The position numbers were made by a program, and so were the translations under genes. DNA of 64,000 bases, from positions 4,926,001 through 4,990,000 of the forward strand of contig NC_060117.1 of the NCBI RefSeq assembly GCF_021155765.1, written 5' to 3'. Positions 1 to 64,000 of this stretch are shown piece after piece. The notes below the pieces were generated by a model, which did no database searches, was not told the origin of the DNA, and saw only the letters and a program-made list of their open reading frames with translations. Every line of letters starts with the position of its first letter. The stretch's first letter is position 1. Origin of the DNA: Diprion similis (Eukaryota; Arthropoda; Insecta; Hymenoptera; Diprionidae).

Positions 1-963
1 GGTTGTACTGTATTACATTCAGTCTCAAGCTGAATTACGTTTTGGGTTATAATTTTGTAATGAAACTTAATTAGCGGGAGTGAATATAGGACGTTGTGAT
101 ACGCAAAGTTTTTAATCGCTTTGTTATGAACCGCAATGTTATGAAACCCCAAAACACCCGTATCATCGGTCTTTTTTTTCCACTCCTTTGTGCCTCAACA
201 CAAAAACTTATTATCTTTAAATTGTATTTCTAATTCTACGAATAAAAACCGAAAATTGCTAATTCTCCCCATCTCTCTTTGTCTTACTCTCGCCCCTCTT
301 CCTCCCTTTTTTTCAGCCCTATTCCTTAAATATTAGCTATTCAAAAAAGCCATTTTTTGAGTAGTCGAACTCATAGTAAATCATTCGTATAAATTTCAGA
401 AGTTCAACTTCTGTCGTGCGTGATTACCAAACACAGGCAGGGGGGGGGGGATGAGGTCGCTTAGTGTTACAGAGCGTTACAGCGAGGAGGAAGATGGGGA
501 GTGGGAGGGTTAAAATCGCCCAAAAAGTGCGTTACGTGATTTATGGACGGCCCCAAGTTACAAACTTGTTCACTCTCAGCAACTGCAGTAGCCATTCGCT
601 ATGATAAACACGGCCTGTATTATCGACCGCTGTCGGTCGGTAAGTGCAGATCGGTTACTGACATGACTCTCCATCATCAATGATCATCAAGCAGGAACAC
701 GAAAGTGTCGCCCCTTTCGGACGTTGGCGTAATCTGAACCGAGGGGTCAGCATGAGGCTTATGAGGCAACATACCTTGCTCGCAACTTCTTCCTGAACTA
801 TGGAACTTGACGCATGCGTTGCATTCCATGCCGTACTTTGTCATTATAAATAAATATGGCGACAGTCTGTTGAATTGTAAAACGGTTGAATTGATGGTGA
901 TTTACCGAGGTTAATAAACGGGTGAAAAGCTCGTCGAGCAGTTGAACGATTAACAAGGTGACG
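1..963. other. 5' flank of the BOD1L-like gene
   Basis: No gene is visible here. It is AT-rich sequence with several homopolymer runs, including a run of ten G at about 441-450. The last few hundred bases probably hold the promoter and 5' untranslated region of the gene starting at 964, but I see no TATA box or initiator that I would defend. Confidence 0.4.
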
Positions 964-3900
964 ATGGAGGCGGTGGGTCTTGGCAGCACTCTTTTAGCCG
1001 GAGATCCGCGCTTGGTTGATCATATAGTTGGCGAAGTTAAATCTCAAGGAATTTTTGATCAGTTCCGGAAGGAATGCATCGCTGATGTTGACACGAAGGT
1101 TCGATTCTTTATTATTCTACGATAAAGTACATCCCCGGTAAAGCGCATTACCGTATTCACTGATTCTTGGTTAACCTAAACAATGAGTTTTATTACAGAT
1201 TCAGTTCATTGTATGTACATCAATCATCTACAATTTTAAATTCTTATCTTTCACTCAGTTTACTCATTCACATTCTCTGTTATTCGTAGTGTATTTGATA
1301 TCGTGTACAAAAACTTATTTCGATCACGGATAATAATTGTTTATTAACTTTTTTACAGCCAGCGTATCAAAACTTGCGTACCAGAGTCGAAAGTTCCGTC
1401 AACACATTTCTCTGCAAGCAAATATGGAAGCCGGATATGAACAAGAACCAATTGCGAGAGAATTTGCGAAAGCATATACACGATGCGGCTTACTTGGATG
1501 TCGGAGTAGAACGCATCGTCGATCAAGTTGTTAATCCAAAAGTTTATTCGGTCTTTATGCCGCAAATCGAAGACGTGGTTCATAAGTTTCTCGGAATTGA
1601 ACGACCCAAAGAACGTGAAAAAAATGGTACAAAAAGCCTCAAGGATTTACTACCGAAAGATTTGGATCCTGTTTCACCAGAGTCGGACAAGAACAGCTTG
1701 AAAGATGTCTCGTTGGAATCTGTGGATGCGAACTTGACCGCGACTGTTGGAAGCAACGAACATTCACCATTGAAAGATGCAAATAAAATTGAAATAAATA
1801 TTCAGAGTAATGAAAATAGCAACGATAAACCAGCGAACGATTGTAACTCGGCTAACAGACAATCCGAAAATTTAAACGATCAATTCGATTGTGCTAGAAA
1901 AAATTCTAACAAAAACCCTTTTGCTTCAAGTTTAAACATTTCTGGACGATCAGAGGAAAAACCTGAGGAGGAAGAAGAAGACAGTCCGATGTTTGAACCA
2001 ATAGATATAATGAATTTTAACGAGTCTAATGATTCGCATTTGTCGGGTATTTCAGAACTAACAAGCCATAGATCACGAAGCCCAGATTTTTCAAATGATT
2101 TTTCAAGGGATAACTTAGACTTTAGTAATCACGATTCTCAACTAAGTAAAGTTTCTTCAGATTCTCGATTGTCGATAGTCACTGATTTCGGTTTGTCCAA
2201 CCATGCAACAACGCCGATGCTGTCCGAAGCTATAAAGGAAGACAGTAACAAAGGGAAGTCGGTGGAATCTGTTCACATTAAAAGTAGCAAAGATAATTTC
2301 AAAGCAATTCGAGATATTGATTCAAACAAAGGTAATGCCAAGGATGGAAGAAATTCTTCGGAAAGTATTCAAAGTAAGGAAACGTCGCAGGAACTCCGAG
2401 ATTCCAAGGATTCAAAAAGTATTAAAGCATCGTTAGATTCCACCGATGCTGCAGTCAAGGACAAAAATGATTCCAAAGATAAATATAAAGATAGCGATGC
2501 TAAAAAGACAAAGTCTAGCAAAGAACAGGATGATATCAAGGAATCGAAATCTTACAAAGACCGCGACAAGGATCACAGAAAGAGACAGACTTCGCACAGC
2601 AGTTCTAAGAACGAAAAAACTGACAAATATTCGAAAGAGAAGTACAGGGAAAAGTCAGAGAAAACACGCGACAGCTTTGAGAAACCCAAAGAGAATTTGG
2701 ATAAGTCCAAAGAGGCAGAGAGGCCCAAAGAAGAGAAAAAGGATTCAGAGAAAAGGGAAAGCGTTGGAAAGGATTTGAAAGATATGTATAAAGAAAAGAT
2801 TCGAGAATTAAGAGAGAAAAAAGAGTTGACTGAAAAGGAAAAACTGGCAAAAGATCCCAAAGATTCTAAATCGACTAAAGATTCTAGAGACAGAAAAGAC
2901 TCGTCAAGAGATCGACGAGATTCCAGAAGCTCTTCTGCCAAAAACTCTAGCCGTCACGAAGATAAAGCAAGTAAAAATGATGACAAGTCAGTCGTCAAAA
3001 CTGATAGCAAATCATCGAGCAAAGCTAACGAACTTAAAGACTCTAAAAGCGAAACAAAGGACAGAGGGAAACGTGACGATAAATGGCAGTCTAAAGACGG
3101 CAAAGAGAGCCGAAGTAAAAGTTACGGTAATGCAAAAAGTGATTCGACAGAAAAGAGCGACAAGTCTGAGGTAAAGAAAGAAGGTAAAAATGATATTCAA
3201 ACCAAAGATTCGGAGCGAAACGAGCGTTCCGATGCAAGGAGAGATTCAAAATCGGACACGAAAAAAGATTTCAAAACTGAATCTCAGAGTAAAGATTATG
3301 AAAAAAATGATCGATCGGAAGCAAAGAAAGACTCGAAGGTCGATTCCCAGAACAAAGAACGAAAGAGGAAAAGTGACAAGAAAACAAAAGCAAAAGACGA
3401 TCATTCCAGTTTGAGGAAAAATCCAAGTGAGCGACGTTCGACTGACCGAGACGGTTCAAATGGATCGAGTAGCAAAAATTCTCAAAAGAGTAGCTCAAGC
3501 TCTATTGCCAATTCGAGTAGAACAGGTTCTAGCAGCTTGACTAAAGAATCGGGCGGGACGAGCAACTCTAGCAGCGAAACATCCGATAGTGTGGATATTT
3601 CACCCACCGATGAAATCACGTCCGCAATAGAACCAATGGAAAAGAATAGGGAAAGTGTAAATAGAGTGAAACCTTTGACGATTAAAATAACAAACGAGAA
3701 TGAAACTAGCCAACCTGACTATTACATCGAATCCGATTTGATGCCTAAAAGAGTAGAATTAGGGCATGCCGAATTGAGTTTACCATTGAAAAAACGTCCG
3801 TTACAAACGGACGTCTCTGCTCCAAATCCGAATGACTTCAAAGTGAAGAAACCAAAGTTTGCAAAGAACTTTCAAGAAGCGAAAAAGCTGATGAAAATTA

Positions 3901-5556
3901 GAAAGAAAATGGAGAAACAGAGAATGAAAGAATACGAAGCGGCAAAAGAGAAATTTCAGATGGCTAGTCATTCTGATAAGCCTACAGCGTTGCCGCCAAC
4001 TGAGAAAGAGAAACAGTCTCCTGTGCTTCCGGATGACGAGAGAGTTCAAATTATAGAAGTCACCGACGACGACTACGAAGAACCTTATCCAGATCTTTCT
4101 ATGAAAGAAATAAATATCAGTCTTGAACGACAATCTATATCCAGTTTAGAAAATCCTCTGGTATTTAATCCTGAAGAAAATTTGACGAATGTTTTGGAAA
4201 AGCAATCCACCTTGTCGGAAATGGAGAAATCGATTAGACGTTCGTTGGAAGATATGATATCTGATAGGAAATTAGTAGAATTAAAACCGCAGGTGGAAAA
4301 TAGTAACGATTCAATGGCAGCCATGAAAAGTGTGCAAGATAATGCCGATGTGCCAAAACACAGTGAAACAGGACTTGAATCTGAAACTGTAGTAAACAAT
4401 TCGATGAATAAGAAGTCCAGTATTACAGAAGCTCCTTATGACAGGACAATTAACAACGCATTAGCAAATTATCTAGTGGAAAGTATATATACATCTGAAG
4501 CCAAAGCAAGGTTCTTGCAAAGTGTGGAATCCGAAAAAGGCCGAATAGAAGATTCAGTGAAATCGATAATACACGACGAACAAAAAGGCGATAGTGATCG
4601 TTTAGACGTGAAAGCATCTGAAAAACGAATGTCTTCAAATGTTTATAACAACCTGAACGTTAACACGACTGATAAAGTTCCATTGTCAACGGCGGATGAT
4701 GAACATAATTGTTTGTACTTTGAAGCCGACAATGAAAGAGCTGTGAAATTTTCAAAGTTTTTGCAATCAGTTGAGTTTGAGGCCCTAGAAGATAGCACAG
4801 ATCAACACAATTCTACGGAGTCTCTTGAAAAGATTTTAGAAAGTCTAGGAGGCCAAATCGTTTCGTCATTGCCTAAAACAATGGCGCCGCCCATGCCGAA
4901 GCGGAAACAATCGACGAGTCCTTTGATGGATATTATATTGAATAATACGAATAATAACAACAATCGTCAGACGATAAAAGAGTCGACGCCAGAGTCCGAG
5001 TCGAGTGCTTTTAAAAAACGAAAGCTGGGCCGTCCTAAGAAACAACAAAGAGCCGTCGCCAACATATGCGCAATCCAAAATTTACCCAATGGAGAGAACT
5101 TTGTTATGCCTTTGAGCCCAGAAAGCGACGTGTCGGCCACTAGTGAAAAGAATTTGCTTCATCTTCTGAAAGAGGACAAAAGGTAACGTACGATGTTTCA
5201 CAGAAAATTACTTTAGGGACTCTGTGTATTCCTTTCAAACTTGAAAACACATCTTTAATAATTGTCTTACATCAGTTTATCGAGCACAACGTTTTTGTGT
5301 TAACAGTAATGAATTAATCTCTTCAAAAATGATCATGAATATTAATGTTAAGTTGCCTAATTAATTTTTCCAATTATTCTCCATTACTCGTTATCCTTTG
5401 AAAATTAAATCATGGATAGATAATTGAAAAAAGCGTGATTTGGATAATTGCAGCCGGCAGAGAAGCAGTCAACGTTACTCAAGCGATGACCTTTATAAGC
5501 CGAGGCCTTTTTTCTCCAGCTCGTCCAGGCGAAGTAGAAGATCCAATCAGGCATAG
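964..5556 (+). CDS. BOD1/BOD1L-like protein with COMPASS-Shg1 domain
   Basis: Three coding exons, join(964..1098, 1359..5182, 5454..5556), give 1353 residues with all junctions GT-AG and in phase. Exon 1 supplies 45 residues, including LVDHIVGEVKSQGIFDQFRK and ADVDTK. Exon 2 continues PAYQNLR and DMNKNQLRENLRKH. Together these form the Shg1/BOD1 domain, roughly residues 15-112, as in vertebrate BOD1 and BOD1L1. BOD1 proteins restrain PP2A-B56 at kinetochores; the Shg1 family is a SET1/COMPASS subunit; BOD1L1 protects stalled replication forks. Residues about 350-735 are low complexity, full of KDS, DSK and KES repeats. A charged, probably coiled-coil stretch lies near 886-913, a short Asn run near 1241-1249, and an AT-hook-like GRPKKQQ near 1268. 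The last exon encodes an Arg/Ser-rich tail containing YSSDDLYKPRP. The ATG at 964 has A at -3 and G at +4 and is the only start that includes the conserved domain. The length and tail argue for BOD1L1 rather than short BOD1. Confidence 0.9.
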
Positions 5557-7127
5557 CATTCTTTTATAGCACTTAGTGTTAGATGTTAATGAAACGCAAG
5601 ACTCTAAAAAAAAGAGTACAAAATTAAACGTCAAAGCGTAAGCGAGGAGTGATTGCTTGATCAATCTGTGTCCTTCGCTTTCATTTCTAACAGTCACATC
5701 TTGTTTAAACTAGCAACTTTGTGCTATTTTTAAGATCATTTGTTTTACGCTTCAATTCTTTTCTGTACATTTACATTTTATAGATCACGTTTCATTCTAT
5801 CGATTTTCTTTCGATCCTAAAACACGATATATACTCTTTTCTATTTTCTATGAATGAGTACAGATGATAAGTGAAATTATCGTCGATATCATTCAATTAG
5901 TAAAATTACTTACCATCTGCCTGTCAACGTCATTTGAGTGACTTACCGTTAAAGCGATTCGAATCATTTCAAAAACGACTCACTTCAATCGGTCATTCAG
6001 TGTCTGGGCGTTTTAAATTCTCTAACGCATCCAAACTTTTAATATCAATAATTCATCTGTGGCAAAGTGAATATTTAATACTAGAAAACGTGGTCGATAT
6101 TCTTCTTTTCAAATCTATAATTTCTGCTTCATACAATCGAGTCGACAGTCCAATATTTATTCAGAATTCTATGAAAATTTTGTACGGCGTTCAAATTTGT
6201 CAAAGCACTGAAAATCTTCTCAATATCAAATATTTTTCCTTTTCAACCTCGATCATAGTGTAGCATAGCTCATGATTAGTCTCTCTCTCTGATTAAAGTC
6301 ACATTGTTTCTGAAATTTTAACTTTTTTTCCCCTTATTTTGTACATATTGACCACGAAAATAATACTAGCAAAAGTAGACTTTGAGAGAACCTTGAGGTA
6401 CTACTTCTGATCTCGTGTAACAATCGTTATCAGTTGATATTCAACTATCTGAAATAGGTTACATTGTCCTCAGAAATTATATTGATCTGAAGGTCATCTG
6501 ATTGTGTTCAATTTGTTCTCAGTCTCGATAGTTTGGAAAATTAAGTTTGCTGATAAAAAAAAAAAGAAAAAGAAAAAAAAGAAAAAAGAGCAATCGAACT
6601 TAATTTATTTTGAATTTTCTGCACAATGATGCGTCAAGCTTTGCCGATACTCTAGATATATTGTACATATATGATTCACGATTTAATATTAAAAATAATG
6701 CCAGATTAGACTGATGAGAAAATTTATTCATAATTTTATCATATAAAATACAAATCTAGCGATGCAATAACATTGAAATGGCTTCATTTTAATGAATATT
6801 CAAATGTAATTAAAATATATTTAAATCATTATTCTTGTTACTCAAAGTTCATAGCAATTAAGTATAATATTCTTTCAGAATTATTAAACACTAGTTAATC
6901 GTTTTCCATTAAAATTTCAAGTTTGATATTCCTTCACTAAAGGCCTTTTCATTGTAAATAACTATTGCATGTAAAACAACATTGTACATTGTATGCTTAA
7001 GCGTGTGTGCATGAATGTATACACTTATATGTACATATATTTATGTATATACATATAAATCATTGTTTTTACAGGCATGTTATATATATATATATATGTA
7101 CATGTATGTATGTGTGTGTATATATAC
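5557..7127. other. 3' flank of BOD1L-like gene
   Basis: No gene is seen. The first part is presumably 3' untranslated sequence. I found no clear canonical AATAAA close to the stop, only weaker variants. A purine-rich A/G run lies at about 6556-6588, and a TA/TG simple repeat at about 7015-7127 runs up to the foldback element. Confidence 0.4.
7081..7127. repeat. TA/TG microsatellite
   Basis: Alternating TA then TG dinucleotides lie directly against the left end of the foldback element at 7128. The second copy of that element also lies in TA-rich simple sequence, which suggests a preference for TA target sites. Confidence 0.7.
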
Positions 7128-7787
7128 TAGACTGTATCAAAAAAATTGATTTTTTTTTTTTTTTAATATACTGAAAATATTGTTCAGAATACCGAAAAAA
7201 GACGCCTGTTAAAATGGGAGATCTTAATTTTAATACTAAGAAGTGCTTCGTCGCGATTTTCTACTTTCCATAAGAATAACATGGCAAAAATGGTTCTTGC
7301 TCCTTGCCATTTTTATAACTAGATAACGACGCGTCCTACAAAAAATTCATAAACATGTTTTTGTAGGAAATTGAACGTTCTACAAAAAAGGTCTCTTGTC
7401 ATTTTACGATAAATCTATTCTTTCAAAAGTTATTTGCGGTCAAACATCAACAAAGGACCTCAAATGACTTTTGAAGGAGTAGATTTATCGTAAAATGACA
7501 AGAGACCTTTTTTGTAGAACGTTTCATTTCCTACAAAAACATGTTTATGAATTTTCTGTACGACGCGTCGTTATCTAGTTATAAAAATCGCAAGGAGCAA
7601 GAACCATTTTTGCCATGCTATTCTTACGGAAAGTAGAAAATCGCGATGAGGCACTTCTTAGTATTAAAATTAAGTGCTCCCATTTTAACAGGCACCTTTT
7701 TACGGTATCCTGAACAATATTTTTAGTATATTTAAAAAAAAAAAAAGAAAAAGAAAAAAAAAAAGTCAATTTTTTTGATACAGCCTA
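7128..7787. mobile_element. 660-bp foldback/MITE-like element, copy 1
   Basis: The whole segment is a near-perfect inverted repeat. The left end TAGACTGTATCAAAAAAATT is mirrored by a right end whose reverse complement starts TAGGCTGTATC. The arms are about 320 bp each, and both carry AACATGTTTTTGTAGGAAAT and AAAATGACAAGAGACC or their complements. They meet at a short loop near 7445-7455. It has no transposase-size ORF, so it is non-autonomous. The ends abut TA, which fits a TA target-site duplication as in Tc1/mariner-type elements, but the superfamily is an inference. A second copy in the same orientation is at 24547-25199. Confidence 0.85.
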
Positions 7788-10700
7788 ATATATACCTACA
7801 CATACATTTCCATGTGTTTTTACAAAGAAATCTAAAAGAAAAGGGCTGTTATTAGCAATGGTTCTTGAATACTTGAGAGTTTATAATTTATTGGAAAATT
7901 TCGTAGAAAAAAATGATAACAAAGAGCAAATCAATCTTTTCGTAATGTATTTTACAAATATTCGAATATTAGGCGTTATACGGATTACTTACTGCTGTTG
8001 TATAATTATTGCATTTTATATATAAATAGCTAATAATCGATCATCGCCATTTGCTCCCGATTTCCTACATCCGATTCATGACAATATGTAATGTAGTTGA
8101 TTCACGCTGATTTTCGTATTTTCTTGTGAAGTAGCTTTGGCAGATTTTTTCTGTTCAACTATCTACGTCACAGAGAATATTGCTCTGCAGTCAACCGCAA
8201 ATGATAATGCTCTGTTCCCATAATTGCATCAAAGAAATTATGTCATAAAGATGTAGTAGATATTTGATTACAGGTAATGATGAAAAAATGCCTCACAATT
8301 ATAAATCTAATTTGTAAATTAAAAAATTTTATTAGCTTTTGTCGGAAAGTATCAGAAGAAGCGAGACTTCCAAGCAGGAAGGAAAGGGAAAATCGAAAAA
8401 AATCTTACACGCAAAATTGGCCGACTGTAAATTTGAATTTGTGTGTATTTTTGAAAAACGATCAATTTTCATGTTGGTTTATCATCACAATTGTAGTAAA
8501 GTATCGAAAAAAAAAAACAACAATATTGATTTGCAATGCTGTTATTATATGTATATTTTAAATTCTAAACAATGATACTTTGGTGATATTAGTCGTTTGT
8601 CTTTTGGGAAATCAGCTTACAAAAAAATAGTATAAAATTAAATAATTATTGAAAACAAACACTATAAGTATAACAATGATTAACTCAACTCCTGAAGTCG
8701 GCTGACAACTACTACATTTTTAATGCTAACCTTTCGCCACCTCTGTCCAAGTAATCTTTAATTGAGTCACCATGATACGTTGGTTTTAGTAGCTTACGAA
8801 ATGCAGTTGATATAACACGTCTACTGCCGACCGTAGTAAAGGCATGAAACCTTACAGAACGAAGTGTACGATAACGATGAAATTGCCACTTCCTATTTGG
8901 ATATAGTTAACAACAACTGAGGTCGTTATGCTGCATTTTAGCGTGTAAACAACCACATATCGGGTCAGGCCGATAAACAGGATATTTAAAAAATTATACA
9001 TAATTCTACAAATATGGCGTAATCGTATATTTGTATAGTTAATATTATTTCATTCGAATGTAGTACACTGGAATATTCAACGAGAATGCGAACAATCTGC
9101 AGTAAGAACCGTCAGTTCGTCCCATTTCCGGTTTTCGATGTATCCCCGCAATCTGTGGTAATTCGGCGAAAGTGACGTCAATTAATCCACTAAGAAACTA
9201 TACGGTGCAATATACGGGACGTGGTTCCATGCATTAAAATTGTTTCATCATCCTTTAATCGACGTTTTGTATTGTACAGAAATAGGTCACAATTCTATTT
9301 TTACCGTACGTACAACGATTGTCAGACATTTTACACAATTATTCACAAATTTGACGGCATTGAAGTTAGTAACGTTGTCGAAACGAAATAGTGGGAAAAA
9401 AATTATTATTTTCTTGACTTTACAGTGATTTTTAAGGAACTAATTGTAAGATTTCGAAATATTAGTGTGTTTTGCTTTACAACGGTTTACTGAATTTCAG
9501 ACAATTCAAAAATCGCGAAATAACGGTTTTCCCTCAGCATGTTACTAACTTCAATACGATCAAATTTGAGCTACTTAAAAATATTTCACGTGGAAAATTT
9601 TCACTCTGATCGAGACTGCAGACTCTGGTCGAAATACGTATCTCCAAATACATAAATTGACAGGATTTTAAAAGTCGTGGTCGATAGTCGATCCTTCGAA
9701 GTGTATTCCTGCCTTTTGCGTCTTCATAGGTATATAATACCTATACCGAGAATTCGGGCCGAAGAAAGTTTCTCTACTAAGAGATACGTATAAAGCCTAT
9801 AGATTTCCATTGACATGTGTGAGGATTGAATAAAGCAGCTTGTTGCCGTACGAAATCTTATATAAGCATCGTACATAACATAACCACCAGTTTATTGAAA
9901 AATGTTTCCGTATTACAACTTCGTTTAGAATAATATTACAGGTATAGCTAGTCGCACTACGAAACGAAAACACTCGGTAATAAGGTGAGAAAAAAAAAAA
10001 TAAAGAATAAGAAATTTATTCTATAAGGATATAAAAATTTTGAGGATTCCTTAGTCGCATGTACGTTGATGACAGCAATCCCTGGAATGAATCGGACGAG
10101 GCAGCTTACACTGGATAATATATTACTCGGTGACCTTGGGCGATTGTCACGGAGGGGGGATTGAATGCATTTTACATAGTACACGCTACACGTGATCTGT
10201 GAATATAATATTAATATACGAATAAGCATCGCCCTACGCTGCATGAAAATTTGCTGCAGTGTATTACGATAAAGCACTTGACAGTACATAACAGGATTAC
10301 ATGCAGATATAAGCGTACAAATGTACAATTATATCTTGTATACGCCACTAATGACAAACGGAACAATGAGTTTGCATGATTTTGAATTTATCGGTTGAAT
10401 AGCGTTTTCGCCCGAGAATACCGTCGAGTATTTTTATTTAGTATGTACAGTACACAGTAGTACCCGGGTTATAAAGCGTGTCATTCCGATTCAAGATGCA
10501 TCGTCCTTCCTAGGCTTGTGTGTGCAAAAGGATCACGAATCGAGATAAACAGGCTGCGTAGAATTAAGGCTATTATGGAAAAGTCTTGCGCGGCAAATTT
10601 CACACACATGTGCTGCGGCACACATATTTCTTTGCGTATAGTGTATAGATATCTATAAATAGAACGTTGGCTCGTGCTTATACAATATTAGCGATCAACG

Positions 10701-12277
10701 AATGTTGCCGTTTTCCCTTTCTATGGGTACATCTGATGCGGTAGTAGATCAATATTCGCATTGTAAAGAGCGCTCGTATTTTAATGAGGATCGAACAGTC
10801 GGAAGAAAAATATTGATCTGTATTTTACGTCAGAACTATAACGCATACAAGCACGCTTTGGTTAGTTTAATTCAACGTGTGTTTTATTTTATGTTTGTGT
10901 GGAATCTGCAAGGATGTATTGCCCGGGCGGCTATCTTCCGTTCGAACTACAACCGTGTACGCACAACACCGTTCACAGAATAGAACGCGAGATTCCAAAG
11001 GTGCAATTTAGGATGATGCGGGTGAATTTAATCAAAACAATTACATCTCTGCAGGACAGTGAAAAAGACATTCGTCATCACGAATCTCAGCTTATGTGTA
11101 TATGTTATACATATATATACCTGTAGTTTATTTCGGTGATTGCAATTTTTAACCATTATAATTGTTATAATTCAGAACTGAACGGGCAAAGTAGCTTACA
11201 GAATTATATAGTTTGCAATTGAAATCTCGTAAAAATATGAGATCTCAAATCGATTTCGCTTTCATGGTAAGAAAGAAGAAGAAGAAAAAAAAAAAAAAAC
11301 AAACTATGCATTGAAGGAAAAAGATTCTTTTTATTGAATTAAATCTGTCGTTCTTGTGATTTGTGAAAGATAGTGCAATTAATTTTATCTCAAAATTTGA
11401 TGACAAGCTTTAACTAAGCTTCAATGTTTCGAGCGTGGGTGTTGAAATTTGATTATCTGTGTTCAAGAGATGTTGTTGAACGAAATTCGGCAAGGTTCAC
11501 TTCATTAACATATGTTTATTAATTCTCTTCGCCAAGCGATCGGATATAGCGGTACCGCAGCTGCGATACGCGGCTAACTTCATTCTACACGGTTTGCCAA
11601 CTTGTCCCTCGATCCCCGACACCGACCACGTGGTGTTCGTGGCTACGTAACGGCTATGCGAGCGTTTATGCTCTTGTCTTTCAGTGAACTCGGCGCATGC
11701 GCGTTTCACCTTGATATTCTAACCTAGCTAACATAGAACGAAGCTATTGTAACGCGGTTATCTTAATGAAATGCGAAAAGGTCATAGCATCCGAGTGTCC
11801 GAATATGTTTAATTCAATGTTAATTGACCGTTGCGATCCCAATCCGATCGCGTCATTTTTCAACTAGCATAAAAGACAGTGATTAAACCTTGCCGAGGTG
11901 GGGGACTCGGAAAGAGACTCGCTGATTCTCACGACCACTACTAACCGTCTCCTCATTTCTACACGACTAACGCGAGCGGCCGCATGGTGCATGTGCGGAG
12001 GAGGCCGAGCTCGCTTTAAAATCGAGCAAGTCGAAAGTGTCGGCAACGATACGGGAAGTTATGAGGCTATCAAACTCCTTGGATATTCACCAGTAAAACG
12101 TGATCGAGCGTAAGTGCAGTGACTGCAAATACCGAGTGATTTTTCTTCCTCTTCTGATTTTGCTGCTCCTGCTGCTGCTTGTACTGTTACCAAATCATCG
12201 AGGAGCCGATCAGCCAGGCGCGACTCGGGACCGACCGTTTCTCTTATTCAATCCTAACCATTCGGCGCCGGTGAAGA
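7788..12277. other. Spacer and 5' region of mitoferrin
   Basis: No gene is recognised; the ORFs here are short, do not resemble any family I know and are consistent with chance. The segment from about 11860 to 12277 is more GC- and CpG-rich than its surroundings and probably contains the mitoferrin promoter and 5' untranslated region. Confidence 0.4.
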
Positions 12278-15200
12278 ATGAATGTCGACGAATACGAAAG
12301 CCTGCCAACGGCTTCCGTCGCCGTCCACATGACAGCGGGTGCCCTCGCCGGCATTATGGAGCATTGCGTAATGTACCCGTTGGACAGCGTCAAGGTAAAC
12401 GAATACGGCCTCTATCATCCTGTCTAACCACCACTTCATTCATTTTTTCACAATATTCAGACAGCCAGGCGACTCCTGGATCCAGCCCTCTATCGCTTCG
12501 CATCCTCGATACGGCGTGACACTGAAAGGCCATCGAACATCGCTCCATTCTCTGCTGTCTAATCGGGTCATTCGACGATTGGTCAAAGCAAGGAGAAAAT
12601 TTATTTCTATTTACACCGTCGGGGAACCACGTCTTCCAGATCTATCGAGATCTCTTCCGTTTCTCCGTGGTGCATCAGTTTTCTTACATAATTACTGATT
12701 TACTCATTTACTATCGTGTTGAGAGACGACTTCTCTCTCTCTCTCTCTCTCTTTTCCTCCGCCTTCAGGCATTCCGTATATTCTATAAATAAACTCTTTA
12801 TTTCCAATGCAAGAGAGACACCTTGATGTTATATACACGTCTTTGGATAGAGTCGTCGAACAATTGTTAAGTCGCTTTTCACGCTTTCATTGAGAACGAT
12901 AGTTTTCATAAGAAAGACACATGGTTCGTGTTGATGGAAGTGTGGAAGGAATCTTATTTTCAACGCCGCTTGACTCTTGTCTTCGTAACTCGATATGTAG
13001 GCCAGCTTCGATCTCAGTCAATTTAACAGATCGGATAAGTATGGTAAACAAACAATACCGCAAACCGTCGATTGAGATAGGAAATACAATTCTGCTGGGC
13101 ATATCTTATCTTCTCTTTTCCCACCACAGAAAAGGGCGCCTCCCACTCTTTTATATCCACCAATTGTTTCTCCGGTCTTTTTACAGGCAAATATATTGTT
13201 CGGCCTATGCAATATACCTAGGTCAAGTTCAATTATCAAGACAGTCTGTCGTTGCATAATCTTACTTACTAAGTCTCTTCATTCAGCCTTTGAAATTTAC
13301 TACTCTTTAATTCTTTGAATTCTACCTCCACCTTAATTTTACTCCCTTGACGACTTTCAACTAGTCAAAATGGGCTCTGCTTGACGCTATCTCATGTGTT
13401 ATATAACCAACGTGATCCAGTCTATTTCTGTCCTTTTTTACAACTCCAGCAATGAAACTACGATTGGAGTATTTTCACAGGATATTATCCAATCAGGATG
13501 ACTGTCAGAGTTATGTCATTAAGCCTGACAATTGTGTCACTCAATTTTTGAAAATTATACTTACAATACGTTATTTCAGTGTGTGACGCAGTTGATGCGA
13601 AGTTTTGGGTTAATCATTTACACCGTTTCAATACTTGACCCTTTTAGTGCGTTTAACGTGTTATATACATCAAGAAAAGAACTGGTCATCAGCTTGTATT
13701 AAACATATGCGCGTCATTTTACTAAGAACAACTTATTCGATTGCGATATTCATGAATTAAATATCTTCTATGCGTTTCGGTTTTCATTCAGGTTCAATAA
13801 CTCCTCAGCAAAAAGGTTTCAATGATCGATTTATTTCACAACTCGAAAGTCTCCTAATGTATGAAAACTCTCTGAGCAATTAATTGTCGATTCTTTTTGC
13901 AGCAATCTTCTTAGAATCATTGTTATTAGTTTACGAGTTCGTATTGTTTTCACTCACACAATAATGGCTTGTATGGAAATATTTTCATAAGCAATTGTTT
14001 ATGAAAACAAATTCAGTTAGTAAACCAACTACCCAAGTAGAAGCTTGAGCTATTCTCTGGGGACCGATTATGTATTGATAATAATCGGACCGCTTTACCT
14101 TATACATTATTCATCAGAATAATACACAGTTGTTTTCGAATGATGAGTGTGACCTTTAAATCCTTGTTCACGCATAAATTGGTAAAAGTGAAAAATATCA
14201 GAATTACATTACGCAAGTTAGTAGCAAAAGTAGCCGCTTGTGACTCTTTTAGTTAAGGAGAGGGGTAAGGATTTACACTTTCGAAAAATCGGATTTTTTT
14301 TTGTTTGTCTTATCTTATTGTTAAACATTCCAAGAATATATTCTCAAAATTTTAAGTCAATCTGAGCAAAACTCTTGAAGGGGACGGGGTAAGGGTTCCA
14401 GCGAAAAAAAAACATTTTTTTGTGAATTTTTTTGAAAGTATGGATTGAGCAAATTTATTGAAACCTTTTGTACATTATTAAGCATACTTTTAGCAATATT
14501 CTGTAATTTTTTTATGTAGAAATATTGCAAAACAAGCCGGTGAAAGAGCTTTTTTTCTTCACTTTTTTAGCTTGATAAACTTTAAACGCGTTTTTCTCAA
14601 AACTACTTTTTTAAAGTTCGTGTTCACTGCCATTTACAAACTACTTGACCGATTCATTCCAAACTTGGTACACATTTTCTACATATAAAATACCTCCCCC
14701 CAACGTTTAGTTGAAATTTTTTTTTTAACATTAAGGGGGCTTCCCACCCACAAAATGGCGGAATTTTTCGTGGAAAATAGCAGTTTACACTTTAGATGGC
14801 CACCAAAAATTTTTAAATGAAAAAAAAAATAATCGTAGAACGTTGAGGGGAGGATTTGATAATACTTTGACTAAATTTTAATGGATTTTGAATTCAGATA
14901 ATTTCCGACCGAGATATAGTGAACACCGCGAATGGTTTTTTTTCTAAGACGTTCTGGGGCAAGCTCTGTCACCGGCTTGTTTTGCAATATTTCTGCATGA
15001 AAAAATTACAGAATATTGTTAAAAGTATGCTTAATAATGTACAAAAGGTTTCAATGAATTTGCTCCATCCATAATTTCAAAAAAAATTCACAAAATGAGT
15101 GGTTTTTTTTACGCTGAAACCCTTACCCCCCCCTTAACTGCTGTTACATCCAACGTACTGCATCACAATTTACGCTGATATATTAAAACATATAAAGGGG

Positions 15201-18200
15201 AAAAACAAGAGCTGGGGAATTCTATCAAACCCACTGATAGAACGCACGATATCAGCGCTCTCCTGCAAACGTAAATATTATCGGACTGCAACTTGGAATA
15301 TAACTCGACGAACTCTCTCTTGATAGCTGTTTCTTATTCTTCGATTATCCTACGTACGGATCTTAACTCTCAGGAATCCCCAGCATCGTTTTTCAATACA
15401 CGTGCCTTGATTCCGAGTATGCCTCGCTACCACCGGTTTACAGTATGCATACAAATTTTTCTGTGCACCAAGACTTTTTCTATCCCTCCAGGGACGCTAG
15501 TCGATGAGTTTGTTTTCCAGGCGAGGCAAATCACAGTCTTTATCTACACAAGCAACGTACGTCACTTGTTGTTATACGATGCATGTACACCTAGTTAATC
15601 ATTGTTTTATAATTGAATCACTTGACGGACATTGACATGTTCATTTTATATGTATTCAATTTAAACGAGTATAGTTGTTGAAAACAATTTTACAATTTTT
15701 GGGAAATTATCTGCCTATTCCAGACAAGAATGCAAGCGTTGACACCTGGCCCAGGTGGAGGTGGCGGAGTCGGCGCGGTTCTGAGCAGAATGGTGAGACA
15801 GGAAGGACTTTTAAGGCCCATTAGAGGCATGGGAGCAGTTGTCGTGGGAGCAGGTCCTGCGCACGCCCTTTACTTTTCCTGTTACGAGTGGCTGAAAGAT
15901 CACATGCTAGGACCGCGATTGCCTCCGCAAGTCAATCATCTCGTTTACGGTGCCGCGGGTTGCGTTGCTACAGTTCTTCACGACGGAGTCATGAATCCAG
16001 CAGAAGGTAAATTGATGTAATAATAATCTTTCAATTGTCTGCCGTATAAATTTGCGCATAATTGGTACGGAGGGCTCTTCAATATACTGTACATCCTATT
16101 CAGTTTGTAACAATTGCAATTTTCATTAAATGTTGCGTCAGATGAAAGAAAAAAATTTAATTCTCTTTTCAAACACTTTGTAACTTTGAATTAGAAGAGA
16201 AAAGTCTTTTGGTTGTATCGAAAAATTAGATGATACTTAATCGCACATTCAAGTCTGATAGATCTTCACAAAAATGATGATTCCTTTTCATTCATTCCCA
16301 CTCACTAATTTCTCCAAATTCTGGTTAATAATTTTTCTGAATGTGATTTATTCAATTTGTCAAATAGATATTTCTTTTTCTCTGGATAACAGTAAATCTG
16401 ATAACATTACAGTGGTAAAACAGCGACTGCAAATGTACAACTCACCCCATCGAAACGTGATGGAATGCTTACGGCATGTTTATAAAACCGAGGGAATTGG
16501 AGCTTTTTACCGAAGTTATACAACCCAGTTGGCAATGAACGTACCTTTCCAGAGCATTCACTTCATTGCTTACGAATATGCGCAAGCCTGGACAAATCCT
16601 GATCACACCTATAACCCTGCAGCTCATATGATTTCAGGTATTGTTACGTCGCGTCGTAATTTTCGAAATTTATAAAACAACTTCTCATAAGAATCAACTT
16701 GCTTCAGGTGCTATGGCAGGTGCGATCGCAGCTGCAGCTACGACGCCGTTGGACGTATGTAAGACGTTATTAAATACGCAACAAGGTGGCGCTCAAGTTG
16801 AAGGAATGCGGGATGCATTCAGAACAGTATACAAGTTTGGCGGGTTCCAAGGTTATTTCAGGGGTCTTAACGCTCGCGTACTTTATCAAATGCCAGCAAC
16901 AGCTATTTGTTGGTCGACGTAAGAAACTTTTTATTTTTTATAATACATTCCTTCTAATCCAGACTAAAGTTGTCGAAACTACGAACTGTCTTTTATTTTT
17001 ATTTTTCTTCGTCTATAAGTTAATTGAACCAAATTATGATAATAAATACAATGAGAATCAGCCTACATAAATTTCGACATTGATCTATTGTTCTCTGTCT
17101 TGTCAATGTAAAACAAGAGCTTTGACCTGGAATCATGATGCAAATATAAAGTATTTCTTTTCTCGCTCTAGGGTTTAAGATAGTTAAAAAAATTGAAAAA
17201 TTTGAAAAAAATCACAGTATGCTTGAGTCTGGAATAAACCATACCGAAAAGCAATTAACTGATAACGATTACTTCTTTAATAGTTTCATTGCAACACGGA
17301 TCCATTCGGTATCTGGTCAGCGTATCTAGAGAATCGGAAAATGCGCAAAATCTTGAAATCTCAATTGTACATGCTTTATTTTTACACACTGCACATAAGA
17401 CTTCAACGTCTAGATACGTGATGGCAAGCGATATTTTCACTTCAATTCGATGCTATCTGGTGTTGTTTTAATACTTATCAAGTGCTCAACTTTTTCTTCA
17501 TTTGCGGCAGGTAAATTTGAAGACCAAGTTGTTACCACATTCGTTCTGTTGTGCCATTTCGTTTCTTTTTTTCTTTTTCTTTTTCTTTTCTTTTCTTTTT
17601 ATTTTATTATTCGCCAATTTCATCATCCGTGATGAGATTCAATGTAAATATAATGCAGCTTGGATATTCAATGACTTGCTGAATATGCGTAGTTGCTCCA
17701 ACTTTACTTAATAAAGAAGTATCGAATGGCATTATAACGTTTATGCCATCGCATTATTTTACACATCTGGCTGTATCATCGCACGCACTACCTGTTCTTA
17801 GAGCAATCACGAAATTCTTATCTTCAACTGATAAATCAGTTTTTTTTTATCTTGAGTATGTACTCATTACGTCAGAGAAGCGGTACTCAAAGTTTTTGCT
17901 AAATTATCACTCCGAATGACGTGAGAATGGAAAAAAATTAATGCTCCTAATAAAGTTAACAATGATTGAGCCTGATATCGTCAACTATTTTAATCGGTTG
18001 CGATTACAAGTCATGCTAAATAAATCCCTGTAAATTACTGTCTCCTGCAGATACATTGAATAAGAAATTCTGATATTTGTATCCTACTTTAGTCCGAAGC
18101 TTGAATTCAATGATGCAATAATTGAAACAAATAACCAAGTGTGAATAGAAAGTCAATTCTAAGTCGTAAAACTTTTTTTCTTCATTTCTGCTACTCGAAT

Positions 18201-18512
18201 CATATGATAAGACTACGACAGAATCTCAAACAAGAATGTACGTGTATATCTTATATGATAATCTCAATGTTACGCATCGATCGTGTTTTATTTGCTGAAA
18301 TTTTATATGGACATTACAGATACGAGTTTTTCAAGTACGTGCTACACGGCAAGCAGGATGATGTTCACAGTCTGTACGGCGAAGTGGAAAGTACCGAAAG
18401 TCAGACGCAATCGCACAGTTTGACCACAAGACCCAGCAGTTTTCAAGGAGCCAGCGTATATTTCAATAACCAATCTCCTGGCCCGGTCTTGCTAGATGTG
18501 ACTAGAAGTTAG
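12278..18512 (+). CDS. mfrn: Mitoferrin (mitochondrial iron carrier, SLC25A28/37 type)
   Basis: Five coding exons, join(12278..12394, 15724..16006, 16413..16637, 16708..16918, 18320..18512), give 342 residues. All junctions are GT-AG and in phase. The product is an inner-membrane carrier importing Fe(II) for heme and Fe-S cluster synthesis. All three mitochondrial-carrier signatures are present and split by the introns as expected: PLDSVK (residues 34-39), PAEVVK (131-136, completed across intron 2) and PLDVCK (222-227). Mitoferrin-specific stretches include [47 protein letters not shown] and [15 protein letters not shown], with six membrane segments expected. The first matrix loop has a glycine-rich run (GPGGGGGVG) where vertebrate proteins do not. 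The C-terminus carries a hydrophilic tail of about 45 residues after [10 protein letters not shown]. The start ATG is followed by a normal short N-terminus ending in the first carrier repeat. Intron 1 is 3.3 kb and holds a TTAA-flanked foldback element. Confidence 0.95.
12732..12753. repeat. (CT)n microsatellite
   Basis: About ten CT dinucleotides occur in mitoferrin intron 1. Confidence 0.8.
14257..15133. mobile_element. TTAA-flanked foldback element in mitoferrin intron 1
   Basis: The 877-bp segment is bounded by TTAA on both sides (14253-14256 and 15134-15137). The ends are related: GGAGAGGGGTAAGGATTT on the left and, reverse-complemented on the right, GGGGGGGGGTAAGGGTTT. The strongest arm pairing is 14379-14556 with 14960-15133, sharing TTGTACATTATTAAGCATAC and TTGCAAAACAAGCCGGTGA. 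A weaker inner pairing (CGTGTTCACT with AGTGAACACCG, and CCTCCCC..AACGTT with AACGTTGAGGGGAGG) makes it palindromic almost to its centre near 14740. There is no coding capacity. A TTAA duplication is typical of piggyBac-type insertions; the assignment is inferred. Confidence 0.7.
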
Positions 18513-21500
18513 GTATCCCTCCACAGATCGCACGTTGAAATTGAAACTTTCATTGGGAAAGTTCAAATTGCTGACTTTATACATTTCGAGAGTTTATTAT
18601 TATCGATTTTAGAACGATATTTTGTTATCCCAATTGTTGATACGATATTATGTATTATGTATAATGCGTGTAAAAGTGGAGGATAGAAAGCAAGATAGAG
18701 TCGAGTGCAGGTCACTGGCTCGACGGAACGGTATCTATCTGTTTTCCACTTAGTAATCGGCATGACTTTGGAGAGCACTTTTTATCACATTACCTATTTA
18801 CCTAAAATACGACTCGTTAAATGCCAGACTAATTAAATTAGGAGAGAGATTTTAAAGTAACTAGATTTGTTTCGGAAAATACAAGCTTCATTATAAAAGC
18901 TTGAAATTGCTCTAGAGGTTCGTGAGAGAAATAACAAAAAAAAAAAAAAAAAAAAATAATCTTTAAGGCTACATTTGGAACGAAATATTTATCATTCTGT
19001 AATATAAAATTTCATACTTATTCAATCGCTTTCGCCAGGTGCATTTAGTTCTTATACTTAACATAGTCTTGGCACAGATGTCATACATAGAATGATTCAC
19101 TAAAGTTTGGTGCAAATGTAGCCTCATTGTGTGTACCCAGGAATAATCTATTTCAGTTTACAGTGCATTTAAGAGTTAGAGACCCACTGTTAACGAAATA
19201 ACGACTGAGAAGAATCATGTTTGTTTTTTTTGTTTTTTTTTTTTTGTCTTTTTTTTTTCCCTTCCTTATTCACTTTTCTTTGCTTCATCACATCAGTATT
19301 TAGGGAATATGTGACATTTTATGACTGCGCGTAAAGTGCTTGTGTAAAAAAAAAAAATTTAATTCTCCTCTCCGATGTAATGTATTTGTGTGTCACATAA
19401 TATGACATTGGATTAACACCACCGCAGCAGTTACATACGCGTATTGAAGTATTATTGCGGCTTTTTTCATTAATTAAGCAAAATTTTTCCATCGATGTCT
19501 TTAGATTTTGTCATCGGTCATAATTATGTAATATGACTTATAGTTTTTTTGTAAATAAATAGTTGGCGCAGTGGGCATCGATCATGATAATGTGAATTTT
19601 TTTGCGAAAATATTATGAAAAATTACTTTGAGGATCTCGTCTTCAAACTTGTTCGTATTCGATTCTTTCCTCGGACTAAAAAATTTTTGAGTCTAGTTGA
19701 AGCATTTGTTTTTGGAATGCTTAGTTGTGATTATTTAATTGAGTTTACGAAATAGTGTAATTGAATTTCTACTTACAAAAATTGTACAAATTTTCCGATG
19801 AAAATTCTCAACGTGCTGGGAAAGTTTGTATATCTGTGATTTCTAAACACTTTATGTAAAAGATGTTTGTGTTTTATCACAGAAAGAAATGCTTAAAATC
19901 TTGAAATAAGACGATAATCTGAGACATCGATTGAAAAATCTAGGCTCATTGTCAATTTACATAGGTAGAAAGCCGCTGATATACCGTTGATACTTGTGAA
20001 TAAATTCAAAAGGTCTTGGGTGATATGATTATTGATTATTTAATTCTTGTAAATATTAGACACTATTCGTTGTACAGTATTATGATGTAAATTTTGTGAA
20101 TGTTAGAAATATAAATAACTTAATTGCCTAATTACGAAGTATACTTAAGGTAGACTGGCCTAACTGACAGTATACATTTATTCCTTTCGGAAATCATGTC
20201 ATTTAATATGTCCTACTGCATTTCGGTACTGTATTAGATTCTTCCTGCCGTACAGTACTAATCCTCTCGTCAAGCTTTGGATTAGCAGATAAGAAAATCG
20301 ATAATAGAAGAAAATTTTGCGGGAGGGATCACAAATTTTGCAAACGAAGAAATTTCAACAACAATAAGTAGAATTTATCGATATACATCGGGTATTAATG
20401 GCTGTTTTCCAACTTGTAAGAACCATAACTTTATTATTCGTTCGAACAGTTACATGCTATGTTAACACAGCGGTGCGTTATGTACAGGGTATTCCAGTTC
20501 AATTTAACGAGCCATCGATGTCTATATTACATCATTTTCACTGGTTAGAGTAAATTTTGTTAATTCAGTAAATTAAAACAGATTAATCGATCTCATTCTT
20601 AAAGACTGTGAATTGTGGCGGATGGAAAAAGCATCGATTTACCGTTATAATCATTTTTCGAATTCTCTCTAATCTTACGTATTTAGTACTGTTATAGAAC
20701 TAGGGAATAAAAAAAAATTTAGAATTCCAGCAAGTTGTCGGAAATATGAGAAATGGAAAGATGTGAAAAAGTAGAGGAACTTTAAAGGCGAAGCCCATAT
20801 AACAACATCAAACGCAACTATGACATATTTTTTTGTCGAGCAGATTGCGTCGAGCTCGAATACTCTGTACTTTTCTTGGCTTAAGAAATGTAAGTACCGA
20901 AAAGTTGTTACCAAGTTCCTTTTTTCAACAGACCAGAGAGAAAATACAAGTATTATCACGACTTGCTGAACACAAATGACGATAGTAATTAAAATTATCT
21001 CGGTAACTAATTTCGCTACACTAGTCAACTACATTCTATTAAATAATGGCATTCACCACAGATATATTGCTTATATTTCTTAGTTATCTTGCATTTGGAA
21101 TACAGCCTTGAGAGAAAATGTACAATAAGCTTAGATTAAGAAATCAATTATGATGGGGAGCATGCAATAACCAGAAATAAGTGAATCGATTTTACTGGAA
21201 TCACGACAGATCATTTTATTTCATTCTCGGCACGGATATGCAAGAAATTTGAATCTAAAGTATTATTCTCCACTTTCAACTATTTAGGGATGACTTTGTT
21301 CGTTACTACACAATCGAGCGAAGCTTTTGAAAACTATCCATCAACTTTTTTCAACACCAAAGATACTGACGAGGGATGTGGTGCGTTAAAATGCTGACCG
21401 AGTATTTGGTACAGGACGAGACACGCCTGCCTCTAGAAATCAGAGGGATTGATCAATTTTTTTTTGTTTTTTAGTTTTTCCTTTTCTAGAAAGTATTTTC

Positions 21501-22687
21501 CACAATGTTGCTTCACATGTGATGTTGACTTTAAGAGGGAGTAATATCATGTGAAAGCTCACGCTCAATCACGCCATGTTTATTCATCTCTTTTGTCGTA
21601 ATCGGTATATATCTTTGACGGCAAATGATAAATACTACTTGTAGTAGGTAATTTATTTTTCATTTATATAGATTCTGCGTTATTCATTGCAATTAAAATG
21701 AGACAATTATGACATACATTCGTCGGTGTGTTGTGAAATGGGTGATGAATTTTCGTTCTACTTATCATGTAAATATAGGCATGCTCCCACTGATACTTTA
21801 CCCTATAAGAATGAGAACGAGACGATATTGTACCAGAATAATAAACAAGAATCATACATTCACCGAGAACGTGGAAAAGAGCAAAGTGCGGAGTGTAATA
21901 ATAATGTAAATATTTAATATTATACGTATTAAAGAATGACTCAAGGAGACAAACTTTTAATGTTTCTTTTTATATTTCTAATCATTTTGGCAAATATTTA
22001 CTCGCATATTGCTAAAGCCAAGTATGAATACTTCACGAACCTGACATGACATCAGATCTACCGCATTATGGGATTCTACGTGACTCGGTCTGCGACTAAA
22101 AAATAGTTGCACAATCGAATAAGGAAACGTTCTCACATTTTTTTACTTTCAGCATATTTTGCAGTAAATGTAACAGTTTTTTTTTTTTTCTTTTTTTTCC
22201 ACATTTTACATTTTGATATTTCGTAATTAGCAGTTTTAAGTAATAGATCGTGTGATTTTTTAATCGTATCAAAAGCTCGTCTAAGAAAAATTTGATATCA
22301 GAACTGAAATCGTAATCAACGATCAAAAGGGGTTCGTGATTCTCGTTAACTGAATACATAAATATATTAGTTATACATTAGATAAACTGCTACACTTAGT
22401 TTTCGTTAAAATCATTGACCTGTTTTTAATCTGCAAACAATTTTTATCCGTTGCTGTTATTACTCTGCAAAGTGTGTGAACTTTCTTCAGTGTTTGAGTC
22501 TCTTTTTTTAAATTTAGCCGACCAATGGGTTATCTGATAATTGCGATGAGAAAACTCTGATGCAGTGAAACGGTTGCATCAATTCAGATTCGAGTCATAG
22601 GAGTGTAATTTGTTTTTTAGTAATGTTTCGTCGATGTGGTTGAAATTTTTTTTAAAGTTATATTTACAATAATATTCAATTACAAAA
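18513..22687. other. Spacer and 3' region of mitoferrin
   Basis: No gene is seen. AATAAA occurs at 19554-19559 and again at 19999-20004, and either could end the mitoferrin transcript. Long A and T runs lie near 18937-18957, 19223-19258 and 22180-22198. Nothing else has recognisable structure. Confidence 0.4.
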
Positions 22688-23613
22688 ATGGTTAAAAATT
22701 CAGGTGCATGTGACACGCGATGTCAGTTGTTATTCACCGAGGCGATAAACACAGAAAATTCATCCAGACTTAATTGGTTCAGGAAGAATCAGCAGCGGTT
22801 AATCGACAATTTAGGTAGCCAAAAGTTGGTCAGCAAAGCTAAGGCTCAAATAGCTGAACAGGAAGAGAAGCGTCGCAAACGCCTTGAGGCCGAGCGTAAT
22901 GAGGTGAATTGCCTTTGACATCTATTTTGATACCGGTATTTTAATCACTAAATAAACATTCGTTAATGGGAGTCAATTAAACGACGAATCTTCAACTTGT
23001 AAGATAAAAAATCTCTATATTCTCCGAGTACAACTTTTTTCATCGACATTGTTATTGAAGCAAAACTTGATGAATAAATTATTGTAAAAATCTTGACTAG
23101 AAACTGTAAAGAATAGCAACTTTTTCCTAATTTCATACTAACAGAAACAGCAAAAGTTTCCCAGACCTCCGAACTGGCGACCCGTCATTGATGGTTCATT
23201 GAATTTAGATTATATGAGACCTATAGAGCCCAGCGTATTGAACTTATTGTACGAGAAAGGCATGCCAAGTTACGAAGCGAGAAAGAATTACCTCAACGAG
23301 AGGTAACGATCATAGTTGTAAAGAAAAATACTGTTGATAATTATTATTGATTTTGTTTATTCAGTATTTCAAAATTTTCAGGTACGAGAAAATGTTGGAA
23401 GATCGTTATTACTATCTTTATGGTAGCAGCTGGGTTTACGGTTGGCGTTTCAAAGATTTCCCTCCTGTACCAGCTACAAAATTGGGTAAACGTCAAATAA
23501 TTCAAGCTTCGTTTTACCGTCGAAACGCGTCAAGCCTGCAACGTGATCCAAATTGGTATAAAATTTGCCAAACTGGAAACCCAAAGAATTATAATGACGT
23601 TTTAACATACTGA
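22688..23613 (+). CDS. SPMIP1/ATP6V1FNB-like small protein
   Basis: Three exons, join(22688..22903, 23145..23302, 23382..23613), give 201 residues with in-phase GT-AG introns. The N-terminal half ends in a strongly charged helix with EKRRKRLEAERNE. The C-terminal half has DYMRPIEPSVLNLLYEKG (around 95-112), WVYGWRF (142-148) and QIIQASFYRRN (163-173). That pattern (RP.xP..L..LY, then YGWR, then a basic FYR-N motif) resembles the SPMIP1/ATP6V1FNB family, microtubule inner proteins of the sperm axoneme. The resemblance is from memory of the family, so the function is tentative. The ATG at 22688 follows CAAAA and has G at +4. There is no signal peptide or membrane segment. It is convergent with mbc. 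Confidence 0.7.
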
Positions 23614-23740
23614 CAAAATACTTGCAAACCTGGGACTTGATGAGACAAATTGACATCCGCTAAAGGTATTGAATTAAATGTAGAAGAATTCAATTTATTT
23701 TAATAATGTCAATGATTCGTCAAGTTTATTGTTTATTGCA

Positions 23741-23785
23741 GATATAATAATAATAATGATAATAATAATAATAATAATAATAATG
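23741..23785. repeat. (AAT)n microsatellite
   Basis: Repeated AAT/ATA trinucleotides, with a GAT interruption, in the 3' flank of the SPMIP1-like gene. Confidence 0.8.
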
Positions 23786-23814
23786 ACAATTTTTTATGAA
23801 GACTAACAAGGGCT

Positions 23815-23820
23815 AATAAA
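23815..23820 (+). terminator. Candidate poly(A) signal of SPMIP1-like gene
   Basis: AATAAA lies about 200 nt past the stop codon, in the expected orientation. No transcript end is visible, so this is a candidate only. Confidence 0.35.
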
Positions 23821-24546
23821 AATATATAATATAAATCTCTTAATTTATAAGTTTTCTACTTCGGTACAGTCTTACTAATTGTAAAGATTTTCTTACCAAT
23901 TTAGATAGCGTGTAAACAAGTAATGTTATTTTCAACAAAACAAAGTACGTCGATTGAACAAGTGCAACAAACTTTCATTGGGGTGGCACAGAATATTCTA
24001 AGAACTAAGTCATCCCGCGTCGGTTATTTGTTCGTTTGGTTAATAATAAAGCGATATATGAACAAGTATTTAAATAATTCTTTGTTTGCCGGCCTCTGGA
24101 TACTTTTCTACTCGGCCAATGAATAAATATTGATATGATTTTCCTTCGTTTTAACACAGTGTATGACGTATGTATGTATGTACGTATAAAATGACGTTTA
24201 ATAGTGACTGAATTCGATATAAAAGTGTTAAAAGTGATAAAATACTAACTGGTTGGTCCCTAACTGATAGTTTACATAATTACATTGAGCTTAAAAAAAT
24301 AAAATGGCACTATAATTGTTTGTGATATCTCATTTTTTGCGTGTTATCATTAAAAATTGCATATATATGCATGTATATATGTATATAAACGTATATGTAT
24401 GTATATCTATGTGTATATGGTGATAAAATTTTGGTTATTCAACATTTATATGCATAATTTATGGACTAGTAGTTAAATTCTTTACTTTAAAAGCTATTTG
24501 TGTAGTAACTTATATTACGTATATTATACATGTATATGTATATATT

Positions 24547-25199
24547 TAGACTGTATAAAAAAAATTGAATTTTTTTTTTTTTTTTTTTGAAAAATATACT
24601 GAAAGTATTGTTCAGGATAACGAAAAAAGGCGCCTGTTAAAATGGGAGCTCTTAATTTTAATACTAAGAAGTGCCTCATCGCGATTTTCTACTTTCCATA
24701 AGAATAACATGGCAAAAATGGTTCTTGCTCCTTGCCATTTTTATAACTAGATAACGACGCGTCGTACAGAAAATTCATAAACATGTTTTTGTAGGAAATT
24801 GAACGTTCTACAAAAAAGGTCTCTTGTCATTTCACGATAAATCTATTTTTTCAAATGTTATTTGAGGTCACACATCAACAAAGGACCTCAATTAACTTTT
24901 GAAGGAGTAGATTTATCGTAAAATGACAAGAGACCTGTTTTGTAGAACGTTCAATTTCCTACAAAAACATGTTTATGAATTTTCTGTACGACGCGTCGTT
25001 ATTTAGTTATAGAAATCGCAAGGAGCAAGAACCATTTTTGCCATGTTATTCTTGTGGAAAGTAGAAAATCGCGATGAGGCACTTCTTAGTATTAAAATTA
25101 AGAGCTCCCATTTTAACAGGCGCCTTTTTCCGGTATCCTGAACAATATTTTCAGTATATTTTTCAAAAAAAAAATAGTCAATTTTTTTTATACAGTCTA
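24547..25199. mobile_element. Foldback/MITE-like element, copy 2
   Basis: This is a 653-bp relative of the element at 7128-7787, in the same orientation and palindromic along its whole length. The ends are TAGACTGTATAAAAAAAATT and its mirror ending ATACAGTCTA. The two copies differ by scattered substitutions and by A/T-run length but agree through the arms and loop, so they are the same family. It lies between the convergent SPMIP1-like and mbc genes, with TA repeats to its right (25200-25216). Confidence 0.85.
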
Positions 25200-25262
25200 A
25201 TATATATATATATATAAATGTATAGGTTTATGCATCTATGTTATATACTAAGGAAAACGTGA

Positions 25263-25268
25263 TTTATT
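25263..25268 (-). terminator. Candidate poly(A) signal of mbc
   Basis: AATAAA on the minus strand, about 255 nt beyond the mbc stop codon. This is a plausible cleavage signal, unproven. Confidence 0.3.
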
Positions 25269-25521
25269 ATCGACAGATTAGGTCGGTTTGGAATAGTTAA
25301 ATAATTCTAAAATTATTCGCGATCTCTTTGGTATGATGATGAAATGGTAACTGCTTGACGAGTATGCTAAATTGTGCTCAACTCTTTCGATCTTGATACG
25401 CTACAACGTCCCTTCTACTAACGTATAACTAATTTCTTGGAAACTAAATTCATAATTAAATTAAGGAATGCTAGAGGGATTCAAGATTTGAAAGCGTTAA
25501 GGATCCTTAGTCATACCGCTG

Positions 25522-28500
25522 TCACGCAGTTGACGAATCGTCGGTGGTGCTGATGTCTGTATTCATCGTTGAAAGCACAACTGTTCTTATACTGTGCGCA
25601 GGTCGTTTAGGTTTCGGTGGCGGAGTTGGCGGTGTCGATTGATTAACAATTGGTTCCGGTGGCGCTGGAGGTTTGCTTCTAATTCTCTGACTACTTTGCC
25701 GATTGAAATTGCTTATAATTTCGGATTTGTTATTGCGTATAAGCGTGTCGTCGGGTAAATTGCAATAATCAGCCTCCCGTGTTTTAATCGGTAACGGTGG
25801 CGGAGGATCGTCCTCAGAAGCCGTACTGTCCGTCGTTCCCACACTGTCTCTGTTGCCTTTGCCCAATCCGCTAGGATCCAATCCGTTGCCGGTGTTTCTG
25901 AGATACTGATGGGATTGGCCAGACCAACGGTTACTCATTCTCCGTTCCTTTTCCACCTCAGATCTCAGCGGTCGTTTCGGTGTCAGCTGTAATAGGTGCA
26001 GATCCAATATTAGTCTAATGGCGACTGAAAATTAAACACCACAATGATTCATCAACTTGCCGAGTCTTAAGAATGCATGGAATACCTTCTAATAATAGCA
26101 AGTTTTTATGAACCACTAAGAATAATTTTATTTCAAATAATATCTGCAGACTTCTCCAGGATTACTATTGCAAAACAGTTTACCATTTGCGGTAGAGTTT
26201 GTGAATTTAATATCGACGGCGAATCTTTCGGTTCTGTCAGATTATCCATTTGGAGGTCGTTTGTTAAATAAAGTTCTTGTTAAATTTGTTCAAGTTATGG
26301 AATCCAAATAATTTTCTGATAAATCTTCTTCATGTATATTCCTCAATTACATTCAATTTTACAAACCTTACTACTCAAAGCCCGGCTGATATACTTTATA
26401 ATTATCGTTTTATTAACTTCATTCCATACGTAAAGAATAGTTGAAACTCACCTCTTGCCTAAGCTCGAAAACAGTTGTTATAGTTGATTGAGAATTGGAA
26501 GAAGGCAGTGTGGTTGGAACTGTTTGAGCTAGATCAGGCATCGTATACCATTGACTGGTTGGTTGTTCAGCTTTATGCGAGACGGCCGAATCACTCTTGC
26601 GGGAACTTCTTCGTTTCGTATCTTTCTTCTTGCTTATTCCAGAATTTGAATTAGCCAATGCTTTCAACGATGCCGTGGATAAGATGTTGGAACGAATTGA
26701 GGTATTTCTGTGAATTTTCAAGTATAAGGTTTAAACAATATTCAGTAGTGCATCCATTAAATTTCGACCATCAGCATTTACTATGTTCCATGCATTCCGG
26801 TCTGCAAAACTAAAAGTCTTGGTACGATTCTTTTCAAGTCATACAAGGCAGGCTGAATTTAGTACGCTAGAATACGTGATGATCTTAGCGAAAGCAGAAA
26901 CTATAAAAATACAACCAATGCAGATCTTTATCAGATTTTCATAAGGCTCTATTGTTTGAATCAATATTTAATTTAGAACGACCGTTTCATTTAATCAAGT
27001 GTTTTACAATTAAACCACCTAGTGGCTGCCAAGCGTAAGTCTCAAGTTCTGTAATCAGAGATTCGTTGCGGAATATAAGAGAGAAAAGAAGTTTTACCCA
27101 GTATTTGCTTTCAAATTGTTAATCAAAATACCAATACAGATTTAAGCGTGAATTAACTGCATGCAATATGTTATTATTTACCATAAAGCGTCTTAGTCGA
27201 GGCACTGAGCTCTGTTTTAGGAAAAGAGGTAAAAATAATCTTTTATATGCGTTTAAACGTAATGGAATAATGGTAACTGATTGCCAATAATGCAAAATCC
27301 CAAATACGTAGAGTGGACAAAAGGAAAAAGAAAGAAAAGGAAAAGGTATTATAAATTAAATATGTGATAATATGAAAGTAGATGTCACAGAAATTTAGCT
27401 CAATTTGTTGAAATTTCTTTTAAATTCTAACATAATCTTCAGTCCGATAATTTACTTGCGCAGGGTGGCAAATAATTTTATTGTCTCGAGGCATTCACGC
27501 TTGTATATATACATATATAACAACACATATTCATTTTTCAACTGAGCAAGTATTATGTAACAATAATTGAGCCGCCGAAATTTCTCTTATGATATATAAA
27601 TACCAGCTTTTTGCACTAGTAGATAATGCAATAGTTGCAACTGTTTAGATTTAGAAGTAGAAGAAAAAAAGAACAGTCATGCTCGAAACCTCCTCGCCCA
27701 AAAATATTGAATTGAAAAAAAATTTTCCCCCCCGTTTGATTGCAGAATGCAGAAAGCATTGTTAATTAATGTTATATTATTGTTGTAGGACAGACAAAAA
27801 CAAAAAATATACATAAAAATATTCAGCTAGGTACGGAGGAAGGAAAGGAGAACGTTGTGTGTGATTTTATCTGGACCTCCAGCAACATTCCTGCAACCAG
27901 ATTTCACCCAATTGATTTTACTTTGTAGTAATCAACTTTGAAGTGGTTAATTTCAAGCCGTAAAGCATTAATTATTGTAAACATATAATGATATTTAACA
28001 ATATATTCAGCATTTCAGATGTCAGGAAAAAATTGACGAGAGTTAATTCGAGGATAACTTCAAACTATTGCTTTGCCTGTTCGAAATATTCAAACGAAAC
28101 CAATTTTGCGATGCTTGTTGATGTTTGCGAATAGGTTGATGGGTAGAAATTATATTTCTTGATTAATTCTCTAAAAAGTTTTTCCTGACAGTGAAATTGG
28201 CATATTTTATACTGTTAAGAGATTTTACCTTGTTAGACTGACGTTCGTGGTACCAGAGTTTGGTGAACTGTTGTTAAAATGGAACGATTTGATTGACTTG
28301 AGTGTTGGAACTTGTGATTTCGTAAGTGAACATACTCTGGAGCGAGTTCCACCACTAAATTACAAAAGGATTTTCATGACAAGGGTATAAATATCTATCA
28401 TCTAATAGTCGAATTACAAATCTCATTCAGGTAAACGTTCACAGTACATTCTCAATAAGTATCAGACTCAATCAGACTGCCAAATACTACTAAAAGAAAA

Positions 28501-31500
28501 AAAAAAAGGATATCGATAAATATTCGTTAATTTTTTGTCTCTTAAAATTTTCCTCTTATAGACCTGAGGTTGGAAAAATTTATTGAGAATGTACTGTATC
28601 ACTAAACGACAATGTATTTGAATGGTTTTCAAACGTTTTCTGTAACTCTATCATCGCAAGCAAAAACATTCTTATCCAGTAGTAATAAAACTATCCTCGG
28701 TGTGTGAAGGATCAGATGAAAAATACCGTGATAAAAAGTTAAATGATAATACTTGGAGTAGTGAGATTAGTGGACAACCCATAAACCATTGGTCAGTGAT
28801 AACATTGAGGTCCAGAGTAAACAAACAATTTGCTAAGCTAGTGAATGGATTTGAAAAAATATGCTTCGAAACTCACTCGTTGCTGACAACACTTGCTTCC
28901 GATAGTCGATGATTTTCTCCTTTCAAAGTTTGATGTCTTCTCATTGTTACTGACTGAGTCATGGTTTCAATTTGGAGATCACAGGTCTGAATAAAGAAGC
29001 GGATTGAATTGTTATTATGAAAAATTGTCAAGAAAAAGTAATTGCAGTAAATTAAAAGAAAAATTCTTCAATTAACACGAAGATCTGATAACTGGCAAGT
29101 GGCGTTTCTTACATCGTTCATAAATCAATAATTATTGAACAGAATTAATAGAAGAATATTACGAATGCCAGATAATCTACTCTACCACTCTTAGCCATGA
29201 ATCCAACTTACTCTCTTTCCATATTTTCCCTCAACGTGTGCGCGCATAGCTGAAAAGCACTGGTCTAATTTCTGGTGGAAAGGTCCCAGTTCTGTCGGTG
29301 CTCTGGCCTTATGCAAATCCAGACCTATGCCAAGTAGGGGGATTTGCTCAGCTATAAGACTCTCGAGTTTCAATAGTTCCGAACTGTGATCAGCATGAGA
29401 ATCCCTGTACTCTGGATTTAGAAAAGCCTTCTCGTAGTTGTCAACACCTCCCATCACCGCTGGATCTAGCACTCCGTTCAGTTTCATACTCAGGGGATTT
29501 AGAGTCAGTGTACTGTCGGCTCTGTAAATGTCGTTAAGGATATTCTGAAGTATCGACTATTAAATTGTGTCTGACGGGGTCCGACAAACAGGACTAACGA
29601 CAAATAGTCCCCAAATTTGCCATCAAACAAGTTCAAATAGCATACCTATATTGAATAATGAGGTCCCTTAGATCCTTGTTTGTCGTTTCCATTGTTTCAA
29701 TAGCGTTCTGCAACGGACTGACAAAATATGTTTTACTCGAAGTTACTGGAAACCATCGTAATATTCCTGGGAGAGGATAGCTTGTTACTAGGACTGTCCT
29801 CTCGAGCCACAAAGAGGCAAACTCGTTGGCGTTATTCGCGCTATCCTTATCTTTGGAATCTTTTTCTGACGGTGTTGACGAGGACGATATTGTAGAATTT
29901 CTTCTCGGAGCTGGTCTTGAGAATCGAAACCGCTGAACATTGTTTACTCGATGATGCCTAATGATCATAATGAATTATTTATACAATCGTGACGCGTGCA
30001 TGGATAGCAATGAAAATTAGAGTCCTAGCTAAAGTTGAATAAATATTTCTGCTAGTTCGTGTTATCCAATATTTGTAAGGGTAAGTTAGTATTCGATGTA
30101 CCTGAGAACCGCTTCAGCCGTTACTGGTTTGCCACTTAAACGATGCTTTTTTTCACTCATTAGAGGGTCAACTTTGTTTATCTGAACATATTGACTAGTT
30201 GATTCGAGTATGTCGTCGCCGGGTGGTGACAATTTGTTCATTTGCTCGGCATTGGGCAGTTGATTCAAAATTCTACTACAAAAATCGCTGAGCCTTTCGT
30301 ACTCCTTACCGCGGTAGACAAATACCTTGAAATAAAAGGTAATTGTGTAATAATGAAGCGAGATTCTTGTAGATTGAAGATTTAAATTTTAGAATTAAGT
30401 CAGTTGGTAGAATAGGCAAGAATGATTCAATTATCACCTTGTTTTGTAAAAATGGAGGATGACCGCGTCCATAATAAGCTACTCTGAAGTATTCCGGCTC
30501 CGGTCTAAGCTGTTTTACAATGGAATCGTAAAAGCTTGCCATTCTCTTCAATAAGACCGACATTTGCAAATAATCAAACGTTTCTTCCTCGTATTGTTTT
30601 GCCAATTCTTTGCAGACGTCAAGAGCGCACTCCCACATTTTACCTTTGTCGAAATAGTCAATAATATCGTAATAGAGAGCTTCTTTCAATTCTCGATGCG
30701 TCTGGCGACTGTCGTACCTGGAATATTCGAAACACTAATGAATAACTGTGATGAAATCAAGAACTTGTTGGTAGTCAAAGTGATTTATTACCTCTGAGAA
30801 CGTAACAAAGGCGGCAAAGGTTGGTCACTCCAATCGAGTAACTGACTGTGCAGTTTCAGGGAATACGCAGCTTCTGTATAGTTGTCGCACTCCAAATGTA
30901 ATTCACAAAGTTTATTCACGTATCTGGTAATAATTTACAAAACAGAAACTATCCTTTAGACATTTGAATAAAGTTTAATCATATTTTTAGTAGCTTCTCA
31001 ATGGAAATTGTCAACTAATCTTTACTGTTAAGAGGAGTTTTACTAATCTCTTAGCATTTGTGAGCTAAAAATTACTGAGCCCAAATTTTACATGAAAGCT
31101 GAATGTGGTTCACCCAAATTGCGTACTATTACAGTGCCATGAAATAAAATCATTCAAGTTTCGACACCTTTTCTCGTTTATACGTAAGCATCAGGATTAG
31201 AACAAAATAGACGAAATAGACTACATGTCGTATTATTGTACACAATGCATATTACATTTCTACATAGAAATAGGAGCAAATTTAAGTGAATAAGTTGAAG
31301 GGAATAGATGTTTTTTCTTTTTTTGCTCACCGTTCTACCGTATCAATTCCAACTTCGAATGACTTAGGATTCGAGAAGAATTTATTTGAGAGATTCGATA
31401 TATTAAAAAGTTTGTGGAATCTGGATAACGAAATTGACTTACCTAATGTACATTTCCTTTCGATTGATCTCAGAGTAAAAGTCTAAAAGATTGACTGTAC

Positions 31501-34500
31501 AAAGCATGCGATGTTCCTGAGATTCCGCATGAATGATATCTCTGTATTGCAACAGTCTTTCCATCAATCGACCGACAATATCAACAAATCGCAAACCCAT
31601 GTCACGCATTGTTGAGTGATCCTTGCAGAGAGCGGTCATCCTTTGTACCCAAAGGACACGGAACTGTTCATCACCTCTACCACCTTCTACCTATATAATA
31701 TTCCGCTAGTATTAGGTATCAGTAAATTCATGTCGTAAACAGAAAACAAAAACAACCAATTGTTCCGTATACCAAATGGGGGCTTTAAGTTTTGGTCTGA
31801 AAATATCACATTACCCACCAAAATATCTAATTTTGCTATCATCTCGTCCTCGTACTGCGAGAAATTTCCTTTTATATGCGCAGGATCACGTTTAGTGTCT
31901 CCGTAACCTTCGCTTATTCGGGAACTGTAAAATTCGCACTGCATCATGTCGAAAAATATTGGAATAGTAGCTATTCGTAATTCCGTTTCGGGAATCAACG
32001 TCATCTCTAATATTGCTCCAACCATCGAAGGAATAAATAGGATTTTGTGTTGACCCAGGTTGAACCACATCGAGCGAATTTCAAACGCTGTTTCCCTGTG
32101 TCAGAAAAAAAAAAATATACATTTTTCGCCAGGTTTAAACAACTATAATTCAAATGTCTCAAATCTGTTATCACATACAGTAATCATATGGAATTGTCAT
32201 CAGATTTGCTGAGCTAATCAATACATACCTGCGCATGTCTTTGTACCGTGCGACTATTCGATTGCGTTTCGTTGGACTGAATCTGTCCAGTTGAAGTGAC
32301 GGTTGCGTAAGAAATGCAATCGCACAGTGAAAGAAATTGGACCAAGCTTGTTGCTCAAAGTTCTTGAAGAAATAATCTCTTATTGTTCTTGAAAAAAATC
32401 GCAATGATTTGAGAATGATACTATTCTGAAGCATAATCATTTCAGACCAGTCGTTAGGAAATACACTTTTCGATACAAGATCTTTGAACACCAGTAAAAT
32501 CTCCATGAGAAAATCCAGAAGATCGATCGGAGTCCCAAATTGATTAATGTAAATGTCGTAGTGATGTTCGGTCATTTGTCTGTGAACAAGAATAAAATGA
32601 TACATTTGTCATAATACTTGTTGCATCTTCAACGAAGACTTACGAAAATATAATGAAGCGTCAATTTAAATATGTAAAATACGTGAAATTGAATCGGAGC
32701 ATTTCCCATTTCAGATGCTAATTAGACGAATCTAGCTAGAAGCAGATCTACCTGAAAATGGCCAGCATCACGGATACCAAATTTCCCACAAGAGGATTTT
32801 CTCTGTCCATTGAAATGACCGTTTGAATGACAGTTCTCAACGCCGTCAACATTATTTCTTTCACATCGGAGACTGTCGAGCCTACGTCGCTTCTAAATGT
32901 CAACTCGAGAATGTCAGATAAGATCTTAACGCACAATTCCACCTGAAATTACCGAAATCTGTACCTCACATGCATCTGTTTACTCGGATCATGGCGAAAA
33001 GAGTTTTCATTGTACTTAGAAGGTGGATGCTGAAGTAACTCAAAGTAAAACAGTGAGTTGAATTTCTGTAGAAAACCAACGTTATTTTGGATATTACAAA
33101 ATTCAAGCCCATTCATTCATCTCTCGCAAATTTCGATGTGCGTAAAAAGAAATGTGATGTTATTATTCCGCTCATATTGCATCGGTGAATAATAGTGATT
33201 TTTTCTTTGTTTCCAAGCTGAGCCACTCATGTACTTCATAAATTACCTCTTCCGAGTAGCCACGATGCTGGTTGAGTCGGTGTCGGTTCTCGCCGAGCAG
33301 CCTGGCTACCTTCGCCACGCTCTTTCCAGGCGTGCCTGACAGTCCCTTTACACGCCAATAACCAAACCCAAACCGAACACAGAAAATAAAACAACCCTGT
33401 GTTAGTCGATACTCGACAGTGGATAATACCAGTAATAATAAATAAATTAGTCGCCTTTCCAATAATAATTTTTCACTCTGAAGGATTTAATTGCAGATAT
33501 ATTTATCTGATTGCGAATAGAATCATGCCATAGGAATGGTTCGAACGGTGTATCAAGAACGACGACATACTTGAGGAATCAAGAAAGTGCCACAAATCAT
33601 GCTGCTTACTCTGATAGAAATTATTCATACAAGACCTCCACCTTGGGCACATGCTGGTATGGTAGTGATTTCCCAACTGTTAACCAACAAGATAGTAACA
33701 ACAGAGGTGAATAATGATGAATGTTAATCGGTATTAAGACAGATATCATAGATATGTGGTACAAGAGAATAGACGAGCATGGCAGTAGAAGATATCATAG
33801 ACAGCTGCGTGGCGAAAGGGTGTCAGGCTGCAGGGCAAGCACATTAAATGATTACGATATAATGATTACAAAATGCATGTAACGAATTAAATAAGCTATA
33901 TGCAAACGAAGAATTTGTGACAAGGGCACATGGAATTCCAATTTCTATACGTGGAGCGATCTAGCTCAACTCTGCAAATGAAGCTTTTTGAGTTGAGCTA
34001 GAATGCCGAATGCTTATCCATGACATAATTTGTATCAATTTCAGTTGCATCTTGTGTATCCGATGTGATCGTACCATGGCAGAGATGGTCCGTTATATTA
34101 TTGTTAATGATAGATATTTTTTGCAATTCATTAATAATTTTTTGCTCGAATCATATGTTTTCATGACAGTGCTAATAGACGAGTGGTTCAATACGATAAA
34201 GGTCAAATTCGCAATAGCTTACCTCTTCTTTCGCTTCTAAGAGACTTCTCACCAATATCGTAATAGTCGGTAGGAGTATCGCCCTGCATTCGGGACTTAA
34301 AAATAGCGGGCTGTGAACTATGTCGTTTACTGTCATCATTTTTTGTTTTGTCAGTCTACCGGGCGGCAGCGTGACTAACAGATCGGTCAATATAAGGCTG
34401 AGCTGCTTTTTATCGTAAACTTGGAGAATGTGTGGTATTGTGGTCGGTAAATATTTTAGACAAGCACCCTGGACCAAGAGTGTTCCATCAGTTTCGTGAC

Positions 34501-37500
34501 TCATCAAATCGATTATGGATTTTAATAGTTCCGTCAATGACTGAGAAAATTCTTCTTCGTCTTGATTCAACCTTGGAGATAAAACATAAGAAAAATATTC
34601 GTATGAAAACTTCTTGCATTCTTCAAAAAGTAACCAGATTATAACAACATTTCAAATCTCGAGTGCTAATCTTTTGCACCGTTTGATAATGAAGATAAAA
34701 ACTCATTCGTGTATTGTCAAACTACATTTACGTAGTATTGGAAGGTAGTTGATCGTGAGCAACACTGTCAATCAGTGTGAACGAAAACTAAATATCAATC
34801 AAAATACAAAATACAATGAATTCTTATTAGAGACTTGCTCTTAATGCTTTACAGGAAATTGGAATTCTTTACAGACTTCTGAATTAGTTAAATACTCACT
34901 CAGCGAATAAAAGTCGTGATTTAACAACAAATCTCATACAGTATTGCAAGCTTTTCATAGTTTTAAGCAATAAATCCCGTTCTTGACCGTCGTTATTAGT
35001 TGCACTGTCTATGCGCTTGCGCAATACCGTGATTAACTTTTTATAAGCTAAAGTTGCCGAGAAATTTTCAGAGATATACAAGTCGAGGACAGGTTGAAAG
35101 TGCTGGTACTTTCTGTCCGAAACCAGTCCAATGATGTACAACAAGCATCCAAAAACCATGTCATCGTACTCGTCACTGTCCGAATTTCTCATCAAAATGT
35201 TAAACAGCGCATCTAAAACATCCTGCAAGTAGAAAAATGTTGTTAAAACGAACACGTGTCATTCTATAAGGTAGTACCATAATAACATGAATAGGAAAAA
35301 AAAGTTACACAAGTCTATTACAAAATTGAACCGATCACAGGATTATATTTCAAGTGTTCTACGAGACTATCGTTGGTATTATTGAAATGGGGATGACATT
35401 ATTCGCGTACAAATTTGTTAAGCTAAAAGGAATTATGATTTTTTATGAAATCATTTCTACAAGATCAAATTGAAAAGAAAAAATAACGCTGAGGTAATTA
35501 GACCTGTAATGAATACAACAATTTTCTAAAGTGTAAAATGTATTTAAATTTCTAACATGAGATGACACATGAGTCATCAAGTGTATCATGTGCCAAGTAT
35601 GTGTGCAAGTTTCAAAGATCAATCCATTTACTTGATGACGTAAATAGGCAAAATTGATTCATTCATGAATTTATTATTGATCAACAGTTTACCGAGAGGG
35701 AAAACGTAACTCAAGAATGAGGTCATTCCACTGAGAAATATTTGAGTGCACATGCACCTAAATACTCAAATACTCTGATACAAGAAAAACCTATAAATAT
35801 TTTTCCTCTTCATCTTTGAATACGCAATTCTTATTGGCCATGCAAATATCATTCAATCACTGAGATAACGAATGTACTTTCATTAAAATTACGTTGTTTG
35901 ACGAAATGTTAAAGAAACGGAGCAGTGATCCATTTTGAAGTATTTTTTCACATACTCGTGTAATTTTATGTGGCAAAATAATAACCCGAAGACAAATTTG
36001 GTAAAAAAAAAAAGAAGAAACTGAAATTCTCAAGGGGTAGCAGATTTATCAAAATATTAGAAAATGCTACCTGTAAGAACTTGACAACTTCTTCGCCATC
36101 AACTTTCATCAAAGCAGTGAGAGACTCCATCAAGTCCGTCTGCCGCGATGCCCACCTTAGTAATCCAAGTAGATCAACATTTTGGGTTAATTTAGTGGAA
36201 CAAACATTCGTTGAGATTGAGAAGTTATCCTTTGAACTAAGGCTGAACGGTCCCTGCGTCGGCTTCTTATCAGCATTCAATTCTTCCTGGTGATTATATG
36301 TACATGAGAATTCATTTTTCACCGTCACTCATCGATAGAGGTAATTTTCATCGCGTTTATAATCGTATAGTTCTTACCAATTCTCCCTGCGTCGATGGTA
36401 ATTTTAAATAAGTCGCATCCGTTTCGTCATACTTTTTGTGGTCCAATTTATAGACTAGTAGTTCGTGCTTAATGTCTTGTAGAGTAGTCCCGTTGCGTTG
36501 CATCAGTTTTACGTAACTCAGAGCGAACGGCTTTTCTGACTTGTCTTTTGCTTCGTTGGAACTACGATGTTTGAAGGTAAACTTCAAGTGAGCGTGTCTG
36601 AATTCGTCTATGGGTACAGCGATTTTAAACGTTTCAAACCACTTTGGCTTGTCTTCGTGATAGTAGATTACGCTGCGATACTCGTCAATGGGTGGGGCCC
36701 CTCCGCCCAAAGTCATCACACCAGGTATGGCCCCACCTCGTTCGTTACAGACTTTTATCTAAAGAAATAGGAAGTTCTAAGTAACCCGCCAAAATTTTTT
36801 GTAACTGTTAATCCGAACTTTTACTTTTTATAAAAAACTTTTCCAAACTAACCGTTACTTCTACATTTTTGTCGGTAGATTTAGATCCTTTACTGAATTC
36901 GCCGGAATTCAAAGTAAGATATAAATCATTCCTGACGTCGCCTGGCAATATAACTTCTGGAAATCCCATTTTGCGAGCAATTGCCACATTGCCAAGGACC
37001 AAGTGTGGATTTTCTTCACGCACCTGTAATAATTGGTCAATGGTATGATATTACGGTATATCGATACTAGATTCTAAAGACTTTACAAGTGGGTTCTACA
37101 TTGATTTTGATATTTCAATTTTTCTGTGGATGCAAAAATCACAAAACCATCTCTCAATGCCTGAAAATTTCTTCTCTCAACATTCACAGATCTACGTACC
37201 TGCTTAGTGTCACCTCTCAGAAGTTTTATGCTAACCCACAAGCCCTGACCGCCCACAGCATTTGAGCTATTGCCGTTGCCCTTCTGACTGTTTGTGTCTT
37301 TCTGCCCAAGGATTTTTCGCAATGTACCATCTAGACTCTCTTTCTCACAGCATCTGAAACCAAACAAGAAGAAGCCAACAAAAATTTCTTATCTTTGGGA
37401 AACAGGATACAATCGACAGAATTCTGTTTGTGTGGATTGGTTGTCTGTATTATTAAATAAGATATGTGAGAAGCGGAGGATTAACATTAACTTACTGCAA

Positions 37501-39304
37501 GAAGGGTATGAAGTGATGCATTTCTACGTCGCCTTCGAGCTTTCCAGTAATAAATAAAGTAACATCCATTGCAGCGACACCAAAAGGCCGTCTCATGTTT
37601 TCGGAGCTCCTTTGCTTCTGATTTTGCTGTAATATACTGGATCTTCGATGATCTATTTCCTTGGCATACATACTTCCCACACGAACGGCATAGCAAACGA
37701 GGTAAACCTTTTCTCTTGACAAATCACGAGATCCTAGATCGGTGAAAAGTACTCTTAGATTATGCAATTGGTCGATATCTCGTGCTAATCCTTCACGGCT
37801 CCAACAAACCACGTAATTTTCTGTTATCGCTTTCATCTCCTTGCCATCGTACAAAGTCAAAAGTAACTCTACATCCTCTGCCATTTTGCAGACAAAATTT
37901 CTAACGCTGACAAAAAATATGTGCGAGTATACAGGCAAATGAGACTTTAGTGGTTTCTTCTTCAGACTTGTTGTCGCCTTTCTTATTCTTTCAGTGGCCG
38001 TTTCATGGTGGTAATAAAGTTGGATAGTGCTAGTCTGTTCTGGGTTCAAAACGTTTCCATGCTCGTCACGAACGACCATATCTAGGCCCAGCAGCTGGTT
38101 CCCTGTGTCTATTTTTGCAGTCGCCAGCCTCTTCATGTCTTTTAACTCGTCTACAGTTAGAGTAGCGCTCAGGATTTTACTTCTATATCCAATCAATTCA
38201 AGAATCTGCTCTTGTATTGTACGGAAATGCGGTGAATGTATCTGCAAATACATATAAAAGAATTATCGCAAAGTATTGAAAGAAATTTCACATTACTATA
38301 CGGCGGTTCAATACTAACGACGTATAGATGTTTCCAGTGATGTCCCCACTCACGAAGTACGCTAGTAATTTCATGCGTAAGAGCTTCTGTGCTGCTAGAT
38401 ATTTTTGATGTGTGCACATAGGTCTTTGGGAAGATTCCGCTATTTCCTTTGTATTTACTACAGCCGTAAAACCATTCGTCACACTCTTCTAACAGTTGAA
38501 CCACTTCCCCAACCGTCAGCCGCAACCGATACGGTCCATCTTGGTCAAAGTTATGGATAGCTAGAAGTATACAGTAATTATGATACCATCATGTTCCATG
38601 TATTGATATTTAGATCAAGGAATTTAGAAATGTTTTAGCAAAGAATTTTTTGTGCCCTGTGACAATTTAAAATAAGAATTTATCTTTTTTGGGATCCGAT
38701 GAAAAGGATAAATAAAATTTATTGTTAGTGTAATTGGTGAAGGTTAGTAAGTAGGTATTCAATTACAATTCTGCTTGTGCATATGTGGAGTAAATGTATG
38801 TACTTAAGTGTAGGTTATTATTAGTCATAATATTTCTTTTATATATCCATGGAATAAATGCGAATACAGGCATAAACGCGAGGAATATCAATACGAATTA
38901 GTCTAATCCCTGCTGCTTTCTCCCTCGCCCATTTCGCGCCGTTGTATGAATGATAAAAGCTTAAGTGGGAATCTGATTGTAGTAAAGTTTCATAATCAGA
39001 TGACAGACGAAATATAGTTCCACGTCCATAGGACAGGCGATAAAATTTTAATAAATTTCTACGAGTTTGTCAAGATTAGTAATTAACAACTCGATTCATG
39101 AGCGAGGCTGCATAATGGAATAAAAATTCATTCATTCATTCATTCAATCTTAGTGGGCACCTCCCAGGATGTGGAAGCTTTTCTATCCAAGTACAGGCTA
39201 AACAGTCATTTTCTACATACATGTATGTTGAATTAACGTGAACAAGAATTAAAACAAATACCAATTCCCTGCTGATCCTTGACTTTCCTCCATATTGACG
39301 TCAT
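25522..39304 (-). CDS. mbc: DOCK1/2/5-type Rac GEF (myoblast city)
   Basis: I reconstruct 22 coding exons on the minus strand, complement of: 39262-39304, 38319-38560, 37496-38241, 37200-37353, 36853-37023, 36378-36758, 36071-36286, 34900-35222, 34223-34571, 32752-32942, 32229-32579, 31815-32095, 31443-31686, 30792-30923, 30438-30717, 30102-30325, 29646-29957, 29212-29521, 28877-28986, 28229-28354, 26452-26707, 25522-25986. They sum to 5907 nt (1968 residues), all GT-AG and in phase. The order is an SH3 domain (about 13-72; ELMO-binding in the family), the DHR-1 lipid-binding domain (about 415-580; [19 protein letters not shown]), a helical scaffold, then the DHR-2 Rac-exchange domain (about 1210-1650) with [16 protein letters not shown] carrying the nucleotide-sensor valine near 1569. 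The C-terminus has proline motifs [14 protein letters not shown] and [11 protein letters not shown], suited to Crk SH3 binding. DPAVMGG and FRFSRP place it with DOCK1/2/5, not DOCK3/4. Role: Rac activation with ELMO in myoblast fusion, migration and phagocytosis. Confidence 0.95.
28441..28597. mobile_element. Small inverted-repeat (MITE-like) element in mbc intron
   Basis: An 18-bp perfect inverted repeat, ACAGTACATTCTCAATAA at 28441-28458 and its complement at 28580-28597, encloses about 120 bp that includes an A-run. The size and ends look like a short terminal-inverted-repeat element. No clear target-site duplication is seen, so the class is uncertain. Confidence 0.5.
33247..33345 (-). CDS. 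mbc: Candidate in-frame cassette exon of mbc
   Basis: Inside the 1.28-kb intron between the exons at 34223-34571 and 32752-32942, both of which meet the intron in phase 0, lies a 99-nt open segment. It is bounded by AG (minus strand GTAAAG) and GT (GTAATT). It encodes 33 residues beginning [20 protein letters not shown] and ending NQHRGYSEE. It is clearly more GC-rich than the surrounding intron, with mostly G/C third positions, as expected of coding sequence. Including it would lengthen mbc to 2001 residues, in the helical scaffold between DHR-1 and DHR-2. It may be alternative or constitutive. The vertebrate DOCK1 alignment runs straight across this junction without an equivalent, so an alternative exon is my preferred reading. 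Confidence 0.5.
39129..39147. repeat. (CATT)n microsatellite
   Basis: About four to five CATT tetranucleotides in the first coding intron of mbc. Confidence 0.6.
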
Positions 39305-41160
39305 TTTAAATTTACACCTTAGACATTTATGTACACTAGTTACATCCTAAGTAATTAAGATGAATAGAAAAAAAATGAAATTAGGTGCGAACTGAAATGT
39401 TGTTATTTTATCGCAATATCTAACACAACTGTCCCCCCATCCCGATACGAAACAGGATGCCAGGCATCCACAGGCGTAGCTTACGAGGGAAAATTGGCTA
39501 ATTGGAAACGGAAATCGGCAACGCGCATGGCTGGTTTTACATTTTGTCACCCAATTGTTATGCCAATGAAGTGCGGATGCGTAATACTTATTTAATTATT
39601 ATTTTCGTTATAAATACATTGAAACCATAGTAGACTATATGGTTCGTGACTGCCTCGATTAATTTTCCTTCAAATTATCGAATTTACCTAACCTTAACAT
39701 AATCCTAATTGTAGTTGAACAGCTTTTTATGAAACTGTAGTTATATTATGATGTTTCGTATATTATTCATGATCAGTTACATGTTAGACTCATATTTGGA
39801 AGAAGTCCAAAATATAGTAACCTAAGAACGTTGTCATTCAAATGTAATATTGAAAATAAATTTTCCTTTTCGATGAGTCTACAATTGACCCTAAAAATTT
39901 CATAGTAACATAAGGTATGAAGGTGAATGATTTAATGGCTTCGTTCATTCCGAGACCAGCTATTTTGTACAGAATTCGTGATCAGATCGAAAAGGGCGAA
40001 ATTCATTCTGACTCACTACAGCGAAAGGCAATATATGCGCAATATGTTATCCGTGTTCTTCAACGAACACTTTACGTGATGCTATTAATCTAATCTGGAC
40101 AGTCGGAGTCCGGTTGAAAGAGCAGACAAAATGTTTGGTAGTTATACGCTTGCATAGTCGCAAACTGCCTTCTACAGTTTGTTGATATTCGACGTGCGCT
40201 TATTGCATTGTTGTACGATGAAACGATGAGAAACGGAAACAGTTGCGTAATGGAAAACGGGACTGATAATTTTTATTTGATAAGGTATATAACAATTTGA
40301 TTCAACTCAGTACACGGTCGATCAAAATAACCAATTTCTTGATGATCATCTTTGAAATGATGAACGTTCATAAGGAACGCGAAGAGTCCGTTACCTGCAA
40401 AATTTCCGGCCATAGAGGGACGATAAACTTGCTTTCACGGTACGCTGCATATTTGACTGGTGATACCGTCAAGGCATCTGACTCTGTATGAAGGATGCAT
40501 TTTCGACTGGTTCCATAGAACTGAGGTCTACTCCGTTAGAAGTTACGGATGAAGAATTAAAAAATTTTGTTGCATATTCTCTGGTCTTGATCCCTACGTG
40601 GTTACGTCGTGTTTTTGAGTTCCTGAAGAAAGACCTCACACCGTGGGTGCAACTCGAAGTTGATGGTGAATGTCCAAAAAATCTAAAAAATATTTAGGCT
40701 AATCCCTTCTAGTTAGTGCTAAACTTTGACATATCCTGGAACACGATGAAATTATTTTCAATATTGCTGAAACGTTGGATTGTTTTAGGGGGGATTGATT
40801 TTATGTCTCAATACGTTGCAAACCGAGTTTTGAATGTGACAGCTACGGGACAATTCAGTGCGGCGCCTAATTGGTGATAACCGGTCGACAGAAAACGCCT
40901 AACCACAGGCAACCTAACGCACATAGTAAATGAGTAGCGAATCTTTTGTAAGTGAAAACTTAAGTGTAGTACGACGAGTGACTCATTGTACGCACTCCAT
41001 ATAATAGGATTGGAGGGTTCATGGACAAGACACAGGCAATCGACCTAACAAACGCGCGTCATAATCAATCAGCTCCTGTTTTCAAACTACTTCAAGGGGT
41101 CAGATGATCTCCTGATCACTTCTAGGCAGGTATGAGACGAAAAGTGGAAGAAATTAGTGA
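39305..41160. other. 5' flank of mbc up to the satellite edge
   Basis: This holds the presumed mbc promoter and 5' untranslated region; no conserved promoter element is clear. Two short plus-strand open frames (40297-40491 and 40488-40697) lie in different frames, and their products match nothing I recognise. They could be a decayed gene fragment or chance. The last few hundred bases before 41160 do not obviously align to the satellite monomer. Confidence 0.4.
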
Positions 41161-41464
41161 ATAATGTTCAATCGTTCGTCTGTAACTTCATTCGCGTTGC
41201 TTGCAGCTTACTTAAACTGCGCATAATCGATTCCTCTGGCGAAATTACGTCGGATAGGTGCCTCGAAGAATTTATTGCACCACTCTTCGGAATCGTCGAA
41301 ATTTTCTCCAAAAATCCAAAGGGGTAAGCCTTACTTCTTTCGTCATTTTCGGACCCGAATATTTTTCGTCTCGGAATCGATATGTACACCAACTCTAGAG
41401 TAATTCGACCCCCAGGAACTCAGAAAGCACCTCAGAAATAGCGTCAGAGCGGCAGCAGAGAAAT
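41155..41464. repeat. Diverged edge unit of the satellite
   Basis: This unit aligns along its length with the 304-bp monomer (TAATCGATTCCTCT, CGTCGAAATTTT, CAGGAACTCAG, GGCAGCAGAGAAATGACGAT are shared) but carries many substitutions. It is about 311 bp long, judged from the positions of CTGTAAC and ATCGATTCCTCT relative to the next unit. It marks the proximal end of the array. Confidence 0.85.
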
Positions 41465-42712
41465 GACGATTATTATCATGAGTTTTTTGGCTGTAACTTT
41501 GCAGGTGTTGCTCGCAGCGTATCGGGACTGCGATTCATCGATTCCTCTCGCAAAATCACGTCGGAATAGGACCCTAGAAAATGAATTGCAGCACTTTTCA
41601 AAGTCGTCGAAATTTTCGCCAAAAATGCGAAGGTGTTAGCCTTGGATTTTTTTTGGCCGAAAAATCTTTTGTCTCGGAATCGATCCGTATGACGCTTTTT
41701 AGACTGATTCGACGCCCAGGAACTCAGAAAACACATGAAAAATAGCCTAGGACCAGCAGCAGAGAAATGACGATGAAAATCTGCAGTTTTTCGGCTGTAA
41801 CTTTGCAGGTGTTGCTCGCAGCGTATCGGGACTGCGATTAATCGATTCCTCTCGCAAAATCACGTCGGAATAGTACCCTAAAGAATTAATTGCAGCGCTT
41901 TTCAAAGTCGTCGAAATTTTCGCCAAAAATGCAAAGGGGTTAGCCTTGGATTTTTTTTGGCCGAAAAATCTTTTGTCTGGGAATCGATCCGTATGACGCT
42001 TCTTAGACTAATTCGACGCCCAGGAACTCAGAAAACACATGAAAAATAGCCTAGGACCAGCAGCAGAGAAATGACGATGAAAATCTGCAGTTTTTCGGCT
42101 GTAACTTTGCAGGTGTTGCTCGCAGCGTATCGGGACTGCGATTAATCGATTCCTCTCGCAAAATCACGTCGGAATAGTACCCTAAAGAATTAATTGCAGC
42201 ACTTTTCAAAGTCGTCGAAATTTTCGCCAAAAATGCAAAGGGGTTAGCCTTGGATTTTTTTTGGCCGAAAAATCTTTTGTCTCGGAATCGATCCGTATGA
42301 CGCTTTTTAGACTAATTCGACGCCCAGGAACTCAGAAAACACATAAAAAATAGCCTAGGACCAGCAGCAGAGAAATGACGATGAAAATCTGCAGTTTTTC
42401 GGCTGTAACTTTGCAGGTGTTGCTCGCAGCGTATCGGGACTGCGATTAATCGATTCCTCTCGCAAAATCACGTCGGAATAGTACCCTAAAGAATTAATTG
42501 CAGCACTTTTCAAAGTCGTCGAAATTTTCGCCAAAAATGCAAAGGGGTTAGCCTTGGATTTTTTTTGGCCGAAAAATCTTTTGTCTGGGAATCGATCCGT
42601 ATGACGCTTCTTAGACTAATTCGACGCCCAAGAACTCAGAAAACACATGAAAAATAGCCTAGGACCAGCAGCAGAGAAATGACGATGAAAATCTGCAGTT
42701 TTTCGGCTGTAA

Positions 42713-45700
42713 CTTTGCAGGTGTTGCTCGCAGCGTATCGGGACTGCGATTAATCGATTCCTCTCGCAAAATCACGTCGGAATAGTACCCTAAAGAATTA
42801 ATTGCAGCACTTTTCAAAGTCGTCGAAATTTTCGCCAAAAATGCAAAGGGGTTAGCCTTGGATTTTTTTTGGCCGAAAAATCTTTTGTCTGGGAATCGAT
42901 CCGTACGACGCTTCTTAGACTAATTCGACGCCCAGGAACTCAGAAAACACATGAAAAATAGCCTAGGACCAGCAGCAGAGAAATGACGATGAAAATCTGC
43001 AGTTTTTCGGCTGTTACTTTGCAGGTGTTGCTCGCAGCGTATCGGGACTGCGATTAATCGATTCCTCTCGCAAAATCACGTCGGAATAGTACCCTAAAGA
43101 ATTATTTGCAGCACTTTTCAAAGTCGTCGAAATTTTCGCCAGAAATGCAAAGGGGTTAGCCTTGGATTTTTTTTGGCCGAACAATCTTTTGTCTCGGAAT
43201 CGATCCGTATGACGCTTTTTAGACTAATTCGACGCCCAGGAACTCAGAAAACACATGGAAAATAGCCTAGGACCAGCAGCAGAGAAATGACGATGAAAAT
43301 CTGCAGTTTTTCGGCTGTAACTTTGCAGGTGTTGCTCGCAGCGTATCGGGACTGCGATTAATCGATTCCTCTCGCAAAATCACGTCGGAATAGTACCCTA
43401 AAGAATTAATTGCAGCACTTTTCAAAGTCGTCGAAATTTTCGCCAAAAATGCAAAGGGGTTAGCCTTGTATTTTTTGGCCGAAAGATCTTTTGTCTGGGG
43501 ATCGATCCGTATGACGCTTTTTAGACTAATTCGACGCCCAGGAACTCAGAAAACACATGAAAAATAGCCTAGGACCAGCAGCAGAGAAATGACGATGAAA
43601 ATCTGCAGTTTTTCGGCTGTAACTTTGCAGGTGTTGCTCGCAGCGTATCGGGACTGCGATTAATCGATTCCTCTCGCAAAATCACGTCGGAATAGTACCC
43701 TAAAGAATTAATTGCAGCACTTTTCAAAGTCGTCGAAATTTTCGCCAAAAATGCAAAGGGGTTAGCCTTGGATTTTTTTTGGCCGAAAAATCTTTTGTCT
43801 CGGAATCGATCCGTATGACGCTTTTTAGACTAATTCGACGCCCAGGAACTCAGAAAACACATAAAAAATAGCCTAGGACCAGCAGCAGAGAAATGACGAT
43901 GAAAATCTGCAGTTTTTCGGCTGTAACTTTGCAGGTGTTGCTCGCAGCGTATCGGGACTGCGATTAATCGATTCCTCTCGCAAAATCACGTCGGAATAGT
44001 ACCCTAAAGAATTAATTGCAGCACTTTTCAAAGTCGTCGAAATTTTCGCCAAAAATGCAAAGGGGTTAGCCTTGGATTTTTTTTGGCCGAAAAATCTTTT
44101 GTCTGGGAATCGATCCGTATGACGCTTCTTAGACTAATTCGACGCCCAGGAACTCAGAAAACACATGAAAAATAGCCTAGGACCAGCAGCAGAGAAATGA
44201 CGATGAAAATCTGCAGTTTTTCGGCTGTAACTTTGCAGGTGTTGCTCGCAGCGTATCGGGACTGCGATTAATCGATTCCTCTCGCAAAATCACGTCGGAA
44301 TAGTACCCTAAAGAATTAATTGCGGCACTTTTCAAAGTCGTCGAAATTTTCGCCAAAAATGCAAAGGGGTTAGCCTTGGATTTTTTTTGGCCGAAAAATC
44401 TTTTGTCTCGGAATCGATCCGTATGACGCTTTTTAGACTAATTCAACGCCCAGGAACTCAGAAAACACATGAAAAATAGCCTAGGACCAGCAGCAGAGAA
44501 ATGACGTTGAAAATCTGCAGTTTTTCGGCTGTTACTTTGCAGGTGTTGCTCGCAGCGTATCGGGACTGCGATTAATCGTGTCCTCTCGCAAAATCACGTC
44601 GGAATAGTACCCTAAAGAATTAATTGCAGCACTTTTCAAAGTCGTCGAAATTTTCGCCAAAAATGCAAAGGGGTTAGCCTTGGATTTTTTTTGGCCGAAA
44701 AATCTTTTGTCTGGGAATCGATCCGTATGACGCTTCGTAGACTGATTCGACGCCCAGGAACTCAGAAAACACATGAAAAATAGCCTAGGACCAGCAGCAG
44801 AGAAATGACGATGAAAATCTGCAGTTTTTCGGCTGTAACTTTGCAGGTGTTGCTCGCAGCGTATCGGGACTGCGATTAATCGATTCCTCTCGCAAAATCA
44901 CGTCGGAATAGTACCCTATAGAATTATTTGCAGCACTTTTCAAAGTCGTCGAAATTTTCGCCAAAAATGCAAAGGGGTTAGCCTTGGATTTTTTTTGGCC
45001 GAAAAATCTTTTGTCTGGGAATCGATCCGTATGACGCTTCTTAGACTAATTCGACGCCCAAGAACTCAGAAAACACATGAAAAATAGCCTAGGACCAGCA
45101 GCAGAGAAATGACGATGAAAATCTGCAGTTTTTCGGCTGTAACTTTGCAGGTGTTGCTCGCAGCGTATCGGGACTGCGATTAATCGATTCCTCTCGCAAA
45201 ATCACGTCGGAATAGTACCCTAAAGAATTAATTGCGGCACTTTTCAAAGTCGTCGAAATTTTCGCCAAAAATGCAAAGGGGTTAGCCTTGGATTTTTTTT
45301 GGCCGAAAAATCTTTTGTCTCGGAATCGATCCGTATGACGCTTTTTAGACTAATTCGACGCCCAGGAACTCAGAAAACACATGAAAACTAGCCTAGGACC
45401 AGCAGCAGAGAAATGACGATGAAAATCTGCAGTTTTTCGGCTGTAACTTTGCAGGTGTTGCTCGCAGCGTATCGGGACTGCGATTAATCGATTCCTCTCG
45501 CAAAATCACGTCGGAATAGTACCCTATAGAATTATTTGCAGCACTTTTCAAAGTCGTCGAAATTTTCGCCAAAAATGCAAAGGGGTTAGCCTTGGATTTT
45601 TTTTGGCCGAAAAATCTTTTGTCTCGGAATCGATCCGTATGACGCTTTTTAGACTAATTCGACGCCCAGGAACTCAGAAAACACATGAAAAATAGCCTAG

Positions 45701-47058
45701 GACCAGCAGCAGAGAAATGACGATGAAAATCTGCAGTTTTTCGGCTGTAACTTTGCAGGTGTTGCTCGCAGCGTATCGGGACTGCGATTCATCGATTCCT
45801 CTCGCAAAATCACGTCGGAATAGGACCCTAGAAAATGAATTGCAGCACTTTTCAAAGTCGTCGAAATTTTCGCCAAAAATGCAAAGGTGTTAGCCTTGGA
45901 TTTTTTTTGGCCGAAAAATCTTTTGTCTCGGAATCGATCCGTATGACGCTTTTTAGACTAATTCGACGCCCAGGAACTCAGAAAACACATGAAAAATAGC
46001 CTAGGACCAGCAGCAGAGAAATGACGATGAAAATCTGCAGTTTTTCGGCTGTAACTTTGCAGGTGTTGCTCGCAGCGTATCGGGACTGCGATTAATCGAT
46101 TCCTCTCGCAAAATCACGTCGGAATAGTACCCTAAAGAATTAATTGCAGCACTTTTCAAAGTCGTCGGAATTTTCGCCAAAAATGCAAAGGGGTTAGCCT
46201 TGGATTTTTTTTGGCCGAAAAATCTTTTGTCTCGGAATCGATCCGTATGACGCTTTTTAGACTAATTCGACGCCCAGGAACTCAGAAAACACATAAAAAA
46301 TAGCCTAGGACCAGCAGCAGAGAAATGACGATGAAAATCTGCAGTTTTTCGGCTGTAACTTTGCAGGTGTTGCTCGCAGCGTATCGGGACTGCGATTAAT
46401 CGATTCCTCTCGCAAAATCACGTCGGAATAGTACCCTAAAGAATTAATTGCAGCACTTTTCAAAGTCGTCGAAATTTTCGCCAAAAATGCAAAGGGGTTA
46501 GCCTTGGATTTTTTTTGGCCGAAAAATCTTTTGTCTGGGAATCGATCCGTATGACGCTTCTTAGACTAATTCGACGCCCAGGAACTCAGAAAACACATGA
46601 AAAATAGCCTAGGACCAGCAGCAGAGAAATGACGATGAAAATCTGCAGTTTTTCGGCTGTAACTTTGCAGGTGTTGCTCGCAGCGTATCGGGACTGCGAT
46701 TAATCGATTCCTCTCGCAAAAGCACGTCGGAATAGTACCCTGAAGAATTAATTGCAGCACTTTTCAAAGTCGTCGAAATTTTTGCCAAAAATGCAAAGGG
46801 GTTAGCCTTGGATTTTTTTTGGCCGAAAAATCTTTTGTCTCGGAATCGATCCGTATGACGCTCTTTAGACTAATTCGACGCCCAGGAACTCAGAAAACAC
46901 ATGAAAAATAGCCTAGGACCAGCAGCAGCGAAATGACGATGAAAATCTGCAGTTTTTTGGCTGTAACTTTGCAGGTGTTGCTCGCAGCGTATCGGGACTG
47001 CGATTAATCGATTCCTCTCGCAAAATCACGTCGGAATAGTACCCTAAAGAATTAATTG
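42713..47058. repeat. Satellite block 1 (source or copy of block 2)
   Basis: A 4.35-kb run of units sharing rare variants with 47271-51008. Shared marks include CCGTACGACG (42901), GCCAGAAATG (about 43139), CCGAACAATC (about 43177) and a shortened T-run with GGCCGAAAGATC (about 43470). The first 1.7 kb matches at an offset of 4558 bp (15 units minus 2). The part from about 45061 matches at 3646, then 3950 bp. Confidence 0.8.
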
Positions 47059-47270
47059 CGGCACTTTTCAAAGTCGTCGAAATTTTCGCCAAAAATGCAA
47101 AGGGGTTAGCCTTGGATTTTTTTTGGCCGAAAAATCTTTTGTCTCGGAATCGATCCGTATGACGCTTTTTAGACTAATTCGACGCCCAGGAACTCAGAAA
47201 ACACATGAAAAATAGCCTAGGACCAGCAGCAGAGAAATGACGTTGAAAATCTGCAGTTTTTTGGCTGTTA

Positions 47271-50200
47271 CTTTGCAGGTGTTGCTCGCAGCGTATCGGG
47301 ACTGCGATTAATCGATTCCTCTCGCAAAATCACGTCGGAATAGTACCCTAAAGAATTAATTGCAGCACTTTTCAAAGTCGTCGAAATTTTCGCCAAAAAT
47401 GCAAAGGGGTTAGCCTTGGATTTTTTTTGGCCGAAAAATCTTTTGTCTGGGAATCGATCCGTACGACGCTTCTTAGACTAATTCGACGCCCAGGAACTCA
47501 GAAAACACATGAAAAATAGCCTAGGACCAGCAGCAGAGAAATGACGATGAAAATCTGCAGTTTTTCGGCTGTTACTTTGCAGGTGTTGCTCGCAGCGTAT
47601 CGGGACTGCGATTAATCGATTCCTCTCGCAAAATCACGTCGGAATAGTACCCTAAAGAATTATTTGCAGCACTTTTCAAAGTCGTCGAAATTTTCGCCAG
47701 AAATGCAAAGGGGTTAGCCTTGGATTTTTTTTGGCCGAACAATCTTTTGTCTCGGAATCGATCCGTATGACGCTTTTTAGACTAATTCGACGCCCAGGAA
47801 CTCAGAAAACACATGGAAAATAGCCTAGGACCAGCAGCAGAGAAATGACGATGAAAATCTGCAGTTTTTCGGCTGTAACTTTGCAGGTGTTGCTCGCAGC
47901 GTATCGGGACTGCGATTAATCGATTCCTCTCGCAAAATCACGTCGGAATAGTACCCTAAAGAATTAATTGCAGCACTTTTCAAAGTCGTCGAAATTTTCG
48001 CCAAAAATGCAAAGGGGTTAGCCTTGTATTTTTTGGCCGAAAGATCTTTTGTCTGGGGATCGATCCGTATGACGCTTTTTAGACTAATTCGACGCCCAGG
48101 AACTCAGAAAACACATGAAAAATAGCCTAGGACCAGCAGCAGAGAAATGACGATGAAAATCTGCAGTTTTTCGGCTGTAACTTTGCAGGTGTTGCTCGCA
48201 GCGTATCGGGACTGCGATTAATCGATTCCTCTCGCAAAATCACGTCGGAATAGTACCCTAAAGAATTAATTGCAGCACTTTTCAAAGTCGTCGAAATTTT
48301 CGCCAAAAATGCAAAGGGGTTAGCCTTGGATTTTTTTTGGCCGAAAAATCTTTTGTCTCGGAATCGATCCGTATGACGCTTTTTAGACTAATTCGACGCC
48401 CAGGAACTCAGAAAACACATAAAAAATAGCCTAGGACCAGCAGCAGAGAAATGACGATGAAAATCTGCAGTTTTTCGGCTGTAACTTTGCAGGTGTTGCT
48501 CGCAGCGTATCGGGACTGCGATTAATCGATTCCTCTCGCAAAATCACGTCGGAATAGTACCCTAAAGAATTAATTGCAGCACTTTTCAAAGTCGTCGAAA
48601 TTTTCGCCAAAAATGCAAAGGGGTTAGCCTTGGATTTTTTTTGGCCGAAAAATCTTTTGTCTGGGAATCGATCCGTATGACGCTTCTTAGACTAATTCGA
48701 CGCCCAGGAACTCAGAAAACACATGAAAAATAGCCTAGGACCAGCAGCAGAGAAATGACGATGAAAATCTGCAGTTTTTCGGCTGTAACTTTGCAGGTGT
48801 TGCTCGCAGCGTATCGGGACTGCGATTAATCGATTCCTCTCGCAAAATCACGTCGGAATAGTACCCTAAAGAATTAATTGCGGCACTTTTCAAAGTCGTC
48901 GAAATTTTCGCCAAAAATGCAAAGGGGTTAGCCTTGGATTTTTTTTGGCCGAAAAATCTTTTGTCTCGGAATCGATCCGTATGACGCTTTTTAGACTAAT
49001 TCGACGCCCAGGAACTCAGAAAACACATGAAAACTAGCCTAGGACCAGCAGCAGAGAAATGACGATGAAAATCTGCAGTTTTTCGGCTGTAACTTTGCAG
49101 GTGTTGCTCGCAGCGTATCGGGACTGCGATTAATCGATTCCTCTCGCAAAATCACGTCGGAATAGTACCCTATAGAATTATTTGCAGCACTTTTCAAAGT
49201 CGTCGAAATTTTCGCCAAAAATGCAAAGGGGTTAGCCTTGGATTTTTTTTGGCCGAAAAATCTTTTGTCTCGGAATCGATCCGTATGACGCTTTTTAGAC
49301 TAATTCGACGCCCAGGAACTCAGAAAACACATGAAAAATAGCCTAGGACCAGCAGCAGAGAAATGACGATGAAAATCTGCAGTTTTTCGGCTGTAACTTT
49401 GCAGGTGTTGCTCGCAGCGTATCGGGACTGCGATTAATCGATTCCTCTCGCAAAATCACGTCGGAATAGTACCCCAAAGAATTAATTGCAGCACTTTTCA
49501 AAGTCGTCGAAATTTTCGCCAAAAATGCAAAGGGGTTAGCCTTGGATTTTTTTTGGCCGAAAAATCTTTTGTCTCGGAATCGATCCGTATGACGCTTTTT
49601 AGACTAATTCGACGCCCAGGAACTCAGAAAACACATGAAAAATAGCCTGAGACCAGCAGCAGAGAAATGACGATGAAAATCTGCAGTTTTTCGGCTGTAA
49701 CTTTGCAGGTGTTGCTCGCAGCGTATCGGGACTGCGATTCATCGATTCCTCTCGCAAAATCACGTCGGAATAGGACCCTAGAAAATGAATTGCAGCACTT
49801 TTCAAAGTCGTCGAAATTTTCGCCAAAAATGCAAAGGTGTTAGCCTTGGATTTTTTTTGGCCGAAAAATCTTTTGTCTCGGAATCGATCCGTATGACGCT
49901 TTTTAGACTAATTCGACGCCCAGGAACTCAGAAAACACATGAAAAATAGCCTAGGACCAGCAGCAGAGAAATGACGATGAAAATCTGCAGTTTTTCGGCT
50001 GTAACTTTGCAGGTGTTGCTCGCAGCGTATCGGGACTGCGATTAATCGATTCCTCTCGCAAAATCACGTCGGAATAGTACCCTAAAGAATTAATTGCAGC
50101 ACTTTTCAAAGTCGTCGGAATTTTCGCCAAAAATGCAAAGGGGTTAGCCTTGGATTTTTTTTGGCCGAAAAATCTTTTGTCTCGGAATCGATCCGTATGA

Positions 50201-51008
50201 CGCTTTTTAGACTAATTCGACGCCCAGGAACTCAGAAAACACATAAAAAATAGCCTAGGACCAGCAGCAGAGAAATGACGATGAAAATCTGCAGTTTTTC
50301 GGCTGTAACTTTGCAGGTGTTGCTCGCAGCGTATCGGGACTGCGATTAATCGATTCCTCTCGCAAAATCACGTCGGAATAGTACCCTAAAGAATTAATTG
50401 CAGCACTTTTCAAAGTCGTCGAAATTTTCGCCAAAAATGCAAAGGGGTTAGCCTTGGATTTTTTTTGGCCGAAAAATCTTTTGTCTGGGAATCGATCCGT
50501 ATGACGCTTCTTAGACTAATTCGACGCCCAGGAACTCAGAAAACACATGAAAAATAGCCTAGGACCAGCAGCAGAGAAATGACGATGAAAATCTGCAGTT
50601 TTTCGGCTGTAACTTTGCAGGTGTTGCTCGCAGCGTATCGGGACTGCGATTAATCGATTCCTCTCGCAAAAGCACGTCGGAATAGTACCCTGAAGAATTA
50701 ATTGCAGCACTTTTCAAAGTCGTCGAAATTTTTGCCAAAAATGCAAAGGGGTTAGCCTTGGATTTTTTTTGGCCGAAAAATCTTTTGTCTCGGAATCGAT
50801 CCGTATGACGCTCTTTAGACTAATTCGACGCCCAGGAACTCAGAAAACACATGAAAAATAGCCTAGGACCAGCAGCAGAGAAATGACGATGAAAATCTGC
50901 AGTTTTTTGGCTGTAACTTTGCAGGTGTTGCTCGCAGCGTATCGGGACTGCGATTAATCGATTCCTCTCGCAAAATCACGTCGGAATAGTACCCTAAAGA
51001 ATTAATTG
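47271..51008. repeat. Satellite block 2 (tandem copy of block 1)
   Basis: It carries the same rare variants as block 1 in the same order, but is two units (608 bp) shorter: three units are missing near 49.0 kb, and one extra unit carrying TACCCCAAAG and CCTGAGACC is present at about 49.4-49.7 kb. It lies almost directly beside block 1. Confidence 0.8.
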
Positions 51009-51424
51009 CAGCACTTTTAAAGTCGTCGAAATTTTCGCAAAAAATGCAAAGGGGTTAGCCTTGGATTTTTTTTGGCCGAAAGATCTTTTGTCTGGGGATC
51101 GATCCGTATGACGCTTTTTAGACTAATTCGACGCCCAGGAACTCAGAAAACACATGAAAAATAGCCTAGGACCAGCAGCAGAGAAATGACGATGAAAATC
51201 TGCAGTTTTTCGGCTGTAACTTTGCAGGTGTTGCTCGCAGCGTATCGGGACTGCGATTAATCGATTCCTCTCGCAAAATCACGTCGGAATAGTACCCTAA
51301 AGAATTAATTGCAGCACTTTTCAAAGTCGTCGAAATTTTCGCCAAAAATGCAAAGGGGTTAGCCTTGGATTTTTTTTGGCCGAAAAATCTTTTGTCTGGG
51401 AATCGATCCGTATGACGCTTCTTA

Positions 51425-54400
51425 GACTAATTCGACGCCCAGGAACTCAGAAAACACATGAAAAATAGCCTAGGACCAGCAGCAGAGAAATGACGATGAA
51501 AATCTGCAGTTTTTCGGCTGTAACTTTGCAGGTGTTGCTCGCAGCGTATCGGGACTGCGATTAATCGATTCCTCTCGCAAAATCACGTCGGAATAGTACC
51601 CTAAAGAATTAATTGCGGCACTTTTCAAAGTCGTCGAAATTTTCGCCAAAAATGCAAAGGGGTTAGCCTTGGATTTTTTTTGGCCGAAAAATCTTTTGTC
51701 TCGGAATCGATCCGTATGACGCTTTTTAGACTAATTCGACGCCCAGGAACTCAGAAAACACATGAAAACTAGCCTAGGACCAGCAGCAGAGAAATGACGA
51801 TGAAAATCTGCAGTTTTTCGGCTGTAACTTTGCAGGTGTTGCTCGCAGCGTATCGGGACTGCGATTAATCGATTCCTCTCGCAAAATCACGTCGGAATAG
51901 TACCCTAAATAATTAATTGCAGCACTTTTCGAAGTCGTCGAAATTCTCGCCAAAAATGCAAAGGGGTTAGCCTTGGATTTTTTTTGGCCGAAAAATCTTT
52001 TGTCTCAGAATCGATCCGTATGACGCTTTTTAGACTAATTCGACGCCCAGGAACTCAGAAAACACATGAAAAATAGCCTAGGACCAGCAGCAGAGAAATG
52101 ACGTTGAAAATCTGCAGTTTTTCGGCTGTAACTTTGCAGGTGTTGCTCGCAGCGTATCGGGACTGCGATTAATCGATTCCTCTCGCAAAATCACGTCGGA
52201 ATAGTACCCTAAAGAATTATTTGCAGCACTTTTCAAAGTCGTCGAAATTTTCGCCAAAAATGCAAAGGGGTTAGCCTTGGATTTTTTTTGGCCGAAAAAT
52301 CTTTTGTCTCGGAATCGATCCGTATGACGCTTTTTAGACTAATTCGACGCCCAGGAACTCAGAAAACACATAAAAAATAGCCTAGGACCAGCAGCAGAGA
52401 AATGACGATGAAAATCTGCAGTTTTTCGGCTGTAACTTTGCAGGTGTTGCTCGCAGCGTATCGGGACTGCGATTAATCGATTCCTCTCGCAAAATCACGT
52501 CGGAATAGTACCCCAAAGAATTAATTGCAGCACTTTTCAAAGTCGTCGAAATTTTCGCCAAAAATGCAAAGGGGTTAGCCTTGGATTTTTTTTGGCCGAA
52601 AAATCTTTTGTCTCGGAATCGATCCGTATGACGCTTTTTAGACTAATTCGACGCCCAGGAACTCAGAAACCACATGAAAAATAGCCTGAGACCAGCAGCA
52701 GAGAAATGACGATGAAAATCTGCAGTTTTTCGGCTGTAACTTTGCAGGTGTTGCTCGCAGCGTATCGGGACTGCGATTCATCGATTCCTCTCGCAAAATC
52801 ACGTCGGAATAGGACCCTAGAAAATGAATTGCAGCACTTTTCAAAGTCGTCGAAATTTTCGCCAAAAATGCAAAGGTGTTAGCCTTGGATTTTTTTTGGC
52901 CGAAAAATCTTTTGTCTCGGAATCGATCCGTATGACGCTTTTTAGACTAATTCGACGCCCAGGAACTCAGAAAACACATGAAAAATAGCCTAGGACCAGC
53001 AGCAGAGAAATGACGATGAAAATCTGCAGTTTTTCGGCTGTAACTTTGCAGGTGTTGCTCGCAGCGTATCGGGACTGCGATTAATCGATTCCTCTCGCAA
53101 AATCACGTCGGAATAGTACCCTAAAGAATTAATTGCAGCACTTTTCAAAGTCGTCGGAATTTTCGCCAAAAATGCAAAGGGGTTAGCCTTGGATTTTTTT
53201 TGGCCGAAAAATCTTTTGTCTCGGAATCGATCCGTATGACGCTCTTTAGACTAATTCGACGCCCAGGAACTCAGAAAACACATGAAAAATAGCCTAGGAC
53301 CAGCAGCAGAGAAATGACGATGAAAATCTGCAGTTTTTTGGCTGTAACTTTGCAGGTGTTGCTCGCAGCGTATCGGGACTGCGATTAATCGATTCCTCTC
53401 GCAAAATCACGTCGGAATAGTACCCTAAAGAATTAATTGCAGCACTTTTCAAAGTCGTCGAAATTTTCGCCAAAAATGCAAAGGGGTTAGCCTTGGATTT
53501 TTTTTGGCCGAAAAATCTTTTGTCTGGGAATCGATCCGTATGACGCTTTTTAGACTAATTCGACGCCCAGGAACTCAGAAAACACATGAAAAATAGCCTA
53601 GGACCAGCAGCAGAGAAATGACGATGAAAATCTGCAGTTTTTCGGCTGTCACTTTGCAGGTGTTGCTCGCAGCGTATCGGGACTGCGATTAATCGATTCC
53701 TCTCGCAAAATCACGTCGGAATAGTACCCTAAAGAATTAATTGCAGCACTTTTCAAAGTCGTCGAAATTTTCGCCAAAAATGCAAAGGGGTTAGCCTTGG
53801 ATTTTTTTTGGCCGAAAAATCTTTTGTCTCGGAATCGATCCGTATGACGCTTTTTAGACTAATTCGACGCCCAGGAACTCAGGAAACACATGAAAAATAG
53901 CCTAGGACCAGCAGCAGAGAAATGACGATGAAAATCTGCAGTTTTTTGGCTGTAACTTTGCAGGTGTTGCTCGCAGCGTATCGGGACTGCGATTAATCGA
54001 TTCCTCTCGCAAAATCACGTCGGAATAGTACCCTAAAGAATTAATTGCAGCACTTTTCAGAGTCGTCGAAATTTTCGCCAAAAATGCAAAGGGGTTAGCC
54101 TTTGATTTTTTTTGGCCGAAAAATCTTTTGTCTCGGAATCGATCCGTATGACGCTTTTTAGACTAATTCGACGCCCAGGAACTCAGAAAACACATGAAAA
54201 ATAGCCTAGGACCAGCAGCAGAGAAATGACGATGAAAATCTGCAGTTTTTCGGCTGTAACTTTGCAGGTGTTGCTCGCAGCGTATCGGAACTGCGATTAA
54301 TCGATTCCTCTCGCAAAATCACGTCGGAATAGTACCCTAAAGAATTAATTGCAGCACTTTTCAAAGTCGTCGAAATTTTCGCCAAAAATGCAAAGGGGTT

Positions 54401-56193
54401 AGCCTTGGATTTTTTTTGGCCGAAGAATCTTTTGTCTGGGAATCGATCCGTATGACGCTCTTTAGACTAATTCGACGCCCAGGAACTCAGAAAACACATG
54501 AAAAATAGCCTAGGACCAGCAGCAGAGAAATGACGATGAAAATCTGCAGTTTTTTGGCTGTAACTTTGCAGGTGTTGCTCGCAGCGTATCGGGACTGCGA
54601 TTAATCGATTCCCCTCGCAAAATCACGTCGGAATAGTACCCTAAAGAATTAATTGCAGCACTTTTCAAAGTCGTCGAAATTTCCGCCAAAAATGCAAAGG
54701 GGTTAGCCTTGGATTTTTTTTGGCCGAAAAATCTTCTGTCTCGGAATCGATCCGTATGACGCTCTTTAGACTAATTCGACGCCCAGGAACTCAGAAAACA
54801 CATGAAAAATAGCCTAGGACCAGCAGCAGAGAAATGACGATGAAAATCTGCAGTTTTTCGGCTGTAACTTTGCAGGTGTTGCTCGCAGCGTATCGGGACT
54901 GCGATTAATCGATTCCTCTCGCAAAATCACGTCGGAATAGTACCCTAAAGAATTAATTGCAGCACTTTTCAAAGTCGTCGAAATTTTCGCCAAAAATGCA
55001 AAGGGGTTAGCCTTGGATTTTTTTTGGCCGAAAAATCTTTTGTCTCGGAATCGATCCGTATGACGCTTTTTAGACTAATTCGACGCCCAGGAACTCAGAA
55101 AACACATGAAAAATAGCCTAGGACCAGCAGCAGAGAAATGACGATGAAAATCTGCAGTTTTTCGGCTGTAACTTTGCAGGTGTTGCTCGCAGCGTATCGG
55201 GACTGCGATTAATCGATTCCTCTCGCAAAATCACGTCGGAATAGTACCCCAAAGAATTAATTGCAGCACTTTTCAAAGTCGTCGAAATTTTCGCTAAAAA
55301 TGCAAAGGGGTTAGCCTTGGATTTTTTTTGGCCGAAAAATCTTTTGTCTCGGAATCGATCCGTATGACGCTTTTTAGACTAATTCGACGCCCAGGAACTC
55401 AGAAAACACATGAAAAATAGCCTGAGACCAGCAGCAGAGAAATGACGATGAAAATCTGCAGTTTTTCGGCTGTAACTTTGCAGGTGTTGCTCGCAGCGTA
55501 TCGGGACTGCGATTCATCGATTCCTCTCGCAAAATCACGTCGGAATAGGACCCTAGAAAATGAATTGCAGCACTTTTCAAAGTCGTCGAAATTTTCGCCA
55601 AAAATGCAAAGGTGTTAGCCTTGGATTTTTTTTGGCCGAAAAATCTTTTGTCTCGGAATCGATCCGTATGACGCTTTTTAGACTAATTCGACGCCCAGGA
55701 ACTCAGAAAACACATGAAAAATAGCCTAGGACCAGCAGCAGAGAAATGACGATGAAAATCTGCAGTTTTTCGGCTGTAACTTTGCAGGTGTTGCTCGCAG
55801 CGTATCGGGACTGCGATTAATCGATTCCTCTCGCAAAATCACGTCGGAATAGTACCCTAAAGAATTAATTGCAGCACTTTTCAAAGTCGTCGGAATTTTC
55901 GCCAAAAATGCAAAGGGGTTAGCCTTGGATTTTTTTTGGCCGAAAAATCTTTTGTCTCGGAATCGATCCGTATGACGCTCTTTAGACTAATTCGACGCCC
56001 AGGAACTCAGAAAACACATGAAAAATAGCCTAGGACCAGCAGCAGAGAAATGACGATGAAAATCTGCAGTTTTTTGGCTGTAACTTTGCAGGTGTTGCTC
56101 GCAGCGTATCGGGACTGCGATTAATTGATTCCTCTCGCAAAATCACGTCGGAATAGTACCCTAAAGAATTAATTGCAGCACTTTTCAAAGTCG
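51425..56193. repeat. Satellite block 3
   Basis: A 4.77-kb run of units whose rare variants reappear in 57201-61361. Marks include GAAAACTAGCC (51762), CCCTAAATAATT with CACTTTTCGAAG (about 51903), GGCTGTCACTTTG (53644), CAGGAAACAC (53879), CAGAGTCGTCG (about 54058) and CGTATCGGAACTG (54281). The offset steps from 5776 to 5472 to 5168 bp, that is 19, 18 and 17 units. Confidence 0.8.
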
Positions 56194-57200
56194 TCGGAAT
56201 TTTCGCCAAAAATGCAAAGGGGTTAGCCTTGGATTTTTTTTGGCCGAAAAATCTTTTGTCTCGGAATCGATCCGTATGACGCTTTTTAGACTAATTCGAC
56301 GCCCAGGAACTCAGAAAACACATAAAAAATAGCCTAGGACCAGCAGCAGAGAAATGACGATGAAAATCTGCAGTTTTTCGGCTGTAACTTTGCAGGTGTT
56401 GCTCGCAGCGTATCGGGACTGCGATTAATCGATTCCTCTCGCAAAATCACGTCGGAATAGTACCCTAAAGAATTAATTGCAGCACTTTTCAAAGTCGTCG
56501 AAATTTTCGCCAAAAATGCAAAGGGGTTAGCCTTGGATTTTTTTTGGCCGAAAAATCTTTTGTCTGGGAATCGATCCGTATGACGCTTCTTAGACTAATT
56601 CGACGCCCAGGAACTCAGAAAACACATGAAAAATAGCCTAGGACCAGCAGCAGAGAAATGACGATGAAAATCTGCAGTTTTTCGGCTGTAACTTTGCAGG
56701 TGTTGCTCGCAGCGTATCGGGACTGCGATTAATCGATTCCTCTCGCAAAAGCACGTCGGAATAGTACCCTGAAGAATTAATTGCAGCACTTTTCAAAGTC
56801 GTCGAAATTTTTGCCAAAAATGCAAAGGGGTTAGCCTTGGATTTTTTTTGGCCGAAAAATCTTTTGTCTCGGAATCGATCCGTAGGACGCTTTTTAGACT
56901 AATTCGACGCCCAGGAACTCAGAAAACACATGAAAAATAGCCTAGGACCAGCAGCAGAGAAATGACGTTGAAAATCTGCAGTTTTTCGGCTGTTACTTTG
57001 CAGGTGTTGCTCGCAGCGTATCGGGACTGCGATTAATCGTGTCCTCTCGCAAAATCACGTCGGAATAGTACCCTAAAGAATTAATTGCAGCACTTTTCAA
57101 AGTCGTCGAAATTTTCGCCAAAAATGCAAAGGGGTTAGCCTTGGATTTTTTTTGGCCGAAAAATCTTTTGTCTGGGAATCGATCCGTATGACGCTTCGTA

Positions 57201-60200
57201 GACTAATTCGACGCCCAGGAACTCAGAAAACACATGAAAAATAGCCTAGGACCAGCAGCAGAGAAATGACGATGAAAATCTGCAGTTTTTCGGCTGTAAC
57301 TTTGCAGGTGTTGCTCGCAGCGTATCGGGACTGCGATTAATCGATTCCTCTCGCAAAATCACGTCGGAATAGTACCCTAAAGAATTAATTGCGGCACTTT
57401 TCAAAGTCGTCGAAATTTTCGCCAAAAATGCAAAGGGGTTAGCCTTGGATTTTTTTTGGCCGAAAAATCTTTTGTCTCGGAATCGATCCGTATGACGCTT
57501 TTTAGACTAATTCGACGCCCAGGAACTCAGAAAACACATGAAAACTAGCCTAGGACCAGCAGCAGAGAAATGACGATGAAAATCTGCAGTTTTTCGGCTG
57601 TAACTTTGCAGGTGTTGCTCGCAGCGTATCGGGACTGCGATTAATCGATTCCTCTCGCAAAATCACGTCGGAATAGTACCCTAAATAATTAATTGCAGCA
57701 CTTTTCGAAGTCGTCGAAATTCTCGCCAAAAATGCAAAGGGGTTAGCCTTGGATTTTTTTTGGCCGAAAAATCTTTTGTCTCAGAATCGATCCGTATGAC
57801 GCTTTTTAGACTAATTCGACGCCCAGGAACTCAGAAAACACATGAAAAATAGCCTAGGACCAGCAGCAGAGAAATGACGTTGAAAATCTGCAGTTTTTCG
57901 GCTGTAACTTTGCAGGTGTTGCTCGCAGCGTATCGGGACTGCGATTAATCGATTCCTCTCGCAAAATCACGTCGGAATAGTACCCTAAAGAATTATTTGC
58001 AGCACTTTTCAAAGTCGTCGAAATTTTCGCCAAAAATGCAAAGGGGTTAGCCTTGGATTTTTTTTGGCCGAAAAATCTTTTGTCTCGGAATCGATCCGTA
58101 TGACGCTTTTTAGACTAATTCGACGCCCAGGAACTCAGAAAACACATAAAAAATAGCCTAGGACCAGCAGCAGAGAAATGACGATGAAAATCTGCAGTTT
58201 TTCGGCTGTAACTTTGCAGGTGTTGCTCGCAGCGTATCGGGACTGCGATTCATCGATTCCTCTCGCAAAATCACGTCGGAATAGGACCCTAGAAAATGAA
58301 TTGCAGCACTTTTCAAAGTCGTCGAAATTTTCGCCAAAAATGCAAAGGTGTTAGCCTTGGATTTTTTTTGGCCGAAAAATCTTTTGTCTCGGAATCGATC
58401 CGTATGACGCTTTTTAGACTAATTCGACGCCCAGGAACTCAGAAAACACATGAAAAATAGCCTAGGACCAGCAGCAGAGAAATGACGATGAAAATCTGCA
58501 GTTTTTCGGCTGTAACTTTGCAGGTGTTGCTCGCAGCGTATCGGGACTGCGATTAATCGATTCCTCTCGCAAAATCACGTCGGAATAGTACCCTAAAGAA
58601 TTAATTGCAGCACTTTTCAAAGTCGTCGGAATTTTCGCCAAAAATGCAAAGGGGTTAGCCTTGGATTTTTTTTGGCCGAAAAATCTTTTGTCTCGGAATC
58701 GATCCGTATGACGCTCTTTAGACTAATTCGACGCCCAGGAACTCAGAAAACACATGAAAAATAGCCTAGGACCAGCAGCAGAGAAATGACGATGAAAATC
58801 TGCAGTTTTTTGGCTGTAACTTTGCAGGTGTTGCTCGCAGCGTATCGGGACTGCGATTAATCGATTCCTCTCGCAAAATCACGTCGGAATAGTACCCTAA
58901 AGAATTAATTGCAGCACTTTTCAAAGTCGTCGAAATTTTCGCCAAAAATGCAAAGGGGTTAGCCTTGGATTTTTTTTGGCCGAAAAATCTTTTGTCTGGG
59001 AATCGATCCGTATGACGCTTTTTAGACTAATTCGACGCCCAGGAACTCAGAAAACACATGAAAAATAGCCTAGGACCAGCAGCAGAGAAATGACGATGAA
59101 AATCTGCAGTTTTTCGGCTGTCACTTTGCAGGTGTTGCTCGCAGCGTATCGGGACTGCGATTAATCGATTCCTCTCGCAAAATCACGTCGGAATAGTACC
59201 CTAAAGAATTAATTGCAGCACTTTTCAAAGTCGTCGAAATTTTCGCCAAAAATGCAAAGGGGTTAGCCTTGGATTTTTTTTGGCCGAAAAATCTTTTGTC
59301 TCGGAATCGATCCGTATGACGCTTTTTAGACTAATTCGACGCCCAGGAACTCAGGAAACACATGAAAAATAGCCTAGGACCAGCAGCAGAGAAATGACGA
59401 TGAAAATCTGCAGTTTTTTGGCTGTAACTTTGCAGGTGTTGCTCGCAGCGTATCGGGACTGCGATTAATCGATTCCTCTCGCAAAATCACGTCGGAATAG
59501 TACCCTAAAGAATTAATTGCAGCACTTTTCAGAGTCGTCGAAATTTTCGCCAAAAATGCAAAGGGGTTAGCCTTTGATTTTTTTTGGCCGAAAAATCTTT
59601 TGTCTCGGAATCGATCCGTATGACGCTTTTTAGACTAATTCGACGCCCAGGAACTCAGAAAACACATGAAAAATAGCCTAGGACCAGCAGCAGAGAAATG
59701 ACGATGAAAATCTGCAGTTTTTCGGCTGTAACTTTGCAGGTGTTGCTCGCAGCGTATCGGAACTGCGATTAATCGATTCCTCTCGCAAAATCACGTCGGA
59801 ATAGTACCCTAAAGAATTAATTGCAGCACTTTTCAAAGTCGTCGAAATTTTCGCCAAAAATGCAAAGGGGTTAGCCTTGGATTTTTTTTGGCCGAAGAAT
59901 CTTTTGTCTGGGAATCGATCCGTATGACGCTCTTTAGACTAATTCGACGCCCAGGAACTCAGAAAACACATGAAAAATAGCCTAGGACCAGCAGCAGAGA
60001 AATGACGATGAAAATCTGCAGTTTTTCGGCTGTAACTTTGCAGGTGTTGCTCGCAGCGTATCGGGACTGCGATTAATCGATTCCTCTCGCAAAATCACGT
60101 CGGAATAGTACCCTAAAGAATTAATTGCAGCACTTTTCAAAGTCGTCGAAATTTTCGCCAAAAATGCAAAGGGGTTAGCCTTGGATTTTTTTTGGCCGAA

Positions 60201-61361
60201 AAATCTTTTGTCTCGGAATCGATCCGTATGACGCTTTTTAGACTAATTCGACGCCCAGGAACTCAGAAAACACATGAAAAATAGCCTAGGACCAGCAGCA
60301 GAGAAATGACGATGAAAATCTGCAGTTTTTCGGCTGTAACTTTGCAGGTGTTGCTCGCAGCGTATCGGGACTGCGATTAATCGATTCCTCTCGCAAAATC
60401 ACGTCGGAATAGTACCCCAAAGAATTAATTGCAGCACTTTTCAAAGTCGTCGAAATTTTCGCTAAAAATGCAAAGGGGTTAGCCTTGGATTTTTTTTGGC
60501 CGAAAAATCTTTTGTCTCGGAATCGATCCGTATGACGCTTTTTAGACTAATTCGACGCCCAGGAACTCAGAAAACACATGAAAAATAGCCTGAGACCAGC
60601 AGCAGAGAAATGACGATGAAAATCTGCAGTTTTTCGGCTGTAACTTTGCAGGTGTTGCTCGCAGCGTATCGGGACTGCGATTCATCGATTCCTCTCGCAA
60701 AATCACGTCGGAATAGGACCCTAGAAAATGAATTGCAGCACTTTTCAAAGTCGTCGAAATTTTCGCCAAAAATGCAAAGGTGTTAGCCTTGGATTTTTTT
60801 TGGCCGAAAAATCTTTTGTCTCGGAATCGATCCGTATGACGCTTTTTAGACTAATTCGACGCCCAGGAACTCAGAAAACACATGAAAAATAGCCTAGGAC
60901 CAGCAGCAGAGAAATGACGATGAAAATCTGCAGTTTTTCGGCTGTAACTTTGCAGGTGTTGCTCGCAGCGTATCGGGACTGCGATTAATCGATTCCTCTC
61001 GCAAAATCACGTCGGAATAGTACCCTAAAGAATTAATTGCAGCACTTTTCAAAGTCGTCGGAATTTTCGCCAAAAATGCAAAGGGGTTAGCCTTGGATTT
61101 TTTTTGGCCGAAAAATCTTTTGTCTCGGAATCGATCCGTATGACGCTCTTTAGACTAATTCGACGCCCAGGAACTCAGAAAACACATGAAAAATAGCCTA
61201 GGACCAGCAGCAGAGAAATGACGATGAAAATCTGCAGTTTTTTGGCTGTAACTTTGCAGGTGTTGCTCGCAGCGTATCGGGACTGCGATTAATTGATTCC
61301 TCTCGCAAAATCACGTCGGAATAGTACCCTAAAGAATTAATTGCAGCACTTTTCAAAGTCG
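57201..61361. repeat. Satellite block 4 (copy of block 3)
   Basis: It repeats block 3 variant by variant but lacks two whole units, those at about 52.38-52.69 and 54.55-54.86 kb of block 3. The 608-bp length difference equals two monomers exactly. Confidence 0.8.
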
Positions 61362-64000
61362 TCGAAATTTTCGCCAAAAATGCAAAGGGGTTAGCCTTGG
61401 ATTTTTTTTGGCCGAAAAATCTTTTGTCTGGGAATCGATCCGTATGACGCTTTTTAGACTAATTCGACGCCCAGGAACTCAGAAAACACATGAAAAATAG
61501 CCTAGGACCAGCAGCAGAGAAATGACGATGAAAATCTGCAGTTTTTCGGCTGTAACTTTGCAGGTGTTGCTCGCAGCGTATCGGGACTGCGATTAATCGA
61601 TTCCTCTCGCAAAATCACGTCGGAATAGTACCCTAAAGAATTAATTGCAGCACTTTTCAAAGTCGTCGAAATTTTCGCCAAAAATGCAAAGGGGTTAGCC
61701 TTGGATTTTTTTTGGCCGAAGAATCTTTTGTCTGGGAATCGATCCGTATGACGCTCTTTAGACTAATTCGACGCCCAGGAACTCAGAAAACACATGAAAA
61801 ATAGCCTAGGACCAGCAGCAGAGAAATGACGATGAAAATCTGCAGTTTTTTGGCTGTAACTTTGCAGCTGTTGCTCGCAGCGTATCGGGACTGCGATTAA
61901 TCGATTCCCCTCGCAAGATCACGTCGGAATAGTACCCTAAAGAATTAATTGCAGCACTTTTCAAAGTCGTCGAAATTTCCGCCAAAAATGCAAAGGGGTT
62001 AGCCTTGGATTTTTTTCGGCCGAAAAATCTTTTGTCTGGGAATCGATCCGTATGACGCTTTTTAGACTAATTCGACGCCCAGGAACTCAGAAAACACATG
62101 AAAAATAGCCTGGGACCAGCAGGAGAGAAATGACGATGAAAATCTGCAGTTTTTCGGCTGTAACTTTGCAGGTGTTGCTCGCAGCGTATCGGGACTGCGA
62201 TTAATCGATTCCTCTCGCAAAATCACGTCGGAATAGTACCCTAAAGAATTAATTGCAGCACTTTTCAAAGTCGTCGAAATTTTCGCCAAAAATGCAAAGG
62301 GGTTAGCCTTGGATTTTTTTTGGCCGAAAAATCTTTTGTCTCGGAATCGATCCGTATGACGCTCTTTAGACTAATTCGACGCCCAGGAACTCAGAAAACA
62401 CATGAAAAATAGCCTAGGACCAGCAGCAGAGAAATGACGATGAAAATCTGCAGTTTTTTGGCTGTAACTTTGCAGGTGTTGCTCGCAGCGTATCGGGACA
62501 GCGATTAATCGATTCCCCTCGCAAAATCACGTCGGAATAGTACCCTAAAGAATTATTGCAGCACTTTTCAAAGTCGTCGAAATTTTCGCCAAAAATGCAA
62601 AGGGGTTAGCCTTGGATTTTTTTTGGCCGAAAAATCTTTTGTCCGGGAATCGATCCGTATGACGCTTTTTAGACTAATTCGACGCCCAGGAACTCAGAAA
62701 ACACATGAAAAATAGCCTAGGACCAGCAGGAGAGAAATGACGATGAAAATCTGCAGTTTTTCGGCTGTAACTTTGCAGGTGTTGCTCGCAGCGTATCGGG
62801 ACTGCGATTAATCGATTCCTCTCGCAAAATCACGTCGGAATAGTACCCTAAAGAATTAATTGCAGCACTTTTCAAAGTGGTCGAAATTTTCGCCAAAAAT
62901 GCAAAGGGGTTAGCCTTGGATTTTTTTAGGCCGAAGAATCTTTTGTCTGGGAATCGATCCGTATGACGCTTTTTAGACTAATTCGACGCCCAGGAACTCA
63001 GAAAACACATGAAGAATAGCCTGGGACCAGCAGCAGAGAAATGACGATGAAAATCTGCAGTTTTTCGGCTGTAACTTTGCAGGTGTTGCTCGCAGCGTAT
63101 CGGGACTGCGATTAATCGATTCCTCTCGCAAAATCACGTCGGAATAGTACCCTAAAGAATTAATTGCAGCACTTTTCAAAGTCGTCGAAATTTTCGCCAA
63201 AAATGCAAAGGGGTTAGCCTTGGATTTTTTTTGGCCGAAAAATCTTTTGTCTGGGAATCGATCCGTATGACGCTTTTTAGACTAATTCGACGCCCAGGAA
63301 CTCAGAAAACACATGAAAAATAGCCTAGGACCAGCAGCAGAGAAATGACGATGAAAATCTGCAGTTTTTCGGCTGTAACTTTGCAGGTGTTGCTCGCAGC
63401 GTATCGGGACTGCGATTAATCGATTCCTCTCGCAAAATCACGTCGGAATAGTACCCTAAAGAATTAATTGCAGCACTTTTCAAAGTCGTCGAAATTTTCG
63501 CCAAAAATGCAAAGGGGTTAGCCTTGGATTTTTTTTGGCCGAAAAATCTTTTGTCTCGGAATCGATCCGTATGACGCTTTTTAGACTAATTCGACGCCCA
63601 GGAACTCAGAAAACACATGAAAAATAGCCTAGGACCAGCAGCAGAGAAATGACGATGAAAATCTGCAGTTTTTCGGCTGTAACTTTGCAGGTGTTGCTCG
63701 CAGCGTATCGGGACTGCGATTAATCGATTCCTCTCGCAAAATCACGTCGGAATAGTACCCCAAAGAATTAATTGCAGCACTTTTCAAAGTCGTCGAAATT
63801 TTCGCTAAAAATGCAAAGGGGTTAGCCTTGGATTTTTTTTGGCCGAAAAATCTTTTGTCTCGGAATCGATCCGTATGACGCTTTTTAGACTAATTCGACG
63901 CCCAGGAACTCAGAAAACACATGAAAAATAGCCTGAGACCAGCAGCAGAGAAATGACGATGAAAATCTGCAGTTTTTCGGCTGTAACTTTGCAGGTGTTG

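Follow-up and report, generated by a model that had tools for sequence, protein, structure and literature searches.

A long run of head-to-tail units occupies the right-hand side of a stretch of 64,000 nucleotides of the Diprion similis genome (hereafter the window, C13:4926001-4990000), and raises the question of what kind of repeat it is, where in the chromosomes its relatives lie and how they came to be there. The original prediction, made from the letters of the window, was of a 304-bp array of at least 22.8 kb running off the edge, and this was borne out. Tandem Repeats Finder delimited a single array in the window at 41216-64000, with a period of 304, 74.9 copies and 97% matches, and its rightward continuation (locus L029) ends at about C13:4994311, 4.3 kb outside the window, giving one uninterrupted array of about 27.1 kb. 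Neither the window nor L029 contains any N, and the array has no assembly gaps. The continuation beyond the edge was thus correctly anticipated, but not the start, which had been placed at 41155: the first recognisable unit is at 41216 and is a diverged copy of a second, 312-bp type. Features of the locus are collected in Table 1.

Table 1. Features of the satellite array and its surroundings; positions are those of the window unless given on C13.
Feature	Position	Strand	Evidence
DOCK-family gene exons, nearest recognised gene beside the array	25522..38525	-	Pfam matches and open reading frames
Left flank, single-copy	39716..41215	.	Whole-genome DNA search returned itself only
Left rim unit, putatively older 312-bp type	41216..41523	+	88.0% identity to 312 consensus vs 78.6% to 304 consensus
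Array of putatively young 304-bp units	41524..64000, on to about C13:4993962	+	Tandem Repeats Finder, unit cutting, consensus identity
Single 312-type unit closing the array on the right	to about C13:4994270		Consensus comparison

When units were cut from position 41524, 73 complete ones were obtained in the window, 69 of them of 304 bp, two of 303 and two of 302, and those of 304 bp showed 0-8 differences each from their own consensus. Leaving aside the left rim unit, identity to the 304 consensus is 97.4-100% for the complete units of the window, and falls to 95.4% in the last 304 unit, outside the window. A 30-mer from the unit had 7,403 exact matches in the genome and the reversed pattern had none, which excludes a chance origin. 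No open reading frame of 110 amino acids or more was found in the array, whose GC content is 43%, compared with 29-41% in 2-kb bins up to 40 kb. This is the organisation of satellite DNA, i.e. long head-to-tail, high-copy arrays of one unit without long reading frames.

The assembly comprises 269 Mb in 60 contigs, of which C1-C14 are chromosome-sized (10.9-28.0 Mb) and add up to 264.5 Mb. Long repeats of the TTAGG telomere type were seen at four of the 14 contig starts read (C1, C2, C3 and C13), with shorter runs on C7 and C11, and COX1 is on contig C45, open in the invertebrate mitochondrial code. Searching the genome with the diverged left rim unit detected the 312-bp sister type, about 84% identical to the 304 type, which is 8 bp shorter and differs in addition by about 36-41 substitutions. 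Among the matches listed, the 312 period was found on C1, C2, C3, C6, C7, C8, C10, C12 and C13 plus one rim on C14, and the 304 type on C1, C5, C7, C9, C12, C13 and C14. One type or the other is therefore present on at least 12 of the 14 chromosomes (C4 and C11 had neither among those matches), and both on C1, C7, C12, C13 and C14. Counts of exact 20-mers put the 304 type at no fewer than 7,616 units and the 312 type at no fewer than 10,490. For closer comparison, 1.9 kb was taken from each of 20 arrays. The units compared, among them those of the window and L029, numbered 195 (135 of 302-304 bp and 60 of 307-313 bp), after exclusion of any that did not extend to both consensus positions 6 and 299 or were cut off at the end of a locus. 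The 20-mers were exact in 107 of the 135 sampled 304-type units and in 36 of the 60 of the 312 type, which leads to roughly 9,600 and 17,500 units, respectively. Extrapolated from about twenty arrays, this suggests a combined size of about 8.4 Mb for the two types, equal to 3% of the genome.

Arrays such as this had been predicted to be centromeric, pericentromeric or located in chromosome arms; the assignment to a satellite array stood, and of the three locations the arm fits best. Six sites or more were counted on C1 (0.12, 2.92, 3.90, 4.31, 6.09 and 10.35 Mb) and nine or more on C13, with arrays on both strands, and not the one main location per chromosome that a centromeric satellite should have. 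Furthermore, a DOCK-family gene is situated at a distance of 2.7-3.0 kb from the array. Pfam matches to DOCK_N (37492-38253), DOCK-C2 and TPR_DOCK are spread over three exons of this gene, and we take two further open reading frames (25522-26007, without a Pfam match, and 38193-38525) to be its end exons from the usual layout of the family, so that the upper limit of the gene is 38.3 kb according to Pfam and 38.5 kb with the presumed exon. A centromeric or pericentromeric nature would agree with the long homogeneous arrays of at least 7,616 copies, and with rims older than the core (see below), as described for human alpha satellite (PMC12321929). The several sites on C1 and C13 in both orientations and the gene some 3 kb away make it improbable, however, as does the existence of a more numerous satellite with a 279-bp unit. 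The latter accounted for 15,569 exact 26-mers; it first appears on C1 at 14.24 Mb, where the part listed runs for 111 kb on one strand, and it is also found at the starts of C6, C8, C12, C15 and C17. It would be a better candidate for the centromere repeat than the 304/312 family. Kinship between the 304 unit and this satellite was considered and rejected (best match E 0.36). A search for the CENP-B box also speaks against a centromeric role: on both strands of the doubled 304 unit, its 15-base core stayed without a match when one substitution was allowed. A looser 13-base version had two matches with one substitution.

The two types differ markedly in how far their arrays have diverged. Between arrays, mean identity was 96.9-98.5% for the 304 type, sampled on seven chromosomes, values that are weighted to the units of the window and in which the window and L029, one array, count as two, and 87.2-90.7% among the twelve sampled 312 arrays. 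Within arrays it was 96.9-99.5% and 93.6-99.5%, respectively, with up to 400 pairs sampled per comparison. Concerted evolution is thus clear in the 312 type and slight in the 304 type. A tree was built with 120 of the 195 units, 75 of the 86 304-type units from the window and L029 having been dropped at random. In it, 11 of the twelve 312 arrays formed clades, while the twelfth carried the root; apart from the array of the window, two of nine 304 arrays formed clades, one of them with a support of 0.0, and in one of the nine (L052, on C14) the array's own 312 rim unit interfered with the grouping. No 312 unit fell inside the 304 clade, the node having a support of 0.6. Since the 304 arrays are alike and mostly unsorted by array, whereas the 312 arrays are divergent and sorted, the 304 type was taken as the younger expansion, and from its sequences it looks like a recent wave. 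A different possibility is that both types were interspersed from the start and that chance decided which one each array fixed, no recent wave having passed between chromosomes. The hybrid units observed in the rims and in L045, the array at C13:1.05 Mb, would fit such a mixture, as would the co-occurrence of both types on five chromosomes. The L045 hybrids might not be recombinants at all but an intermediate from the ancestry of the types. Nevertheless, chance fixation from an old mixture predicts a similar divergence in both types, and therefore the near equality of identities between and within 304 arrays, together with the difference of about 10% among 312 arrays, makes this explanation rather unlikely.

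The rims of the arrays provide the link between the two types. Thirty near-fixed diagnostic columns were defined, chosen on the very units then scored, with three rim units and L045 kept out of the choice. At these columns, no unit among the 135 of the 304 type had more than two 312 states, and no unit among the 52 from eleven 312 arrays had more than two 304 states. The left rim unit of the window had the 312 state at 25 columns, the 304 state at three (two of which are the last two columns) and another letter at two. The right rim unit, in L029, had 23 of the 30 312 states and the rim unit on C14 (L052) had 24. In the left and C14 units, the 304 states are mostly on the side facing the 304 array; the six in the right unit comprise three facing the array, one in the middle and two at the far end, so this unit shows no clean single switch. 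All three rim units include the 8-bp segment specific to the 312 type. A scan of the junctions placed the 304/312 switch within a unit at most of them, with an alignment artefact around the 8-bp difference.

Under unequal exchange, diverged units are expected at the edges of a tandem array. The rims could accordingly be thought of as 304 units that decayed at the edges while exchange homogenised the middle, and their divergence fits that theory. The presence of 312-specific states at 25, 23 and 24 of the 30 columns, along with the 8-bp segment, renders this very unlikely, because random decay would not yield them; both rims of the window array are also closer to the 312 consensus than to the 304 consensus (85.7% versus 80.5% on the right; see Table 1 for the left). 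Moreover, in a non-random set of ten ends, belonging to 304 arrays that happened to be listed, seven adjoin 312-type units, the phase being preserved with a tolerance of about 3 bases. The array of the window and that at C1:3.903-3.946 Mb contribute two ends each to the seven, and those at C1:2.925, C1:4.308 and C14:8.484 Mb one each. These seven have the structure of a layered expansion, in which a young core is surrounded by older layers of the same family. As for the remaining three, the ends at C13:4.6657 and C13:6.0470 Mb adjoin other DNA and no 312 unit, and at the second end of the C1:2.925 core there is 1.3 kb of unrelated DNA, after which 312 units resume. From the in-phase junctions we infer homologous exchange or copying rather than insertion in random phase.

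Signs of amplification were found inside the arrays as well. In the array of the window, six blocks, each 4-6 units long, come back 11-28 units further on with at most one difference in total, and a 63-mer containing five variants occurs eight times in the genome, always within this array. Similarly, one variant is nearly private to a single array on C1 (48 of 53 matches). Such recurring blocks and private variants indicate that each array was amplified locally after its arrival. A fixed higher-order repeat was looked for in the window array and rejected: no lag is dominant, with at most six identical unit pairs at any lag from 1 to 30.

The surroundings of the arrays were relevant to another alternative, namely that the array is part of a transposable element or was spread by one; a match to a known dispersed element had been mentioned in the original prediction as something that would take away its novelty. 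The right flank does contain a diverged dispersed element, a repeat fragment with 46 matches including itself, the other 45 at 65-89% identity, and also one old satellite fragment (E 7e-23). However, the left flank is found once in the genome, eight flanks of 304 arrays do not match each other, none of this has the look of a transposable element, and reading frames of the length given above are missing from the array, all of which makes a mobile-element origin extremely unlikely. In the left flank there is a weak, satellite-like trace on the minus strand (40536-40843, E 3e-6), to be regarded as tentative because a similar opposite-strand match was found within satellite DNA (locus L058).

Several searches were directed at a possible function or identity of the unit. 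A conserved protein-binding box was rejected: across 13 consensus rows, 112 of the 313 columns are variable, no invariant run is longer than 10, against a mean of 11.4 after shuffling, and low-variation windows of 30, 40 and 50 columns gave P values of 0.22, 0.08 and 0.70. The one notable feature is high variation near column 117, with P values of 0.006, 0.012 and 0.052 at the same widths. RNA structure of one unit (z of -0.88 and 0.27 for the two strands) and a 10-bp AT periodicity (P 0.11) were likewise discarded, and an imperfect inverted repeat was found at 219-303 of the unit (62.8%, E 2.5e-4). There were no Rfam matches in the window, and no stretches with a 25-mer in viral contigs. The box, RNA-structure, CENP-B-box and Rfam searches thus give no sign of a sequence-specific host function. 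A search of the literature on 304-bp satellite DNA in Hymenoptera, in part judged by title, did not find the repeat, which may have been published elsewhere.

Considered together, the array is one locus of a genome-wide satellite family that is most likely non-coding and self-propagating. We favour, with a probability of roughly 0.7, a two-layer history in which a wave of the 304 type took over sites already occupied by 312 units through homologous copying and was then amplified locally. The older 312-bp type would have spread long ago over many sites in the arms, its arrays then drifting separately. The derived 304-bp type would have arisen later and moved between chromosomes, landing by homology and in repeat phase in resident 312 arrays. 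Gene conversion, break-induced replication or integration of satellite circles may have been the route; all three, along with unequal exchange, are listed among the mechanisms under discussion (PMC12321929). Local unequal exchange would afterwards have amplified the 304 units, 312 units surviving only at the rims. Direct support for this history comes from the two types with clean diagnostic differences, their young and old divergence, the in-phase junctions with hybrid rims, the block duplications and the private variants. Counting against it are the three ends with no 312 unit beside them, the right rim unit with its scattered 304 states, the L045 hybrids and the support of 0.6 for the 304 clade. 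What we infer is the route of copying, the lack of a function for the host, and the direction of replacement, which is deduced from divergence and rim position in one genome.

Parallels to this organisation can be found in other systems. Euchromatic satellites of Drosophila, 1.688 and Rsp-like, were reportedly the subject of Sproul et al. in 2020. The 1.688 and Rsp-like satellites resemble the family studied here in having euchromatic arrays, length subfamilies and a recent satellite entering older arrays (PMC7919458, PMC7642928), and the entry of Rsp-like into 1.688 arrays at X-linked sites is a precedent for one satellite invading the arrays of another (PMC7919458). The likeness is one of organisation, and Rsp-like is named there as another satellite, whereas in the present case the type displacing its sister, in phase and on several chromosomes, would be a length variant from within one family. 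Human alpha satellite has a young homogeneous core with older, divergent layers of the same repeat around it (PMC12321929), much like the 304/312 arrays. In contrast, the layering described here recurs at several separate arm loci with no known tie to the centromere, the unit is of 304/312 bp without a full CENP-B-box match, and the window array has local block duplications only. TCAST and other dispersed satellites of Tribolium castaneum are also found in part in euchromatin, some of them near genes, but TCAST is mainly pericentromeric (PMC5844308, PMC3411249), while no pericentromeric bulk of the 304/312 family was found on what is an incomplete map. The fire-ant satellite CenSol is similarly an abundant insect satellite, described as the major centromeric repeat (PMC5024525), unlike the 304/312 family, which is spread over the arms.

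As a repeat the array is of an ordinary kind, but its history can be read with unusual ease. It has long been asked how a variant of a satellite gets from one chromosome to another, non-homologous one; the array described here is of a length that allows complete assembly, and it has readable flanks and in-phase junctions to an older layer. We put forward, as a tentative reading to which we give somewhat less than even odds, that satellite sites act as landing pads where a new variant overwrites the resident arrays in phase, through homology-directed copying across chromosomes. If so, the satellites in the arms of this genome might turn over by replacement at fixed addresses and not by new insertions.

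Among the eight flanks of 304-type arrays compared with one another, the one beside a small array at about 6 Mb on C13 had a GC content of 60% over the stretch listed below, the other seven lying far lower, at 36-39%. The DNA to the right of the window includes a piece of a dispersed repeat with related copies on C10, C6, C3, C2, C4 and elsewhere, a group of those on C10 being spaced every 2.2-2.8 kb. In an array of the older 312-type unit on C13, units with 304-type tails alternate with other units, and the former can be read either as recombinant or as intermediate.

Locations of the features described
Feature	Position	Stretch read
GC-rich flank	L060:174-1500 (C13 about 6.047-6.048 Mb)	L060
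Dispersed repeat piece	L029:4946-5120	L029
Spaced repeat copies	C10 ~19.56-19.58 Mb	
Mixed array	C13:1054501-1056400	L045
Reading frame	window 1374-5186	
COX1-like stretch	C7:8182164-8182700	L034
279-bp satellite	C1, 14.24 Mb onward; beginnings of C6, C8, C12 and of contigs C15, C17	L014, L016, L020, L023, L025

The window also holds a 1270-aa reading frame, high in Lys, Ser and Asp, for which no Pfam match was found and whose N-terminal residues may resemble those of BOD1/Shg1 proteins. A chromosomal COX1-like stretch on C7, with five internal TGA, may be mitochondrial DNA that was copied into the nuclear genome. A second satellite, with a 279-bp unit, was represented by 15,569 exact 26-mers in the whole assembly, and its location may be centromeric or terminal.
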